Source: Balneola sp. (GTDB taxonomy: Bacteria; Bacteroidota; Rhodothermia; Balneolales; Balneolaceae). From it: DNA of 64,000 nt. The stretch covers positions 310,001 through 374,000 of the forward strand of contig NZQV01000010.1 in NCBI GenBank assembly GCA_002696035.1, given 5' to 3'. The translations under genes and the position numbers were made by a program. Under the pieces are notes generated by a model. That model was not told where the DNA came from. It saw only the letters and a program-made list of their open reading frames with translations, and did no database searches. Numbering within the stretch: the stretch's first letter is position 1; the number at the start of each line of letters is the position of its first letter. Positions 1 to 64,000 of the stretch are shown here, in pieces.

Positions 1-67
1 TAGTTCGGGTAGGATCGTAAGCGCGCCAGGCTTCCTTCACAATCTCATTAAAATCAATAAACTTCAT
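1..67 (-). CDS. Start of an unidentified gene, cut by the window edge
   Basis: Reading the minus strand from an ATG at 67 gives 22 open codons, beginning MKFIDFNEIVKEAWRAYDPT, up to the window edge. The start lies 12 bases past the stop of the glutamine synthetase-like gene on the same strand, so the two are probably one operon. No strong Shine-Dalgarno sequence precedes it. The visible fragment is too short for me to assign a family, so no function is proposed. Confidence 0.6.
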   Translation of the reverse strand, partial: MKFIDFNEIVKEAWRAYDPTRT

Positions 68-79
68 ACAAATGGTTGG

Positions 80-1438
80 TTAAATAATTTCAAAATAGCG
101 TTTTAATTCCCAGTCAGTAACGGCTTTAGTAAATTGTCGCCATTCCCACTCTCTCGTCCGTATAAAATGGTCGGTAAATTCTTCCCCAAAAAGAGTATTC
201 GCCAAATCAGAATTCTTCATTTTTTGAGTAGCCTCAGCTAAAGTTCTGGGGAGTGGTTGATGACCTTCTTGTGCATATTCATTTCCAGTTGTAGCCTCAA
301 TTTCCAGGGAAAGCTTATTTTTGATACCATATAATCCGGAAGCCAAACTTGCAGCCATAGAAAGATAAGGATTGGCATCGGCTCCCGGAATCCGGGTTTC
401 CAGCCGCATAGAATCTTTACCATGATTGATGACACGCAGTGCGGTAGTCCGGTTTTCGATTCCCCAGCTTACCGAGGTGGCAGCCCACGAACCTTCAACC
501 ATGCGTTTATAACTATTAACGGTTGGTGCGTACATCGGTAAAATATAGGGCATACAATACAACAGACCGGCAATATAATACTCCAATAATTTGCTTATGG
601 AATGATCGGTAGTTTCATCAAAAAATAAATTAGCGTCTTCTTTTTCATTCCACAAGCTCTGGTGAATATGCCCGCTGCAACCCGGAAGGTCTACATTCCA
701 TTTGGCCATGAAGCTGGCAATGATCTCATGCCGATAGGCAATTTCCTTCACTCCGGTTTTAAATAAAATGGCTCGGTCGGCGGCTTCCAGAATATCGGTA
801 TAAGTTATGGCTGCTTCGTATACGCCATCTCCGGTTTCGGTGTGAAGGCCTTCAATAGGTACTCCAAATTTCCCAAGCAGATTGAAAATATCATCAAAGA
901 AATCTTGATTCTGGGAAGACCTAAGAATGGAATATCCGAACATACCGGGCGTGAGGGGAGTTGGGTTGATTCCATCTTTTTGTTTGAGCGAATCGGGAGT
1001 TTCTCTGAAATTAAACCACTCAAATTCGTTAGAGAATTTGGGTTTGAAGCCAAGGTCGTGTGCTTCCTTAGTTACTCGCTTTAAAAGGGAACGGGGACAA
1101 ACCGCAGCAATAGCTTCATCCTGATGAAAGTCGGCCAGAAAAAAAGGAGTGTCATCATTCCAGGGAATCTCGCGAAAAGTAGAGAGGTCGATGGTGGCCT
1201 TGGCGTCAGGAAAGCCGGTGTGCCAGCCGGTTACTTTGGAGTTGTCGTAGACCGCATCGTTGGCGTCCCAACCAAAAACCACATCACAAAATCCAAGATC
1301 CTGATCAACAGCTTTGAGAAATTTGTCCCTGGAAATGACTTTGCCCCGCAAAATTCCATCGATGTCGCAGACACCAAGTTTTACTTTGCTTGAAGGAGAA
1401 GCCTTTACTGCTTCGATGATATCCTTAGATGTTTTCAT
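80..1438 (-). CDS. Glutamine synthetase family protein (gamma-glutamylpolyamine synthetase-like)
   Basis: A cytosolic ATP-dependent ligase that joins an amine or ammonia to the gamma-carboxyl of glutamate. The 452-aa protein keeps the family motifs: SGHIHQSLW (ATP/glutamate site), NSYKRMVEG, the ENRTTALRV arginine segment, and LETRIPGADANPYLSMAASL near the C-terminus. Length matches the 440-460 aa GS-I-like subfamily that includes PuuA-type ligases. The open frame extends to a TTG at 1447, but the ATG at 1438 has an AGGA nine bases upstream, so I place the start there. Whether the acceptor is ammonia, a polyamine or another amine cannot be read from the sequence. I see no evident GlnA adenylylation motif, which favours a catabolic ligase over the housekeeping enzyme. 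Confidence 0.88.
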   Translation of the reverse strand: MKTSKDIIEAVKASPSSKVKLGVCDIDGILRGKVISRDKFLKAVDQDLGFCDVVFGWDANDAVYDNSKVTGWHTGFPDAKATIDLSTFREIPWNDDTPFFLADFHQDEAIAAVCPRSLLKRVTKEAHDLGFKPKFSNEFEWFNFRETPDSLKQKDGINPTPLTPGMFGYSILRSSQNQDFFDDIFNLLGKFGVPIEGLHTETGDGVYEAAITYTDILEAADRAILFKTGVKEIAYRHEIIASFMAKWNVDLPGCSGHIHQSLWNEKEDANLFFDETTDHSISKLLEYYIAGLLYCMPYILPMYAPTVNSYKRMVEGSWAATSVSWGIENRTTALRVINHGKDSMRLETRIPGADANPYLSMAASLASGLYGIKNKLSLEIEATTGNEYAQEGHQPLPRTLAEATQKMKNSDLANTLFGEEFTDHFIRTREWEWRQFTKAVTDWELKRYFEII

Positions 1439-1674
1439 GTACGCCAATCCTATAGAATGAGTGAACCATAAAACTAACTAAACCCAGTGACTTTTTTGAA
1501 TGGAATATGCAGAATATGTCAGCTGTTCAGATGTGATTTTAGGTAGAAATCCTGGTAGTCGGATCGTAGAAAAATTTAAAAGTGTGTTTTTGACAATTAT
1601 TTATAGCTTTTTTGATCGTTTTGTTTAATTTTAGAATTCAATCAATGGGTCACTAAACAATTAATATTATTAAC

Positions 1675-4203
1675 ATGAAAAAATTATTATCAGTTATAGT
1701 GCTACTAATTGTGGCATCAAATTATGCATGGAGTCAGGATCTAAAGCTCAATGATCTTGAATATTTCGAGCGGCAAGGTGTCAATGTTCTTGTGTACAAT
1801 AATCTTTTTACCGGAGGTTTTAATGACGAGAAAAATGCCGGGATTGAGATCATTCATCACGGTGTGAGGACCGCACAGGGTGGAGTTGTTCGACTTTCAA
1901 ACACACCGGAGCAATGGGATCTTGTTCCTGCCATACCAACGCGAACAGTAGATCAAGAGTCGGGTTACATCGAGTCTTTGATCAGGTATGAAGAGTATGA
2001 TTTTGATTCTCGTGTAGTTGTAACTGCTAAAGGAAAGAGTGTTGAAATATCTGTGTATCTGGATGAACCCGTTCCTGCTGAACTTGAAGGAAAAGCGGGG
2101 TTTAATCTTGAGTTCCTTCCCTCAAAATATTGGAATAAAACGTACTTGATGGATGATCGCATCAATCGTTTTCCGCGCTACGTAGTAAGTGATACCAAAA
2201 CCATTCCTGAAAGTGAAAAGCTGAAACAATTTAAAGGATATGTGACTTCCGATCACCGCGGAACGGAGAGATATATTCAGCCGCTTCCGCTTGAAACCGG
2301 CCGCAATATTATTTTAGCCCCTGAAGACCCCGAGCGGATGGTAGAGATCACATCCCATGATGCTGATCTTGAGCTTTTTGACGGACGTGTATTGGCACAA
2401 AACGGCTGGTATGTGGTTCGCAGCCTACTTCCCGCAGGCAAAACCGGCAAAGTGTTAACATGGACTGTTGAACCCAATGCCATCAATGACTGGGTCAGAG
2501 AACCAAATATTGGTCTTTCTCAGGTGGGATATCTGCCAACGCAGCCTAAAGTCTCAGTTATTGAACTGGACAAGAATGATGAACCCCTTGAAACAGCTTC
2601 TCTTTATAAAATAAATAAGGACGGTTCAACGACCGAAGCATTCACCGGCGATATTGAATCATGGGGTGATTACTTCAAATACCATTATGTGAAATTTGAT
2701 TTTTCTTCCGTTGAGACGCCCGGTATTTACTACATACAGTATGGCGATCATAAAACGAATAACTTCATCATAAATAATGATGTGTATGAAGATATCACCG
2801 ATGCCACCAGCGATATCTGGATCCCCATTCACATGAACCACATGTTTGTGAGGGAAGGATACAGAGTATGGCATGGCGAGCCCTTCAGAGAAGGATATCT
2901 TCAGGCCCCGCCAAACACCGATCATTTTGATCTGCATTCGCAAGGTCCATCAACGGAAACAGAGTATGAAGCATTGGAATTAATTCCCGGATTGAACGTA
3001 GGTGGTTTTTTCGATGCTGGTGATTTTGATATTGAAACCGGATCAAACATAAGTGTAGTTCAAAATTTTGTACAGACCTGGGAGTCATTTCAACCCACTC
3101 GCGATCAAACGTTTGTAGATCATGAACAACGGTATGTTGAACTTCATCGCCCCGATGGAACTCCGGATATCTTGCAATTTATTGAACATGGTACCATGAA
3201 TTTGGTAGCACAGGCAGAAATCATCGGACATATGGCTGATGCCCTCTCTAATTCTGTTCTCTATAACTACCATCACCTGGGTGATGCCGCCTCATTAACC
3301 GATGGGCTTCCCTACAACCCTGAACTCGGCCCGTATGAAGTAGCCGAAGATGGTGAATCCAGTGGAGTTAAAGATGATATGTGGGCATTTACAACTCGTG
3401 ATCCCAGTCTCGATCTCAGAGCTGCAAGCATGTTTGCAGCTGCAAGCCGTGCGTTAAAAGGCTACAACGACGATCTTTCTGAAAGAGCCTTATATCAGTC
3501 AAAAAGACTGCTTGAGGAGGCTACAGAATTACTAGTCGATGAGCAGGATGAAGAAGAAGACAGGTGGTGGGATTCTTTTGCAGATATTTCAACCAACCTG
3601 CAACTGTACATCTCTACCGGCGAAGAACAATATGCTGAGCAATATCAGGAACTGTTATTTGCAGCGCTTGAACGGAATGTCAGTTTTATCATTTTGGATG
3701 CTTTACACGGCATTCCGCATATGGACGCTTCCTTCAAGGAAAAACTCCGCCCGTATGTAGTTCAGTACAAAGAGTACATCAAAGAGCTTGAAAATGATAA
3801 TCCTTATGGTGTACCTATTGGGCTTGGCAACTGGGCTGGAGCCGGTCGCATCGTGAACTTTGGCACTACCATTGCCTTCGCGAACAAACATTTCCCTGAT
3901 ATCATCGAAGCCGAGCATGCTTTTAAAACCACTGATTGGCTTTATGGCAACCATCCGTATCACAATTATTCGTTAGTAGCTACGGTGGGAGCCACTCGTC
4001 CCAAAGAGGTGTTTTATGGCAACAACAGGGCTGATTTCTCCTTTATTCCAGGGAATGTTGCTCCTGGTTTGTTATTCAGACAACCCGACCATTTCGAGAA
4101 TTACGACGACTGGCCGTTTCTGTGGGGACAAAATGAAGGTACCATTGGTGGTAACACCAGTTATTTAATTTTCGGATCAGCTTTTAAGAACATGGTAGAA
4201 TAA
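1675..4203 (+). CDS. Glycoside hydrolase family 9-like secreted glucanase
   Basis: An 842-aa exported protein with a signal peptide (MKKLLSVIVLLIVASNYAWS). Residues about 20-275 form a beta-rich N-terminal region I do not recognise. Next comes an immunoglobulin-like segment starting near IGLSQVGYLP (about 280-370), typical of GH9 enzymes with a CelD_N module, then an (alpha/alpha)6-type catalytic region. The GH9 signature is seen as GGFFDAGDFD, with candidate catalytic aspartates D447 and D450. The C-terminal WGQNEGTIGGN supplies a candidate proton donor, E821. The family cleaves beta-1,4-glucans and related beta-glycans; the exact substrate is not deducible. There is no T9SS sorting tail, so it is probably periplasmic or released. 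It shares orientation with two esterases, suggesting breakdown of a decorated beta-glycan. Confidence 0.8.
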   Translation: MKKLLSVIVLLIVASNYAWSQDLKLNDLEYFERQGVNVLVYNNLFTGGFNDEKNAGIEIIHHGVRTAQGGVVRLSNTPEQWDLVPAIPTRTVDQESGYIESLIRYEEYDFDSRVVVTAKGKSVEISVYLDEPVPAELEGKAGFNLEFLPSKYWNKTYLMDDRINRFPRYVVSDTKTIPESEKLKQFKGYVTSDHRGTERYIQPLPLETGRNIILAPEDPERMVEITSHDADLELFDGRVLAQNGWYVVRSLLPAGKTGKVLTWTVEPNAINDWVREPNIGLSQVGYLPTQPKVSVIELDKNDEPLETASLYKINKDGSTTEAFTGDIESWGDYFKYHYVKFDFSSVETPGIYYIQYGDHKTNNFIINNDVYEDITDATSDIWIPIHMNHMFVREGYRVWHGEPFREGYLQAPPNTDHFDLHSQGPSTETEYEALELIPGLNVGGFFDAGDFDIETGSNISVVQNFVQTWESFQPTRDQTFVDHEQRYVELHRPDGTPDILQFIEHGTMNLVAQAEIIGHMADALSNSVLYNYHHLGDAASLTDGLPYNPELGPYEVAEDGESSGVKDDMWAFTTRDPSLDLRAASMFAAASRALKGYNDDLSERALYQSKRLLEEATELLVDEQDEEEDRWWDSFADISTNLQLYISTGEEQYAEQYQELLFAALERNVSFIILDALHGIPHMDASFKEKLRPYVVQYKEYIKELENDNPYGVPIGLGNWAGAGRIVNFGTTIAFANKHFPDIIEAEHAFKTTDWLYGNHPYHNYSLVATVGATRPKEVFYGNNRADFSFIPGNVAPGLLFRQPDHFENYDDWPFLWGQNEGTIGGNTSYLIFGSAFKNMVE

Positions 4204-4376
4204 GCTGATCAGATTGAACCTATTTTAGCGCAAGTATAAGCTCATTTTTTGATGCGTTTTACTTTCGCTTTTTTTTGGTTTTGAAAACTGATCACTTCAT
4301 TTCTCTTTATCCAGTAAATACCTTATTCCAGGAATACATCTTGATGGATAGCTTAATGTGATATAAACCACTTCTT

Positions 4377-5939
4377 ATGACAAAACAAACGTTCTTTATC
4401 ATCTTATTAATAATAGCTCCGGGTGTCATTTTTATTGGCTGCGGATCTTCTTCAAGCCAGGAGATTAGACCAATTGTAACCACCACGGCTGGTATTATTG
4501 AAGGAGAGCTTGATGATGGGATTTTCACGTTCAAAGGTATTCCTTATGCCAAAGCGGAAAGATTCATGCCTCCTCAAAAACCTGATTCTTGGGATGGTGT
4601 ACATGAAACTAAAGAATTTGGCCCAATCGCTATGCAGGTTAACAGCTGGTCGCCTGATTCAGTGATGAATGAGGATGAATTGTTTACTGCAAATGTATGG
4701 ACGCAGGGAATAAAGGATGACAAAAAGAGACCGGTTATGCTTTGGATTCATGGCGGTGGATTCAGAGTTGGAGCCAGCGACGATCCCATCACTGACGGTA
4801 AAATGCTGGCGGGAAACGGGGATGTTGTATTGGTATCAGTTAACCACCGGCTTAATATTCTCGGTTTTCTGGATCTATCTGATTTTGGAGAGAAGTATAC
4901 TCATTCTGCTAATGTAGGGATGCTGGATATTGTAGCAGCGCTTGAATGGGTTAATGAAAACATTGAGAATTTCGGCGGTGACCCAGATAACGTTACCATT
5001 TTCGGTGAATCGGGTGGAGGAGGAAAAGTAGGAACGTTAATGTCAATGCCTGGGGCAGAGGGTTTGTTTCACAAAGCCATCATCCAAAGCGGAACACTTA
5101 TCAATGTTATGACCAAGGAGAAATCAACAAAAGTTGGCCAGGCAGTGGTAGACATCTTAGGAATTAAAGAGAAAGAGGTGAGTAACCTCGATACTGTTTC
5201 GTACAAAAGACTTGTAGAAGCCGGTAATAAAGCACTTGCAAAATCAGTGGGGGTAAGAACACCCGGATCCAGCAAAATGTTTGGATTTGGTCCCGTGCCG
5301 GATGGTGTGAATTTACTACAACAACCATTTACTCCCGGGTTTTCCGATCTGTCAAAAGACATTCCATTATTAATTGGAACTACGTTCAATGAGTTGATGC
5401 GAACTGCTTACGGGGAAAAAGACCTGACCTTAGAACAGGCAAGGCAGAGATTAGAAAAACACTATGGCAGTAAAACGAACGAGTACATTGAGCTTTTCGG
5501 GAATGCGTACCCGGAGTATACTCCGCAGGACCTTGTATCCATTGACACCGTTTTTCGTCCTTATACCATCAGGACCGCTGATGCCCGCTCTGAAAAGAGA
5601 GACGCACCTGTTTATTCTTATATGCTGACCTGGAAAAGTCCGGTTGAGGACAGTACGAGAGGTTCATTCCACGGGCTCGATATTCCTTTGGCTTTTGATA
5701 ACATTGAACTCGGGAAACACTGGACTGGTACAGGAGATGATGCCTACGAGCTTGCCGATAAGATGAGTGTGGCATGGACCAATTTTGCGAAAACGGGGAA
5801 TCCAAATGTGGAAGACGAACTTCCTTCATGGGAACCCTATTCACGAGAAAATGGAGAAACCATGATCTTTGATAAGGAACCTAAGGTAGTAAACAACCAT
5901 GACAGGGAATTAATGCAGCTGGTTAAACCGATCAATTAG
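4377..5939 (+). CDS. Type-B carboxylesterase lipoprotein
   Basis: A 520-aa alpha/beta hydrolase of the carboxylesterase/cholinesterase family. A hydrophobic N-terminus ends in a lipobox (FIGC), so it is probably a lipoprotein. Family landmarks are FKGIPYAKA, the oxyanion segment WIHGGGFRVGA and GNVTIFGESGG-like nucleophile elbow. The putative triad is S212 in GESGGGG, E339 in TTFNELM and H432 in GSFHGLDIPLAF. The usual elbow is GESAG; here the alanine is replaced by glycine, inside a glycine-rich run followed by K. It lies 173 bases after the GH9 gene and 113 bases before another hydrolase, which fits removal of ester groups from a polysaccharide. Substrate unknown. Confidence 0.88.
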   Translation: MTKQTFFIILLIIAPGVIFIGCGSSSSQEIRPIVTTTAGIIEGELDDGIFTFKGIPYAKAERFMPPQKPDSWDGVHETKEFGPIAMQVNSWSPDSVMNEDELFTANVWTQGIKDDKKRPVMLWIHGGGFRVGASDDPITDGKMLAGNGDVVLVSVNHRLNILGFLDLSDFGEKYTHSANVGMLDIVAALEWVNENIENFGGDPDNVTIFGESGGGGKVGTLMSMPGAEGLFHKAIIQSGTLINVMTKEKSTKVGQAVVDILGIKEKEVSNLDTVSYKRLVEAGNKALAKSVGVRTPGSSKMFGFGPVPDGVNLLQQPFTPGFSDLSKDIPLLIGTTFNELMRTAYGEKDLTLEQARQRLEKHYGSKTNEYIELFGNAYPEYTPQDLVSIDTVFRPYTIRTADARSEKRDAPVYSYMLTWKSPVEDSTRGSFHGLDIPLAFDNIELGKHWTGTGDDAYELADKMSVAWTNFAKTGNPNVEDELPSWEPYSRENGETMIFDKEPKVVNNHDRELMQLVKPIN

Positions 5940-5956
5940 TAAAAATTTGAAAAGTG

Positions 5957-5966
5957 TAACCGGTTA
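5957..5966. promoter_or_regulatory. Palindrome TAACCGGTTA upstream of the esterase gene
   Basis: A perfect 10-bp palindrome with a central CG step lies 87 bases before the ATG at 6053. LacI/GntR-type operators often have this form, but no matching regulator is adjacent and I see only one related partial copy (CCGGTTAA near 7140). Its function is only inferred. Confidence 0.25.
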
Positions 5967-6052
5967 AGCCGCAGTATTTTATAGCAACTGCGATATATAT
6001 TTGTTACAATTTGCGTACTAACTCACATTCACTCATAACAACAGAAAACATT

Positions 6053-7021
6053 ATGAATTTGAAAATACATACTATTCTGACTTCTGTACTCTTATTAACA
6101 TTTGCTGTGATGTTGACCACGAATTCAGTAGCACAGGACGGAACGATCTACCCCCTTGAAAGACCTGATGAACCCAATGCCATACCACTTGGTACCGGAG
6201 GGGTTGAAGATCAACCCGCAGAGGAAACATGGTTCAAACAATGGGGCGATCCAATGGCCCGGAATATTACCAAGGCAACGCTCACACCTTTTTTGCCGGA
6301 TCCAGATAAAGCAAATGGTGCCGCTGTTATCGTAACCCCGGGGGGCGGTTTCAGGTGGCTCTCGCTGGGCAATGAGGGCTGGGAAGTTGCAGAAGCCCTT
6401 GCAGAGCAGGGAATCGCGGCGTTCGTGCTCAAATACCGGCTCTTTCCAACACCGGTGTCACTCGATGATTTCAAGGATTCTATGAACCGAACGTTTGAAG
6501 AAGCGGATGATAATGCTTCAGAAGAAGCAAATGACACTCCCCAGGACGAAGAACCGCCAAGCCGGCCAAGTTGGAATTTGGATAACCAGCTGGAAGATGC
6601 TGAAGCTGCCTATAAGATGATCGTTGATCGCGCTGATGAATGGGGTGTCGATACAGATCGACTGGGTATGATCGGCTTTTCGGCTGGTGCAGGACTCACA
6701 ATGCACTCTACGCTAAACTCAGAGATCATGGAACTGGCCTTCATTGGTCCGATCTATGGTGGCATGAATGCAGTAGAAGTGCCGGAAAACGCTCCGCCTA
6801 TGTTCAGTGCTATTGCTTCGGATGATTTCTTGTTTAATGGAGAATTTGGTGTCATTAAATCCTGGTACGATGCCGGCGTGCCTGTCGAGTTTCACCTTTA
6901 CCAGAATGGAGGTCATGGTTTCGGTCTTGGTAACCCAGACCGCACAAGCAACCGTTGGTTTGAGGCCTTTATTCACTGGCTGGATGTGAACGATTTTCTT
7001 GTTGAAGATTCGGAAGAGTAA
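6053..7021 (+). CDS. Exported alpha/beta hydrolase (BD-FAE/acetylesterase-like)
   Basis: A 322-aa protein with a signal peptide ending near NSVAQDG. The fold is the alpha/beta hydrolase type seen in acetyl-xylan and feruloyl esterases: an oxyanion segment VTPGGGFRWLS, a nucleophile elbow GFSAGAGL with S210, an acid at D257/D258 in ASDDFL, and H288 in NGGHGFG. An acidic insert (about residues 145-185, rich in E, D and P) sits between the oxyanion loop and the nucleophile. The open frame can be read from a TTG at 6011, but the ATG at 6053 directly begins the signal peptide. It is the last of three exported hydrolases in a row, probably removing acyl groups. Substrate not determinable. Confidence 0.85.
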   Translation: MNLKIHTILTSVLLLTFAVMLTTNSVAQDGTIYPLERPDEPNAIPLGTGGVEDQPAEETWFKQWGDPMARNITKATLTPFLPDPDKANGAAVIVTPGGGFRWLSLGNEGWEVAEALAEQGIAAFVLKYRLFPTPVSLDDFKDSMNRTFEEADDNASEEANDTPQDEEPPSRPSWNLDNQLEDAEAAYKMIVDRADEWGVDTDRLGMIGFSAGAGLTMHSTLNSEIMELAFIGPIYGGMNAVEVPENAPPMFSAIASDDFLFNGEFGVIKSWYDAGVPVEFHLYQNGGHGFGLGNPDRTSNRWFEAFIHWLDVNDFLVEDSEE

Positions 7022-7087
7022 GGATCTGGCGATATGCTATAATCATTGTTTTAACTGGTGCTTGATTGTTTTGGGTTTCAAATATTT

Positions 7088-7115
7088 GGTGAGCAGGGAG
7101 ATTTCCGAACTCACC
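7088..7115 (+). terminator. Possible terminator hairpin after the hydrolase gene
   Basis: GGTGAG (7088-7093) pairs with CTCACC (7110-7115), and part of the loop can extend the stem. The following ATTTATTCC is only weakly T-rich. It lies in the 236-base gap between 7021 and 7258, so it could end the hydrolase transcript. Confidence 0.35.
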
Positions 7116-7257
7116 ATTTATTCCTACTCAGGCGGTCAAGCCGGTTAAAACTCTGAATCTCTACATTCATCTATTGTAGCATTGTAAAATTTCGAATTAT
7201 TTTTCAGATAAGAGATTTGCCCGGAACAATTAGGCCATCGAAATATGTTAGGCGGGC

Positions 7258-8760
7258 ATGGATATCAATACAGACTACGATGTAATTATTGCCGGCTCAG
7301 GCATGGGCGGAATGAGTGCCGGTGCAATGCTTGCCAACGATGGATATAAGGTCCTGATTTTAGAAAAAGCGCATGCGCCCGGTGGGTGTTCCTCATCATA
7401 TTTCCGCAAAGGATTTGTTTTCGAATCTGGAGCAACCACACTTATTGGGTTTGATGAAAATCAGCCTTTATGGAAGCTTGAGAAGGAAACAGGAATTCAA
7501 ATTCCAAGAGATGAGATCACTCCAAGCATGTCGGTGTGGCTGGATGGCGAGCAAATTACCCGCTACAAAGATCGTGAGCAATGGATACAGGAGTGTGTCC
7601 GAATTTTTGGGAATGAACGAGGGCAGCGAGCCTTTTGGGATGAGGCTTTCAAAGTGTCTGATCTGGTTTGGAAAGTCTCGCTCAGAAATCCATTTTTTCC
7701 ACCTCAGAAATTATCCGAATGGGGACAGCTTCCCCTCAATAACAATCCGCTGGATGTGTGGGTGCTGAAATATGCGTTGCAGTCGGTGCAGGATGTGATG
7801 CAAAAATTCGGTGTTGATTCCCCGAAATTCCGCCGTTTTGTTGATGAGCAACTGAAGATCACAGCTCAGTCAAATTCAGCCCAAACGCCCTTTTTGTTTG
7901 GCGCGGCCGGACTCACTTACACCAACTACTCCAATTATTATGTACCCGGTGGACTGCTGGAAATGATCAACACCATTCGTTCCTTTATTCAGAATAGAGG
8001 AGGGGCACTTCATACCAAAGAAGGCGTGGAGATGATCACTCGTGAGGGAGGTAAGTTCACGGTTCAAACCAAAAACAAAAGGAAGGAAAAGTTTACCTAC
8101 AATGCTCCAATTGTGATCTCAAACATCCCGGTTTGGAATATGAAGGATATAACGGCTGGAGAGATGAGCAACTATTTTATGGAAGAAGCATCCGATTTTG
8201 ACGAAGCCTGGGGAGCTATAACGCTTGGCATTGCAACCAATGATGCTTACCCGGAGAACCTGCCTCTTCATAATCAAATTCACCTAAATGATGGAGAAAC
8301 GGTTCCTTATACAAATTCTGATTCTGTGTTTGTTTCCATGTCGAAAGCAGGGGATACCATGCGGGCTAAGGGTGGCATGCGCACGTTAAACATCTCTACA
8401 CACGCTTCTCCAGAACGGTGGTATTCTTTAAATGGAAAATATGACGAGGCCAAACAACAGGTCGAGGATTTTATCGTTAAGCTGCTTCAGCAGAAATTGC
8501 CTGGTTTTGCAGACGCACAAATTGAGGTGATCCATACAGCCACGCCGGTTACCTGGGAAAACTGGGTATACCGAAAAAAGGGCAGGGTAGGCGGAATTCC
8601 CCAAAGTATGGCACGAAGCTTGCTAAAATGGACTCCTCACGAAACTCCGTTCAAAGGTTTGTATCTTTGTGGAGATACAACCTATCCCGGACAAGGAATT
8701 CCCGGCGTAACTTTGAGTGGACTTAACGTATATTCCCGTATTAAAAAGAATCATCAATAA
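7258..8760 (+). CDS. FAD-dependent carotenoid isomerase/phytoene desaturase-like oxidoreductase
   Basis: A 500-aa flavoprotein. The N-terminal dinucleotide-binding motif is DVIIAGSGMGGMSAGAMLA, followed by LEKAHAPGGCSSSY, the phytoene desaturase family signature. The C-terminal FAD segment reads LYLCGDTTYPGQGIPGVTLS. The PGQG pattern and the length resemble the CrtISO/all-trans-retinol saturase branch more than classical CrtI. Related enzymes isomerise or saturate polyene lipids such as carotenoids. No other carotenoid gene is adjacent, so the substrate is unproven. The next gene starts 11 bases downstream. Confidence 0.85.
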   Translation: MDINTDYDVIIAGSGMGGMSAGAMLANDGYKVLILEKAHAPGGCSSSYFRKGFVFESGATTLIGFDENQPLWKLEKETGIQIPRDEITPSMSVWLDGEQITRYKDREQWIQECVRIFGNERGQRAFWDEAFKVSDLVWKVSLRNPFFPPQKLSEWGQLPLNNNPLDVWVLKYALQSVQDVMQKFGVDSPKFRRFVDEQLKITAQSNSAQTPFLFGAAGLTYTNYSNYYVPGGLLEMINTIRSFIQNRGGALHTKEGVEMITREGGKFTVQTKNKRKEKFTYNAPIVISNIPVWNMKDITAGEMSNYFMEEASDFDEAWGAITLGIATNDAYPENLPLHNQIHLNDGETVPYTNSDSVFVSMSKAGDTMRAKGGMRTLNISTHASPERWYSLNGKYDEAKQQVEDFIVKLLQQKLPGFADAQIEVIHTATPVTWENWVYRKKGRVGGIPQSMARSLLKWTPHETPFKGLYLCGDTTYPGQGIPGVTLSGLNVYSRIKKNHQ

Positions 8761-8771
8761 AGCAGATATTT

Positions 8772-9404
8772 TTGGATAATTTTTCACCCAATACCCAATT
8801 TTCCGTATTTCCCCCTGTTATTAAAAACCTGTTGATCATCAATGTGTTAGCCTTTCTTTTAACCAAGCAGATCTTTGGTTCCGGCTGGACACCTATTGGT
8901 GCAACACTTGCTCCGTACCTGGTTTTAAATCCACTTGGTGAGGGTTTTTTCCCGTGGCAGCTAGTGACCTACATGTTTCTGCATGCCGATATTTATCATA
9001 TCCTTTTCAACCTGTTTGCATTATGGATATTTGGTCAGGCTATTGAAAATTTATGGGGCTCAAAACGCTTTCTCATCTACTACATGCTATGTGGAATTGG
9101 AGCAGCTATCATTCACATGTTTGTAGGCGGATATTTCACTTATACCCTGGGAGCATCCGGAGCTGTATTCGGTATTTTGCTGGCTTTTGGAATGATGTTT
9201 CCCGATCGCTACATCATGCTGTTGATTCCGCCGATTCCCGTAAAGGCAAAATACTTTGTCTTATTCTACGGTTTGTTTGAATTGTTCAACGGACTTTCGA
9301 TGCCCAACAGTGGAGTCGCTCACTTTGCTCACTTGGGTGGACTGGCCGTAGGCTTTGTACTTATTAAATACTGGGGACTAAAAAAACCTGAATACTATGG
9401 CTAA
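8772..9404 (+). CDS. Rhomboid family intramembrane serine protease (first of two)
   Basis: A 210-aa polytopic membrane protein. Rhomboid hallmarks are HADIYHILFNLFALWIFG in the second helix (HxxxHxxxN pattern), the catalytic serine S129 in GASGAVFG, and the catalytic H187 in FAHLGGL. Rhomboids cleave transmembrane helices within the bilayer. No ATG occurs near the N-terminus; the TTG at 8772 gives a full-length protein and is the best available start. The gene follows the oxidoreductase by 11 bases and overlaps the next rhomboid gene by eight, so the two proteases are probably translationally coupled. Confidence 0.9.
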   Translation: MDNFSPNTQFSVFPPVIKNLLIINVLAFLLTKQIFGSGWTPIGATLAPYLVLNPLGEGFFPWQLVTYMFLHADIYHILFNLFALWIFGQAIENLWGSKRFLIYYMLCGIGAAIIHMFVGGYFTYTLGASGAVFGILLAFGMMFPDRYIMLLIPPIPVKAKYFVLFYGLFELFNGLSMPNSGVAHFAHLGGLAVGFVLIKYWGLKKPEYYG

Positions 9405-10305
9405 TCGTCCTTTTAACTTTCCCGGTGGTGGTAATTTTGGCGGAGGAACCGGTTCGTACGATTCCTTCAGTGGAGCTATGAAACGTGGCTTTTTAAGAAT
9501 GCCGGTCGCAATCCGAACCATCATACTGATCAATGCCATTGTTTTTGTGATCCAAATGCTCGGTGGGCAGACGTTGAATAGCTGGGTGGTTCCAAATCTT
9601 GGTTTTGATCCGAGTTTTCCCACATTTCTAACGCAGCCCTGGCGGCTTATAACCTACATGTTTCTGCATGGAGGGTTCCTACACTTCCTTTTTAACATGC
9701 TCTGGCTCTGGTGGATGGGGCGAGCGGTAGAGGAGACCTTAGGTCCGCGAACATTTATGGTAATTTATTTTGGAGCCGGAATTTTAGGGGCACTCCTTGA
9801 TGCTGCGCTGGCGCTTATTTTTGGATCTGCATTAGTGATAGGAGCATCAGGGGCTGTAACAGGTATTTTGGTGGCCTTTGCAATGTTATATCCCACTGCT
9901 CCCATTATGCTGTTTCTGTTTCCCCCCATTCAGGCCCGGTATTTTGTAGCTGGATGGATCGCCATAGATATATTGTTTGTGGGGGCCGGAGACGGCGTGG
10001 CCCGACTGGTTCACCTTGGTGGTGCTTTAGGCGGTTATCTGTTCATAAAAGCGCATGAAAATGGGCGAGACCTGAGTTTTGTTATCCGATATTTTGAATA
10101 CTTGTTCGGACAGGTAAAACCCACAGGTGGAAAGAAAAAGAAGTCCCGAAATTCAAATATGCACATCGTAAAAGATGCTGAAATTATTGAGGAAGTTGAA
10201 CAATCAGAATTAGATGCTATCCTTGAAAAGATCTCCAAGAACGGTTACGACTCCCTTTCCAAAGAAGAAAAACGCAAGCTCTTTGACCTGAGCAAAAAGA
10301 ATTAA
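9397..10305 (+). CDS. Rhomboid family intramembrane serine protease with C-terminal tail (second of two)
   Basis: A 302-aa membrane protein. After a glycine-rich N-terminus come about six hydrophobic segments, the [15 protein letters not shown] motif, nucleophile S151 in GASGAVTG and H206 in VHLGGALGG. The last 70 residues are cytosolic and charged (a KKKK stretch, then an acidic helix ending [14 protein letters not shown]), resembling the tail domain (DUF6576-like) found on Bacteroidota rhomboids. It overlaps the preceding rhomboid gene by eight bases, and ispG follows after 19 bases. The pair may act on different substrates or form a complex; the sequence does not say which. Confidence 0.9.
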
Positions 10306-10324
10306 AAAAGTACGAAGTAAGACC

Positions 10325-11554
10325 ATGGCAGATATTAAGCGACGGAAATCGATTCAGGTAATGGTAGGAGATGTACCCGTAGGCGGTGGTGCTCCAATAG
10401 CGGTTCAATCTATGACCAATACCGACACGGCAGATATTGATGAAACTGCAGATCAGATCGAGCATTTAAACCGGGCAGGTTCAGAATTGGTCCGAATTAC
10501 GGTAAATAATGACGAAGCAGCGAAGGCGGTTCCTTATATAAAGGAGAAGTTATTGAAGCGGGGAGTGACTGTTCCTGTGATCGGAGATTTTCATTACAAT
10601 GGACACAAGCTGTTGACCAAGTATCCGGAAATGGCGAAGGCACTGGCCAAGTTTCGTATCAACCCGGGAAATACCGGGACCAAAACCCGCGATGAGAATT
10701 TCACTACCATTGTAGAACAAGCTATCAAATACGATAAACCGGTTCGCATTGGAGTGAACTGGGGCTCGCTCGATCAGCAGTTGCTGGCCGATAAAATGGA
10801 TGAGAATAATAATCTTGCCAAGCCCAAATCTGCCAAAGCCGTGATGTTGGATACTATGGTGGAAAGTGCAAAACGCTCCTCCAAACTGGCAGAAGAAGTG
10901 GGACTAGCTTCCAACAAGATCATCATCAGTTGTAAGATGTCGGGCGTGCAGGATGTTGTTGCCGTGTACGAACGCATTGCTGAGGAAGTGGAATATCCGC
11001 TGCATGTGGGACTCACTGAAGCAGGTATGGGTATGAAAGGGATGGTAGCAAGTGCTTCGGCATTATCGGTGATATTGCAACAGGGAATTGGAGACACCAT
11101 TCGGGTTTCACTGACTCCTGAGCCAGGCGCAGATCGAGCTTTAGAAGTTCAGGTAGCTCAGCAGATACTACAATCTCTGAAGATCCGAAGCTTCATTCCG
11201 CAAGTAACAGCCTGTCCCGGATGTGGGCGAACCAAGAGCACCTACTTTCAGGAGCTCGCCCAGGAAATTCAGGAGTACATTGCTGAATCGATGCCGGTTT
11301 GGCGACGTGTATACCCAGGGGTGGAAGAAATGGATGTAGCCGTAATGGGTTGTGTGGTAAACGGTCCCGGCGAATCCCGCAATGCCGACATCGGAATTTC
11401 TCTTCCTGGAACCTTCGAAGAACCCAAAGCTCCTGTTTATATAGACGGAGAACATTCTACGACTTTACGTGGAGACCACATCGGGGAAGAGTTCCGTGGA
11501 ATCCTGGATAATTACATCAAGCAGAAGTACGGTAAAAAAGAACAAGCTGACTAA
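10325..11554 (+). CDS. ispG: 4-hydroxy-3-methylbut-2-en-1-yl diphosphate synthase (flavodoxin-type), IspG
   Basis: IspG converts 2-C-methyl-D-erythritol 2,4-cyclodiphosphate to HMBPP in the MEP route to isoprenoids. The 409-aa protein has the N-terminal TIM barrel ([26 protein letters not shown]) and the C-terminal [4Fe-4S] domain with three expected cysteines: C297 and C300 (CPGC) and C343 ([10 protein letters not shown]). Length fits the short bacterial form, without the insert seen in plant and some other bacterial versions. The ATG at 10325 follows the second rhomboid stop by 19 bases. The carotenoid-like oxidoreductase upstream is compatible with isoprenoid metabolism but proves no link. 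Confidence 0.96.
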
Positions 11555-11786
11555 AACTGTTTTTTTTAATTTCATCGAAGGCAATCGTTCTCAGGAAAAA
11601 AATGTAAGCGATGAAAATTTATTTCATGTTCTCAGAATATAGTAAAATACCTTTCTCAGTAAATGAGCAATATGGGTACTTAAGTAAAGCAGTTACTATC
11701 GATTAGATTGCGCAAATATGCCCCTCTTTTAAAGCAATTCACAAAAGCTTCATAATTCTAAAATTCAGGAAAAAGCCTTGAAAGTG

Positions 11787-11800
11787 TGTAAGCGCTTACA
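11787..11800. promoter_or_regulatory. LacI-family operator upstream of the starch locus
   Basis: TGTAAGCGCTTACA is a perfect 14-bp palindrome with a central CG, the usual form of LacI/GalR operators. It lies 44 bases before the ATG of the TonB receptor gene and is the only full copy I found in the intergenic regions of this locus. A LacI-family regulator is encoded at 21523. A half-site, TGTAAGCG, occurs at 11603-11610 in the same gap. The regulator-operator pairing is inferred from position and symmetry. Confidence 0.7.
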
Positions 11801-11843
11801 TTAACTTTCATGACAATAATTTGAAAAGAATAGAAGTGGATAT

Positions 11844-14510
11844 ATGCGATATTTCATTACCCTCATCTTCAGCCTCGTTGCTCTGTCGGCGTTTGCTCAA
11901 ACCGGTAAAATTCGTGGTGTGGTTACCGATGCTCAAACTGGTGAAACAATTATTGGCGCAAGCGTCATAATTGAGGGAACAACCAAAGGAAATGCCACCA
12001 ATGTTGACGGCGAATATATTATTCTGAATGTAGAGCCGGGAACTTATAATCTTGTATTTTCTTACATCGGATACCGACAAACTACGGTTCAGGAAGTCCG
12101 TGTTAGTATTGATCTTACTACCGAAATTAATGTAAAGCTTCAGCCCGAAGTTATGGAGGGTGAAGAGATCACCGTTGTAGCCGAGAAAGAGCTTATTAGA
12201 AAAGACGTCACAGCTAGTCTTTCGTCTATTTCAAGTGAACAGATCGAAGCTATTCCTGTTGAAAATTTTTCGGAAATTGTAGAATTACAAGCGGGTGTTG
12301 TGGATGGGCATTTCCGTGGTGGACGTACCGGTGAGGTTGGTTATTGGATTGATGGAGTTCCTGTTACAGACGTGTATAATGGTAGCTTGTCAGCCGGTGT
12401 TGAAAACAGTTCAGTAAAAGAAGTTCAGGTTGTGACCGGGGCATTCAATGCAGAATATGGGCAAGCCATGAGTGGTATCGTAAATATTGTCACTAAAGAT
12501 GGTAATAATAATTTCACCGGATCTGTAAACACCTTCGCCGGCGATTATGTATCCAACCGTTCTGACCTGTTCAGGGGCATTGATCAGATTAACCCTTTGG
12601 CTGTACGTAATATCGAAGCCAACATTGATGGTCCTATTATTAAGGACAATCTGTTTTTCTTTGTAAGCGGCCGGTATTTTGGAAATGATGGCTGGTTCTA
12701 CGGACGAGAAGTTTTTGATTATAACGATGTCGGGATCAATGAGCAGGGACAATTGGGGCTGCTGGATACCCTGGGATCCGGAGATTCCAGTCTGGTAAAC
12801 ATGAACCCGTATGAAAAGCTTAATGGTCAGTTTAAGTTGACCTGGCGTCCATTTTCCGGGATGAAAGTATCTGCAAATATTATTGGTGGAGGAGAAGAGT
12901 ATAAAAATTACAACCATGGAGCTCAGTTTATCCCTCAATTTACGCGCGACCAGTACAGCTTTAATTACAGTGCCTACCTCAAGGCCACACATTCTATATC
13001 TGAACGTACTTTTTATGATGTAAGTGTTTCAAATACGTATAATAAATATGAGTCATATTTGTTTGAGGATCCTTTTGATGATCGCTATCTGCCGAATGAT
13101 TATTCCGGCTTCCGTGCAAACAACTATACTTCCGGTTTCATAATTGGGGGGACCGATAATGGCCGAACCATGCGCGAAACCAACACCCTGATCGGGAAGT
13201 TTGACCTTACAAGTCAGGTAAACAGTTCCAACCAGATCAAAACCGGGGTTGAATACCGCTATCATAACTTGGTTTACAGAGATGAGACCTCGATTGTTAA
13301 TGATCCTCAGGAGGGCGTTGAACGTATTTTTGTGAACTCAGCGTACGATGTGAATCCGGTAGAAATGTCGGGATATATTCAGGATAAAGTGGAAGTAGGG
13401 AATCTGATCATCAACGCCGGAGTTCGCTTCGATTATTTTGATTCAAATTTCCGTGTTTTTAGAGACCCAACCGACCCAAATGTAGTTTTTGATGAGCTGC
13501 GTCCTGAAGACGAATCTCTTGTTTTTGAAGATTCTGAACCCACCTGGCAATTCAGTCCTCGCTTGGGGATTGCATTTCCGATCTCTGAAACCGGTGCCAT
13601 TCACTTTTCCTATGGTCACTTTTTCCAGATCCCGAATTTTAGCTTGTTGTACCAGAATCCCTTTTTCCGCCTTAGTGGAGGTTCCGGTCTTATCGGCTTG
13701 TTAGGGAATGCCAACCTTGATCCTCAGAAAACCATAAATGGTGAACTGGGATACAAACAGGAATTGAGCTCAAGCTCGGCTATCGAGATCACGGCGTTTT
13801 TCCGGGATATCAGAAACCTTGCTGGTACTGCAACAGATCCTATCGCAGTTCAAGGAACTTCCGTGCGATACGGTATCATCAGAAACTCCGACTTTGGTTT
13901 CATTAAAGGAGTTATTCTGGCATTAGATCAGAGCTTTGGTAACGGTATGTATTTGACCGCAGATTACACCTTCCAGATCGCAAAAGGGAATGCTTCTGAT
14001 CCGGCTCAGGCTTATAACGCAGCTGCCGCCAAAACCGAAATTGAGAAACGCATTGTGCCTTTAGACTGGGATCAGCTTCACACCTTAAATATTACCTCCA
14101 ATTATCGCTCGAGAGATGGCTGGGGTTTTGGAGCTATTTTTAATGCAGGCTCCGGTTTTCCATACACTCCCGATTATACTCTCAGAAGCGGTAGTGCACC
14201 TCCGTCCATCAATCCCCTGAACAGTCAGCGTCGTCCTGCTAAGTACAATATTGACCTTAACGTGACTAAAGATTTTCAGTTTGGAGAAGATCAGCGGCTA
14301 CAGGTTTATGCCAAGATCGACAACGTGCTTGATACCGGTAACGAGCGGGGCGTATTCAATGATACCGGTTCCGCAGAATATTCGCTCTATAGAAATGAAG
14401 ACCTGAAGACCTTCCGCGGCGATATCGACTTTTTGAATGCCAACTACAATCGACCTGATTTTTACAACGAACCGCGACGAGTGGTACTCGGTGTCCGATA
14501 CAATTTTTAA
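11844..14510 (+). CDS. TonB-dependent receptor, SusC-like, probable maltodextrin importer
   Basis: An 888-aa outer-membrane receptor. In order it has a signal peptide (to about residue 19), a carboxypeptidase-regulatory-like domain (GKIRGVVTDAQTGETIIGAS, about 20-105), a plug domain (VQVVTGAFNAEYGQAMSGIV, about 110-215) and a 22-strand-type barrel ending RRVVLGVRYNF with the terminal aromatic residue. Such receptors use TonB energy to import ligands too large for porins. It opens a locus of amylases and glycan-binding proteins, so starch oligosaccharides are the likely cargo. No SusD-like lipoprotein follows, which is unusual for a SusC-like protein. A LacI operator sits 44 bases upstream. 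Confidence 0.9.
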   Translation: MRYFITLIFSLVALSAFAQTGKIRGVVTDAQTGETIIGASVIIEGTTKGNATNVDGEYIILNVEPGTYNLVFSYIGYRQTTVQEVRVSIDLTTEINVKLQPEVMEGEEITVVAEKELIRKDVTASLSSISSEQIEAIPVENFSEIVELQAGVVDGHFRGGRTGEVGYWIDGVPVTDVYNGSLSAGVENSSVKEVQVVTGAFNAEYGQAMSGIVNIVTKDGNNNFTGSVNTFAGDYVSNRSDLFRGIDQINPLAVRNIEANIDGPIIKDNLFFFVSGRYFGNDGWFYGREVFDYNDVGINEQGQLGLLDTLGSGDSSLVNMNPYEKLNGQFKLTWRPFSGMKVSANIIGGGEEYKNYNHGAQFIPQFTRDQYSFNYSAYLKATHSISERTFYDVSVSNTYNKYESYLFEDPFDDRYLPNDYSGFRANNYTSGFIIGGTDNGRTMRETNTLIGKFDLTSQVNSSNQIKTGVEYRYHNLVYRDETSIVNDPQEGVERIFVNSAYDVNPVEMSGYIQDKVEVGNLIINAGVRFDYFDSNFRVFRDPTDPNVVFDELRPEDESLVFEDSEPTWQFSPRLGIAFPISETGAIHFSYGHFFQIPNFSLLYQNPFFRLSGGSGLIGLLGNANLDPQKTINGELGYKQELSSSSAIEITAFFRDIRNLAGTATDPIAVQGTSVRYGIIRNSDFGFIKGVILALDQSFGNGMYLTADYTFQIAKGNASDPAQAYNAAAAKTEIEKRIVPLDWDQLHTLNITSNYRSRDGWGFGAIFNAGSGFPYTPDYTLRSGSAPPSINPLNSQRRPAKYNIDLNVTKDFQFGEDQRLQVYAKIDNVLDTGNERGVFNDTGSAEYSLYRNEDLKTFRGDIDFLNANYNRPDFYNEPRRVVLGVRYNF

Positions 14511-14549
14511 TTGAATTCCAACATGTACCTCATTGACAGTTTTAGAAGT

Positions 14550-17500
14550 ATGAAAAAATTCATTCCAAAAATAATATCCGTATTTGTCCTCCTGTTTTTA
14601 GCTCAGAGCTACGCAGAAGCGCAACAAGTACCCCAATTTTTGCAAGATCCTCAATATCGTTCCAGCCGGGAGTACCGCAAAAGTGCTGAAGCTGACGGTA
14701 ACCGTGTTTGGATCACCTTTGAAAACACAGGATATCTGGCTGGTGTCGGTGAGATACGGGGACAATGGCCTCGTGGTTCTGAAGTCAACTACATTGGAGA
14801 CGTATCTCCTGTGGTTTCTTTGGAAATTCCAGTAGATACCAATAATGACGGGGTTGCTGATACTTTGGTACAACATGCTGTAACTACGCCCGGTGACCGA
14901 CAGGGACAAGGTGCGCGACCCGGACAAACCGAAGTTTGGGCTTTTGAGCCTATTCCCGGTTTTGCCAATATGGATGGAGAAAATGATCGTCCAGCTATCA
15001 GTATCGACGAAAATACATGGCCCGACCGCTGGCCCGATCAGCCTACCTGGGTTGCTCCGGACGGTACCGTGGAATGGAATGGTTTTTTTGGCCGTGGAAT
15101 TCAAAATGCCGATTTCGAAACTTATTTCTGGGCAGATGATCACAACGATAAATTCATGCAGGAAAATTATGGATTCAGACCTGACAGTACAGATCTGTCT
15201 CGTGGTGGACAAGGATTGGCCATGAGCGTCCGTGGTTTGCAGTGGAGCCAGTTCCTGGCGCAAGATGCGATGTTCTATATCTATGAGATCACCAATACCA
15301 GTACTACAACCTACCCGCGTGTTTCTGTAGGGTTGGTGGTTGGTACCGCCGCCGGTGAGCCTGCCAGCACTGGTTCCGGTGATACACAGGATGACCTGGC
15401 CTTCTTTGATCAGGGAAATAGAATTGTGTATTCATGGGATGCGAACGATCAGGTAGATGCTACTGGACAAGATGTGGGTTACGTTGGGTATGCCTTTATG
15501 GAAAGCCCCGGAGATCCAAATGACGGAATTGACAATGACGGAGATGGAGATCCCAATGAACTAAACGCAGATGGTTTCCCCTATACCGATCCGGCTTTAG
15601 TAGGTTCACAACAAAACTCACAATTCAATGCAAGTGACTTCCAGGCCAGAACCATAAATCCTGGAGATCCAATTATTCTGATTGACGAGGAAACCTACGA
15701 GCGGTCCGTTGTTTATATGGAAAATGGACCAATGACGGTTACTTCTCAGGGAATTCAGTATGATCTAACTCCCGGAATGACGCTTCAGGAAGCTAAGAAA
15801 ACCATTCAGGGACAAATTGATGCAATTACAGTTACCGAAAAGAATTTAATTGACGATGATCTGGATGGTATTATTGATGAGGATGCATCACTGCATAATG
15901 ATAGGAGATATCAGGAATTAGATGGTAATGTCGCTTATTATCCTTCCCTTTATTTTAAAAACTATGTAGGCTTAGCAGAAGCTGTTGGAGAAAACGGTAC
16001 TGCCACACTACAAGATTCGATCGAGTATGGGCTGCTTAATCCGATGGTAGATGAAAGTCCTTATGACGGCATAGATAATGACGGCGACTGGAATGCTTTA
16101 ACCGACGATGTAGGAGCAGATGGCGTTTCCGGAACCGGTGATGCGGGAGAAGGTGATGGGGTTCCAACAGTAGGAGAACCTAATTTTGAACTGCTTGATG
16201 TGGATGAAACCGATCAGGTTGGTCTTTCCAGTTTTTATTATTTCACCCCACCGGGAGCTGTTCGTCTGAACGAAGATCAGCAGGTATGGAATGCGATGTC
16301 TCCGGGTTTCTTCACGACGAATAATGAACTCTCTGCACAGCAACCAGATGGTGTTGATGGTGACTTTATCTTTAGTTCAGGCTATTTCCGGCTTGAGCCC
16401 GGTCAAACTCTGCGGTTCTCACTTGCCCTGGTATATGGAGAAGACCTTGCCAACATCACAAATAACGTACAGACCATTCAGGAGATCTACGACCGAAACT
16501 ACAACTTTGCCCGTCCACCGGAGAAACCAACCCTCAATGCAGCAGTAGGTGACGAGAAAGTAACCTTGTACTGGAACAGCATTGCCGAGGAAAGTGAAGA
16601 TCCTATTCTGGGGAAAGATTTTGAAGGCTACAAGCTCTTCAAGAGTACCGATCCCAACTTCCTGGATCCTGACAGAATTACCGATGCTTTTGGGAACGAC
16701 GCTTTGTTGGAGCCTTTAGCACAATTTGACTTAGATAATGGTATAAACGGACTGTGGAAACCAGCTGAAGACACTTCAAATTCAGTACAAGATCCGGCAT
16801 ATGTGTATAACCCTGATCTGGCTGACCGCGTGCGTGGCGTTCCGTTCTATTTAGGGGATGATACCGGCTTGCAGCATTCCTTTGTGGATACCAATGTGGT
16901 GAACGGACAAACCTATTACTACGCACTGGTAGCCTACGATCGTGGAAGCGTGGAATTCTATCCTGCCGAAAACAACTTTTCCGTAACGGTACGGGATGAC
17001 GGTTCAACCGTGACTGATGTGAATGTGGTGGAGGTAGAACCAAATACCCCGGTGCTTGGCTATCAGGCCGGTTCTGTGGTGGGTGAAGTTGAACACCCAA
17101 GTGGTTCTGCAACAGGAGAAGTGTTTGTAGAAGTGCTTGATCCTGTTTTCCTTCGGGAAGGTTCAAATTATCAGATTCGGTTTTCTGGTGATAATGAACT
17201 CCAGGCCTCCCGTTTTTCTGTAATAAGCGATGGAGATGTGATCGTATCCGATGCTTCATTGTCAGATGCACAATCAAATATATTTGATGGGATGAGATTG
17301 TCATTCCGGAATGATCAAACACGATTTAATCCGGATGCTTCTGGATGGGCCGACGAGGATACCAATAGGATCAATGTCGAGATCCGCTCCGGACAATTTG
17401 TAAATGAATCCAGGTGGAAATACTCCGGTACACCGGTACCATTTGACTACGAGATCGAATTCTCCGATCAGTTTGTAGCCACCTCTATTGACACCACCTT

Positions 17501-18182
17501 AGGTACAGGCGCAAATGCAATAGATGTGCCTGAAACTGATACTAAATTCAAGATCACAAATGTAACGACAGGTCAGGAAGTGCGTTTTGCATTTGATGAG
17601 TCTCTGGGAGATGATGATGGTGAATTAGGGGACTTTGAATACATCTACATTTACGATCAGGTTTCCAGTGATTCATTAGCGCCAACCTTTGAAGTCACCT
17701 TAGACTACATCAGTACAGGTCAGGGAAGGCAGCCAAGTGGAACATTGCCGGTAAGTGGCGATATTTATGAAATTAAGACCTACAAGGCATATGGCACTTC
17801 CGATTCCTACAGCTACTCAACCGAGTCTTCTGCTGTGGATGAAGAAACTGCACAGGAAATGCTCGATCAAATCAGAGTAGTACCCAATCCTTATGTAAGC
17901 GCAGCAAGCTGGGAGGGTAAACTTCCGCCAACCATTACAAGCGGCAGAGGTGAACGAAAAATTCAATTCCAAAACGTTCCTGATAACTCAACCATCCGCA
18001 TCTTTACCGTTCGTGGAGAGCTCGTGAGGGAACTGAACCACGACGATAGCATTGACCGTGGATATGTGGATTGGGATCTGCGCACCCGCGAAAACCTGGA
18101 TGTAGCCTATGGTATCTATTTCTATCACCTGGAGGCGCCCGGCGTTGGGACTAAAACCGGAAAAATTGCACTGATCAAATAA
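14550..18182 (+). CDS. Large exported surface protein with calcium-binding motifs and T9SS-like C-terminal domain
   Basis: A 1210-aa exported protein (signal peptide MKKFIPKIISVFVLLFLA...). It contains at least three aspartate-rich, thrombospondin type-3-like segments: DGIDNDGDGDPNELN (about residue 325), DDDLDGIIDED (about 436) and DGIDNDGDW (about 505). A fibronectin type III-like stretch begins near PPEKPTLNAAVGDEKV (about 653). The end (VVPNPYV ... YGIYFYHLEAPG ... GKIALIK) resembles type-A sorting domains, implying surface delivery through type IX secretion. The frame is open back to a TTG at 14511 and an ATG at 14523; I chose 14550 because it starts a normal signal peptide. It sits between the TonB receptor and the PorV-like gene, where SusD would be expected. 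I do not recognise the main body. Confidence 0.8.
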   Translation: MKKFIPKIISVFVLLFLAQSYAEAQQVPQFLQDPQYRSSREYRKSAEADGNRVWITFENTGYLAGVGEIRGQWPRGSEVNYIGDVSPVVSLEIPVDTNNDGVADTLVQHAVTTPGDRQGQGARPGQTEVWAFEPIPGFANMDGENDRPAISIDENTWPDRWPDQPTWVAPDGTVEWNGFFGRGIQNADFETYFWADDHNDKFMQENYGFRPDSTDLSRGGQGLAMSVRGLQWSQFLAQDAMFYIYEITNTSTTTYPRVSVGLVVGTAAGEPASTGSGDTQDDLAFFDQGNRIVYSWDANDQVDATGQDVGYVGYAFMESPGDPNDGIDNDGDGDPNELNADGFPYTDPALVGSQQNSQFNASDFQARTINPGDPIILIDEETYERSVVYMENGPMTVTSQGIQYDLTPGMTLQEAKKTIQGQIDAITVTEKNLIDDDLDGIIDEDASLHNDRRYQELDGNVAYYPSLYFKNYVGLAEAVGENGTATLQDSIEYGLLNPMVDESPYDGIDNDGDWNALTDDVGADGVSGTGDAGEGDGVPTVGEPNFELLDVDETDQVGLSSFYYFTPPGAVRLNEDQQVWNAMSPGFFTTNNELSAQQPDGVDGDFIFSSGYFRLEPGQTLRFSLALVYGEDLANITNNVQTIQEIYDRNYNFARPPEKPTLNAAVGDEKVTLYWNSIAEESEDPILGKDFEGYKLFKSTDPNFLDPDRITDAFGNDALLEPLAQFDLDNGINGLWKPAEDTSNSVQDPAYVYNPDLADRVRGVPFYLGDDTGLQHSFVDTNVVNGQTYYYALVAYDRGSVEFYPAENNFSVTVRDDGSTVTDVNVVEVEPNTPVLGYQAGSVVGEVEHPSGSATGEVFVEVLDPVFLREGSNYQIRFSGDNELQASRFSVISDGDVIVSDASLSDAQSNIFDGMRLSFRNDQTRFNPDASGWADEDTNRINVEIRSGQFVNESRWKYSGTPVPFDYEIEFSDQFVATSIDTTLGTGANAIDVPETDTKFKITNVTTGQEVRFAFDESLGDDDGELGDFEYIYIYDQVSSDSLAPTFEVTLDYISTGQGRQPSGTLPVSGDIYEIKTYKAYGTSDSYSYSTESSAVDEETAQEMLDQIRVVPNPYVSAASWEGKLPPTITSGRGERKIQFQNVPDNSTIRIFTVRGELVRELNHDDSIDRGYVDWDLRTRENLDVAYGIYFYHLEAPGVGTKTGKIALIK

Positions 18183-19222
18183 TGAAGAAACTAGCGATCA
18201 ATATGAAAAAGTCACTGAAGTACTGCTTGTTGTTGGCAGGCAGCCTGGTACTTTCCTTAAACGTACAAGCACAAGACAAAGTAGGGACATCCGGACCTGC
18301 ATTTCTGAGTATTACCTCAGGTGCGCGGGCATCGGCTATGGGAGGTGCTTATGTAGCCATCGCCAACGATGGGAGCTCCATGTTCTGGAATCCCGGCGGA
18401 ATGGCGCAGGTAGATAAATCGACGGTTACCTTCTCTAACATGAACTGGTTTTTGGATTCTCAGATACAGGATGCCTCGGTGATCTTCAATGGGGGAGATG
18501 CAGGTAATTTTGCACTGTCAGTCCGAGCCCTGAATTATGGAGAAATTGAGGTAACCACGATCGAAAACCCGGGTGGAACCGGCGAGATCTTTACCCCAAC
18601 TGATCTTTCTGTCGCAGTATCCTACTCCCGTTTTATCACGGACCAATTTTCGATCGGAGCCAATACGAAGTTTGTACAGCAGAAGATCTGGAATGAGGCA
18701 GCTACCGGCTTTGCCGTAGACCTTGGAATGCTTTATCAAACTAATTTCAAGAACCTTAGAATCGGGATGTCAATTACAAACTTTGGTTCCGATATGAGAA
18801 TGAATGGCGATGATCTTCGGCAGGCAATTGATATTGACGAAGGTCAAAATGGTAACAATGAACGACTGGAAGGTTACCTTGCAACAGATTCCTGGCCAAT
18901 GCCTTTACTGTTCAAAGTGGGTTTGGCCATCGATGCCATAAACACAGAAAACCACAGAGTGGAAGTAGCGGTTGACGCCAAGCACCCCAGCGATAACTCC
19001 GAAAGCATAGACATTGGGTTAGAGTATGGCTTTAATGACCTGGTTTTTTTCCGTGGAGGATATCGCAGTTTATTTTCCTCTCAGATCGAAGATCAGGGTT
19101 ATACTGCAGGCTTTGGTTTGAAATATGCGATCAGCGGAATTGCCGCAGAACTGGGAGTGGCTTACATGACACATGAATATTTACAAGATCCGCTACTCTG
19201 GACCTTAGAGATCGGATTTTAA
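18182..19222 (+). CDS. PorV/PorQ-like outer-membrane protein
   Basis: A 346-aa predicted outer-membrane barrel of the PorV/UPF0164 type. After the signal peptide comes the family's N-terminal signature, SGARASAMGGAYVAIANDGS followed by MFWNPGGMA. The body is rich in alternating aromatic/polar strands and ends with LEIGF, a terminal phenylalanine. PorV shuttles T9SS cargo to the attachment machinery, and related proteins are often encoded beside T9SS-sorted surface proteins. Its ATG overlaps the last base of the preceding stop, so the two are translationally coupled. A second ATG at 18203 is possible. It may be a dedicated escort for the two neighbouring sorted proteins (inference). Confidence 0.85.
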   Translation: MKKLAINMKKSLKYCLLLAGSLVLSLNVQAQDKVGTSGPAFLSITSGARASAMGGAYVAIANDGSSMFWNPGGMAQVDKSTVTFSNMNWFLDSQIQDASVIFNGGDAGNFALSVRALNYGEIEVTTIENPGGTGEIFTPTDLSVAVSYSRFITDQFSIGANTKFVQQKIWNEAATGFAVDLGMLYQTNFKNLRIGMSITNFGSDMRMNGDDLRQAIDIDEGQNGNNERLEGYLATDSWPMPLLFKVGLAIDAINTENHRVEVAVDAKHPSDNSESIDIGLEYGFNDLVFFRGGYRSLFSSQIEDQGYTAGFGLKYAISGIAAELGVAYMTHEYLQDPLLWTLEIGF

Positions 19223-19230
19223 GAACGAAT

Positions 19231-19255
19231 TTCTTTAAAGAAACTGCTTAAGCAG
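19231..19255. repeat. Two adjacent 12-bp palindromes
   Basis: TTCTTTAAAGAA (19231-19242) and CTGCTTAAGCAG (19244-19255) are both perfect palindromes one base apart, in the 67-base gap between the PorV-like gene and the glycan-binding protein gene. They could form small hairpins that tune expression across the operon, or bind a regulator. Neither has a T-run after it. Confidence 0.4.
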
Positions 19256-19289
19256 AAACAATAACAACAATAAATAAATAGGAGCAACT

Positions 19290-21443
19290 ATGAAAAAGGT
19301 TACAACCTTATTCAGTGCCGTACTCTTCGCCCTTTTTGGGTTTGTAAGTGTACAAGCACAAGACGCCCTTATCATTTCTGAGTACATAGAAGGCTCAAGT
19401 AATAATAAGGCGATAGAGCTATTTAATGCTACCGGTGATACGGTTAGCTTAGCAAACTATCAGATTGCCCAATCTAATAATGGAGATGGATGGGAATATT
19501 ATCATACATTTCCAACAGGTGCAGAAATTGCGCCATTTGATACATGGGTAATGGTAACAAATCAAGTAGATTCAGCATTGTTTGATACTACATTAGCTGA
19601 TGAAGTGCTTGGCTACCCAAGTTTAGTACACCATAACGGTAATGACGCCAGAGCAATTATCTATATTTCTGGTGAAGACACTACCGTAACGGATGTATTT
19701 GGAGACCCGAATAGCGATGCGAAATGGGATGTTGCTGGTGTAAGTGAAGCCTCAGGTGAACATACACTCATTAGAAAAGCAAACATTTTCGAAGGTAACC
19801 CAACTGCATTAGCTTCTTTTGGAACTGATGCTGATGATTCTGAGTGGATTGTAAGAGACCAGAATGACTTTTCTGACCTTGGTAGCCACACCTTCGGTTA
19901 CGAAGTTACCTTCCAGGCAGATATGAACGACATGATCGATTCAGCTGCCTTTATCCCCGGTGAAGATTTTATCACCATTCCAGGTTCTATCAATGGATGG
20001 GATACAGCCGCTGATACACTTACCGATGCTGACGAAGATGGTATTTTCAACAAAACCCTTGTTCTGTCACCAGGCGATTATGCCTACAAATTCCACATTT
20101 ACTCCAATACCGGACGTATTACAGGTGGATATGAGAACAATCAGCCAACCAGCAACACAAACCGTAACATTACGGTTTCTGCTGATGATACCCTCGAAGC
20201 ACAACAACCAAGTTTCGATTACACCGACTTGAATGATGCTATCTTTGGTGAGATTCAGATCAACTTCAGCGTTAACATGGGTGTTCAAACGCTCAATGGA
20301 AACTTCGATCCGGAATCAGATGCTGTTACTGTAGCAGGATCTATGAACGGTTGGAATACAACCTCTGATACTCTTACTCTTTCCAGAGTTGACGATGTTT
20401 ATCAAGGTGTTGTAACCATTGAAACTTCTGCTATTCCTGCAGACTTTGCATTCAAATACATCATTAGCCGCGAAGACGGATCGCCAGTTTACGAAAGTGG
20501 AAGCGACCGCCCGGTTTCAGTTACTGCTGATGATCTTGATTCAGAAGAAGACGCTTATATTGTAGATTCTTCAGATGAAACTGCATTCTTTAGTAATGTT
20601 ACTTTTGATGACATTTTCCAATCTGACGCTTCTGTAGTATTTGAAGTTGATTTACGTCCTGCTTATTACCTATTAGCGGATAGTGCATCTCTTCCTGCTG
20701 ACGTTCAGTCTGGAACAGGCGCTGATTCTACTATCACCTTCGTGTTTGCCAACGGTCCACTAGTTACCAAAGACGGTAGCTGGGAAACTTGGGGTATCAC
20801 TGAAAGTGAAGCAGAAGCAGGTGGTTACCTCTTGAATGACAACGGAGAAAACGGTGATGAAGTTGCCGGTGACTCTGTATTCTCAATCACTATGACTTAC
20901 GGTGAAGGCGATGCCAAAACCGGTCAGTTCAAATTTGGTGTAAATGGTTATGATAACGAGAATATCTCCGGAACTAACCACGAAGCCACCCTATTTGACG
21001 GCGCGAGAGTTCCTCTTGTATTCGGAGCCATTCCTTTATCTGATGGTACTGTAAATGATGATCTTTATGATCCTTATATCCAGGTTACCGAAGAAGGTGC
21101 GGTTGTTGTACGACGCGGCGGATCCAGTGATGACGATGTTGTCGTATCCAACGAAAACGAAGAGCTGGCAAGTACTCCAGAAGAGTTCAAACTTAGCCAG
21201 AACTATCCAAACCCATTTAACCCAACAACGAACATTAACTTCACCTTACCACAGGCAACTAATGTATCGTTAACGGTTTACAATGTTCTTGGACAGCAAG
21301 TAGCACGTCTTGTTAACGGACGACTGGCCGCAGGTCAGCATTCCGTACAGTTCGATGCTTCCAATCTTGCTTCAGGAATGTACTTATACCGCATTGAAGC
21401 GGGTACATTCACCCAGAACAAGAAAATGATGTTGATCAAGTAG
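19290..21443 (+). CDS. T9SS-sorted surface glycan-binding protein with lamin-tail domain and SusE-like repeats
   Basis: A 717-aa exported protein with a clear SD (TAGGAG). After the signal peptide, a lamin-tail domain occupies about residues 25-150 ([20 protein letters not shown]). Three beta-sandwich repeats follow, starting near residues 203, 320 and 446. The first two carry GSINGWD and GSMNGWN, the kind of motif seen in CBM20/CBM48 and SusE/F starch-binding modules. The C-terminus is a full type-A sorting domain ([18 protein letters not shown] ... [19 protein letters not shown]). I infer a cell-surface starch-binding protein doing the job SusE/F do in Bacteroides. No catalytic motif is visible. 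Confidence 0.85.
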
Positions 21444-21522
21444 ATTGATCTAACTTTCTAATAATATTTTCGCAGGTACTTTGACCGGTGTCTGCGTATT
21501 CTCTTTTAACTCACTCAGAAAA

Positions 21523-22524
21523 GTGCCAGCAACGATATACGATATTGCGAAAAAAGCAGGGGTAAGCATTGCCACGGTATCCCGTGTGTTCAATAACAGT
21601 GCAAACGTTTCGGATAAAGCCAAAAAGAAAGTATTGGCGGTAGCTGACGAAATGGGATATCACCCACAGGCTTTTGCCCAGGGACTCGCCAGCCGTAAAA
21701 GTAATACGGTAATGGTTGTTGTGCCCGTTATTTCTAATTATTTCTTTATGGAAGTATTGGGAGGCATTCAGGATAAGTTGAGTCAACAGAATTACGAACT
21801 CAGTATTTTTAACATTTCTCCAAACAAAGACATCCAGGAGCAAGTAGAGCACGTTCTTAAACGTCGATGGGCTGAAGGATACCTCTTCATTTCCATACAC
21901 ATGGAAGAAGAAAAGTGGGAGAATCTTGAAAAATACAATGTTCCCATTACGCTTATTGATGAATATTTCCAGGGTTTCGATTCCGTTAGTGTGGATAATG
22001 CACAGGGGGCATACCGGGCTACCAAACATTTCCTGGAACAAGGATATGCACGGGTGGCTATGCTGTCTGCTCTGGAATCTTCCAAACCGATCAAGGATCG
22101 TCTTAAAGGCTATAAAAAAGCACTGAATGAACATGAAATTCCCTTCGATAATACCCTGGTGGTGAAGGGCGATAGCATGAACCGGGATGGATTTACGGAG
22201 CGGGCAGGCTACGAAGCTATGATCAAAATGCTGGAAATGAACCCTATGCCCGAGGCCTGCTTATGTGCCTCTGATATTCAGGCTGTGGGGGCACTAAAAG
22301 CTATGCAAGACACTGGCAAAAAGCTTCCCATTATTGGCTACGACGATATCGAACTGGCAGAATACATGGGACTTTCCACCATACGTCAACCCATGCGCGA
22401 TATGGGGTTTTTTGCTACTCAAAACCTGCTCGACCGAATGAATAATTCGGAGAAACCAATTTCACAAACCATTTATTCTCCTGAGCTTACTATTCGTTCT
22501 TCCACATCGGTGAACGGGGTTTAG
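21523..22524 (+). CDS. LacI-family transcriptional regulator of the starch locus
   Basis: A 333-aa regulator. The DNA-binding helix-turn-helix is at the N-terminus (ATIYDIAKKAGVSIATVSRV), followed by the hinge (YHPQAFAQGLASRKS) and a periplasmic-binding-protein-like effector domain (IGYDDIELAEYMGLSTIRQP). The open frame begins at a TTG at 21481, but LacI proteins start a few residues before the recognition helix, so I chose the GTG at 21523. It lies between the surface-binding genes and the first amylase. The likely target is the palindrome at 11787, and a maltodextrin or related sugar is the likely effector; both are inferences. Confidence 0.9.
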   Translation: MPATIYDIAKKAGVSIATVSRVFNNSANVSDKAKKKVLAVADEMGYHPQAFAQGLASRKSNTVMVVVPVISNYFFMEVLGGIQDKLSQQNYELSIFNISPNKDIQEQVEHVLKRRWAEGYLFISIHMEEEKWENLEKYNVPITLIDEYFQGFDSVSVDNAQGAYRATKHFLEQGYARVAMLSALESSKPIKDRLKGYKKALNEHEIPFDNTLVVKGDSMNRDGFTERAGYEAMIKMLEMNPMPEACLCASDIQAVGALKAMQDTGKKLPIIGYDDIELAEYMGLSTIRQPMRDMGFFATQNLLDRMNNSEKPISQTIYSPELTIRSSTSVNGV

Positions 22525-22551
22525 GTAGAAGCCAAATAATTTTGTATCGAT

Positions 22552-25494
22552 ATGAAGTCTTTCAAATTTCTCAGTTTCATTGCTCTTCTTCTCTTTAGCG
22601 GAAATACCTTTGCGCAGGTAGTAACTTTTCAACCAGATTTCCCTACGGAGTATGATTCTCTCACGGTTATTTTTGATGCTACTGAAGGAAATGGAGATCT
22701 CGAAGATTTTGATGGGGATGTATATCTCTATACCGGTGCTATCACTACAAACAGTACTGATGATTCCAACTGGCTCCATGTCCGTCCTTCAGGAAATAAC
22801 GGCTGGTCAAGCTATCCGGAAGAATTGAAGGCAACCAAGCTTGATGATAACAAGTGGGGCTTCACCTTTAAACCCGATCTCCGAAATTTCTTTGATATCA
22901 CCGATGGAGGAGAATCCATTGAGAAAGTAGCCATGCTATTTAGAGGGACAAGAACCGGTTCAGGAGATCCTGTTGCAGTGGGAAGAGGAGATGGCGGCAG
23001 CGATATTTTTGTCGAAATGTTTGAGGATGCGGTCACTGCCCGATTGTTGAATCCTGGTGAAAGTACGAGTTTACTGACCGTAGGTGATACATTGAATATC
23101 AGTGGGGTAGGAAATTCTCCGGCTGAAACTTTGGAATTAACGCTAACGATCAATGGAAATAACGTTGCCTCTTCAACCGATTCTGATCAGCTGGAATATG
23201 AATTCATCCCTGAGGAAACCGGAAATTATATCATTGAACTTACAGCATCCGACGGACAGGGAAATACGGATATAGCGCATTCCAAAGTGGTTGTAATCGA
23301 TGGCGTGGAGCTTGCTTCCCGTCCGCAAGGATTACGAGACGGCATCATTTATAATAGTGATGGGAGTGTTTCATTATCTCTGTTTGCTCCCGGTAAAGAA
23401 ACTGCTTTTGTGATCGGAGATTTCAGCAACTGGCAGGCGGATCACGATTACCTGATGAAAATGGATTCGCTGAATGCAGATAGCGTATGGTTCTGGATCA
23501 ACCTGGATGCAGGCGAATTTCCGCAGGGACAGTATTCGGGATTTCAATATCTGGTGGATGAACAAATTCGAATCTCAGATCCATATTCTGAGCTGATCCT
23601 GGATCCTTACAACGATCAGTATATTTCTGAGGCTACCTTCCCGGATCTCCCCGAATATCCTTCAAACCAAACCAGTGGGTGGGTTACGCTTGTTCATCCC
23701 GGAAAAGCGGATTATGACTGGCAAGTCACCGATTTCGAGAAGCCGGATAAAGACGAATTGATCATTTACGAACTACTGATCCGTGATTTCATCGAAGCCC
23801 GAAACTTCCAGACGCTAACGGATACGCTGGATTATCTGGAGAATTTAGGGGTGAATGCCATCGAGTTGATGCCAGTGAGTGAATTTGATGGAAATCTTAG
23901 CTGGGGCTACAACCCAAATCATCACCTGGCACTGGATAAAGCCTATGGAACACCGGAAGCCTTCAAACAATTTGTGGATGAGGCGCATCAGCGTGGAATG
24001 GCTGTGATCCTGGATGTGGTGATGAATCACGCTTCGGATGTGAATCCTTTCTTCCAGCTCTACGGGAATGATGACGACTATTATTTCAACTCCCAGGCGC
24101 GTCACGCTTACAATGTTTTCAACGATTTCGACCACTCTTATTCGGGCACGAGGTACTACAACCAACGGATGATCGAGCACTGGATCAACGAGTACAAGAT
24201 CGATGGATTCAGATGGGATTTGACCAAAGGATTCACCCAGAATTGTGCTGGTGATGGCGGAAGCTGCACCAACAATTATCAGCAAGATCGTGTTGATGTC
24301 CTGAAAAAGTATGCCGATTGGCAGTGGGAAGAAGATCCTGAGTTCTATGTGATCTTTGAACATCTCGGAACCGAAAGTGAAGAAGCTGAATGGGCCAACT
24401 ACAGAGTGCATGAAGGCAAAGGAATTATGCTTTGGGGCAAAATGACCGGCCCGTACAGCGAGGCTGCCATGGGATATCACGATGGCGGAAAATCCAATTT
24501 GTATGGTGTACTTTCTGAATCCCGTTCTTCATTCCGTCAGCGCCATTTAGTAGGCTATATGGAAAGCCATGACGAGCAATGGATGATGTTCAAGAACCTG
24601 AATTACGGGAATTCTTCCGGAGATTATGATATCACAGAATTAGGCACGGCTTTGAACAGACAAAAACAGGCCGGTGCGTTTTTCTTCCTTCTTCCAGGAC
24701 CTAAAATGATATGGCAATTTGGTGAATTGGGTTATGGCGGCGGTCCTGATGAATGCCTGAAACCGGGTGGAGGTAATGGAGACTGTCTAGCTTCAGATCC
24801 CAGCCGAACCGGACAAAAACCCATTCGCTGGAATTATTATCAGGATGAAGGTCGCAAGAATTTGTACAAAGTCTGGAGCTACATCATCAATCTTAGAAAA
24901 AGCAGCCCGGCTTTCACAAATTCCCAGGAATATGATTTCGATAACCTGAGCGGCACCATGAAATTCTTCACACTTCAGCATGAAGACAGCGATGTTTTGG
25001 TGGTTGGTAATTTCGGAGTGACAGAAACCTCTATAACAGCACCATTTCCATCAACAGGAGAGTGGCATGATTATTTTGGAGGAAGTTCTGTGGTAACCAC
25101 GGAAAGTTCATCTCATCAGTTAACGCTTCAGCCTGGTGAGTTTAAGATATTTACGACCCGTGAGTTTGAAACTCCTGCAGAAGACAGTCTTTTTACATCG
25201 AATGAAAATGTAGCTGACACTGAAATGCCTTCCAATTACCGATTGATGCAAAACTATCCCAATCCTTTTAACCCGGGTACCGTGATCAGTTATCAGTTGG
25301 CAGATAACAGTGATGTTACTTTAAAGGTGTTTGATATGCTGGGCAGGGAGGTAGCTATGCTGGTGAATGAGCGGAAATCAGCGGGGAGTTATCAGGTGAA
25401 TTTTGATGCTTCTAAGCTTAGTAGTGGAATGTATATCTATCGATTGCAGGCCGGTGGGAAAGTTTTTACCGAGAAAATGATGCTAATTAAGTAA
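22552..25494 (+). CDS. GH13 alpha-amylase with type IX secretion sorting domain
   Basis: A 980-aa exported enzyme. A signal peptide and N-terminal beta domains (about 20-255) precede an E-set/CBM48-like module (AFVIGDFSNWQADHDYLMKM, about 265-370) and a GH13 barrel. The four conserved regions are DVVMNH (I), DGFRWDLTK with nucleophile D556 (II), VIFEHL with acid/base E603 (III), and MESHDEQ with transition-state D674 (IV). The C-terminus is a type-A sorting domain ([18 protein letters not shown] ... MYIYRLQAGG), so the enzyme should be displayed on the cell surface or released. It probably makes the first cuts in starch for TonB-receptor import. The gene starts 27 bases after the LacI-type regulator. 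Confidence 0.93.
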   Translation: MKSFKFLSFIALLLFSGNTFAQVVTFQPDFPTEYDSLTVIFDATEGNGDLEDFDGDVYLYTGAITTNSTDDSNWLHVRPSGNNGWSSYPEELKATKLDDNKWGFTFKPDLRNFFDITDGGESIEKVAMLFRGTRTGSGDPVAVGRGDGGSDIFVEMFEDAVTARLLNPGESTSLLTVGDTLNISGVGNSPAETLELTLTINGNNVASSTDSDQLEYEFIPEETGNYIIELTASDGQGNTDIAHSKVVVIDGVELASRPQGLRDGIIYNSDGSVSLSLFAPGKETAFVIGDFSNWQADHDYLMKMDSLNADSVWFWINLDAGEFPQGQYSGFQYLVDEQIRISDPYSELILDPYNDQYISEATFPDLPEYPSNQTSGWVTLVHPGKADYDWQVTDFEKPDKDELIIYELLIRDFIEARNFQTLTDTLDYLENLGVNAIELMPVSEFDGNLSWGYNPNHHLALDKAYGTPEAFKQFVDEAHQRGMAVILDVVMNHASDVNPFFQLYGNDDDYYFNSQARHAYNVFNDFDHSYSGTRYYNQRMIEHWINEYKIDGFRWDLTKGFTQNCAGDGGSCTNNYQQDRVDVLKKYADWQWEEDPEFYVIFEHLGTESEEAEWANYRVHEGKGIMLWGKMTGPYSEAAMGYHDGGKSNLYGVLSESRSSFRQRHLVGYMESHDEQWMMFKNLNYGNSSGDYDITELGTALNRQKQAGAFFFLLPGPKMIWQFGELGYGGGPDECLKPGGGNGDCLASDPSRTGQKPIRWNYYQDEGRKNLYKVWSYIINLRKSSPAFTNSQEYDFDNLSGTMKFFTLQHEDSDVLVVGNFGVTETSITAPFPSTGEWHDYFGGSSVVTTESSSHQLTLQPGEFKIFTTREFETPAEDSLFTSNENVADTEMPSNYRLMQNYPNPFNPGTVISYQLADNSDVTLKVFDMLGREVAMLVNERKSAGSYQVNFDASKLSSGMYIYRLQAGGKVFTEKMMLIK

Positions 25495-25510
25495 GAAATT
25501 GGAAATAATG

Positions 25511-25539
25511 AATTTTGAATTGTGAATCGATTCAAAATT
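25511..25539. repeat. AT-rich inverted repeat between two amylase genes
   Basis: AATTTTGAAT (25511-25520) and ATTCAAAATT (25530-25539) form a perfect 10-bp stem with a nine-base loop. It is followed by further AATTCAAAATTTAAAATT-type repetition up to about 25560. This low-complexity filler sits between the end of one amylase and the GTG start of the next and may act as an mRNA stabiliser or weak terminator. Confidence 0.5.
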
Positions 25540-25567
25540 AAAAATTCAAAATTTAAAATTAAGACCC

Positions 25568-27937
25568 GTGTCAAATAAAGCTTTAAAATTCATTTCAATT
25601 GCACTGGCTTTGATGCTTACCGGTTGCTCTTCATCCATCGAGGCTCCGGAAGATTCGCAAATTGTTGGTTTGGCTACACCCATCACTTTGGAGTTTGAGG
25701 AAACCGAGATCATCTCGGCTGACTATTTTATCGCTCCCTCACGTATTGATTCTGTCACTGCTCCGGCCGGACTTCAGGCAAGTTTGTCACCCGATAAAGA
25801 AATCATAACGCTAAGCGGTTCACTCCAGTCGCCCCTTGATGTGCTTAACATCTGGGCTGGTGGCTACGCCTATGATTTTCTGCTGAAAAGGTCGTCCAAG
25901 CAAGAGATCACCATGACGTTTGAACAAGGTTCAGGAAGCGTGAATTCGGTGAAAATGAAAGGGGAGATGAATAACTGGAATCCTAATGCCACGGTGTTTG
26001 AAAAGAATGGTGATATCTGGGAAGCCACCATGTTAGTGAATGAAGGAGTTTATCAATACGTACTGGTGATTGATGGACAAGAAATGCCCGATCCTGACAA
26101 CCCAAATACGGTTTCCAACGGGATGGGAGGCACAAATTCAGTACTTACCGTAGGAGATGCCGATGCTGAAAAACCTGCACTGGTCACTTATGATCATTCT
26201 GGTCCTACTGTATTCTTGAAAACAGAATTCCCTGAAAACACGATCGTATTCTGGGAGAATTATGAGCTGGAAACACGCCAGGAAGAGAATTTTGTGAGCT
26301 TCGAACTTCCTGCCAATGCATCGTACATGCAGCGTTCACATGTAAGAGCCTGGACGTTTGGCGATAACGGAAAGCTATCGAACGATGTGCTCATTCCGCT
26401 TCAAAACGGACAAATTGTGGAGCGCAGTGAACAGCTTACTCGCCACGACTACCATAACTGGAATATGTACTTTGTATTGATAGACCGGTTCAGGGATGGA
26501 AATCCGGCTAATACGCAGAAAGTAGACGACCCTGACATTCACCCCAAAGCCAATTATTATGGTGGCGATTTTGCCGGTATCACCCAAAAGATTCAGGATG
26601 GATATTTTGAGGATATTGGTGTGAATACACTCTGGCTTTCACCGATCACACAAAACCCGGAAACTGCTTACGGCCTTTGGGATAAAGGCGGTGTGACTAC
26701 TAAATTTTCCGGATATCATGGTTACTGGCCGGTGTCATCTTCAAAACTGGATCACCGCTTTGGAACCGAGGAAGAATTCCGCAAGCTGCTGGACATAGCT
26801 CATGAAAACAATATGAGTGTGATTCTCGATTATGTGGCTAATCACGTACACGAAGATCATCCCGTTTATCAGAATAATCCCGATTGGGCGACTGATCTAT
26901 ATCTGCCGGATGGTACCATGAATACCGAATTGTGGGATGAACAACGCCTCACTACCTGGTTCGATACTTTTATGCCTACGCTTGATTTTTCCCGTGAGGA
27001 AGTCATCGAAACCATGACGGATTCTGCTTTGTATTGGGTGAAAGAATTCGATCTGGATGGATTTCGCCATGATGCCACCAAACACATCCAGCTTGAATTT
27101 TGGAGAACCCTGACCCGTAAGATCAAGGACTCGGTGACCATTCCCACCGGAAAACGTGTTTTTCAGATCGGGGAAACCTATGGGAGTCGTGAGTTGGTAG
27201 CGAGCTACATCAACTCCGGGATGCTGGATTCACAGTTTGATTTCAGTATGTACGATGCTGGCCTGAATACCTTTGGGCAGGGAAATTCTTTTGAAGGTCT
27301 GCATATACAACTTCAGGAAAGTTTTAATTATTACGGATATCATAATCTGATGGGCTACATATCCGGAAATCATGACAAAACAAGATTTATTACGCTTACA
27401 AGTGGTGAAGTGGCTTGGGATGAAGACGGCAAACTGGCCGGCTGGACCAGAGAAATTGAAGATCCACAGGCTTTTGCCTATGATCGGCTTTCAATGTTTC
27501 ATGCTTTCAATCAAACGATTCCGGGAATCCCTGTAACCTACATGGGCGATGAATATGGACAGCCCGGAGCCAACGATCCCGATAACCGTAGATGGATGGA
27601 ATTTGAAGAGTCAGAGCTGACTGGAAATGAGATTCAGAACAGAAATATCTACAGAAAATTGACTGAACTTCGTCGTTCAGAGATGCCGCTTTTATACGGT
27701 GATTTTCAATTTCACACTACTACCGAAAACACACTGGCTTATTCGCGTTCCTATTTTGAAGATCAGGCGATCGTAGTGTTCAATAAGTCAGGGCAAACTG
27801 AAGAAATTGAAATAGACCTGCGCGAAGAATTCGATTATGTAGATCTGGAAGCTCAATTTGGCAATGAGTTTCGCGTAGAAAACGGAAGTTTATATGTAAC
27901 CCTTCCATCCAACAAATTTGAAATTTTGACCTTGTGA
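25568..27937 (+). CDS. GH13 lipoprotein, cyclomaltodextrinase/neopullulanase-like
   Basis: A 789-aa enzyme starting at GTG, with a lipobox (MLTGCSSS), so membrane-anchored. An N-terminal domain is followed by a CBM48/E-set-like module (VKMKGEMNNWNPNATVFEKN). The GH13 regions are DYVANH (I), DGFRHDATK with nucleophile D502 (II), QIGETYG with acid/base E536 (III), and SGNHDKTR with D603 (IV). The sequence around region II and the domain order resemble enzymes that open cyclodextrins or debranch short maltodextrins. It probably works in the periplasm or on the cell face on oligosaccharides already cut by the sorted amylase. A C-terminal beta domain ends at LPSNKFEILTL. The exact bond specificity is not readable. 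Confidence 0.9.
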   Translation: MSNKALKFISIALALMLTGCSSSIEAPEDSQIVGLATPITLEFEETEIISADYFIAPSRIDSVTAPAGLQASLSPDKEIITLSGSLQSPLDVLNIWAGGYAYDFLLKRSSKQEITMTFEQGSGSVNSVKMKGEMNNWNPNATVFEKNGDIWEATMLVNEGVYQYVLVIDGQEMPDPDNPNTVSNGMGGTNSVLTVGDADAEKPALVTYDHSGPTVFLKTEFPENTIVFWENYELETRQEENFVSFELPANASYMQRSHVRAWTFGDNGKLSNDVLIPLQNGQIVERSEQLTRHDYHNWNMYFVLIDRFRDGNPANTQKVDDPDIHPKANYYGGDFAGITQKIQDGYFEDIGVNTLWLSPITQNPETAYGLWDKGGVTTKFSGYHGYWPVSSSKLDHRFGTEEEFRKLLDIAHENNMSVILDYVANHVHEDHPVYQNNPDWATDLYLPDGTMNTELWDEQRLTTWFDTFMPTLDFSREEVIETMTDSALYWVKEFDLDGFRHDATKHIQLEFWRTLTRKIKDSVTIPTGKRVFQIGETYGSRELVASYINSGMLDSQFDFSMYDAGLNTFGQGNSFEGLHIQLQESFNYYGYHNLMGYISGNHDKTRFITLTSGEVAWDEDGKLAGWTREIEDPQAFAYDRLSMFHAFNQTIPGIPVTYMGDEYGQPGANDPDNRRWMEFEESELTGNEIQNRNIYRKLTELRRSEMPLLYGDFQFHTTTENTLAYSRSYFEDQAIVVFNKSGQTEEIEIDLREEFDYVDLEAQFGNEFRVENGSLYVTLPSNKFEILTL

Positions 27938-27948
27938 GTATGACAGCA

Positions 27949-28043
27949 ACCTCGAAGCGTTCGGTAGGACCTGAGAGCGTTGCGAGAAACTATTAAGATA
28001 CTTTGAACCGAACGCTGCGAGGTCTTTTGGACGCTCGCAGGTT
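27949..28043. repeat. Interleaved inverted repeats (dispersed-element type)
   Basis: ACCTCGAAGCGTTCGGT (27949-27965) matches the reverse complement of 28007-28023 at 16 of 17 bases. A related unit at 27968-27980 pairs with 28031-28044, imperfectly. All four units share the theme ACCT-C/G-x-AGCGTT, two in each direction. It fills most of the 154-base gap between two amylase genes. The pattern is reminiscent of dispersed intergenic palindromes seen in Bacteroidota and could fold into a large stem-loop that shields or ends the transcript. Confidence 0.6.
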
Positions 28044-28091
28044 CTTCAATTTGCCTAAGAAATTTATAAACAAACACCACACAAAACACTC

Positions 28092-29462
28092 ATGAACCGA
28101 TTTAAAAACCTGTTTTTAGCTTTTGTAACCATTTCCGCTTTGATGCTGTCATCTTGTGCAGCACCGGAGGCGGAGTATAACGCTCCGGTTGGGAATGTAG
28201 AACATCCCGAATGGAGTAAGAATGCGAATATCTACGAAGTGAATATTCGTCAGTATTCTGAGGAGGGAACTTTTGAGGCTTTCCAAGAAGACCTGCCTCG
28301 GCTTGAAGCCATGGGCGTAAAGATCTTATGGCTGATGCCCATTCACCCCATTGGAGAAAAAAACCGAAAAGGTCCGCTGGGAAGCTACTATTCCGTACAG
28401 GATTACAAAGGCATCAACCCAAATTATGGGACTGAAGAAGACTTCCGTGCGCTGGTTGATGAAGTACACGAACGGGATATGAAGATCATCATAGACTGGG
28501 TGGCAAACCACACATCCTGGGATAATCCGTGGACGGAAAATCCGGAATGGTTCGAGCTGAATGAAGAGGGTAATTTCATGCCTCCGCGCGGTACCGACTG
28601 GACAGACGTAGTTCAACTTGATTACACCAACAACGAGATGCGTGAAGCCATGCACGACGCTTTGGAATATTGGGTGCGAGATTTTGATATAGACGGTTAC
28701 AGAGCCGATGTGGCAGGCATGGTTCCTATTGATTTCTGGAATGAAGCCCGAGAGCGACTGGATGCCATCAAACCGGTGTTTATGCTGGCAGAAGATGAAG
28801 GCCCGGTAATGCATGAAGAAGCTTTTGACATGACCTATGCCTGGACGTACGCGCACCTGATCCGTGAGATCGCAGCCGGCAATGAAGAGATCACTGTTTT
28901 AGACAGCCTAATGGAAGTGGAGGAAACCAAATTCCCTGAAAACGCCTACCGCATGTACTTTACCAGCAATCATGATGAAAACTCCTGGAACGGCACTGAT
29001 CCCGGTATGTATGGAGATAACTTCGAAAACTTTGCTGTGCTTTCTGCCACCATCGATGGAATGCCGCTGATCTATAATGGGCAGGAGTCGGTACTGGACA
29101 AACAACTTGAGTTTTTTGAGAAGGATGAGATCGAGTGGAAAGATTATGAATATCAACCGTTCTACACCATGCTTCTGAAACTGAATACCGAAAATGAAGC
29201 CCTCTGGAACGGAGAATTTGGTGGAGACCTGAACATCTTCAGCTCACCCGAAAACACTTTTGCTTACAAACGTGAGAAAGGGGACGACTGGGTATTTGTG
29301 TACCTGAACAATGGAAGTGAAGCCATTAATGTGCCTTTAGATGAATATGGAATTCCAAACGACGCCTCTGGCTACGAAATATATTCCGATCAGCTTCCGC
29401 CCGAAGAAACCAATTACTATGAAGTGGCAGGGAATTCCTGGCTGCTCATCGCGAATGAATAG
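28092..29462 (+). CDS. GH13 alpha-amylase lipoprotein
   Basis: A compact 456-aa amylase with a lipobox (LMLSSCAAP). The barrel starts almost directly after the anchor (NANIYEVNIRQYSEEGTF). Conserved regions are DWVANH (I), DGYRADVAG with nucleophile D206 (II), LAEDEG with E234 (III), and TSNHDENS with D295 (IV). It lacks the N-terminal carbohydrate-binding domains of the other two enzymes and has only a short C-terminal beta domain. It resembles periplasmic maltogenic or oligosaccharide-trimming amylases. As the third GH13 of the locus, it probably produces maltose or glucose for the MFS transporter that follows. Confidence 0.92.
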   Translation: MNRFKNLFLAFVTISALMLSSCAAPEAEYNAPVGNVEHPEWSKNANIYEVNIRQYSEEGTFEAFQEDLPRLEAMGVKILWLMPIHPIGEKNRKGPLGSYYSVQDYKGINPNYGTEEDFRALVDEVHERDMKIIIDWVANHTSWDNPWTENPEWFELNEEGNFMPPRGTDWTDVVQLDYTNNEMREAMHDALEYWVRDFDIDGYRADVAGMVPIDFWNEARERLDAIKPVFMLAEDEGPVMHEEAFDMTYAWTYAHLIREIAAGNEEITVLDSLMEVEETKFPENAYRMYFTSNHDENSWNGTDPGMYGDNFENFAVLSATIDGMPLIYNGQESVLDKQLEFFEKDEIEWKDYEYQPFYTMLLKLNTENEALWNGEFGGDLNIFSSPENTFAYKREKGDDWVFVYLNNGSEAINVPLDEYGIPNDASGYEIYSDQLPPEETNYYEVAGNSWLLIANE

Positions 29463-29536
29463 TTAATGTTGAAATGAGTCTTTGAAATGTTATGACTCTG
29501 AGTGCCTTACAGTTTTAAAGAGTACAGGTGATCACT

Positions 29537-29591
29537 GCGAAGAGTCTCAAAGTTAAATACCGATCCATTTTTATACTTTGAGATCCTTCGC
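29537..29591. repeat. Imperfect inverted repeat before the sugar transporter gene
   Basis: A 17-base arm at 29537-29553 (GCGAAGAGTCTCAAAGT) matches the reverse complement of 29575-29591 at 15 positions, with a 21-base AT-rich loop. It lies in the 241-base gap between the last amylase and the transporter. No T-run follows on the plus strand. It may be a dispersed intergenic palindrome or mRNA stabiliser; no LacI-type operator was seen in this gap. Confidence 0.5.
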
Positions 29592-29703
29592 GAAATACCT
29601 GATAAACGTATTCACAAAATCTAAGTGCTCAGGATGACAAGCTTAGAACCTGTTACCAGCAAAATTAAACACAACCTAACCACCAAATTAAAATCACCGG
29701 CTT

Positions 29704-31248
29704 ATGTCTGACCAACTTTTGAACAAACGACCCCGACTCAGCTTTTGGGAAATATGGAATATGAGTTTTGGATTCCTTGGCATTCAGTTTGGCTTTGCCC
29801 TTCAAAACGCCAACGTAAGCCGGATCTTTGAAACCTTAGGCGCCAATGTAGATGATATCCCCATTCTCTGGATCGCAGCTCCACTGACGGGCTTGGTCGT
29901 TCAGCCCATTATCGGATATTTCAGTGATCGTACGTGGACACGATTGGGAAGACGAAGACCTTATTTCTTGTTTGGTGCTATTGCGGCATCGATTGCGTTG
30001 GTCATCATGCCAAATTCGCCCATGCTATGGGTAGCAGCTGGTATGCTGTGGATCATGGATGCTTCTATTAATGTCTCCATGGAGCCATTCCGCGCATTTG
30101 TAGGAGATATGCTGCCTTCCGAACAGCGAACCAAAGGCTTTGCCATGCAGAGTTTCTTTATTGGAACCGGAGCCGTGGTTGCCTCTGCATTGCCATGGAT
30201 TTTGACGAATTGGTTTGGTGTAGCAAATACAGCTCCTGAAGGCATCATCCCGCCATCGGTAAAATGGTCGTTTTATCTGGGGGCAATTGCCTTTATAAGT
30301 GCGGTTGTATGGACGGTCGTGAAGTCCAAAGAATATTCACCCGAACAGCTCAAAATCTTTGAAGATGCTGAGAATGAAGAGATCGAAGATGCGAATAAAC
30401 TCCGGGAAGTACCTATCGAAGCAGGTGATGGACAAAAGAAGATCACGCTGGGAATTATATTTGCAGTAGTTGGGGCAATCACAACCTGGCTGACGTATGA
30501 ATATGCTCTCGATAAAGAAGTATATGTAGCCACCGGTGGTTTAACGGTGATCGGTTTGGTGATGATGGTGGCCGGATTGCTTCAAAGATCAGGTAAAACC
30601 GAACATGGTCTTGTGGTGGTGATGCATGATTTCATCCACATGCCAAAGACGATGAAGCAACTTTCATTGGTACAATTCTTTTCCTGGTTCGCTCTTTTTG
30701 CGATGTGGATTTACACCACAGCAGGGGTTACTGCCCATATTTACGGAACCAGTGATACGACCTCGATGCTTTATAATGAAGGAGCCGATTGGGTAGGAAT
30801 AATGTTTGGCGTGTACAATGGTATTGCTGCAGTGGTTGCATTTGGTCTTGCTCCTATGGCCAAATTGCTCAGCCGTAAATGGGTTCATGCCATTTCCCTC
30901 ATTCTTGGCGGATTTGGCCTGATCTCCATTTACTTTTTCTCGGATCCCATGATGCTGATCATTTCTATGATCGGAGTTGGGATTGCCTGGGCCTCCATTT
31001 TAGCGATGCCTTATGCTATCCTTGCCGGGTCCATTCCTGCTAAAAAAATGGGTTTGTATATGGGGATATTTAACTTCTTTATTGTGCTTCCACAGCTTAT
31101 AGCCGCTACTGTTTTAGGATATGTAACCCGTACCTTTTTTGGTGGCGAAGCTGTATATGCACTGGTATTGGGAGGCATTGTCCTTTTTATAGCTGCAGCC
31201 AGCATGTACTTTGTAGATGATGTAGATGCCGATGTAGAACAGGTTTAA
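29704..31248 (+). CDS. MFS sugar transporter of the maltose/GPH-SLC45-like type
   Basis: A 514-aa inner-membrane protein with about twelve hydrophobic helices. The start, KRPRLSFWEIWNMSFGFLGIQFGFALQNANVSRIFETLG (cited in part only for its style), is characteristic of the bacterial maltose transporters related to SLC45. The motif after helix 2-3, YFSDRTWTRLGRRRPYFLFG, is the MFS/GPH loop signature. A central charged segment (about residues 215-245) separates the two halves. It closes the starch locus and most likely takes up maltose or short maltodextrins with a cation. Specificity for maltose is inferred from neighbours and family. Confidence 0.9.
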   Translation: MSDQLLNKRPRLSFWEIWNMSFGFLGIQFGFALQNANVSRIFETLGANVDDIPILWIAAPLTGLVVQPIIGYFSDRTWTRLGRRRPYFLFGAIAASIALVIMPNSPMLWVAAGMLWIMDASINVSMEPFRAFVGDMLPSEQRTKGFAMQSFFIGTGAVVASALPWILTNWFGVANTAPEGIIPPSVKWSFYLGAIAFISAVVWTVVKSKEYSPEQLKIFEDAENEEIEDANKLREVPIEAGDGQKKITLGIIFAVVGAITTWLTYEYALDKEVYVATGGLTVIGLVMMVAGLLQRSGKTEHGLVVVMHDFIHMPKTMKQLSLVQFFSWFALFAMWIYTTAGVTAHIYGTSDTTSMLYNEGADWVGIMFGVYNGIAAVVAFGLAPMAKLLSRKWVHAISLILGGFGLISIYFFSDPMMLIISMIGVGIAWASILAMPYAILAGSIPAKKMGLYMGIFNFFIVLPQLIAATVLGYVTRTFFGGEAVYALVLGGIVLFIAAASMYFVDDVDADVEQV

Positions 31249-31268
31249 GACAATTTACCGAACTTCGT

Positions 31269-31301
31269 CGCATCGCCTCAAAGTGTTTGAGCAGCGATGC
31301 G
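31269..31301. terminator. Strong hairpin after the sugar transporter gene
   Basis: CGCATCGC (31269-31276) pairs with GCGATGCG (31294-31301) and the inner CTCAAA pairs with TTTGAG around a GTG loop, giving 14 pairs with a two-base bulge. It begins 21 bases after the transporter stop. No U-run follows, so it could be a factor-dependent terminator or a 3'-end stabiliser rather than an intrinsic terminator. Confidence 0.5.
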
Positions 31302-31352
31302 GTGATATACTGTGCTTCCATTCTATACATGCACTATGTATAAAATGGCATA

Positions 31353-31383
31353 TGTTGCAACAATTACTTAATTTGGTTGCAAC
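31353..31383. promoter_or_regulatory. Paired GTTGCAAC boxes, putative toxin-antitoxin operator
   Basis: Two palindromes, TGTTGCAACA (31353-31362) and GTTGCAAC (31376-31383), lie 22 bases centre to centre, about two DNA turns, and end 19 bases before the antitoxin ATG. Another inverted repeat (TATACAT/ATGTATA, 31324-31342) is just upstream. The spacing is what cooperative binding by a dimeric antitoxin would need; autorepression is inferred. Confidence 0.55.
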
Positions 31384-31402
31384 AAAAACAAGTTCGTTTG
31401 CA

Positions 31403-31714
31403 ATGAGTGAAAAAAACAAAAAAGACATTGTCTGGTTCGGGATGAAGCTTACCCCAGAAGAGAAAGCCAAGATCAAAATGCTGGCAAAGAAAAAGGGGGT
31501 ATCTCAAAAGGAAGTCATCATGAGTTTGGTGAATGAGGAGGTTGTTGAGTATGAGGTAGAGGCTAAGCCTGGATCTTTACTGGACCGGATGCAGCATTTG
31601 GTTGGAATTGTAGAAGACGGCCCGACTGATTTATCAACTAATCCTAAATACATGGAAGATTTTGGCAAAGACAGTTTATATAGACGCCGGCCCAATAGTG
31701 GCAATTCTAAGTAA
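31403..31714 (+). CDS. Putative antitoxin paired with a PIN-domain toxin
   Basis: A 103-aa charged protein. Residues about 12-45 (GMKLTPEEKAKIKMLAKKKGVSQKEVIMSL) look like a ribbon-helix-helix DNA-binding unit as found in antitoxins. The C-terminal part (LVGIVEDGPTDLSTNPKYMEDFG) would fit the toxin-binding tail, the LxGxxxDGPxDLSTNxKYM style being common in antitoxins of PIN toxins. The frame is open back to 31283, but the ATG at 31403 is the natural start; the upstream part covers the operator boxes. The toxin gene overlaps the 3' end by 53 bases. Confidence 0.75.
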   Translation: MSEKNKKDIVWFGMKLTPEEKAKIKMLAKKKGVSQKEVIMSLVNEEVVEYEVEAKPGSLLDRMQHLVGIVEDGPTDLSTNPKYMEDFGKDSLYRRRPNSGNSK

Positions 31715-32084
31715 AAGAGATGAACATCATTTCTGGGTTTCGGAGAGGATTAGTGAAATAGATGTCAATTTAGTTACGACCTCCATTGTTATTGCTGAAG
31801 CTTTTCACATTCTAAAAAAAGTCCCAAAAGGTATAAGCGGACTATTTCAAACCATTGAAGAAGGATTTATCACGGTGGAAGAATCGTATCCTAAAAATTA
31901 TCACTTTATCCATGAAGGAGTTTTAAAATACCATGACATCCAAGCTTCTTTGGGAGATTTAAGCCTTCTGTCTATTGCTGATGATCCTAAAAACTCCAAA
32001 ATTTTCACGCTCGATTATGATTTCCACATTTATCGGGATCGCTCAGGGAATCCATTAAATCTTATTTCGCCCTATAATTCTTAA
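31662..32084 (+). CDS. PIN-domain ribonuclease toxin (VapC-like)
   Basis: A 140-aa PIN-domain protein. The acidic residues expected to bind Mg2+ are D8 (VYIDAGPIVAIL), E46 (SIVIAEAFHIL), D99 (LGDLSLLSIA) and D118 (FTLDYDFHIYR). PIN toxins cleave RNA, frequently tRNA or rRNA, when freed from antitoxin. Translation appears to start at TTG 31662, 53 bases inside the antitoxin gene, consistent with coupling that keeps toxin output below antitoxin. The assignment rests on the overlap, the pair order and the residues listed. Confidence 0.82.
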   Translation: MAKTVYIDAGPIVAILSKRDEHHFWVSERISEIDVNLVTTSIVIAEAFHILKKVPKGISGLFQTIEEGFITVEESYPKNYHFIHEGVLKYHDIQASLGDLSLLSIADDPKNSKIFTLDYDFHIYRDRSGNPLNLISPYNS

Positions 32085-32172
32085 TGATAATATTGAATTT
32101 CAGCAGTCACCATCAATTTTATTTCAGCACTTATTTTAGAGTAGAACCTATCTATCTTACCACAAAAAATTT

Positions 32173-32697
32173 ATGCGCTTAAAACAAGAGCAATTTGTTC
32201 CCTTTATGATCGTCGTGGGCATTCTAACCATGATCATTATCATCTATTCATCCTTTCGGTTTAACACCAAGCAACACGAACAGTTCAAGGAGAACCTGGC
32301 GGAATCCGATTCCCTTATCACCATGAATATGCGTGTTGTAAGAGAGAGCGATTCGGTGAATGTTGCTGATCTGAAAGGAAACACTTCTTTGCTGGTTTTT
32401 TGGGCGAGTTGGTCCGATAAATCCCGTTCTATGCTGGATGAAATTCAGCTTCTGCAGAATGAATATGATTCCCTCAAAGTGATCGCTGCTTTGGTGAAAG
32501 ATGCAGAAGAATCACTGGCTTCCAATAAAGAGTATCCGGATTTCTATTACACGGACGGCGTCAAACTGTTTAATTACCTTCAAGTTCCCGGCTTCCCAAG
32601 CTATGTCTTATTTGATGAAAACTCCCGGGTTCTCACATCCGAAGTTGGATACGAAAAAGGCGTTGGTTACGATTCGCTAAAAGTGTTTATGCCATGA
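32173..32697 (+). CDS. Membrane-anchored thioredoxin-fold protein lacking the CxxC motif
   Basis: A 174-aa protein with one N-terminal transmembrane helix (FMIVVGILTMIIIIYSSF) and a TlpA/thioredoxin-like domain from about residue 55. The expected active site occurs in LLVFWASWSDKSRSMLDEIQ, where the two cysteines of WCxxC are replaced by S and S. The cis-proline loop is retained (VPGFPSYVLFDE). It therefore keeps the fold but cannot do dithiol chemistry in the usual way. The stop overlaps the start of the aminotransferase gene (ATGA), so it belongs to the pabC-folC operon. Its role is unknown; a chaperone or scaffold role is one possibility. Confidence 0.8.
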   Translation: MRLKQEQFVPFMIVVGILTMIIIIYSSFRFNTKQHEQFKENLAESDSLITMNMRVVRESDSVNVADLKGNTSLLVFWASWSDKSRSMLDEIQLLQNEYDSLKVIAALVKDAEESLASNKEYPDFYYTDGVKLFNYLQVPGFPSYVLFDENSRVLTSEVGYEKGVGYDSLKVFMP

Positions 32698-33545
32698 GTA
32701 AAACCCCGGTCATGATATTGAATGGAGAGTTCGTCTCAGAACAGGATGCCGCTGTTTCTCCGGTCAACCGGGGCATGATGTATGGAGATGGCTGCTTTGA
32801 GACTCTCCGGTTTTATGCAGGAAAACTGCTCGGCTGGAATCAGCATTTTGACCGAATGAAAGCGGGACTTCACTATTTGGGGATGGAAGCAAATTTTGAT
32901 CCACAAGAATTGAAAAGATCCATCATCCGCCTTGCTCAGGAAAACCACCTTTTAGGCAAGGAAGCCATCATACGGATTCAATGCTGGCGTTCAGGTGGAC
33001 GTGGATATAATCCTGCATCAACTCAGTCAAACTGGATGGTCCAGATATCGGAAATTTCGCCCAGGTATGAGCCAATGGAGCTGGTGGTTGCAAATACCCG
33101 ATGCATCCCCAATGAAGCGTTACAGAGGCAATACAAGCTTACCAATGGATTGAATTACATCAAAGCCGCCCAGGAAGCGAGCGCAAGGAACGCAGATGAC
33201 GCATTAATGCTAACTATGGACAAAAAGGTGAGTGAAACCACGTCCGCAAATATTTTTTGGGTGAAAGGGGATGCTGTTTTTACCCCTTCCGAAGAATGTG
33301 ATCTGTTACCAGGGGTGACGCGTTCAATAGTAACAGAGGTATGTAAAAACCTCGGGATATCACTTCAAGAAGGATCATTTCCTATAAAGGATGTTCTTGA
33401 AGCCGAATCCATTTTTTGCACGAATTCATTGATCGAGATCAGGGATGTTGTTTCCATAGATGAACGTGAATTTGATCTGGACCATCCAATTACGATAAAG
33501 ATCAGGGCCGGTTTTGAGGCCTACAAAGCGGAGCATCTGGAATGA
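32694..33545 (+). CDS. Class IV aminotransferase, probable aminodeoxychorismate lyase
   Basis: A 283-aa PLP enzyme of fold type IV. Features are NRGMMYGDGCFETLRFYAGK, the lysine-bearing segment YKLTNGLNYIKA, and KVSETTSANIFWVKGD, which contacts the cofactor phosphate. The fold is shared by branched-chain aminotransferases, D-amino-acid aminotransferases and PabC. Coupling by an ATGA overlap with folC favours PabC, which makes 4-aminobenzoate for folate; family motifs alone do not decide. The start ATG overlaps the upstream thioredoxin-fold stop. Confidence 0.8.
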   Translation: MSKTPVMILNGEFVSEQDAAVSPVNRGMMYGDGCFETLRFYAGKLLGWNQHFDRMKAGLHYLGMEANFDPQELKRSIIRLAQENHLLGKEAIIRIQCWRSGGRGYNPASTQSNWMVQISEISPRYEPMELVVANTRCIPNEALQRQYKLTNGLNYIKAAQEASARNADDALMLTMDKKVSETTSANIFWVKGDAVFTPSEECDLLPGVTRSIVTEVCKNLGISLQEGSFPIKDVLEAESIFCTNSLIEIRDVVSIDEREFDLDHPITIKIRAGFEAYKAEHLE

Positions 33546-34795
33546 GCCGCTTTAAGACTATCGGGGATGTATGGGATTTTTTGAATACGATCCCCATGTT
33601 TCAAAAAACGGGGGCTGCAGCCTCTAATTTCAGTCTGGATAATATTCGCTCCTTTTGTGAGCAGCTTGGAAATCCTCAGGAACGGTTTCGTTCTATCCAT
33701 GTAGCCGGCACAAACGGGAAGGGCACAACTTGTTATTTGCTGGAGCAGATATACGCTCACTCCGGCTATAAAACAGGACTTTTTACTTCACCTCATTTAC
33801 TTCGGTACAATGAGCGGGTCAGGGTAGGTCAGCTTGAAATTTCCGACGATGCGATCCTCACATTCTTCCAAACCGCTGAGCCTGTATTTGAGAAGATCAG
33901 CCTCAGTTACTTTGAGATCTGTACGGTACTTGCTTTCTGGCATTTTGCCGAACAAGAGGTAGATATCGCGATCATAGAAGCAGGGTTGGGGGGAAGGCTC
34001 GATTCTACCAACATCATCACCCCGGAAGTTTCTGTGATCACCAGCATTGGGCTCGACCATCAGGATATTCTGGGAGATACCACCGAGAAGATAGCGCGGG
34101 AAAAGGCCGGCATCATAAAAGAAGGGAAACCGATCGTTGTGGGTAATATCTCCGGAAATGAATTGGATGTGATCGAAACGGTTGCTTTATCAAAGCAAAG
34201 TGAACTGTTTGAATCTGCTGTTTTGCACCCAGAATGGCGGGATGGGATCATCCATCTTGATCTGCCAGGAATTATTTTTCAAACCTCATTCCGTGAACAG
34301 GTTAACAAATGGAATGTGGCCATGGCATGGAAAGTGACGGAGTTGCTGGATCATGAACTGCCTGTAAAAATAGAATCAAAGCAACAGGCTATAGAGTCAT
34401 TCCCGGGAGCACCGGCCAGGTTTGAGAAACTTCATTCGAAATACGAGTGGTATTTCAGCGGATCTCACAACAAACAGGCACTGGAATCATCGCTGGAGGC
34501 GATAGAGGAGATCAGGCCTAAAGAAGAATGGGTGCTTATTTTTTCGAGTATGAAGGATAAATGGAACCCGGAAATGGCTACTATGTATTCCGGTTTCAAG
34601 AACGCTTTTTTTGTTGAACAAGAAGGAGACCGGGCCAAAAAATTTGATGAGATCAAAGAGGAAATGAACGTTCAGGAACTGGATGAAAACAACGCAAAAA
34701 TTATTTTAAAGGAATTGAAGACAGAGTTAGTAATTTTTATGGGAAGTTTTTACTTTTATGCCATAGCAAAGCGGTGGACAACAGACGTTTCATAA
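33542..34795 (+). CDS. folC: Bifunctional folylpolyglutamate synthase/dihydrofolate synthase
   Basis: A 417-aa Mur-ligase-family enzyme that adds glutamate to dihydropteroate and to folates, using ATP. The P-loop is VAGTNGKGT at residues 54-62. Other landmarks are GLFTSPHLLRYNERVRVG, the EAGLGGRLDSTN metal/folate segment and SIGLDHQDILGDT. Length matches FolC. The ATG overlaps the stop of the class IV aminotransferase gene (ATGA), linking it to 4-aminobenzoate supply. The C-terminal domain (ESFPGAPARFEKLH onward) is complete. Confidence 0.94.
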   Translation: MSRFKTIGDVWDFLNTIPMFQKTGAAASNFSLDNIRSFCEQLGNPQERFRSIHVAGTNGKGTTCYLLEQIYAHSGYKTGLFTSPHLLRYNERVRVGQLEISDDAILTFFQTAEPVFEKISLSYFEICTVLAFWHFAEQEVDIAIIEAGLGGRLDSTNIITPEVSVITSIGLDHQDILGDTTEKIAREKAGIIKEGKPIVVGNISGNELDVIETVALSKQSELFESAVLHPEWRDGIIHLDLPGIIFQTSFREQVNKWNVAMAWKVTELLDHELPVKIESKQQAIESFPGAPARFEKLHSKYEWYFSGSHNKQALESSLEAIEEIRPKEEWVLIFSSMKDKWNPEMATMYSGFKNAFFVEQEGDRAKKFDEIKEEMNVQELDENNAKIILKELKTELVIFMGSFYFYAIAKRWTTDVS

Positions 34796-34914
34796 TATTT
34801 TCATCGCTCATTTCATCCTTACCTGATTGAATATCCTTTTTCGCTGCTAAAACATGCGGCACGATGTTCACCCCAAAATTTCAGTAAGAATCATATTCAC
34901 AACAGCTACATTAT

Positions 34915-36459
34915 ATGTCAGATAACGAAACCGCCGGAATTTCGGCCGGGGAGTTGGAATCCTTAGACGGGAAAAAGCTTCACGAATTACAAAAACTTGC
35001 AAAATCTATTGGCATTAAGAGGGTTACCGGAATAAGAAAAGCGCAGCTGGTTGAAGAAATTCGCTCTAAAGCTTCCGAACAAACCTTGTTTGATGATTCA
35101 GATTCATCCACAGATAAGACGGATCGGCAGAAAAATGATTCTGCAGAGAAGGATGAAGAAATGAAGAGTTATGGGGGGCAGGATCACATCGTCTCTTATA
35201 AAAAAGAGAATAAGAAAGAGGAAAAGAAACAGCCCAAAAAACGTCCGCACAGTAATAAGCGTAAAGGGCATGAGCATAATAAGCTTCCTGAATCTGATGC
35301 GACAACATTAGAGCAACGCATCAAGGAGCTGGAACCGGATCTGGGGCCATACCTTTTCAATGAAGGTACTTTGGAGATACTGCCGGACGGTTATGGGTTT
35401 CTCCGATCAGTGAATTACAATTACAAAGCAAGTCCGGATGATATTTATGTATCGCCTTCACAGATCAAGCGCTTTCGGCTGAAACAAGGTGATGTGGTAA
35501 TCGGTGTAATTCGTCCGCCCAAAGTTGGGGAACGTTATTTCGCCTTATTACGCATTGAAGGCGTAAATGGCCGCATTCCTCACGACATGGATAACCGGCA
35601 GGATTTTGAAGACCTGCTACCCATTCACCCAGACGAGCGCTACCGACTTGAGTTCGATCCAAAAGAATATACAACCCGGATGATCGATCTGTTTTCACCC
35701 TTGGGTAAAGGTCAGCGTGGTTTGATCGTAGCGCAGCCTAAAACAGGGAAAACCACGATCCTGCGAAACACCGCTAATGCCATTGCTGCCAATCATCCCG
35801 ATACCAAGATCCTCATTGTGCTTATTGATGAGCGTCCCGAGGAAGTGACAGAAATGGAGCGCAGTGTAGAGAACGCAGAAGTAGTAGCTTCCACTTTTGA
35901 TGAAAAACCTGAAAACCACATTGGCCTGGCTGAAATAGCTTTCGAAAAAGCGAAACGACTGGTGGAAAGTGGTCACGATGTGGTGATGCTGATCGATTCC
36001 ATAACACGGCTATCGAGAGCGTACAACGTAACGGCATCCAACAAAGGTCGCACCATGACCGGTGGTGTCGATTCCGAAGCTCTGAAAGCACCCCGACAAC
36101 TATTTAGTTCGGCTCGTAATATTGAAAACGGTGGTTCTCTGACTATTCTCGCTACCGCTTTGATCGATACCGGCTCTCGTATGGATGATGTGATCTTTGA
36201 AGAATTCAAAGGAACAGGTAACATGGAGATCTATCTCGACCGAAGATTATCGGATCGTCGGTTGTATCCTGCTATCGATATTTTCCGAAGCGGAACCCGT
36301 CGCGAAGAGCTGCTGGTTTCTGAGGAAGAACGGGAGAAAGTGGTGCTGCTGCGTCGCTATCTCACCAATATGAATCCGTACGAGGCTATGGACTTCCTGC
36401 TTGATAAAGTGAAAGGCACGAGAAACAATGAAGAGTTTCTTATCTCGATGAATAAGTAG
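34915..36459 (+). CDS. rho: Transcription termination factor Rho with a charged linker
   Basis: A 514-aa hexameric RNA helicase that ends transcription. Residues about 12-52 form the Rho N-terminal helical domain. Residues about 53-135 are a low-complexity linker rich in K, E, D and S. The cold-shock RNA-binding domain follows ([15 protein letters not shown], about 150-215), then the ATPase core with Walker [10 protein letters not shown] (273-281), [14 protein letters not shown] and the Q-loop/R-loop region. Linkers of this kind are known in Bacteroidota Rho, where disordered inserts have been linked to condensate formation. An intrinsic terminator lies 70 bases past the stop. Confidence 0.97.
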
Positions 36460-36465
36460 TTTTTT

Positions 36466-36490
36466 CGGTAGGCAGTAGGCAGTAGGCAGG
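36466..36490. repeat. Three tandem copies of a GTAGGCA heptamer
   Basis: GTAGGCA is repeated three times at about 36468-36488, directly after the rho stop and before its terminator. Short heptamer runs like this are seen beside genes in related genomes; copy number could vary by slippage. Confidence 0.7.
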
Positions 36491-36529
36491 TCTTATCTCA
36501 TTCTGATAAAAACTACTCAGTAATTAACT

Positions 36530-36562
36530 CGCTCCGAACGCTTTGCGTCGGAGCGTTTTTTT
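36530..36562 (+). terminator. Intrinsic terminator after rho
   Basis: CGCTCCGA pairs with the TCGGAGCG half, the inner ACGC/GCGT continues the stem around a TTT loop with one bulged A, and seven T residues follow (36556-36562). This is the clearest intrinsic terminator in the window. Confidence 0.9.
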
Positions 36563-36641
36563 GTTTTAAGGAACGAAATGGTATTCTCCCTGCTTACACA
36601 TTTCATGTCTTTCTACTGCTAACTGATGACGGTACACCTCA

Positions 36642-37367
36642 ATGAATAAATTTCTGTTCCAAAAGAGCTGGATCTGGCTGGCTGTTTTTTTCGGTTTTGC
36701 TTTGATGGCATTCTGGCCAGGTTATTATTCCGATCCGGGAGGGAGCTTTTCTTTTTCAACGCATGCACACGGCATTGCTATGACGTTGTGGTGTTTGATG
36801 CTCATTAGTCAGGCTTACCTTGTACGTAGTAAACATCGCGAGATTCACCGGAAGGTGGGGAAAGCATCGTATGTGTTGGTCCCTTTTTTGATCCTTTCAA
36901 CTTTTGCTCTGACGCATGAAAGCTTGCAGGGAAATGAGCCTTACTCAGCAAGAAACTTTTCCAGTCTGGCACTGATGATCAACGCTACGGTTTTATTTGG
37001 GGTGATCTACGGACTAGCCATTTATCACCGAAAGGATTCTTTGACCCACGCCCGCTACATGTTTGCTACTATTTTTCCGATGTTCACACCCATCACAGAT
37101 CGACTCATTTACCGCAATATTCGTCCGCTCGTAGAAGCTGCCCCAACTATTGAAGGAAGTCCCATTGTGCCATTCTGGGGATTTTTGCTGGCGTTAATAC
37201 TCGTAGGCGGATTAGCTTTTTGGGACTGGAGATCCAACAAAAGAAAAGATGTATTTCCCACGGTTTTTGGGATGCTCATACTGTACCACATTTCTGTTTT
37301 TACCTTACATCTGGTCCCCGCCTGGCGAAGTTTTGGGAATTGGTTTTTGGGAATTACCTTCTATTGA
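36642..37367 (+). CDS. Polytopic membrane protein of unknown function
   Basis: A 241-aa protein with about six hydrophobic helices. The second helix region contains THAHGIAMTLWCLMLISQAYL, and a conserved-looking HREIHRKVGKASYVLVP follows. The histidine-rich early loops recall DUF2306-type and other small heme-binding membrane families, but I cannot assign one. It follows the rho terminator and runs in the same direction as the methyltransferase-like gene 50 bases downstream. Confidence 0.75.
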   Translation: MNKFLFQKSWIWLAVFFGFALMAFWPGYYSDPGGSFSFSTHAHGIAMTLWCLMLISQAYLVRSKHREIHRKVGKASYVLVPFLILSTFALTHESLQGNEPYSARNFSSLALMINATVLFGVIYGLAIYHRKDSLTHARYMFATIFPMFTPITDRLIYRNIRPLVEAAPTIEGSPIVPFWGFLLALILVGGLAFWDWRSNKRKDVFPTVFGMLILYHISVFTLHLVPAWRSFGNWFLGITFY

Positions 37368-37417
37368 TGTAAGCTGATATAACCACCCATTTTGATAACC
37401 AGATCGGAAGCTTGGCA

Positions 37418-38200
37418 ATGAAACGAATTCACTTATTTGAGATAGAAGATCTTGCTTGGTTTCCGGGGTGGCTGCGAAGTTGTATGACACGCCTCATTAT
37501 TGTTATGCACCGGTTGGTTGGCACAGAGAAAAAAGTTGCTGAACTATTGAATCGGCTTATCGAACAAACGGGAAAATCTACAATTGTTGATTATTGTTCA
37601 GGCAGTGGAGGTCCCATGCCGGATGTGCTGCAAAGACTAAAAACAACCTATGGAAAAGATCATATCAACTTGGTGTTGAGTGATCTGTATCCGGATAATA
37701 ACTCCATCAACACATTTAACGAGGGAAGTGAATTACCGATCAAATATCTCACTAAACCGGTGGATGTCACGAATTCGGATTTGAACATGGATGGAATTCG
37801 GACGATGATCGGTAGTTTTCATCATTTTAAACCGAAAGAAGCCCGGCAGATTCTGACAAATGCACAGAAGGCAAAACAGCCGATCCTTATTTTTGAATTG
37901 AGTGATAACAGTACGCCCATTTTTTTATGGTGGATCGCAGTTCCCATTAATTTTATCATGGCATTATGTATTACGCCGTGGGCCCAGCCTATGACCTGGA
38001 AGCAATTAGTATTTACCTACCTGATACCAATAATCCCTCTATGCTTTGCCTGGGATGGTGCGGTCTCCAATGTGAGAACCTACACGCTGGATGATCTCGA
38101 TGAATTGTTGGAAGGACATCCTGACGAAAATTATTCGTGGGAAACCGGAAAGTTTGAAGGGAAAACAAATCAGATCTATGTGTTGGGATATCCCAAATAA
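37418..38200 (+). CDS. SAM-dependent methyltransferase-like protein with hydrophobic C-terminal segment
   Basis: A 260-aa protein. The glycine-rich VDYCSGSGGPMPDVLQRL fits motif I of class I methyltransferases, and TMIGSFHHFKPKEARQIL resembles the later region of that fold. Residues about 165-215 contain two strongly hydrophobic stretches (FLWWIAVPINFIMALCI and LVFTYLIPIIPLCFAW), suggesting membrane attachment, which is unusual for this fold. The frame can begin at TTG 37412, but ATG 37418 is two codons in and preferred. Substrate unknown. Confidence 0.65.
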   Translation: MKRIHLFEIEDLAWFPGWLRSCMTRLIIVMHRLVGTEKKVAELLNRLIEQTGKSTIVDYCSGSGGPMPDVLQRLKTTYGKDHINLVLSDLYPDNNSINTFNEGSELPIKYLTKPVDVTNSDLNMDGIRTMIGSFHHFKPKEARQILTNAQKAKQPILIFELSDNSTPIFLWWIAVPINFIMALCITPWAQPMTWKQLVFTYLIPIIPLCFAWDGAVSNVRTYTLDDLDELLEGHPDENYSWETGKFEGKTNQIYVLGYPK

Positions 38201-38250
38201 TACACCAGACTTTAAAAGTACTCGTATCGCTACAACCTACTATTTTGCGT

Positions 38251-39228
38251 ATGAAAACAACTATGAAAGCGGCGGTTCATCATATCTACGGGGATGAAAG
38301 TACGATCCGGTTTGAACAGGTTCTGCTTAGAAAGCTTGAGGCCAGCGAAGTTTTAGTGAAGGTTGTTGCCACAACCGTCAATCGGACCGATTGTGCGTAT
38401 CTGACCGGTAAGCCGGTGATCATGCATTTGGTGGCAGGATTCAGAAAGCCCAGAAATCCCATAACAGGCTCTGATTTTGCGGGCACTGTTGAATCGGTAG
38501 GAGAGAAGGTGTCTAAGTTTAGAGCAGGAGATCGGGTGGTGGGTTTGGATGCGGATCAGTGTTCATCGCATGCCGAATATGTGATCATTTCAGAAGAAGA
38601 GGGAATCGCAAAGGTACCGGATGAATGTTCTTATGCAAAAGCGGCAGCTTCTATGGAAGGTGCACATTACGCATACAATTTTATCAAGCGAATTCCTGAC
38701 ATTCAGGGAAAGAGCATATTGGTAAATGGAGCAACCGGAGCCATCGGTTCAGCCGGTCTTCAATTCCTGAAATATCACGGGGCAAAAGTAACGGCAGTTT
38801 GTCGCACAGCGCATGATGCAATTGTCCGTGAGCTGGGAGCTGATGACATAATCCATTACGATCGAGAAGATTTTACCGAAGCAGACACTACCTTCGATGT
38901 TATTTTTGATGCGGTTGGTAAGAGTACTTTTGGGAAATGCCGGCGAGTATTGACTTCTCAGGGATTGTATATCTCCTCAGAATTTGGACCCAAAATTCAA
39001 AATCCGGTGCTTGCGTTGTTCACTCCTTTGAGAAAAGGACAACAAGTAAGATTTCCGATTCCAACCGATACAAATAAAAGCATAAGTTATGCACTGGAGC
39101 GTTTGAAGGATGGATCTTTCAAACCGCTGATTGACCGCGAATATGACTTTGAAGAGATCAAAGAAGCGTATCATTATGTGTTGAAGGGACAAAAGGTGGG
39201 TAATGTAGTTTTAAAATTCGACCACTAA
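38251..39228 (+). CDS. Zinc-independent MDR-family oxidoreductase (quinone reductase-like)
   Basis: A 325-aa medium-chain dehydrogenase/reductase. It has the GroES-like N-terminal domain (EVLVKVVATTVNRTDCAYL, GSDFAGTVESVGEKVSKFRAGDRV) and a Rossmann domain (SILVNGATGAIGSAGLQFLKY). Catalytic zinc ligands are not evident, as in the NADPH:quinone/enoyl reductase branch. The frame reads from TTG 38245; I chose ATG 38251, while ATG 38263 (MKAAVHHIYG) is equally plausible and closer to the family's usual start. It nearly abuts the convergent membrane hydrolase gene. Natural substrate not known. Confidence 0.88.
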   Translation: MKTTMKAAVHHIYGDESTIRFEQVLLRKLEASEVLVKVVATTVNRTDCAYLTGKPVIMHLVAGFRKPRNPITGSDFAGTVESVGEKVSKFRAGDRVVGLDADQCSSHAEYVIISEEEGIAKVPDECSYAKAAASMEGAHYAYNFIKRIPDIQGKSILVNGATGAIGSAGLQFLKYHGAKVTAVCRTAHDAIVRELGADDIIHYDREDFTEADTTFDVIFDAVGKSTFGKCRRVLTSQGLYISSEFGPKIQNPVLALFTPLRKGQQVRFPIPTDTNKSISYALERLKDGSFKPLIDREYDFEEIKEAYHYVLKGQKVGNVVLKFDH

Positions 39229-39229
39229 G

Positions 39230-40234
39230 CTAGTTTACTTCCTTGCCCAAGATCATATCCATAAAAGCAGTTCTGACCTCCGTTCCGGCATCACGATAAG
39301 TCCCAAATTCCACATGTTGATTCGTTTTCGTGGTATCAATTTCAATGCCCCAAAGAGGTGAAAGGGTGGTTGGCAGCATGGAGTATCTTCCATCGCCGAT
39401 CACATTTTTTTGATCAGGATGCCGGATGAGGATTCCATCCGAAAGCTTCGAAAACCGTTCAATATCCTGATATAGCGTGCTTCCTTTATACGTTTTGAAT
39501 ATTTCTCGCCACTGCAACAGAGGGGTACTTTCGCCTTCATAAATAACAAATTCAGAAAAAGGATCTAAACGAATTCCGGCAGAGTATAAAGTATCATCTG
39601 CTGTGTATTTTATACTCCAAAGCAGTTGGTTGGCAATGGTTGGCTTTACGATCAGTTGAGTGATCACGTGATCTTTGGAAGCAGCTATTTCCTCGGCTAC
39701 CGAAGTAGCTTTTTGTTGTTGAAAGAATCCAAAGCTTAGGTACACGATCATCCAGATGATGGCAATCCAGGCATAGATCTTTTTTCTTTTTATGAATGCC
39801 ATTCCAGTAAATATGATGACGCCCAGTGAAAAAACCGGATCAAAAACGGAGATGATATCCATTGAAAAGCGGTGATCTGTAAAGGGCCAGAGCAGCTGCA
39901 CGCCATAGCTGGTGAAGAAATCCGTAATGCCCGCCGTGGCATAGCCCGCCAGGCTGAACAAATAGGTTTGTTGCAGCGTGAGCCGTTTTTTTACAAACCA
40001 GTAAACCAGTACCGTTGCAATTAAAGCGCCAACCGGGATAAATAAAACAGAATGGGAAAACTGCCGGTGCATTTCAAGATTCAGCAAGGGATCGGAAGCG
40101 CTGGAGATGAATACATCCAGATCGGCCAGCATAGCAGAGGCCAGCCCCGTAAAAGCCGCAGCACGAAATTGATTTTTCTTTGCAAACGATTGCGAAGTGG
40201 TGGCTCCGATAAGTCCGTGGGTAACGGGGTCCAT
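39230..40234 (-). CDS. Membrane-bound YdjM-like metal-dependent hydrolase
   Basis: A 334-aa protein of the LexA-regulated/YdjM (DUF457) family. It opens with DPVTHGLIGATTS, and the conserved acidic/histidine stretches AMLADLDVFISS and HRQFSHSVLFIPVGA mark the putative metal site. Four or five hydrophobic helices occupy residues about 25-175, followed by a soluble C-terminal part. Members are inner-membrane proteins with poorly defined activity. It is convergent with the quinone-reductase-like gene (one base between stops) and diverges from the cassette region on its 5' side. Confidence 0.85.
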   Translation of the reverse strand: MDPVTHGLIGATTSQSFAKKNQFRAAAFTGLASAMLADLDVFISSASDPLLNLEMHRQFSHSVLFIPVGALIATVLVYWFVKKRLTLQQTYLFSLAGYATAGITDFFTSYGVQLLWPFTDHRFSMDIISVFDPVFSLGVIIFTGMAFIKRKKIYAWIAIIWMIVYLSFGFFQQQKATSVAEEIAASKDHVITQLIVKPTIANQLLWSIKYTADDTLYSAGIRLDPFSEFVIYEGESTPLLQWREIFKTYKGSTLYQDIERFSKLSDGILIRHPDQKNVIGDGRYSMLPTTLSPLWGIEIDTTKTNQHVEFGTYRDAGTEVRTAFMDMILGKEVN

Positions 40235-40385
40235 GGTTTGAAATCCGGGTTAACTGAAATTTATTTAAGAATGAATAGTAAGGAAATAGAAAAGGGAATG
40301 CATGGCCATAAAAGTTCTATAAACTTTTATTCAGCTGATTTATATGAACGTGTTTATTGAATTTTTTGGGAAAGAAATACCGATA

Positions 40386-40450
40386 ACCCATAAATATTAA
40401 AGAAATTGGGGACTGAATGATATACATTTATGGGTGATGAAATTTTCATC
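40386..40450. repeat. Two inverted repeats at the left edge of the cassette array
   Basis: ACCCATAAAT (40386-40395) pairs with ATTTATGGGT (40426-40435). GATGAAA (40436-40442) pairs with TTTCATC (40444-40450) around a single T. The second ends nine bases before the GTTAGTA that begins the first cassette. They could form part of an attI-like or secondary insertion site, or act as a terminator for the minus-strand region; neither is shown. Confidence 0.4.
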
Positions 40451-40492
40451 AATAATATGTTAGTACGCTTAATCTAAATTGGAGAGAATAAA

Positions 40493-40867
40493 ATGAGACA
40501 AAGTATCTTTTTTCTAATGTGCATCTGTTTTATTGTAATTTCTTGTTCTTCTCCGAATTCATCGGAAAACCCAGAATGGTTGGATGAGTTAATTCATGAA
40601 TACGAATCCGAGCCCGTTAGAAACCCTCCTTTAAGCATTTGGCAGTTCACGTATAAGGGACAAACAGTTTACTATGTCCCGCCTTACTGTTGTGATATAC
40701 CCGGACAACTATTTAATAAAGAAGGGGACTATATTTGTGCTCCAGATGGAGGATTTAGTGGGAATGGGGATGGAAAATGCCCTGATTTTTTTGAAGAAAA
40801 AAAAGATAAAAAATTGATTTGGGAAGACTCCAGGGAATATCATCAGCGTACTAACAAAGCGCATTAA
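40493..40867 (+). CDS. Small DUF6970-like lipoprotein, gene of cassette 1
   Basis: A 124-aa lipoprotein (lipobox VISC at C18) whose C-terminal half contains paired cysteines and a glycine-rich motif: CCDIPGQLFNKEGDYICAPDGGFSG. This resembles the small secreted DUF6970 family, function unknown. The start ATG has an upstream GGAGAG Shine-Dalgarno. It is the only gene of the first cassette: its 5' UTR begins a few bases after GTTAGTA, and its stop lies within attC1. Confidence 0.8.
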   Translation: MRQSIFFLMCICFIVISCSSPNSSENPEWLDELIHEYESEPVRNPPLSIWQFTYKGQTVYYVPPYCCDIPGQLFNKEGDYICAPDGGFSGNGDGKCPDFFEEKKDKKLIWEDSREYHQRTNKAH

Positions 40868-40971
40868 CTGGGACGCGGACGTGCCGTTGGTTTCCGATGT
40901 TGCTTGTTTTGAAATTTTAGCCGTTTATTAATTCATAATCTCCGCGCCCGTTATGCGCTGGGTCGTTAGTA
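40849..40971 (+). other. attC recombination site 1
   Basis: A 123-base imperfect palindrome. TACTAAC at 40849-40855 is the exact reverse complement of GTTAGTA at 40965-40971. Inside it, AAAGCGCATTAACTGGGACGCG pairs with the reverse complement of the right arm (about 40942-40960), with the extra bases that mark attC strand polarity. A less conserved middle separates the arms. The CTAACAAAGCG...CGCTGGGTCGTTAG layout is that of 59-base elements. Confidence 0.8.
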
Positions 40972-40985
40972 GGCTTTTAAATCAT

Positions 40986-41621
40986 ATGTCAAAACTCATA
41001 GCTTTTACTTCTCTCCTACTCTTTCTCTTTCAGGGAATCAAAGCACAAGATCATCTTGAACCAAGCACAAGTTTATTTGGGCTATATGATTTTGAATATG
41101 AATATGAGTCTCAAATTCGTGACACCCTTCTGAAAGGCCTTTCTGATTCTCCGGAGGTCCAAATAGTGATTACTCCATCATTCGGAAAAGAAATGGTTTT
41201 GCAACTTGAAAATGATCGCACCAATCAGGCCTTTACATTAATTACTCAAACTGGGTCTCACAGCATTTGGTATAATAATTATGAGGACAAGCCGAAGGAA
41301 ATTAAGATCAAGAGAATAGAAAAAGAGTTGTTAGAGGATGATTTTAAGTTAATCAAGGATCTATATAAGAGTGCTATTATGACTGTGAGATATCCTGATG
41401 AAAATATAATGGGGTTAGATGGTACTACTTACCAATTTGCAGTATCCGACTATGGAATAAAAACAGGTCAGACTTGGTCACCTAATGAGGAAAGTAGGAT
41501 GGGAAGACTCGTAGATATAACTCATAAACTTGTAGAGCTTTCTGAAAAACGTAGAAGATCAGTGCAACTAAGCTCTGAGTTAATTTCAGAAATAAATAAA
41601 CTAATAATTGAACTTCAATAA
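40986..41621 (+). CDS. Exported protein of unknown function, gene of cassette 2
   Basis: A 211-aa protein with a signal peptide (MSKLIAFTSLLLFLFQGIKAQD) and no recognised family. It is acidic and lysine/glutamate-rich, without transmembrane segments or clear catalytic motif. The open frame could begin at 40953 inside attC1, but the ATG at 40986 starts a normal signal peptide. It ends nine bases before attC2. Its AT-rich composition and poor resemblance to neighbours are typical of cassette genes. Confidence 0.78.
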   Translation: MSKLIAFTSLLLFLFQGIKAQDHLEPSTSLFGLYDFEYEYESQIRDTLLKGLSDSPEVQIVITPSFGKEMVLQLENDRTNQAFTLITQTGSHSIWYNNYEDKPKEIKIKRIEKELLEDDFKLIKDLYKSAIMTVRYPDENIMGLDGTTYQFAVSDYGIKTGQTWSPNEESRMGRLVDITHKLVELSEKRRRSVQLSSELISEINKLIIELQ

Positions 41622-41629
41622 AATCAGCC

Positions 41630-41754
41630 TACTAACAAAGCGTTTTAAATCGGACGCGGATGGAGTTCGATGGAACTTGATTGCCAGGAATTAATTTCGC
41701 TACTTCAAAAGTAAATCATAATCCCCGCGCCGTTTAAACGCTGGGTCGTTAAGT
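41630..41754 (+). other. attC recombination site 2
   Basis: A 125-base site. TACTAAC (41630-41636) begins it and GTTAAGT (41748-41754) ends it, matching the GTTRRRY core. The inner arms, AGCGTTTTAAATCGGACGCGG (left) and the complement of CCCCGCGCCGTTTAAACGCT (right), pair with bulges. It resembles attC1 in the outer arms but not in the middle. Confidence 0.8.
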
Positions 41755-41784
41755 GGCTCAATCAAACTTCTATCGTTTCGTTGA

Positions 41785-41812
41785 AATGTAAGTACATTGT
41801 AATTATATTACA
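41785..41812. promoter_or_regulatory. Paired palindromes upstream of the MazE/MazF genes
   Basis: AATGTA-AG-TACATT (41785-41798) is followed directly by TGTAAT-TAT-ATTACA (41798-41812), both perfect. They lie 28 bases before the ATG at 41840 and overlap a TTGAAA at 41781, compatible with a -35 box. Antitoxins of the AbrB type often repress through such palindromes. Autoregulation is inferred. Confidence 0.55.
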
Positions 41813-41839
41813 GTAACAATGCACACAACGGTCGAAGCC

Positions 41840-42097
41840 ATGAAAACAAAAATAATTCGTATTGGAAATTCTCAGGGGGTTCGAATTCCAAAACCCCTGA
41901 TTGAACAAAGTGGAATTACTGAAGAAATCGAGATGATTCTCAGAGACAATGAAATTGTTCTTCGTTCTGCTGAAACAATCCGAAAAGATTGGGAGGCGTC
42001 CTTCGAAAAAATGGCTGAAAAAGGTGATGATGTCTTATTCGATCAAGAAGAAATTGAAAAATCATCCGACTGGGATGAAACTGAGTGGACATGGTAG
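41840..42097 (+). CDS. MazE/AbrB-type antitoxin, first gene of cassette 3
   Basis: An 85-aa swapped-hairpin AbrB-type protein: MKTKIIRIGNSQGVRIPKPL is the DNA-binding N-terminus, and the acidic, tryptophan-bearing C-terminus (EIEKSSDWDETEWTW) would bind toxin. A start at 41819, adding seven residues, is also possible. The toxin start overlaps the last codons of this gene. Antitoxins of this class neutralise MazF and repress their own promoter. Confidence 0.88.
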   Translation: MKTKIIRIGNSQGVRIPKPLIEQSGITEEIEMILRDNEIVLRSAETIRKDWEASFEKMAEKGDDVLFDQEEIEKSSDWDETEWTW

Positions 42098-42426
42098 AAA
42101 GAAATCCGGAACGACGGTTTGAAGTACATCTGATTTCACTCGATCCGACAAAAGGTCCTGAAATCAGGAAAACTCGTCCTTGTGTCATCATTTCTCCCGA
42201 TGAAATGAATAAACATATCAGAACAGTCATTATCGCACCGATGACCTCCACAATCAAAAATTATCCAACGCGGGTCACGACTACATTTCAGGGCAAGAAA
42301 GGGCAGATTGTTTTAGATCAAATTCGCACAGTAGATAAAAGCCGTTTGATCAAAAAACTTGGCTCAATCAGCAGTTCAGCCGAAGAGAAAATACTCAGTG
42401 TGTTGCAAGAAATGTTTGCTCCGTAG
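42091..42426 (+). CDS. MazF-type endoribonuclease toxin, second gene of cassette 3
   Basis: A 111-aa MazF/PemK-family toxin. The fold landmarks are IRKTRPCVIISPDEMN, TVIIAPMTSTIKNYPTRV and GQIVLDQIRTVDKSRL, where the R/T/D residues of the active site lie. MazF toxins cut single-stranded mRNA at short motifs. ATG 42091 overlaps the antitoxin stop (42095-42097); a GTG at 42085 is an alternative. A toxin-antitoxin pair in a cassette would penalise loss of the array, as in large chromosomal integrons. Confidence 0.9.
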   Translation: MVERNPERRFEVHLISLDPTKGPEIRKTRPCVIISPDEMNKHIRTVIIAPMTSTIKNYPTRVTTTFQGKKGQIVLDQIRTVDKSRLIKKLGSISSSAEEKILSVLQEMFAP

Positions 42427-42434
42427 GTTCGCTC

Positions 42435-42524
42435 AATTAACCAGCGGCTCAAGCGGACGATTTTTTCGCTCCGGAGCTTTAACAAATTTGGTTGTCTTGC
42501 CGCTTACACGCCGGGCCGTTACCC
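42435..42524 (+). other. attC recombination site 3
   Basis: A 90-base site beginning AATTAAC (42435-42441) and ending GTTACCC (42518-42524). The arms AGCGGCTCAAGCGGACG (left) and the complement of CTTGCCGCTTACACGCCG (right) pair imperfectly. It is shorter than the other two and its middle differs. GTTACCC departs from GTTRRRY; the TTACCC part probably comes from the flanking chromosome, which would make this the right edge of the array. Confidence 0.72.
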
Positions 42525-42627
42525 TCGTTCTGCTGCGGAATGCCATATAGAGTCTCAGGCTCGTAATTATAATTCAGGTTTGATACAGGGGCACAGATCA
42601 TACCACATCAAATAACAGATACTCCAC

Positions 42628-43512
42628 ATGGCTAAAAAGATCATTCCGAAAATAATACTCGGCATTCTTGCTTCGGTGGGAATCATGGCGGCCGGTTTTT
42701 ATTTTTTCATTTTCGCCAATCCGATGCATCTGCACCATGCCAATCTCCTGAAGTGGATCCCGATACTTATCTGTTTTCCGGCATTATATGTAAGCGGGAA
42801 GATCAATTCAGAAACCCCTGTCTTATATCTGCCGTTATTGTTTATTCCTTTTGTCGTATTTGATCTGTTCGGCTTTCTTTATTTCCCATTCATTATGGTG
42901 TTGGCCATTACCGGGGCAGGGGCTTTACTCATTTCAAGACAAGAGATAAGCAAAAACCTCAAAGTAGTTTCCTCACTGTCAGTAGCCGGGATCTTCATCT
43001 ATTACCTGCTGGCTCAACCCATCATTCTGGAGCAAGAAGGGTTTGGTCGTAATGTGAATGGGGAGATCGTTAATGCAGCGGTGTTGTGGAATCCTTCTGA
43101 AGAAGGGCTACAGCCTCTGCCGGCTCACACCTTGGTGGATGAGGATAACCAAGAATTTCAGTTACAGAGCGTGTCTGGTAAAACACATTTCATTGCTTTT
43201 TGGGCCACTTGGTGCGGTCCGTGCCTCAAAGAAAAACCTCAACTGGATTCTTTGAAAGAGCGGTATAAAGAGGAGGTAGTATTTATCGATATATCCATTG
43301 ATGAAGACCAGGATAAGTGGAGAACATTTATCAACAAGCATAACCCGGCCGGACTACAACTCATCACAGATAACGTCCTTAAAACGAGGAGGGCTCTTAA
43401 TATCAGTTCACTTCCACTCCATTTTATTGTCAACGAAAAGGGCGAATACAATCCATTCACTTCGTTAGATCAGGCTGAGCAAGTACTTGTTAAAACCGTT
43501 GAGCAGGATTAG
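42628..43512 (+). CDS. TlpA-like thioredoxin-fold protein with N-terminal membrane domain
   Basis: A 294-aa protein. The first 130 residues hold about four hydrophobic helices; the rest is a periplasm-facing thioredoxin domain with the active site WCGPC (C196 and C199) in FIAFWATWCGPCLKE, and a cis-proline region (ISSLPLHFIVNEKG). It can exchange dithiols or disulfides, as TlpA/ResA proteins do in cytochrome or envelope protein maturation. It starts about 100 bases after the last attC. Confidence 0.88.
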   Translation: MAKKIIPKIILGILASVGIMAAGFYFFIFANPMHLHHANLLKWIPILICFPALYVSGKINSETPVLYLPLLFIPFVVFDLFGFLYFPFIMVLAITGAGALLISRQEISKNLKVVSSLSVAGIFIYYLLAQPIILEQEGFGRNVNGEIVNAAVLWNPSEEGLQPLPAHTLVDEDNQEFQLQSVSGKTHFIAFWATWCGPCLKEKPQLDSLKERYKEEVVFIDISIDEDQDKWRTFINKHNPAGLQLITDNVLKTRRALNISSLPLHFIVNEKGEYNPFTSLDQAEQVLVKTVEQD

Positions 43513-43649
43513 GATTCTTACCCTCATTCCGCTACAGAACCACCTCGTTCGGAGTGCCAAAACTGACCAGCCGGTCCGGGTAGATGCTCCTCATCTTATT
43601 CGATTGATGAATCAAAACAGCTCTGAAATGTTTCCTATCTTTAGAGCTT

Positions 43650-44600
43650 ATGAAGGAATCTCTCAAAAATGTAATTCTACAGGCGACCTCTGCAACGGCC
43701 ATTACCGATCAGGAATTAATACAGGAACTCTGGAGTGGCTATGGAAAGATCATCCGCATGGAACTTGACGGAGGCTCTGCCAAAAGCATCGTTGTTAAGC
43801 ATGTGCAGGCTGAGAAGGCAACCAACCATCCGAGGGGCTGGAATACGGATATCGGTCACCGCCGTAAGGTGAGATCGTACGAGGTGGAAACCGCCTGGTA
43901 TGAACGCTACAGTTCTGATAGCAAAGCCCGGCTCCCCAACTGCCATACCGTGCATCATCAAGAGGAAGAGGTGATCATTGTTCTGGAAGACCTCGACGCC
44001 TCCGGCTACCCGCTCAGAAAAACAAAAGTGGACTGGAATGACATTGATGCCGTTCTTCACTGGCTGGCTGACTTTCATGCAAGCTTCATGGGAGTTCATC
44101 ACGATGGCTTGTGGAATACAGGTACCTACTGGCATCTCGAAACGCGTCCCCAGGAACTGGAAGCACTAAGTGATGCGCACCTGAAAAAAGCAGCTAAGGC
44201 TATCGATCAGAAGCTTAGTAGCTGCTCTTATCAGACCTTTGTACATGGTGATGCAAAGCTGGCTAATTTCTGTTTTTCCGGTACAGGCGAAGTGGCTGCC
44301 GTTGATTTCCAATACACAGGAGGTGGATGCGGCATGAAGGATATAGCCTATTTCATCGGAAGCTGCCTGGATGAGGAGGACTGCGAACAGCTGGAATCAA
44401 AAATTCTGGATACGTATTTCGGGTACCTGCATCAGTCCCTTGGAGGCCGTGACGAAGCACTGGAAAACGAGTGGCGACCTCTGTACCGGGTAGCATGGGC
44501 CGATTTCCATCGCTTTCTAAAAGGTTGGAGCCCGGGACACTGGAAGATCAACAGCTACAGCGAAAAAGTAACCAAAGAAGTCATAGATCAACTGTTATGA
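43650..44600 (+). CDS. Kinase-like phosphotransferase (APH/ecdysteroid-kinase-like)
   Basis: A 316-aa protein with the protein-kinase-like fold of small-molecule kinases. The catalytic loop is [18 protein letters not shown] (HGD plus N) and the metal-binding segment is VDFQYTGGG, in place of DFG. The N-lobe contains a possible ATP lysine in [11 protein letters not shown]. Such enzymes phosphorylate hydroxyl compounds such as choline, aminoglycosides or sugar derivatives. The substrate is unknown. The stop overlaps the next start (ATGA), pairing it with a phosphatase of the inositol-phosphate family. Confidence 0.78.
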
Positions 44601-45433
44601 ATTTAAATGAACTCAAGAATACTGCCATCGAAGCTGCATTGGCAGCAGGTCGGATCATAAAGTCCTACATGGATACCGAAATTACGCTGGTGGAAAAAGG
44701 CGGGGGCAGTAATTATGCCTCACAAGTGGTAACCAAAGTGGATAAAGAGTGTGAAGATGAGATCCTTTCATACTTATTGCCGGCTTGCGAAAAATACGAT
44801 CTGGCGTTGCTAACGGAGGAAACCGAAGACGACGGCAGTCGCTTCGAAAAGGATTACTTCTGGTGTGTGGATCCCATCGACGGAACCCTGGCTTTCGCCC
44901 GTAAGCAACCGTGGTTTTCAGTATCCATTGCCCTGGTTTCCAAAGAAGGGGAACCGGTGATCGGGGTGATCTACGACCCCAGCACTGAAACTTTGTATCA
45001 TGGAGCAAAAGGTCATGGGGTATATCGCAATAATGAACTCTTGCAAATACCTGAACAGAACGACTATCTGACGCACGTAACCGATAAGCCGTTAACCCAA
45101 ACTTCCCGCCCGGACGAGCTGATGCAACTGCTGCATGATAAAGTGGATGATCTGGATCTTTCAGGATTAAAAGTGATTCAGGGTGGAGGCTCGGTGCTGA
45201 ATGCCATTACCGTGCTGAAAAATCCGCCTTCCTGTATGATCAAGCATCCTAAAACCGAAACCGGGGGCGGCAGTTTATGGGATTATGCCGCTACGGCCTG
45301 CCTGTTCCAAGAACTCGGCTACCGCGTTACCAACTTTGAGGGCGAACCACTAGATCTAAATAGAGCAGACAGCACGTATATGCATCATGAAGGAATATAC
45401 TTTGAATGCGTGCCGGGCGGGAAAGCTGAGTAG
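44597..45433 (+). CDS. Inositol-monophosphatase-superfamily phosphatase (CysQ-like)
   Basis: A 278-aa Li+-sensitive phosphatase family member. Metal-binding motifs are TEETED (about 73-78), the signature [14 protein letters not shown], and [19 protein letters not shown] near the C-terminus. The family includes CysQ (PAP phosphatase), inositol monophosphatase and fructose-1,6-bisphosphatase types; the sequence does not settle which. The longer frame from 44471 lies inside the kinase gene, whereas ATG 44597 overlaps its stop. Coupling to a kinase suggests opposing or sequential phosphate chemistry on one metabolite (inference). Confidence 0.85.
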
Positions 45434-45471
45434 TACGATATTTGTGGTTTATTTTTAATTGTACTTGTTAC

Positions 45472-45598
45472 GAACCTCAGGTTCATAATGCATAGAAAGG
45501 AACTGCTGGTTCCATTGAATTGATAAGTCAACCAATAAGCCATTAAACACCATTTTGAACCGGCGGTTCTGGCAGGCATTCCTCCGAATTCTCGGAGG
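45472..45598. repeat. Cluster of four short hairpins
   Basis: Within 130 bases lie GAACCTCAGGTTC (45472-45484), GGAAC/GTTCC (45499-45513), GAACC/GGTTC (45557-45569) and CCTCCGA/TCGGAGG (45581-45598, loop ATTC). The first three share a GAAC-x-GTTC theme. They sit between the CysQ-like gene and the histidine kinase gene. None has a T-run, so they are not obvious intrinsic terminators; a protein-binding or mRNA-structuring role is possible. Confidence 0.45.
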
Positions 45599-45723
45599 CC
45601 GTTGGGAACGGGATGAACGCTTGTCTTGTATTTATCTCTTCTGAGATTTGGCAGGTATTATTTTAAAGTATTTGTCCATTTCTGCCGATAATAACCTTGT
45701 TTCAGCTATAATTTAATCCCTGT

Positions 45724-47394
45724 GTGTTGTCGTACTATTGGTCCGTATACAAATCATATATCTATAAAAATTGTACTTCCGGCGAAGTAGAACGCACCTC
45801 TGTGAGCTACTGGAAAGATCAATTGTTCGCAGCAACGATCTTATATTTTATACCGCTTTGTACGGTTGCACTTATCCCCAGCGTATATTTATCCATAAAA
45901 ATGAACGTGATGGGAATCCTTGTCGCGGATTTCATCACGGTAGGGACCATACTTGGAATGGCTCTGATACCCAACATATCCATATATATTCGGAAAATAT
46001 TATTTAACGGGGCCCTGTATTTTATTTCGGTCGTATTGTTCTTTTTTCTGGGCAACGGTGGGCCCGGGATGCTTTATCTGCTTGCGGTCACCATCTTTGT
46101 AGTCCTCAGCATGGATAGGATCTATGGCTTCATCGTTTTCGGATTCAATACCCTTATCTGTATCGTTTTTGGTTTTTTTATTCATTTCCAAATGCTCGAT
46201 CTGGTTATAAGTACACAATATAAGCTGGATGTATGGATCGCGGTTTCTTCCAATCTTATTTTTTTAAGCGGAACCGCGGTACTGCTGATCCCGCATTTGC
46301 ATAAAGGACTGCAAACCTCTTTTGACGAACAATCGGTGTTGAGGGATGAGCTTAAAAAGTCCATTCAATTGATACAGCACAGTGAGCAGAAATTTAAAGC
46401 ACTGGTTCAGGATGGCTTCGATCTGATTGCGGTGTTGGATGCTGAGGCAAAATATACTTATGTAGCTCCAACCGTTAAGTCGGTATTAGGATTTGATCCT
46501 GAGCAGTTGGTAGGCACTCATGTCTATGATCAGATTCACCCAGACGACCAGGAGCGTGTAGCTGCCAGCCTTTCATATATTGACTATGAAGAGCAGATCG
46601 ATGTTGCTCCGTTTAGGTTTCGTAACAACGATGGAAACTGGCAGTGGATAGAGTCTACGGTTACGAATATGCTTGATAATCCTGCTGTAGAAGGATTTGT
46701 GGCGAATTCACAGGATGTTACAGATCAGATCACTTATCAAAAAGAGCTTGAGGTATCTCTCAAAGAAAAGGAAACGCTCTTAGCGGAGATCCATCACCGG
46801 GTAAAGAATAATCTGGCGATCATTACCAGTATGATGGAGCTTCAGTCAATGGAATCCGGAGACCATGAGCTTCAGCGATCTCTTCGCATAGCTCAACAGC
46901 GTATTCAAACCATTGCTACGATCCACGAGTTGTTGTACAGTGCGGAAAGTCTTTCCTTCATCGATTTTGGTGAGAACATAACCAAGCTTGCCCAAAGCCT
47001 GGAAAACATTTATACCGAAGGCAAAGCAATCACACTCGAGATCGATGTGGACTATGTTCCCATGAATATAAATCAGGCCATTCCCTGTGCATTGATGGTC
47101 AACGAAGTACTGACCAATGCGTATAAACATGCATTTAACGAACAGGAGGAAGGGCACATCGGGATAAAACTATGGGAAGAAGAGGACATGGTCTTGTTAA
47201 GCATAATGGACGACGGAGTTGGCCTGAATAAAAAAGTCGATCAGGAAAAGACCACTTCCATCGGCATGACCCTCATAAATTTGTTGAAACAACAGCTGGA
47301 GGCAGAGCTAAAATTCACCAACCGAAATGGCACGCACTTTGAGCTCCGTTTTAAAAAGGCAGATCTTGTTGAAAGCAAGAATGGGTTTATCTGA
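45724..47394 (+). CDS. Membrane sensor histidine kinase (HisKA_2 type) with PAS domain
   Basis: A 556-aa sensor. About five or six hydrophobic helices occupy residues 35-195. A PAS domain follows (about 223-335; HPDDQERVAA, RFRNNDGNWQWIES). The dimerisation/phosphoacceptor segment is LLAEIHHRVKNNLAIITSMM with the reactive histidine at 357 or 358, the HisKA_2/LytS-like form. The ATPase domain has NEVLTNAYKHAF (N box) and DDGVGL (G box). No response regulator gene is adjacent. The start is uncertain: GTG 45724 or TTG 45727, with no nearby ATG. The signal is unknown. Confidence 0.88.
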   Translation: MLSYYWSVYKSYIYKNCTSGEVERTSVSYWKDQLFAATILYFIPLCTVALIPSVYLSIKMNVMGILVADFITVGTILGMALIPNISIYIRKILFNGALYFISVVLFFFLGNGGPGMLYLLAVTIFVVLSMDRIYGFIVFGFNTLICIVFGFFIHFQMLDLVISTQYKLDVWIAVSSNLIFLSGTAVLLIPHLHKGLQTSFDEQSVLRDELKKSIQLIQHSEQKFKALVQDGFDLIAVLDAEAKYTYVAPTVKSVLGFDPEQLVGTHVYDQIHPDDQERVAASLSYIDYEEQIDVAPFRFRNNDGNWQWIESTVTNMLDNPAVEGFVANSQDVTDQITYQKELEVSLKEKETLLAEIHHRVKNNLAIITSMMELQSMESGDHELQRSLRIAQQRIQTIATIHELLYSAESLSFIDFGENITKLAQSLENIYTEGKAITLEIDVDYVPMNINQAIPCALMVNEVLTNAYKHAFNEQEEGHIGIKLWEEEDMVLLSIMDDGVGLNKKVDQEKTTSIGMTLINLLKQQLEAELKFTNRNGTHFELRFKKADLVESKNGFI

Positions 47395-47443
47395 TCGCTG
47401 GAATAGAACTCATTTAAAAGAAGTAACTCTTGTACGGCACAAA

Positions 47444-47562
47444 CTACTTACAGCCCAATATTAAGGGTATGGGCCAAATGTGAATTAACTTGTTTTGGTG
47501 CTATAAATTTCGCTATTTCAAGTAACCATTACTCTCTGCGCCCAATAAATGCTGTATCTTTA
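47444..47562 (+). other. Decayed attC-like sequence
   Basis: The stretch 47505-47562 is similar to the right half of attC2 (41692-41755): both have ATTTCGCTAxTTCAA-GTAA, then CATxAxTC, then GCGCC and ATAAATGCT/TTAAACGCT blocks. The left end, CTTACAGCCCAATATTAAGGG, partly pairs with the right end (GCGCCCAATAAATGCTGTATC). The terminal core triplet has mutated (GTATC instead of GTTAG). It appears to be an attC remnant no longer able to recombine. Confidence 0.5.
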
Positions 47563-47586
47563 GGCGCAAATTAAACATGGCTCCCA

Positions 47587-48138
47587 ATGATAAAAACGAT
47601 TGAACAAGCTTTCGAATTCATAAAAAAAGTTAAGATCCTCACGGTCTTCTCCAGTGAAAAAGTTGAGCATACATCGCTATGGGATAATGTTGACCTTCCG
47701 GATAAACAACACGGGGAAAAAGGCTGGGGAGAAAAGATGACGGCTGTCTGGACATGGAAGAATCAATTACCGGCTGCGTATCCAAAGGATATATTCTATG
47801 GCAAGATCAAAGGCGGCGTTGCCGTGCTGATGGACATGGGTTATATGATCCAAACTCATTTTCCAAAGGCGTATAAAAATATTCAAACCCTGGATAGCCT
47901 TGCGCAGGATGTATACAGAAGAATTATGGCAGAACCGCTGGAGACGGGCACGCTTCGTGAACAGACCATGGAAGAAGTGGGCTGTACCAAAAGTCAGTTT
48001 GATACCGCATTAAAGAACCTTCAAATTACAATGAATATTGTCAGGATTAATGACGCCCGGCTGGAGCGGGATAGTTGGGTACCCTTCAAAGAATTATATC
48101 TTAATGTCTGGCAGCAATATGAAAACGACGGAATTTGA
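47587..48138 (+). CDS. Small soluble protein, possibly AlkZ-related
   Basis: A 183-aa protein with tryptophan-rich mid-section (TAVWTWKNQLPAAYPKDIFYGKIKGGVAV). It recalls short AlkZ-related proteins, homologous to part of the DNA glycosylase AlkZ, but the similarity is weak and I am not sure. No catalytic motif stands out. The gene starts 24 bases after the decayed attC-like sequence, and its 3' end just overlaps reading frames of the next gene. Confidence 0.6.
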   Translation: MIKTIEQAFEFIKKVKILTVFSSEKVEHTSLWDNVDLPDKQHGEKGWGEKMTAVWTWKNQLPAAYPKDIFYGKIKGGVAVLMDMGYMIQTHFPKAYKNIQTLDSLAQDVYRRIMAEPLETGTLREQTMEEVGCTKSQFDTALKNLQITMNIVRINDARLERDSWVPFKELYLNVWQQYENDGI

Positions 48139-48176
48139 AAGCATTCTATCCAATACGAACCAAATCAAAGGAAAAC

Positions 48177-49025
48177 ATGAAAGCTAAAACCTTACTGCTT
48201 ATTACATTTGCGACTCTTTTACTGGCGTTCAGTCACAAGGATGCGCATAAAAAAGGGGTGTCAGAGGGAAACTTTGATATCGAAAAGGATCTGTTACTCT
48301 TACAATGCGATTTTAAAACGGATGTCGATGATCTTCATACGGTTGCTGCTTTTGCGACTATAATTCATGATTCCCAGTTTTCATCCCTCAATTTTCATGT
48401 GGTTGCCGGCACCTACGGCGTGCAGGAAGGGCTTTATGTTCCGCCGAATCCCTTGCTTCAGCTTGCCTTTGGGGATAACTGGACCGATGCTCATAATGAT
48501 GTAGATGCAGCGGTTCAAAAAGTAAAATCTATTGCGAAACAAACGTTTGCAAACGGAGGGGATATCTGGATCTCAGAAGCCGGCCAATCTGATTTTTCGG
48601 CCCGACTTGTAAAAGCTCTTCAATCTGACCTGTCTGATCTTTCTGTTTTCGAGCGCATTCATATCGTTCAACATTCAGAATGGAATGAAACGGCCGCTTC
48701 CGATGAGAGCCTGGAATTCGTTCAGAACACCACAGATTACCACAAGATACCTGACGGTAACGCAGTAGGAAATGGAACTCCCGGATTCAGAAATCCGGAT
48801 TTTACCCAGTGGGAAAGTAAAGTTTCAAGCCCTGAGTTGAGGGAGATCTGGGAGCTTGCAATTGACATATCCAACGAATACAACGGAAAAGAAGGGCGTT
48901 ATAATAACGAAGCCGTAGCGGCCGGTGGACTTGATTTCTCCGACCTTGCCGCTGTTTGCTGGATCCTGGGGATACACGATGAGATAGAAGATGAAGAAGA
49001 CTTCTTTAACCGTTTCTCCAGTTGA
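48177..49025 (+). CDS. Exported nucleoside-hydrolase-like protein
   Basis: A 282-aa protein with a short signal-like N-terminus (MKAKTLLLITFATLLLAFSH). Near the start is LLLLQCDFKTDVDDLHTVAAFA, resembling the DxDxxxDD calcium-binding motif of inosine-uridine nucleoside hydrolases, and later GGDIWISEAGQSDFS. It could be a sugar-nucleoside hydrolase or a related DUF1593-like fold. ATG 48177 has AAAGGA upstream; the frame extends to TTG 48135, overlapping the previous stop. The active-site asparagine and histidine of known hydrolases are not certain here. Confidence 0.7.
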   Translation: MKAKTLLLITFATLLLAFSHKDAHKKGVSEGNFDIEKDLLLLQCDFKTDVDDLHTVAAFATIIHDSQFSSLNFHVVAGTYGVQEGLYVPPNPLLQLAFGDNWTDAHNDVDAAVQKVKSIAKQTFANGGDIWISEAGQSDFSARLVKALQSDLSDLSVFERIHIVQHSEWNETAASDESLEFVQNTTDYHKIPDGNAVGNGTPGFRNPDFTQWESKVSSPELREIWELAIDISNEYNGKEGRYNNEAVAAGGLDFSDLAAVCWILGIHDEIEDEEDFFNRFSS

Positions 49026-49076
49026 TCTCATTAGTGGGTTTCTAATCAGTACCGTAGGATAAGAAAGGAGGTGCGA

Positions 49077-49313
49077 TTAAGATGAACGAGAAGACAGCCA
49101 CCTGAAAAATCCGCCCACCAACAGGCCGACAAACAAGCATAACAGCCCCAGCATAATATATACGATCACACGATTGGCAAGCTCGAGGGTTCTAAACCCG
49201 ATCGGGTCTAAGATCACAAACAGAAAAAAGAACAGGAGGGAAGGAACCCCAACGGTTACGATATTAAAGATAATAGGGTGTTTTTCGGGAAAGGACTTCA
49301 AAAGATCACTCAT
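49077..49313 (-). CDS. Small two-helix membrane protein
   Basis: A 78-aa protein with two hydrophobic segments (IIFNIVTVGVPSLLFFFLFVIL and VIVYIMLGLLCLFVGLLVGGFF). No family recognised. Its start overlaps the stop of the NlpE-like lipoprotein by a few bases, so the two genes are co-translated. It might help anchor or assist that protein. Confidence 0.65.
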   Translation of the reverse strand: MSDLLKSFPEKHPIIFNIVTVGVPSLLFFFLFVILDPIGFRTLELANRVIVYIMLGLLCLFVGLLVGGFFRWLSSRSS

Positions 49314-49791
49314 TTCGATGTTTAGTTTCAGTCTGTTCTTTTTCTAAAATATAATGTTCAGCTAAGTCACCCGTAATACGGTTGCCGTCCATATCTAATT
49401 TAGCCAGGTAATTTTCGCCTACAAAAAACTGATTGGGCTTTTCAGCATTGTTCAGCGTTATAGTGTTACCCCACTCATTCCATGTAAACGTACCGCCTGC
49501 TATAACCGCGTCAGCTTCACCTCCATGTTCGTATACATTGGTTTGTTCATAGGTGCCATCGTCGTTTAAAATGATCGTCATTTTGATAGCACTACAGGAA
49601 CCACAAGGCAAGGTGCCGGAATAGGTGCCGGCCCAATCGAGGGAGTTTTGTGCATTGTGGATACTGTTTGAGTTTTCTGTTTCTTCAGATATTTGCTCTT
49701 TATTTGTTTCGGATTGAGAACATCCCAAGATTAATAACATTAAAGAAAAAAGAATAGTAAAAACCTGAGTTCGAAATAAAATATGGCTCAT
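49306..49791 (-). CDS. NlpE-like lipoprotein
   Basis: A 161-aa lipoprotein (lipobox LILGC, C24). It contains the NlpE N-terminal motif WAGTYSGTLPCGSC, with the CxxC at residues 63-66, and strands of the copper-resistance/NlpE beta barrel (YEQTNVYEHGGEADAVI, GTFTWNEWGNTITL). In E. coli, NlpE senses surface contact and envelope stress through the Cpx system. No Cpx-like pair is nearby, so only the fold and location can be asserted. Confidence 0.85.
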   Translation of the reverse strand: MSHILFRTQVFTILFSLMLLILGCSQSETNKEQISEETENSNSIHNAQNSLDWAGTYSGTLPCGSCSAIKMTIILNDDGTYEQTNVYEHGGEADAVIAGGTFTWNEWGNTITLNNAEKPNQFFVGENYLAKLDMDGNRITGDLAEHYILEKEQTETKHRNE

Positions 49792-49891
49792 AATAAGCGA
49801 TAAAATAATATTGGATCATTCCCGTGCAAACGAGAATCTAATTATGGCCATAAAATCAGCAGTCGAATCCTAAATGACAATTAGATTTCGG

Positions 49892-49911
49892 GCCTGCCTT
49901 TGCCGGCAGGC
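49892..49911. repeat. GCCTGCC/GGCAGGC hairpin
   Basis: GCCTGCC (49892-49898) and GGCAGGC (49905-49911) pair perfectly around TTTGCC; the nearby CAGGC repeats the arm. The form CCTGCC...GGCAGG is a common dispersed intergenic element in Bacteroidota genomes. It lies between the NlpE-like gene and the downstream end of the MBL-fold gene. Confidence 0.65.
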
Positions 49912-50005
49912 AGGCATTCTCTGCGAAATGACCTCTATACTTTATCAAACGACTTAATCTTAAGTCGAACACATGTTAAAAAGGAATTTCATGGGGATAA
50001 ATAAT

Positions 50006-50851
50006 CTAAACTTCCCTCAAAACAAACTTCTTGTCGTTATCCCGGTCCAGTTTTCCGGCTTTGGCGTGAACCGAATGATAAAACAGCATGAGCGATTGCT
50101 CCTCTAAAGCCTGACGAAGAACCAGTGTTTTAGCTTTTTTGGATTGAACCGGATCCACATCCATTTGGCGCATGGCATAGTGATTGAGATGATGTTCGGA
50201 AGGAATGAGGTCGCCCAAAAAGTAGGCTGATTCTCCGGAATCAGTGATCTTAACGATCTGATGTCCGGGGGTATGTCCACCGGTTCGGATAAGCTCAATT
50301 CCAGGCAGTAATTCAAAATAGGTATCGGTGATCATCACCAGTTTTTCCTCGGCTGCCAGTTTATATAATTCATCCAGGTTATAGCCGCCTCCCTGCGTTT
50401 TCGTGGATTCATTCATCTGCTGCAATGCAAAATACCATTCCTTTTTCTGGAGAAAATAATTGGCGTACGGCATCATTGGTTGTGTTGTCGTATTTCCATC
50501 AACAAAAGTACAACCGGCGGCGTGATCAAAATGAAGATGACTCAAAACAACGTGCGTGATATCGGAGGGGGAGAGCCCGAAAATATCCAGGTTGGTGAGC
50601 AGGTTTGAGGTGTCTTCATACGAACTCCCATGATCCAGTCCCCAGCCCAGCCCGGTATCCAAAAGCACATTATGCTTGCCATCACGGATCAGAATGGGAT
50701 TGATGCCAATAGAGCTGGATTTACTTGGAATAGCAAATGGGGCAGATTTTGCCCTGATCTCACTACCTTCAGACTTCTGGAATACGCCATCCTTGAAGAC
50801 TTCAAAAATACCTTCACTGAGCTGTTCTATTTCAAACCGGCCAACATTCAT
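50006..50851 (-). CDS. MBL-fold metallohydrolase
   Basis: A 281-aa metallo-beta-lactamase-fold protein. The metal-binding HxHxDH motif is at H105, H107, D109 and H110 (SHLHFDHAAGC), followed by the H in GGHTPGHQ and DLIPSEHHLNH. The fold covers lactonases, glyoxalase II and other hydrolases; the acidic SLGxGW region (DTGLGWGLDHG) is typical. No signal peptide. The ATG lies six bases after the sppA stop on the same strand, so they form an operon. Substrate unknown. Confidence 0.87.
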   Translation of the reverse strand: MNVGRFEIEQLSEGIFEVFKDGVFQKSEGSEIRAKSAPFAIPSKSSSIGINPILIRDGKHNVLLDTGLGWGLDHGSSYEDTSNLLTNLDIFGLSPSDITHVVLSHLHFDHAAGCTFVDGNTTTQPMMPYANYFLQKKEWYFALQQMNESTKTQGGGYNLDELYKLAAEEKLVMITDTYFELLPGIELIRTGGHTPGHQIVKITDSGESAYFLGDLIPSEHHLNHYAMRQMDVDPVQSKKAKTLVLRQALEEQSLMLFYHSVHAKAGKLDRDNDKKFVLREV

Positions 50852-50857
50852 ACGCTT

Positions 50858-52648
50858 TTATTTGATGGTGATTTCTGTGGGGAGGATCATCCAGTTTTGC
50901 CCGGCGGGTTGATCCATCAGCATGCGGATGGTTTTAATTTCTTTGGTTTGTTCAAAAGGAATCCAGCTATGCAGGTAGGATTGTATCTTTGCCTGCGATC
51001 CCGACATCAGGGCTTCAAAAAGTCCTTTCTCTTTGGGATAATTCTCGATGCGATATTCATCGATCTCCGCCATTTCTGCAGCCATGGCAACCGCATCTTC
51101 CAGGGATCCAAGTTTATCTACCAATCCAACTTCCATGGCATCAGCTCCGGTCCAGACCCGACCCTGAGCCACTTCGTGCACTTCATCGCGGGTCATGCCC
51201 CGGTTTTCAGCTACGCGACCTAAGAACACTTCATATCCATTCTCCACATTTTGCTGTATGATGCGTTCTTCGGCAGGAGTGAAAGGATCTGTGAGGTCGA
51301 GCAGGTCTGCATATCTGTGCGATTTGATCACTTCAAAATCGAGGCCAATTTTGTCCTCGGTAAGTTCCTGAACATTGAACAGCAGGTTAAAGATGCCGAT
51401 GGAGCCGGTGATGGTGTTGGGACCGGCCATTACGCTGTCAGCGCCCATCGCCATATAATATCCACCGGAGGCAGCTACAGCTCCCATATAAGCGATCACG
51501 GGTTTTTCTTTGGAAGTTTCGCGAATGGAATTCCAGATCAGATCAGAAGTGGTCGCTGAACCACCCGGACTATTGATATGAACGACGATGGCTTTCACGG
51601 TGGAGCGATCGAGGGCTTCATCGAGCTGTTTTTGCACATTTGAGGCGGTGATAAATCCCGAGTTACCCAGTGGCGATTCATTTCCTAATTCAGGCATGAT
51701 CGCTCCGTCTGTATAAATAACGGCAACACGATCTTGAGAGGAGGGCAGGTCCACCCCGGCTGTTGAAGCTGGAATTTTTGCATAACTCTGGAAACTGATG
51801 GTTTCGATCTCATCATCATCTGCAAGCCCAAGGCGGGTTTTTAGCATTCGTTCTACATCACTTTCAAAAGCAAGGGAGTCTATCAATCCGTTTTCGTGGG
51901 CAAACTGAAGTCGGTTTACGGGCTCGGAGTTTAACATCTGGTTTACTTCATCCACAGATTTTCCGGTCCGTTCTGCTATAGCTGTGATGAATGTGTCCGT
52001 TGCCCTTCCCATGATCTCTTCCATTTGATCACGGCTTTCTGGAGAAGCTGAGGTTTGTAAGAAAGGCTCAACGGCTGATTTATATTTCCCAACCCGAAAG
52101 ATCTCAGGCTCAATGCCAATTTTGTCGAGCATATCTGCATAGAACGACATCTGGGAAACAAATCCATCAAACTCAAAATTGGTGTTGGGTGGGCTGAAAA
52201 CACTGTCGGCCAGCGAAGCCAGATAATAGCTTTGCTCATTCATGCCAATGTCATCAGTACTGAAATACAGGAATTTTCCGCTTTCTTTGTAATTCTTTAA
52301 ATAGGTGTAAGCTTGCTCAAGATTAGCCCATGATTCAGCCAGCATATTGGCCTTCACCCAAACGCCTTTGATACGGTCGTCTGCTGCGGCTTTTTCGAGA
52401 TTTTCTTTCAAGTTGACCAGCGATACTTTGTTGGCAGCATTCGGGTTGAAATAGCTTTCAACCGGACTTGGGACAGCATAAGCGGGGATGGTGCCGGTCA
52501 TTTCAATGGTGAGAACGCTGTTGTTTTTCACCTCTGGAAGGGGCTCGGACGAGCTGGATGCGATCACAATAAAAAATGCGATCAGCAGTACAACAAAAGA
52601 AGTAAAAATGCCTAAGCAGGAGGCTAAAAACGATTTAAAAAAAGTCAT
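50858..52648 (-). CDS. sppA: Signal peptide peptidase SppA (67K type)
   Basis: A 596-aa membrane-anchored serine protease that degrades cleaved signal peptides. One N-terminal transmembrane helix (SFVVLLIAFFIVIASS) is followed by two tandem SppA domains. The catalytic lysine is K190 in RVGKYKSAVEPF, the nucleophile S394 in VAASGGYYMAMGAD, consistent with the Lys/Ser dyad of the long form. INSPGGSATTSD is the substrate-groove segment. The MBL gene follows after six bases. Confidence 0.95.
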   Translation of the reverse strand: MTFFKSFLASCLGIFTSFVVLLIAFFIVIASSSSEPLPEVKNNSVLTIEMTGTIPAYAVPSPVESYFNPNAANKVSLVNLKENLEKAAADDRIKGVWVKANMLAESWANLEQAYTYLKNYKESGKFLYFSTDDIGMNEQSYYLASLADSVFSPPNTNFEFDGFVSQMSFYADMLDKIGIEPEIFRVGKYKSAVEPFLQTSASPESRDQMEEIMGRATDTFITAIAERTGKSVDEVNQMLNSEPVNRLQFAHENGLIDSLAFESDVERMLKTRLGLADDDEIETISFQSYAKIPASTAGVDLPSSQDRVAVIYTDGAIMPELGNESPLGNSGFITASNVQKQLDEALDRSTVKAIVVHINSPGGSATTSDLIWNSIRETSKEKPVIAYMGAVAASGGYYMAMGADSVMAGPNTITGSIGIFNLLFNVQELTEDKIGLDFEVIKSHRYADLLDLTDPFTPAEERIIQQNVENGYEVFLGRVAENRGMTRDEVHEVAQGRVWTGADAMEVGLVDKLGSLEDAVAMAAEMAEIDEYRIENYPKEKGLFEALMSGSQAKIQSYLHSWIPFEQTKEIKTIRMLMDQPAGQNWMILPTEITIK

Positions 52649-52766
52649 GATTGATAATTATTTACGGTACTTTCTGAGTGAAATTGGAATGAATCCAAAG
52701 CTGGATTCTGTTTGCAGAACTTAGTAAAAGTTCATCATCATTCCATTTGAAATCAGGAAGAAGTTT

Positions 52767-54371
52767 ATGCCAAATTTTGATGCCATTGTAATAGGTTCGG
52801 GCCATAACGGATTGGTTACGGCCTGCTATCTTGCCAGGAACAATTATAAAGTTTTGGTGCTTGAGAGAGATTCCACGATCGGGGGAGCCGTGCGGACCGA
52901 GACGATGTTTGAGTCTGAGGAAAATCCCAATGGATTCCGGATGGATGTAGGATCATCGGTGCATATTATGATCCACCAAACCGGGATCATTGAAGAGCTG
53001 GAACTTGAGAAATACGGGCTTGAATATATTGACATGGATCCGATCATGTCGTATCCCGTTCCCACAGGAAAAGGAGTGATCCACTTTTGGAAAGATATTG
53101 AGCGTACGCTTGAATCCATCTCTAAAGTGGCCCCCGAGGATGTTGAGAATTACAAGGAGTTCATCGATTTCTGGGGAAGGATCAACAAGGGAGTGTTGAA
53201 GGCCTTTATGTCGAAGCCGGCGGCGGGCAGTTTATTTGCTGAATTGACCAAAGCGCAGATCCGCGAAGGTTCTATGTTCAAGAAAGGCGAGCAGCAGGCG
53301 GGACTTCAGAAGATCCTTTCCAGCTATGGCAAAGTAGTGGACGATGCGTTTGAGTCGCCACATATGAAAGCAGCCATTATGTGGTTTGCAGCACAATCTG
53401 GTCCGTTACCCGACCATTCCGCCACGGGCGATTTTGCCGGATGGCAGTCGATGTTACACGAAAGTGGAGCCAAACATCCCAAAGGCGGAAGCGGTATGCT
53501 CACCCAGGCTATGAAGAATATGATCGAAGCTCATGGTGGAGAAGTCAGAGCCGATCACCCCATCCAAAAGATCCTCATCGAAAACGGCAAGGCGATCGGG
53601 GTTCAAACGGAAAATGGGGAAGAGTTTAGCGCTAATATCATTGTCTCGAATGCCCATGTCCAAACTACGATGATGAAAATGGTGGGGCGGGATCACCTGG
53701 ATGACTCTATGTTCAAGAAAGTAGAAGACATCAATGTGGGAAATGGTTTTGGTATGGTGATTCGCTGCGCAGTGGAAGAATTACCGGAATACACGGCGGC
53801 TCCAGGAGACCCGCATATCCATAATGGCATTCAGCTGCTTGCTCCATCGGTGCAGTACATGAATAATGCGATCGGTGATTACATGCATAAGCTTCCTCCC
53901 GAGAAGCCTGCTGTACTCTGTATGACGTTCTCAAAGATTGATCCTGACGTGGCCAAAGATGGAAAACATACGTTGTTTGCCTGGGCACAGTGGCATCCGT
54001 ATGAGTTGGCCAATGGAATGCATTGGGACGATATCCGAGAGCGGGAAGCCCAGAAGATCTACGATGTGGTTACCGATTACGCCCCAAATATGAAAGGCAA
54101 ACTCATTGACTGGTATATTCAGTCTCCGCTGGATATTGAGCGGAAACACGGGCTGCTGAAAGGCAATGTAATGCATGTTGAAATGAGTTTTGATCAGATG
54201 TTCATGTTTCGTCCTATTCCGGAAATGAGTCAGTACGAAACTCCTATCAAAAATTTATATTTGGCCAGTGCTTCTTGTCACCCGGGAGGAGGCGTTTTCG
54301 GCGCAGCGGGACACAATGCAGCCCGGGTCATTCTGAAGAAACACCGAAAGAAATTTTTCTCATTTAGTTAA
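52767..54371 (+). CDS. FAD-dependent oxidoreductase of the PYROXD2/phytoene-desaturase-like family
   Basis: A 534-aa flavoprotein. The N-terminal binding motif is AIVIGSGHNGLVTACYLA followed by LERDSTIGGAVRTET; the C-terminal FAD segment is LYLASASCHPGGGVFGAAGHN. The arrangement matches the PYROXD2-type branch rather than true phytoene desaturases. Substrate unknown. It is divergent from sppA across 118 bases and is followed, after nine bases, by alanine racemase on the same strand. Confidence 0.87.
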   Translation: MPNFDAIVIGSGHNGLVTACYLARNNYKVLVLERDSTIGGAVRTETMFESEENPNGFRMDVGSSVHIMIHQTGIIEELELEKYGLEYIDMDPIMSYPVPTGKGVIHFWKDIERTLESISKVAPEDVENYKEFIDFWGRINKGVLKAFMSKPAAGSLFAELTKAQIREGSMFKKGEQQAGLQKILSSYGKVVDDAFESPHMKAAIMWFAAQSGPLPDHSATGDFAGWQSMLHESGAKHPKGGSGMLTQAMKNMIEAHGGEVRADHPIQKILIENGKAIGVQTENGEEFSANIIVSNAHVQTTMMKMVGRDHLDDSMFKKVEDINVGNGFGMVIRCAVEELPEYTAAPGDPHIHNGIQLLAPSVQYMNNAIGDYMHKLPPEKPAVLCMTFSKIDPDVAKDGKHTLFAWAQWHPYELANGMHWDDIREREAQKIYDVVTDYAPNMKGKLIDWYIQSPLDIERKHGLLKGNVMHVEMSFDQMFMFRPIPEMSQYETPIKNLYLASASCHPGGGVFGAAGHNAARVILKKHRKKFFSFS

Positions 54372-54380
54372 AGTAATTCA

Positions 54381-55439
54381 TTGAATTCTGTTTTATACAT
54401 ACATCTCAGCAAACTTCAGCAAAACCTGAATGTGGTAAATTCCATGATCGGTGAGGGCGTTCAGCGCATGGCAGTGGTGAAGGATGATGCCTATGGCCAC
54501 GGCATGATTCCCCTTGCAAAATTTCTGCAGGATAAAGTGGAATGGTTTTGTGTGGCCACTATCGAGGAGGCTGTTGAATTGAGAGAAGCCGGAATTACCA
54601 ATCCTGTTCTTGTTTTTGAGATTCCCAAGAAAGGAAAAGAGCATATTTATGCGGAACAGAACATCACAGCGAGTATCTCTGATCTCTCGGTTTTTGAGCG
54701 GCTTGAACCGGGAACCGATTGTCACCTTCATTTTGATACGGGGATGATGCGGTTGGGGATGTTGCCTTCTGAGGCTAAAAAAGCACTTCAGATGATGGAT
54801 CAGTTTCCCAGGCTAAACTATTCAGGCTTGTACACTCATTTTGCGAATGCGGATGGAAATGCTAGTCCAACCGTGTCTGTACAACTTGAGCAATTCAGAA
54901 ATATTCGTTCTCAATTTCCTAAGAATCTGTTCACTCATACATCCAACAGTGCCGGGGTTCTTTATCATCATGAAAAAGGACTATTTGATGGAGTTCGACC
55001 GGGCATCTCATTATATGGTTATTCTCCGGGTGATGAGATTGATGGCCTTCAACCCATAGCAGAGTGGAGATCAAAACTGGTGCAGGTGAAGCCTATAAAA
55101 CAGGGTGAGGCTGTGGGGTATGGAAGTCGCTGGAAAGCACCTGAGGATGGTTGGCTGGGTATCGTCCCGGTAGGTTATTCTGATGGCGTTTTTAGATTAT
55201 TGAGTGGCAAAATTCAGGTTGAAGTTGAGGGCACGTTGTACCCTCAGGCAGGGACCATCAGCATGGATTACATGGCGGTCTTTTTGGGAGAGAAGAAATT
55301 TGAATACGGAACAGAAGTAACCATTCTGAGAGATGGGATGTTATCCGCAAAAAAATGGGCGGAGCTGACAGATACCATTTCTTATGAGATCACGACAGCT
55401 ATCGCCCCGAAAGTGAAAAGAGTGTATCTGGATCAGTAA
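54381..55439 (+). CDS. alr: Alanine racemase
   Basis: A 352-aa PLP enzyme that makes D-alanine for peptidoglycan. The PLP lysine is K34 in AVVKDDAYGHG (usually VKANAYGHG), the second catalytic residue is probably Y247 in EAVGYGSRW, and TGMMRLGM and IVPVGYSDGVFR are family landmarks. Translation appears to start at TTG 54381; no ATG gives a complete N-terminus. The 3' end overlaps the convergent FKBP gene by seven bases. Length fits the family. Confidence 0.93.
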   Translation: MNSVLYIHLSKLQQNLNVVNSMIGEGVQRMAVVKDDAYGHGMIPLAKFLQDKVEWFCVATIEEAVELREAGITNPVLVFEIPKKGKEHIYAEQNITASISDLSVFERLEPGTDCHLHFDTGMMRLGMLPSEAKKALQMMDQFPRLNYSGLYTHFANADGNASPTVSVQLEQFRNIRSQFPKNLFTHTSNSAGVLYHHEKGLFDGVRPGISLYGYSPGDEIDGLQPIAEWRSKLVQVKPIKQGEAVGYGSRWKAPEDGWLGIVPVGYSDGVFRLLSGKIQVEVEGTLYPQAGTISMDYMAVFLGEKKFEYGTEVTILRDGMLSAKKWAELTDTISYEITTAIAPKVKRVYLDQ

Positions 55440-55948
55440 ATGATCTCGTCCAGTTCTACATCGATCCAGATGGTTTGGTCTGAATATTGATTGTTTGGAT
55501 TGTTGCCATAGGCAAGATCCGGAGGCAGAATGAGGACACGCTTTTCGCCGGCCTTCATGCCAATAACTCCTTCTTTGAATCCAGCTTCAGTAATAACACG
55601 GCCTCCTCCAACAGAAGCAGGAACAGGGGTTTGAACTCCATTAACATAAGAGCTAGAAATGATTCGATCCGGATCATCTTTGACTCTCTTGGTAAAGAAA
55701 ATATCGATCTGATCTCGCGGGTTTACCGTGCAAATATCCTCATCTCCGCTGGGGCAGATACCTTCTTCTACAATGTAATATTCCAAACCGGATTGAGTGG
55801 TTACTTTCTCAGCACCAGCAATGGAAAAAGGATCCGGAACGGTTGAATAGTCGATTCTTCGCGGGTTGTTACTGTCATCACAGGAAAGCAGAAACAGAGA
55901 AATGATAACGGTTAAAAAGACAGGTAGCTTCAAAATTTTAATGTCCAT
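55433..55948 (-). CDS. FKBP-type peptidyl-prolyl isomerase lipoprotein
   Basis: A 171-aa lipoprotein (LFLLSCDD lipobox) with an FKBP domain in the C-terminal half: VITEAGFKEGVIGMKAGEKRVLILPPDLAYG, here quoted only as the core GMKAGEKRVLILPPDLAYG. FKBPs catalyse cis-trans isomerisation of prolyl bonds, here in the periplasm. A cysteine-containing insert (GICPSGDEDICT) precedes it and may form a disulfide. ATG 55948 is preferred to the TTG at 55951. Its 3' end overlaps that of alr on the other strand. Confidence 0.9.
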   Translation of the reverse strand: MDIKILKLPVFLTVIISLFLLSCDDSNNPRRIDYSTVPDPFSIAGAEKVTTQSGLEYYIVEEGICPSGDEDICTVNPRDQIDIFFTKRVKDDPDRIISSSYVNGVQTPVPASVGGGRVITEAGFKEGVIGMKAGEKRVLILPPDLAYGNNPNNQYSDQTIWIDVELDEIIY

Positions 55949-56067
55949 CAATATTTAAAATGCTCTTTGATTGATTAGTCAGTTAACTATGTAGAATGAA
56001 ATTTATTTCATTGCAAAGATAAAGCATAGCTGTGTTAAAACCATAGCTGATATCAGAATGAATTATA

Positions 56068-56901
56068 TCAGGAATCGTCGGCAGTTCCTTCAATGGCTTC
56101 GGCCAGATCTTTCTTTCTTTTACGTACGGCAAACCTGCTTACCCAGATGGAAAATTCGTACAGGACCGTTAAGGGTACTGCGATCAAAATTTGTGAAATG
56201 GGATCGGGTGGGGTGAGGAAGGCTGAAATAATGAGTGCCACAATAATGGAATGTCGTCGGTATTTTTTAAGGAATTCCGGCGTCAGGAGCCCGATCTTGG
56301 ATAAGGCATAGCTTATAACGGGTATCTGAAATATTAACCCACAGGCAATCACCCACATAGAAACAGAACTGAAGTACGCGTTGATGTCAAAATCATTTCG
56401 GATGATGTCTGAGATCTGGAACTGGGCAAAAAACTGCAGGGCAAAGGGAACCAGGATCAGGTAGCCGAATGCAACCCCCATCAAAAAGAATAAGGTGATA
56501 AAAAAGGCACTGAAGAAAGACTTCTTTTTCTCTTTGCGTTCTAAAGCCGGCTCCACAAACGACCAAACCTGGTATATGAATACAGGTGAGCCGATCACAA
56601 ACCCCATCACAAAGAGTGTGCCCCAGAAAGTGAAGAACTGCCCGGGCAGGCGACGGCTTTGAAGCTCAAAGGTGACGGCATCTACGCGGAGAATATCGTA
56701 CATGAAGAACTCGCCACGGGTTGGTCCCAACATGACTTGCTCAACAAAGAAATCGGAGAAAATGAAAGCGATCACAACACCAATTAATACGCCGATAAGG
56801 CCTTTTATGATGCGCCACCGGAGTTCCTCGAGGTGTTCCAGAAAAGACATGGTTGCAGTCCGGTCCACCGGTTTTTTAGCTTTAGGCGGATCACTTTGCA
56901 T
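56068..56901 (-). CDS. tatC: Sec-independent protein translocase TatC
   Basis: A 277-aa inner-membrane protein that binds twin-arginine signal peptides. FLEHLEELRWRI is the conserved N-terminal motif; six hydrophobic helices follow, with FVEPALERKEKKK in the first loop and ISAFLTPPDPISQI late. No tatA is adjacent in the window. ATG 56901 has a GGAAGA-like SD about ten bases upstream, so it is chosen over the TTG at 56919. It is the last gene of rpiB-glyA-tatC, 30 bases after glyA. Confidence 0.95.
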   Translation of the reverse strand: MQSDPPKAKKPVDRTATMSFLEHLEELRWRIIKGLIGVLIGVVIAFIFSDFFVEQVMLGPTRGEFFMYDILRVDAVTFELQSRRLPGQFFTFWGTLFVMGFVIGSPVFIYQVWSFVEPALERKEKKKSFFSAFFITLFFLMGVAFGYLILVPFALQFFAQFQISDIIRNDFDINAYFSSVSMWVIACGLIFQIPVISYALSKIGLLTPEFLKKYRRHSIIVALIISAFLTPPDPISQILIAVPLTVLYEFSIWVSRFAVRKRKKDLAEAIEGTADDS

Positions 56902-56931
56902 AATTTGACGTTCTTCCAATGGGGAATCTCC

Positions 56932-58230
56932 TTAGGCCGTTACAAAATCATACAGCGGAAACCGGTCACAAAGGTCACGAACTTCCTGCTCCACTTTTTT
57001 GTGATTGTCTTCGTCTTCAGGTTTCTGAAGTACTTTATCGATCAATACGGCGATCTGCTCGAACTCGGCTTCTTTGAGCCCGCGGGTGGTCATAGCAGGG
57101 GAGCCGATGCGGATTCCGGAAGTCACAAACGGACTTTCTGTATCGAAGGGCACCATGTTTTTGTTTACGGTGATGGCGGCTTTGCCAAGGGCATCTTCCG
57201 CGATCTTTCCGTTCAAGTCTTTATTTCGAAGATCGATCAGGATCAGGTGATTGTCGGTTCCACCACTTACCAGGTTGTATCCCAGTTCCATGAATTTATT
57301 TGCCATAGCTTTGGCATTTTTCTGGGTCTGGGTTTGGTAGGTTTTGAAATCATCCTGAAGGGCTTCACCAAAAGAAACAGCTTTTGCTGCAATTACATGC
57401 ATCAAAGGGCCGCCTTGTGTTCCGGGGAAAACAGCGGAGTCAAAAACTTCACCCCAATTTTTTGTTCGCCCTGATTTCCGGGCCGTAACACCGATCGTAT
57501 TCTCTGTGTCTTTTCCAACGAGGATCATTCCTCCACGAGGTCCGCGCAGGGTCTTGTGGGTAGTGGTTGTTACAACGTGTGCATGGGGCAGAGGATCTCT
57601 TAAATTTTTAGTAGCGATTAATCCGGCGGTATGTGCCATATCCATCCAGAGCAAGGCTCCTACTTCATCAGCGATATTTCGGAATGCTTCATAATCATAA
57701 TCTCGCGGATAGGCGGAAGCTCCAATGGAGAGCATGGTCGGCTTCACTTCCTTGGCTCGCTCACGGATCTTGTTCATATCCAACCTGCCAGTGTCCTTCT
57801 CAACGCCATAAAATTCTGCGTTATAGTTGATGCCGGAGAAGTTAACCGGTGAGCCGTGCGTGAGATGTCCACCGTGAGACAGATCAAAACCAAGTAAGGT
57901 TTCGCCGGGCTTCATACAGGCGAGGTAGACCGCAGCGTTGGCTGTAGCCCCGGAATGGGGCTGAACATTCACCCAGTCGGCTCCAAATAATTTCTTTGCC
58001 CGCTCGCGAGCCAGATCCTCAACTTCATCAACCACTTCGCAGCCGCCGTAATATCGCTTTCCGGGATAGCCTTCCGCATATTTATTGGTGAGAACACTGC
58101 CCATTGCCGAGATCGTTGCTTTGGAGGCAAAGTTTTCGGAAGCGATCAGCTCCAGGTTATAATTTTGTCGGTCCGTTTCTTTTTCAAGTAGTTTGAATAA
58201 TTGAGCGTCTTGATCCTGAAGTGATTTCAT
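56932..58230 (-). CDS. glyA: Serine hydroxymethyltransferase
   Basis: A 432-aa PLP enzyme that exchanges serine and glycine while charging tetrahydrofolate with a one-carbon unit. The PLP lysine is K226 in [16 protein letters not shown]. Other landmarks are [23 protein letters not shown] and [14 protein letters not shown]. It starts 14 bases after rpiB and precedes tatC, all on the minus strand. The rpiB-glyA order is known in other bacteria. Confidence 0.97.
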
Positions 58231-58244
58231 CAGCTACGGGTAAT

Positions 58245-58682
58245 TTATTTAGTTAATGATTCAATTTTGTTGATGCGTCGCTCGTGCCGACCGCCTTCAA
58301 ATTCTGTATTAAGCCAGACTTCCAGTATCTCCCGGATCTGATCTTCACTGAGCTCACGGCCGGGGAGGCATAGAATATTGGCATCATTATGAAGCCGGGT
58401 CATCTCAGCTGAGTTTTTGTTATACACCAGACCAGCTCTCACTTTTGGAAATTTATTTGCTGTCATGCAGACCCCCTGACCACTACCACAGATCAAGATT
58501 CCTATACTGTCATCACCGTCATTCACCCGCTTGGCTACTTTAACGGCAAAATCGGCATAATCCACAGAATCTTCGGAATTGGTCCCATAATCGGTAATTC
58601 CGTGGCCCATTTCTTTTAATATCTTTTTGGTGATCTCCTTAGCGGGAAATCCGGCATGGTCGCTGGCTATTGGGATATTCAT
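58245..58682 (-). CDS. rpiB: Ribose-5-phosphate isomerase B
   Basis: A 145-aa RpiB/LacA-LacB-type sugar isomerase. Key positions are SDHAGFPAKE (D8 and H9), catalytic C65 in ICGSGQGVCM, and RLHNDANILCLPGR with H98. It interconverts ribose 5-phosphate and ribulose 5-phosphate in the pentose phosphate pathway. It is the first gene of the rpiB-glyA-tatC operon and is divergent from the inositol monophosphatase gene across 69 bases. Confidence 0.95.
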   Translation of the reverse strand: MNIPIASDHAGFPAKEITKKILKEMGHGITDYGTNSEDSVDYADFAVKVAKRVNDGDDSIGILICGSGQGVCMTANKFPKVRAGLVYNKNSAEMTRLHNDANILCLPGRELSEDQIREILEVWLNTEFEGGRHERRINKIESLTK

Positions 58683-58751
58683 GAATACAAATTTGTGGTA
58701 AGAATTAAGGTTGCCAAATATCTCTATTTTTTAGCTGATATTAAAGGTAAG

Positions 58752-59633
58752 ATGAATTATGATAGTATATTTTCTATTGTTGATCATGAAAACCAACACT
58801 CAAATTTACAAAGACCATATATATTGAAGTATTCCAAAGAATTAAACACAGCAAAAAAAGCAGCAGCTGAAGCCTCCGCCATCATCCGGGAATACGCTTC
58901 TGATGAATCTTTCAGCATAGAATTGAAAGGGAAGAATGACCTGGTTACCGATGCTGATATCTCGGCGGAGAATAAGATCATTGAGATACTGAATGAAGCT
59001 TTTCCCGAAGACCTGATCCTTGCTGAGGAATCTCAGGCCCGGAAAATACTTCCTGAGGGACGGGTTTGGATCATCGATCCTATTGATGGTACCACCAATT
59101 TTGCTCACCAATTCCCGAGGTATTGTGTGTCCATAGCGCTTTGGGATCAGAAAACGCCCAGGGTTGGTTTGGTGCTTGAAGTGGCCAGTCAGGAGTTGTT
59201 TACGGCTGTTGACGGGGAAGGAGCCTGGATGAACGGGAAAGAGATCCACGTTTCACAAAATACCGATCCTTCATCATCTCTTATCGGAACCGGGTTTCCG
59301 TACAATAACCTGGAGCTGGTGGATAATTACCTGGTGCTTTTTAAGCGAATGATGGAGAAAACGCATGGTGTGCGTCGTCCCGGAACGGCCGCCTGGGATC
59401 TGTGTAATGTAGCCTGTGGCCGGTTTGAAGGCTTTTACGAGTATGGGTTGAGTCCCTGGGATGTTGCTGCAGGTGCACTGATAATTCAGGAGGCCGGTGG
59501 CGTAATTTGTGACTGGGAGGGAGAGGACGACTGGTTATTTGGTGAACGTATAATTGCAGGGAATAAAGTGATAAAGGACTTTTTAAAAGATGAAATTCAG
59601 GCATGCTTCCAAAAGGTGCAGTTGAAGAAATAA
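58752..59633 (+). CDS. Inositol monophosphatase family protein
   Basis: A 293-aa metal-dependent phosphatase. Motifs are EES (LILAEESQA), WIIDPIDGTTNFAHQFP and the C-terminal WDVAAGALIIQEAGG. An N-terminal part of about 30 residues before the usual start is retained even with the ATG at 58752; the frame reads back to 58656 inside rpiB. It is longer than typical by that stretch. The likely substrates are inositol phosphates or a related sugar phosphate. Confidence 0.9.
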   Translation: MNYDSIFSIVDHENQHSNLQRPYILKYSKELNTAKKAAAEASAIIREYASDESFSIELKGKNDLVTDADISAENKIIEILNEAFPEDLILAEESQARKILPEGRVWIIDPIDGTTNFAHQFPRYCVSIALWDQKTPRVGLVLEVASQELFTAVDGEGAWMNGKEIHVSQNTDPSSSLIGTGFPYNNLELVDNYLVLFKRMMEKTHGVRRPGTAAWDLCNVACGRFEGFYEYGLSPWDVAAGALIIQEAGGVICDWEGEDDWLFGERIIAGNKVIKDFLKDEIQACFQKVQLKK

Positions 59634-59938
59634 GTTACCCGCTTAGCAGCGCCTGAATCTGCCCGACCAGTTACAGAAATCGACCTGACTGTTTTGCAGA
59701 TCTAACAACGGTAGCCTAATTCATCGATCAGAGGGGTAATCCGTCAGATCGAGTAGGGATCATAGAGTATGAAACTTACCCTGATGAAACATCGAGCGGA
59801 GAATTTAGATCCATCAGATATATATACATAATAAGCCCTTCCAGCAGTCCCGGAATGCATGAAAAATATTTTTCCTGAGGCTCTCAATTATCACCCTAAA
59901 AAGAGCTAATATTGTGGTGAATTTAATTTTATCACATC
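59634..59938. other. 305-base gap with no gene
   Basis: I see no open frame of note, tRNA or strong hairpin between the inositol monophosphatase gene and the GNAT/ATP-grasp gene. The last 30 bases (GTGGTGAATTTAATTTTATCAC) form a partial palindrome that may be a regulatory site for the downstream gene, but the match is loose. Confidence 0.4.
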
Positions 59939-61903
59939 ATGGATATTTCCATACGCCGATCTAAACCCCGGGATCTTAACGCACTTTTTGAACTTGAAAA
60001 GAAAGCGTTCCCACTCTATCAACAAAGCCCCAGAAGAACGCTTTCGCTTTCACTGAAAAGTAAGTTTCAGCAGGTTTGGGTCGCTGAAAATGTATCAGGT
60101 AATGATTATAAAATACTGGGCTGCCTGATATTATACTTATATAAGAAAGCTGTCAGAGTCTTCTCAGTAGTTGTGGATCCGGAGTTTCAAGGTAAAGGGA
60201 TCGGGAAAAAATTATTGGTAAAGGCAAGGGAGACTGCGGTTCAAAATGCAGCAGATCGAATTACCCTGGAAGTGGATGCTAACAACCGTAAGCTGGTGGA
60301 ATGGTATATAGAAGAGGGGTTCGAATCCACCGAGCTTTTGTCCGATTATTATAAGGAAGGGGAAGATGCTTTTCGGATGGTGCTGAAGCTGCCAAAGGAA
60401 GAGGCAAAGCCCCGAATTACCAACATGATCGTGGTGGATGATCCGAGAGAATGGGATCTGGAGCTGGTGGATGTAGAGGTGATATCTTCAAAAGATTATA
60501 CCTCGAACAAGGATAATATTGCAGAACGACCTCTCCGGGTCTTCAACCTCTGTAATTCATATCGCTATCAAAGTATGGGATATTATGTGTCGCTGCTGGC
60601 TTCGGCAAGGGAGCATCGCGCAATTCCCAATGTAACGACCATTCGTGATTTCAAAGACCTGAGTGTCATTCAGTCCATAGCGGATGACATTGAAGAAGTC
60701 ATTCAGCGTACTTTGAAGAAAGTAACCGAACCAAAATTCACCTTGGATGTTTACTTCGGTAAAACATTAGATCCTTCATATAAAGCATTGGGGCAGAGTC
60801 TATATCAAATGTTTGAATCGCCGATAATCAGAGTCCATTTTCAGCATAACGACAAGTGGGAGATCAAGAAGATCACCCCATTGAGTTTGAATAAAATTGA
60901 ACCCGGTGATCTGGATAAAGTGAAGGGATTTGCGAGATCGTATTTTGAATCCCGGCGGTTTCAGCGCACAAAACTTAAGCACTATAAGTACTACCTGGCG
61001 GTACTGGTTGATCCCTCAGAAGAGCATCCGCCTTCTGATAAAAAAGCACTTAAAAAACTGGAGAATGCTGCGGAAGAATTTGATGTGTACACCGAGTTCA
61101 TCACAAAAAAAGATTATAATCGGTTGTCGGAATTTGATGCCTTGTTTATCCGGGAAACGACAAATGTGAATAATTATACGTATCAGTTTTCCCGGAAAGC
61201 CTATGCTGAAGGACTTGCTGTGATCGATGATCCGTGGTCTATTCTCCGTTGCTCCAATAAGATCTATCTTCATGAAAGCCTGAAGCTGAATAAGATCCTG
61301 ACGCCTGAAACAAGGGTCTATTTCAAAGGCAAAGTACATGTGGAGGAACTGGAATCACTTGCCTATCCAATGATCTTGAAACAGCCCGACAGTGCTTTTT
61401 CGCTCGGCGTGACCAAAGTGAAGGACGCTGTGGAAATGAAAGGGACCTTAGATCGATTATTCAAGCAATCAGAGTTGGTGATCTCCCAGGAATTTGTGCC
61501 ATCTGAATATGACTGGAGGATCGGGATGCTGGATAACCAGGCTTTATTTGCCTGTAAGTACTACATGGCCAAAGGACACTGGCAGATCTATAACTGGAAA
61601 GGTGCTAAGAAAGATCAGTCCGGTGATGCTGATACCGTTGCCATTCAGGAAGTTCCCCAAAAAGTACTGAGAGCAGCCACCAAAGCAGCTAAAGTGATGG
61701 GCGACGGTTTGTACGGAGTAGATCTTAAAGTGATCGGAGATAGGGTTTATGTGATCGAAGTGAATGATAATCCCAATATAGATGCGGGTATAGAAGACGC
61801 CGTTATGGGGCAAGAACTATACAGAAAAGTTGTCAGATCGCTGGTAACACGCATTGAAATGGCCCGGAATATAGAACGCTTTGTGAGCGTGGATCCTGCT
61901 TAA
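59939..61903 (+). CDS. GNAT acetyltransferase fused to a RimK-like ATP-grasp ligase
   Basis: A 654-aa fusion. Residues 1-150 are a GNAT domain, with the acetyl-CoA motif QGKGIG at 84-89 (VVVDPEFQGKGIGKKLL). Residues about 165-340 look like the RLAN domain found N-terminal to RimK-type ligases (RVFNLCNSYRYQSMGYYVS). Residues about 430-640 are the ATP-grasp domain, with YPMILKQPDSAFSLGV and the metal-binding EVNDNPNID (E607, N609, N611). Such ligases form amide bonds by way of an acyl phosphate. A cytosolic peptide or modified amino acid product is likely, but no partner gene (for example a glutamate-cysteine-ligase-like gene) is adjacent. Confidence 0.88.
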   Translation: MDISIRRSKPRDLNALFELEKKAFPLYQQSPRRTLSLSLKSKFQQVWVAENVSGNDYKILGCLILYLYKKAVRVFSVVVDPEFQGKGIGKKLLVKARETAVQNAADRITLEVDANNRKLVEWYIEEGFESTELLSDYYKEGEDAFRMVLKLPKEEAKPRITNMIVVDDPREWDLELVDVEVISSKDYTSNKDNIAERPLRVFNLCNSYRYQSMGYYVSLLASAREHRAIPNVTTIRDFKDLSVIQSIADDIEEVIQRTLKKVTEPKFTLDVYFGKTLDPSYKALGQSLYQMFESPIIRVHFQHNDKWEIKKITPLSLNKIEPGDLDKVKGFARSYFESRRFQRTKLKHYKYYLAVLVDPSEEHPPSDKKALKKLENAAEEFDVYTEFITKKDYNRLSEFDALFIRETTNVNNYTYQFSRKAYAEGLAVIDDPWSILRCSNKIYLHESLKLNKILTPETRVYFKGKVHVEELESLAYPMILKQPDSAFSLGVTKVKDAVEMKGTLDRLFKQSELVISQEFVPSEYDWRIGMLDNQALFACKYYMAKGHWQIYNWKGAKKDQSGDADTVAIQEVPQKVLRAATKAAKVMGDGLYGVDLKVIGDRVYVIEVNDNPNIDAGIEDAVMGQELYRKVVRSLVTRIEMARNIERFVSVDPA

Positions 61904-62772
61904 GCCGGTACGTTGGCCTGAATGCTTTTCAACATCAAAACTGAGCAGGTGATCGCAATAATCTCGATCACCGGAATGATGAAAATAACCGGGATGATGT
62001 TGTATCCTACAAGCCCCATATACACGATCTTCGCGATCAGGGCAGCCATCAGAATGGAAAGAAAAATGAGATAGATCGGAGCTAACAGGTATCCGCCCGG
62101 TTCCTTTTTAAGAAGTAGATATCCGGAGACGAAAGCGAGGGGAAGCAAAATAGACAGATCCAGTCCCTGTACAATCAAAGTGGTGTAATGCTCTACAGCA
62201 GACGGATATATGCTGCCATCCAGAAGCGGAGGCACTACGACGCTCAGCCAAAGCAGAGCTATGGATAGGGAACTGATCATCAGAAACCATCCCGATAGTT
62301 TGGCAGGAGCGTTTTCGGAGAATAGAGATGGATCGGACTCCTTATAAAGTGAAAGAACGGTTAGGGAAAAAGCAAAGAAAGAACTCCCGGCCAATATTAT
62401 GTAGATGAGGAAAAGCGAATTATACATCGCCATCGCCAAGTAAAATAAATAGGTGACAAAGAAATACCCTAAAGTTCCGGCAAGCGCAAAACGGGCTCTT
62501 AAGGAGCCTTTTGATGCATAGAAAAGTGAAATTAGCAGCAGAGGAATTCCGATGAACAGCGTAATGTAATCTTGTGCAATGCCCTGAATGGCTACCTCAG
62601 CAGACATATGCTGATACAAGCCTTTTCCATAGATCTCCACAGTTTGTCCGCGGATGGATTCGTATTCAAACCCTCCGGAGCCGCCCAAGCTAAAAATACC
62701 CATAAGAGTAGCTATGAAGGCAAAAAAAGCTACCATTCCGGTAAGGATATAGATCTTCTTTACACTTTTCAT
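61900..62772 (-). CDS. Polytopic membrane protein of unknown function
   Basis: A 290-aa protein with about eight hydrophobic helices and an extracytoplasmic loop near residues 30-60. No family recognised. The frame reads from TTG 62805, but ATG 62772 (MKSVKKIYILTGM) begins the first helix and is preferred. Its stop overlaps the end of the convergent GNAT/ATP-grasp gene by four bases. Confidence 0.75.
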   Translation of the reverse strand: MKSVKKIYILTGMVAFFAFIATLMGIFSLGGSGGFEYESIRGQTVEIYGKGLYQHMSAEVAIQGIAQDYITLFIGIPLLLISLFYASKGSLRARFALAGTLGYFFVTYLFYLAMAMYNSLFLIYIILAGSSFFAFSLTVLSLYKESDPSLFSENAPAKLSGWFLMISSLSIALLWLSVVVPPLLDGSIYPSAVEHYTTLIVQGLDLSILLPLAFVSGYLLLKKEPGGYLLAPIYLIFLSILMAALIAKIVYMGLVGYNIIPVIFIIPVIEIIAITCSVLMLKSIQANVPA

Positions 62773-62870
62773 TGGATAAGGATTTAGGTATCCGAATGCT
62801 ACCAAATCTTCATGTAGAAAAAATGAAGTTAGTCCGAACTTCAGCTAAAACTGAAATATTTAAAATGATG

Positions 62871-63614
62871 TTATCGCTTTGGGCTGTGTTCAAAAAACAC
62901 GTCCATGGATTTCAGCGGAGCCGGAGAGAGGTAGTATTTGAAGGGCTCGCCGAATTCAAATCCAGCTAAGTGACCAAAGTAGCGGGCCCGTGCCTCGTGT
63001 TGTTTGAAATAAGATTCGGAGGAGATATAGGTTTCGGGCTCATCCCCGGGATCGGTAACATTAAATTGGGTGGAAAAAGCCAGAATAGCTTTGCGCTTGG
63101 TTTCCCATTGGTCTGAAATATCAAACACGAAATCCGGTTCAAAAGGACGGTCTTGCATGTAATGGAGGATATGTGCTGGCCGCCATGGTTGTTGCTGCTT
63201 GCCCTCACTATTATGAGATTCGATCTTTTTGAGACCGGAGTAAAAAAGGGCATCAAGGGTTAGGTTAGTACCTTTTTGATGATCAGGATGCCGATCAAAA
63301 GGCGCACCAACCAAACAAATATGAGGTTGTGTAAGCCGAACCTGCTCAATGATCTTAAGCTGATTTTCACGCGTATTGGGAAGAAGTGAGTCACCGAGGT
63401 CCAAATTAGCTCGATAAGAAATGTTGAGAAGATCAGAAGCTTTTTTAACCTCATTTGCGCGAGTGGCTTCGGTACCTCTCGTTCCCATTTCACCTTTGGT
63501 CAGGTCAATGATCCCTACTTTTTTACCCTGATCGGAGAGGGCCGCAATAGTTCCGCCACAGTTTAATTCTGCATCGTCGGGGTGAGAGGCAAAAACAAGT
63601 ACATCTAATTTCAT
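62871..63614 (-). CDS. bshB1: Bacillithiol biosynthesis deacetylase BshB1
   Basis: A 247-aa LmbE-like zinc deacetylase. The signature is VLVFASHPDDAELNCGG, with the HPDD metal-binding residues, then GEMGTRGTEATRANE and DRHPDHQKG. BshB1 removes acetyl from N-acetylglucosaminyl-malate in bacillithiol synthesis. ATG 63614 starts directly at the family N-terminus; the frame reads back to 63680 without homology. The other bsh genes are not in the window. The HPDD and GTRGTEATR motifs favour BshB1 over related mycothiol enzymes. Confidence 0.92.
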   Translation of the reverse strand: MKLDVLVFASHPDDAELNCGGTIAALSDQGKKVGIIDLTKGEMGTRGTEATRANEVKKASDLLNISYRANLDLGDSLLPNTRENQLKIIEQVRLTQPHICLVGAPFDRHPDHQKGTNLTLDALFYSGLKKIESHNSEGKQQQPWRPAHILHYMQDRPFEPDFVFDISDQWETKRKAILAFSTQFNVTDPGDEPETYISSESYFKQHEARARYFGHLAGFEFGEPFKYYLSPAPLKSMDVFFEHSPKR

Positions 63615-63743
63615 AAAGGAAATATTTTTCTTGAAAAGTAAGGAATTTACGGTCCTTGTAAAGCTGGTAAAATAATTCAATTTGGATGAAACGTTCGGCT
63701 ACGGTTTTCGTAACGTTGAGAGTTATCACCCAAAAATACCTAC

Positions 63744-64000
63744 ATGAGATTTCTAAACAGCTTTATTGAAGGATTTCGGATCGCTTTTCGCGCCATCAAG
63801 ATCAATAAGATCCGCTCTACCTTAACGGCGCTTTGTATCATTATTGGAATTACAATGGTTACTATCGTGGATGCCGTAACAACCGGAATGGATATTACAT
63901 TCGAGCAAAGTATGTCTATGATGGGACAAAATGTGGTTTATGTTGAAAAATGGCCCTGGGGAATGGGGGGCGAGTATAAATGGTGGGAGTACAGAAACCG
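63744..64000 (+). CDS. ABC transporter permease (MacB/FtsX-like), cut by the window edge
   Basis: The first 85 codons of a membrane protein starting MRFLNSFIEGFRIAFRAI. The pattern NKIRSTLTALCIIIGITMVTIV is the first transmembrane helix of MacB-type permeases, followed by the extracytoplasmic TTGMDITFEQSM region. The gene continues past the window, so only the family, not the substrate or partners, can be given. It is divergent from bshB1 over 129 bases. Confidence 0.85.
   Translation, partial: MRFLNSFIEGFRIAFRAIKINKIRSTLTALCIIIGITMVTIVDAVTTGMDITFEQSMSMMGQNVVYVEKWPWGMGGEYKWWEYRN

Follow-up and report, generated by a model that had tools for sequence, protein, structure and literature searches.

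We describe a three-gene unit (triad) composed of a TonB-dependent receptor, a 1210-aa protein of no named family, and a PorV-like barrel, found in the window (the whole 64,000-nucleotide stretch of Balneola sp. DNA analyzed here) and in many other genomes. The 1210-aa protein probably helps the receptor to catch sugar chains, as SusD does, but is differently built and delivered. We hold with moderate confidence that it is a SusD-like glycan-capture subunit, exported by the T9SS, and that a dedicated PorV-like barrel acts as its carrier and keeps it at the receptor.

The locus in the window

The genes of the locus are the following.

11844..14510, + strand: TonB-dependent receptor, 888 aa (CarboxypepD_reg, Plug, barrel), not SusC by TIGR04056
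14550..18182, + strand: protein under study, 1210 aa, unnamed family
18182..19222, + strand: PorV/PorQ-family outer-membrane barrel, 346 aa, the proposed dedicated carrier
19290..21443, + strand: T9SS-sorted protein, 717 aa, with LTD and CBM48 domains
21481..22524, + strand: LacI-family regulator
22552..25494, + strand: GH13 alpha-amylase-type enzyme with a T9SS tail
25568..27937, + strand: GH13 alpha-amylase-type enzyme
28092..29462, + strand: GH13 enzyme
29704..31248, + strand: MFS transporter (MFS_1 and MFS/sugar transport models)

An earlier note on this DNA placed the 1210-aa ORF directly between a receptor and a PorV-like gene, and profile matches agree with it. The receptor carries PF00593 (101 bits) and PF13715 (72 bits), and gene 18182-19222 scores 228 bits against NF033709, above the cut-off of 90, which places it in the PorV/PorQ family, while it stays below the equivalog cut-offs for PorV (100.8 of 250 bits) and PorQ (115.1 of 220). 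The open frame between them (14511-18182, + strand, ATG at 14550) has its gene start 39 bases after the receptor end, and its stop overlaps the start of the PorV/PorQ-family gene by one base (TAATG). The same 3.97-Mb genome has 19 receptor matches above cut-off and ten matches to GH13, which come from about seven genes; the window contains three of these genes.

SusD, whose fold is helical, was considered for the 1210-aa protein and rejected, as the protein has no SusD domain and no convincing lipobox and is mostly beta. Indeed, no SusD-type Pfam domain was found in the window protein (E up to 0.1) or in 40 members of the family (E up to 0.01), and the receptor scores 74.5 bits against the SusC model TIGR04056 (cut-off 368), over residues 22-146 only. 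The "SusD position" of the earlier note therefore stands as an analogy, and not as a statement that the receptor is a SusC or its partner a SusD.

Sequence features and predicted fold of the 1210-aa protein

The features of the protein, with residues numbered in the mature chain, are the following.

14550..14624, + strand: Sec-type signal peptide, 25 aa, without cysteine (cleavage site read by eye)
14649..15521, + strand: beta-supersandwich, first part, residues 9-299, with conserved WPxxWP, WNGxFG, and ADxE (predicted structure)
15522..16223, + strand: Asp-rich insert, residues 300-533, with DNDGDG (303), DDDLDG (410), and DNDGD (484)
16224..16514, + strand: beta-supersandwich, second part, residues 534-630 (predicted structure)
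16515..17048, + strand: FN3 domain, residues 631-808, with a low-confidence loop at 715-726 (Z 9.6-9.8)
17049..17834, + strand: further beta-rich region, residues 809-1070, mostly confident, no family assigned
17835..18179, + strand: T9SS-type C-terminal domain (CTD), residues 1071-1185 (structure, profile comparison, and motifs)

No family in Pfam or NCBIfam covers the body of the protein, and at E up to 0.1 the window protein matches a single Pfam entry, CHU_C. The earlier note had read three DxDxDG-type segments, an FN3-like module, and a sorting-like tail from the sequence, and all three were recovered. D-x-[DN]-x-[DN]-G segments are present at residues 71, 303, and 410, whereas 2000 shuffles of the same residues gave a mean of 0.33 (P of three or more, 0.0055). 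Within the family, only the segment at 303 is fixed (D303 and D305 in 100/100 aligned rows, D307 in 99/100); that at 410 is partly conserved (D410 in 78 rows of 100, a gap in 22), and that at 71 is not conserved (D71 in 38/100). The Asp-rich insert likely binds calcium. The FN3 module was missed by Pfam and emerged from the predicted structure (residues ~630-807, Z 9.6-9.8).

The tail is weak by sequence and clearer by profile and structure. In the window protein it matches the PorZ model at 23.7 bits (E 1.4e-5), far under the cut-off of 260, and CHU_C at E 0.06, with no match above cut-off to the type A cargo models PF18962 and TIGR04183. Comparison by hhalign with a profile of T9SS tails (built from the window and its order-level loci) gave a probability of 95.5%, and the predicted tail domain matches PorZ (5m11, Z 11.3) and PorU (6za2, Z 9.7). 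In 39 relatives from many phyla, the tail-type models matched at E up to 0.01 were CHU_C, FlgD, PorZ, PorU sortase, and TIGR04183; counting the window protein as the fortieth member, PorZ was matched in 13/40 and TIGR04183 in 6/40 (best E 0.0038). Apart from these, a phage tail-tube model, in one of the 39 relatives, was the only match at E up to 0.01. The motif P-[ND]-P-Y is found in 100/100 rows and G-x-Y in 99/100, and the protein thus has the T9SS type A features of an Ig-like CTD fold (the PorU and PorZ matches), PxP, and G-x-Y. There is no cysteine in the mature window protein or in its signal peptide, and a lipobox pattern occurs in 2/99 relatives, in both inside the hydrophobic stretch before an A-Q site, which we judged by eye to be chance.

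The core fold had not been recognized in the earlier note, which called for structure prediction. An AlphaFold2 model with 100 rows (pLDDT 88.5, pTM 0.79) gives a beta-supersandwich (residues ~9-299 and 534-630) split by the Asp-rich insert. Its matches at ranks 1-18 are supersandwich glycosidases including GH94 (Z 17.0-19.7, 236-272 residues, rmsd 3.0-4.0), among them dextran dextrinase 9ju0 (Z 19.7, 257 residues, 3.0 A), glucodextranase 1ug9 (Z 18.1), and laminaribiose and cellobiose phosphorylases (Z about 17). A weaker first model with 46 rows (pLDDT 72), in which the insert was unresolved until 100 rows were used, also had 9ju0, 1ug9, and phosphorylases as best matches, plus an arabinanase and cyclic glucan synthase. 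We use the name supersandwich as in the Pfam entry of GH94. The fold assignment is based on VIA-align re-examination of Foldseek's candidates. Whole-chain Foldseek lists consisted mostly of FN3-like and complement chains, and the core's relatives were not at their top. When solved structures were searched by sequence, the three matches were all EspB (E 0.3-0.35) and were taken as chance.

As the supersandwich is common to polysaccharide enzymes, the protein could instead be a surface glycoside hydrolase, lyase, or epimerase acting beside the receptor, a reading that we consider unlikely. The core also matches GH174 (Z 13.3) and PL26 (Z 12.5), the first model matched putative aldose 1-epimerase 3nre (Z 12.7), and E165, R203, W207, E528, and D530 are invariant in 100 rows, as are the tryptophans W132, W136, and W151 of WPxxWP and WNGxFG. 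However, the predicted secondary structure of the 1210-aa protein has no helical catalytic domain or barrel, neither the window protein nor any of 40 members matches a GH or other CAZyme family, and other GH genes already stand beside the triad. The capture reading also has to reckon with the supersandwich of proteins without a known glycan role, namely, YidC (Z 12.0) and amine oxidase (Z 10.3); because these share the fold at Z 10-12, glycan binding does not follow from the fold by itself. Taken with the neighboring genes, the fold suggests that the protein binds glycans.

Conservation and surroundings of the triad

Matches to the protein were found in 43/57 genomes of the order, its own included, and in 165/296 genomes of the phylum (E up to 1e-3, some weak). 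A scan of named genome contigs gave 530 confirmed relatives, the best 80 of which were kept, yielding 79 loci. The record titles of these best 80 name Rhodothermia, Balneola, Ignavibacteria, Melioribacteraceae, Calditrichota, KSB1, Neomarinimicrobiota, Gemmatimonadetes, WOR-3, Stahlbacteria, Cloacimonetes, Fermentibacteria, Chlorobiales, and, once, Deltaproteobacteria; these are mostly FCB phyla. As the best 80 of 530 confirmed matches, the named loci are biased to full-length relatives. We analyzed 76 of them, L102, L156, and L169 having been dropped as copies of contigs in the order-level set, together with 57 order-level regions, a subset of all matches at that level that was picked before neighbors were seen.

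In order-level loci with room, the gene immediately upstream is the receptor (56/56) and the one immediately downstream is PorV-like (48/48). Among the named loci (best 80 of 530), the receptor lies upstream in 64 of the 67 with room, as the next gene in 59 and behind PorV in 5, and the PorV-like gene adjoins on either side in 62/64. In L125 and L170 a second, tandem copy precedes the gene, and in L108 the gene is split into two ORFs, the second of which is followed by PorV; the true misses are L104, without a receptor, and L122, without a PorV neighbor. The earlier note named homologs that mostly lack a TonB receptor neighbor as evidence against its proposal, and the opposite is seen in both sets (56/56, and 64/67 among the best 80 of 530). 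With this linkage, the proposal, a new class of surface glycan protein that is associated with a receptor, is supported and, as far as can be told, right.

Gene order is receptor-protein-PorV in 87 of 91 complete triads and receptor-PorV-protein in the other 4, with median intergenic gaps of 6 and 8 bases. Over these 91 triads, the distances of the three genes covary (Mantel r 0.93, 0.90, and 0.89), and nearest neighbors agree in 62/91 for receptor and protein and in 56/91 for protein and PorV; the correlation is weaker (0.23-0.59) for within-genome triad pairs (n = 23). For each of the three genes, the nearest relative is in the same genome in 0/46 order-level triads; paralogous triads are therefore old units coexisting per genome, and they seem to keep their own partners. 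In a FastTree phylogeny, the triad PorVs form a clade apart from canonical PorV (support 90), in which one other PorV-like gene of the Balneola genome is nested.

With LacI, three GH13 genes, and MFS around its triad, the window locus looks to be of the alpha-glucan type. The second triad of the genome adjoins a T9SS-tailed GH16, a T9SS-tailed CBM4_9 protein, and GH2, and is perhaps a beta-glucan locus because of these neighbors. Other triads stand near GH94 and LacI, GHL10 and a GntR-type sensor, ABC solute-binding proteins, or GH26. Sugar markers (enzymes, regulators, and binding proteins; a small collection of ten query sets chosen after some triad loci had been viewed) are present in 27/49 order-level loci, compared with 1/20 random regions of 16 kb from six genomes of the order only (P 9e-5). 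For the named loci (best 80 of 530), the count is 30/56 versus the same 1/20 (P 1.2e-4), the control coming from the order and the loci also from other phyla. Left out of these counts were the seven loci that served as query sources, L036 (whose gene lengths resemble those of L035), and loci with <600 codons outside the triad. No marker from this small set was found in 48/105 triad loci, the named part being the best 80 of 530. A PpiC-type rotamase gene is present in 33/49 order-level loci (0/20 random regions, P 7e-8) and in 17/56 named loci from the best 80 of 530 (0/20, P 0.004), and its presence suggests a folding helper of barrels or cargo. Before the exclusions, the PPIase was counted in 36/56 order-level and 20/60 named loci (best 80 of 530).

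Export, retention, and known systems

The Balneola genome encodes SprA (1533 bits), as do 22/24 sampled host genomes, the two misses being assemblies of 1.2 and 0.7 Mb. It also has a separate PorV, followed by a T9SS-tailed gene that we take to be PorU. In T9SS, cargo is carried by PorV, and there are subcomplexes of PorU with PorV and of PorQ with PorZ (PMC5562754). According to PMC10202324, PorZ retains its own CTD, bound by PorQ, and the genes for type B cargo and for the matching PorP/SprF carriers usually lie in one cluster. Type B substrates remain on dedicated carriers and type A substrates use the general PorV (excerpts of PMC12635249 and PMC12618676), with all type A CTDs said to be recognized by the general PorV (the latter excerpt).

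We propose that the triad forms an outer-membrane uptake module of three proteins: TonB receptor, surface capture protein, and PorV-like barrel. The 1210-aa protein would be exported by Sec and then by T9SS (SprA), and its C-terminal domain would be caught and retained by the barrel encoded next to it, as with PorZ on PorQ or SprB on SprF. In this way the protein would stay at the outer membrane with no need of a lipid anchor. Calcium loops would stiffen the supersandwich domain, and the FN3 and beta domains would serve as spacers; the supersandwich domain would cover or flank the receptor mouth and pass glycans to the receptor for TonB-driven import, alpha-glucans here and other glycans in paralogous triads. 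The protein would thus be SusD-like in its working, although by the domain searches it is not a SusD. Several observations count against a capture subunit: the tail is below curated cut-offs for type A or B CTDs, YidC and amine oxidase have the fold, 48 of the 105 loci are marker-free, and the within-genome correlation is weak.

The matches to the PorZ model in 13/40 members, the likeness of the tail to PorZ 5m11 (Z 11.3), and the PorV/PorQ-family partner gene could also indicate a PorZ-type factor for assembly of, or attachment by, the T9SS, with the PorV-like barrel as its PorQ and a receptor that only delivers or regulates. This is quite improbable, as the body of PorZ, made of propellers, differs from that of the 1210-aa protein, there are several paralogs per genome in differing sugar contexts, a separate PorV, with a T9SS-tailed gene after it, is present in the genome, and the receptor linkage is nearly absolute. 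An adhesin or scaffold fixing cells or secreted enzymes to insoluble glycans outside import, which the FN3 and beta domains and the adjoining T9SS-sorted proteins with carbohydrate-binding domains might suggest, is equally improbable, as the protein and the TonB receptor diverge together over 91 triads, which exceeds the needs of a scaffold.

SusD is present in 56/57 genomes of the order, and the triad is therefore no simple stand-in for it. With kinship ignored throughout, median SusD counts in genomes with the protein (E <1e-20; 39 in the order) and without it (18, including the weak matches G017, G028, G035, and G053) are 3 and 5.5 in the order (P 0.0035), 2 (n = 19) and 8 (n = 15) in the family (P 0.0006), and 2 (n = 6) and 7 (n = 4) in the genus (P 0.13). 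We do not rest a case for replacement of SusD by the triad on these lower counts, given the ignored kinship and the 56/57 genomes. A broader proposal, which we put forward tentatively as nearly balanced between true and false, is that of a second widespread architecture for TonB-dependent glycan import, in which the lid would be a T9SS cargo on its own PorV-family barrel, carrier, lid, and transporter would form one complex, and glycan-specific paralogs would work beside SusCD or partly replace it. If true, this would offer a testable alternative to SusCD, give PorV-like genes a role outside the core T9SS, and link T9SS export to TonB-dependent import. The relatives belong to many phyla, mostly uncultured, in which polysaccharide uptake is poorly known, and the triad could serve to flag glycan loci during annotation in Neomarinimicrobiota, Ignavibacteria, Calditrichota, KSB1, and Gemmatimonadota.

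Among the titles and abstracts of open-access PMC papers (not preprints) listed in literature searches, none describes the triad, which is weak evidence of absence; nor is it described in the excerpts of PMC12578637, PMC12611786, PMC5317091, and PMC7029141. No description of a PorZ-like tail, a dedicated PorV-family barrel, and a TonB receptor as one unit was found in these searches of open-access papers.

Several known systems share part of this design. Like SusC/SusD (RagA/RagB), the triad has a TonB-type receptor and a partner encoded together near GH13, a LacI-type regulator, and a transporter, with several paralogous systems per genome. Unlike them, its receptor is below the SusC cut-off, its partner is mostly beta, without a lipobox, and has a T9SS-like tail, and there is an extra PorV-like gene. 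GH94 phosphorylases, glucodextranase, and dextran dextrinase share the supersandwich core (Z 17-20 in the model), but identity is 7-11%, and the model has no helical catalytic domain and a long Asp-rich insert. BtuB/BtuG, for vitamin B12 in Bacteroides, likewise pairs a TonB-dependent transporter with a non-SusD surface partner, which is a propeller. Unlike the triad protein, BtuG is a lipoprotein (by a title cited in PMC12578637). PorZ/PorQ and type B cargo with PorP/SprF have, as proposed for the triad, a T9SS-exported protein kept by a cognate PorV-like barrel whose gene often adjoins (PMC10202324, PMC12618676, and PMC12635249). The triad differs in that the tail of its protein resembles PorZ and type A, whereas the CTDs of type A are said all to be recognized by the general PorV (PMC12618676), and in that a TonB receptor is part of the unit. 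Pairs of a TonB receptor and a surface partner are thus already known, and this one is set apart by its T9SS parts.

Genes beside the triads

Upstream of the window's triad locus (TonB receptor, surface protein and PorV-like barrel gene) lie two genes, at window positions:
1675-4203, GH9-type cellulase with a CelD_N domain
4377-5939, carboxylesterase

A second triad in the same genome (L034, G000:C14:854000-870000) is found with GH16, CBM4_9 and GH2 genes, and this is perhaps a beta-glucan locus. Many triads, including L034, L045, L112, L123 and L133, are accompanied by a gene for a PpiC-type rotamase, often ahead of the receptor or behind PorV. At four loci (L064, L078, L125 and L170), the surface protein is present in two copies, in tandem or nearly so.

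A receptor-PorV pair lacking the full surface protein

The window's own genome also pairs a receptor with PorV at a locus where the full surface protein is absent (L184, G000:C6:92000-111000). Close to this pair are T9SS-tailed proteins, one with a tail resembling that of the 1210-aa surface protein, as well as a protein with NHL repeats and a type I phosphodiesterase. The pair is possibly a related module with a different partner.

SprA matches, and triads in Chlorobiales records

A short, weak match to SprA model positions of about 590-690 was observed at G000:C15:19423-19578, as in 17 of the 24 sampled host genomes; the ORFs carrying these recurring matches are 566-1241 aa long. Two triads (L126 and L174) come from records titled Chlorobiales and Thermochlorobacteriaceae, and the L126 genome has a SprA match of 1363 bits. 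These observations contrast with an excerpt of PMC12611786, in which Chlorobiota are said to be without SusCD and SprA; binning or deep-branching members could explain the contrast.
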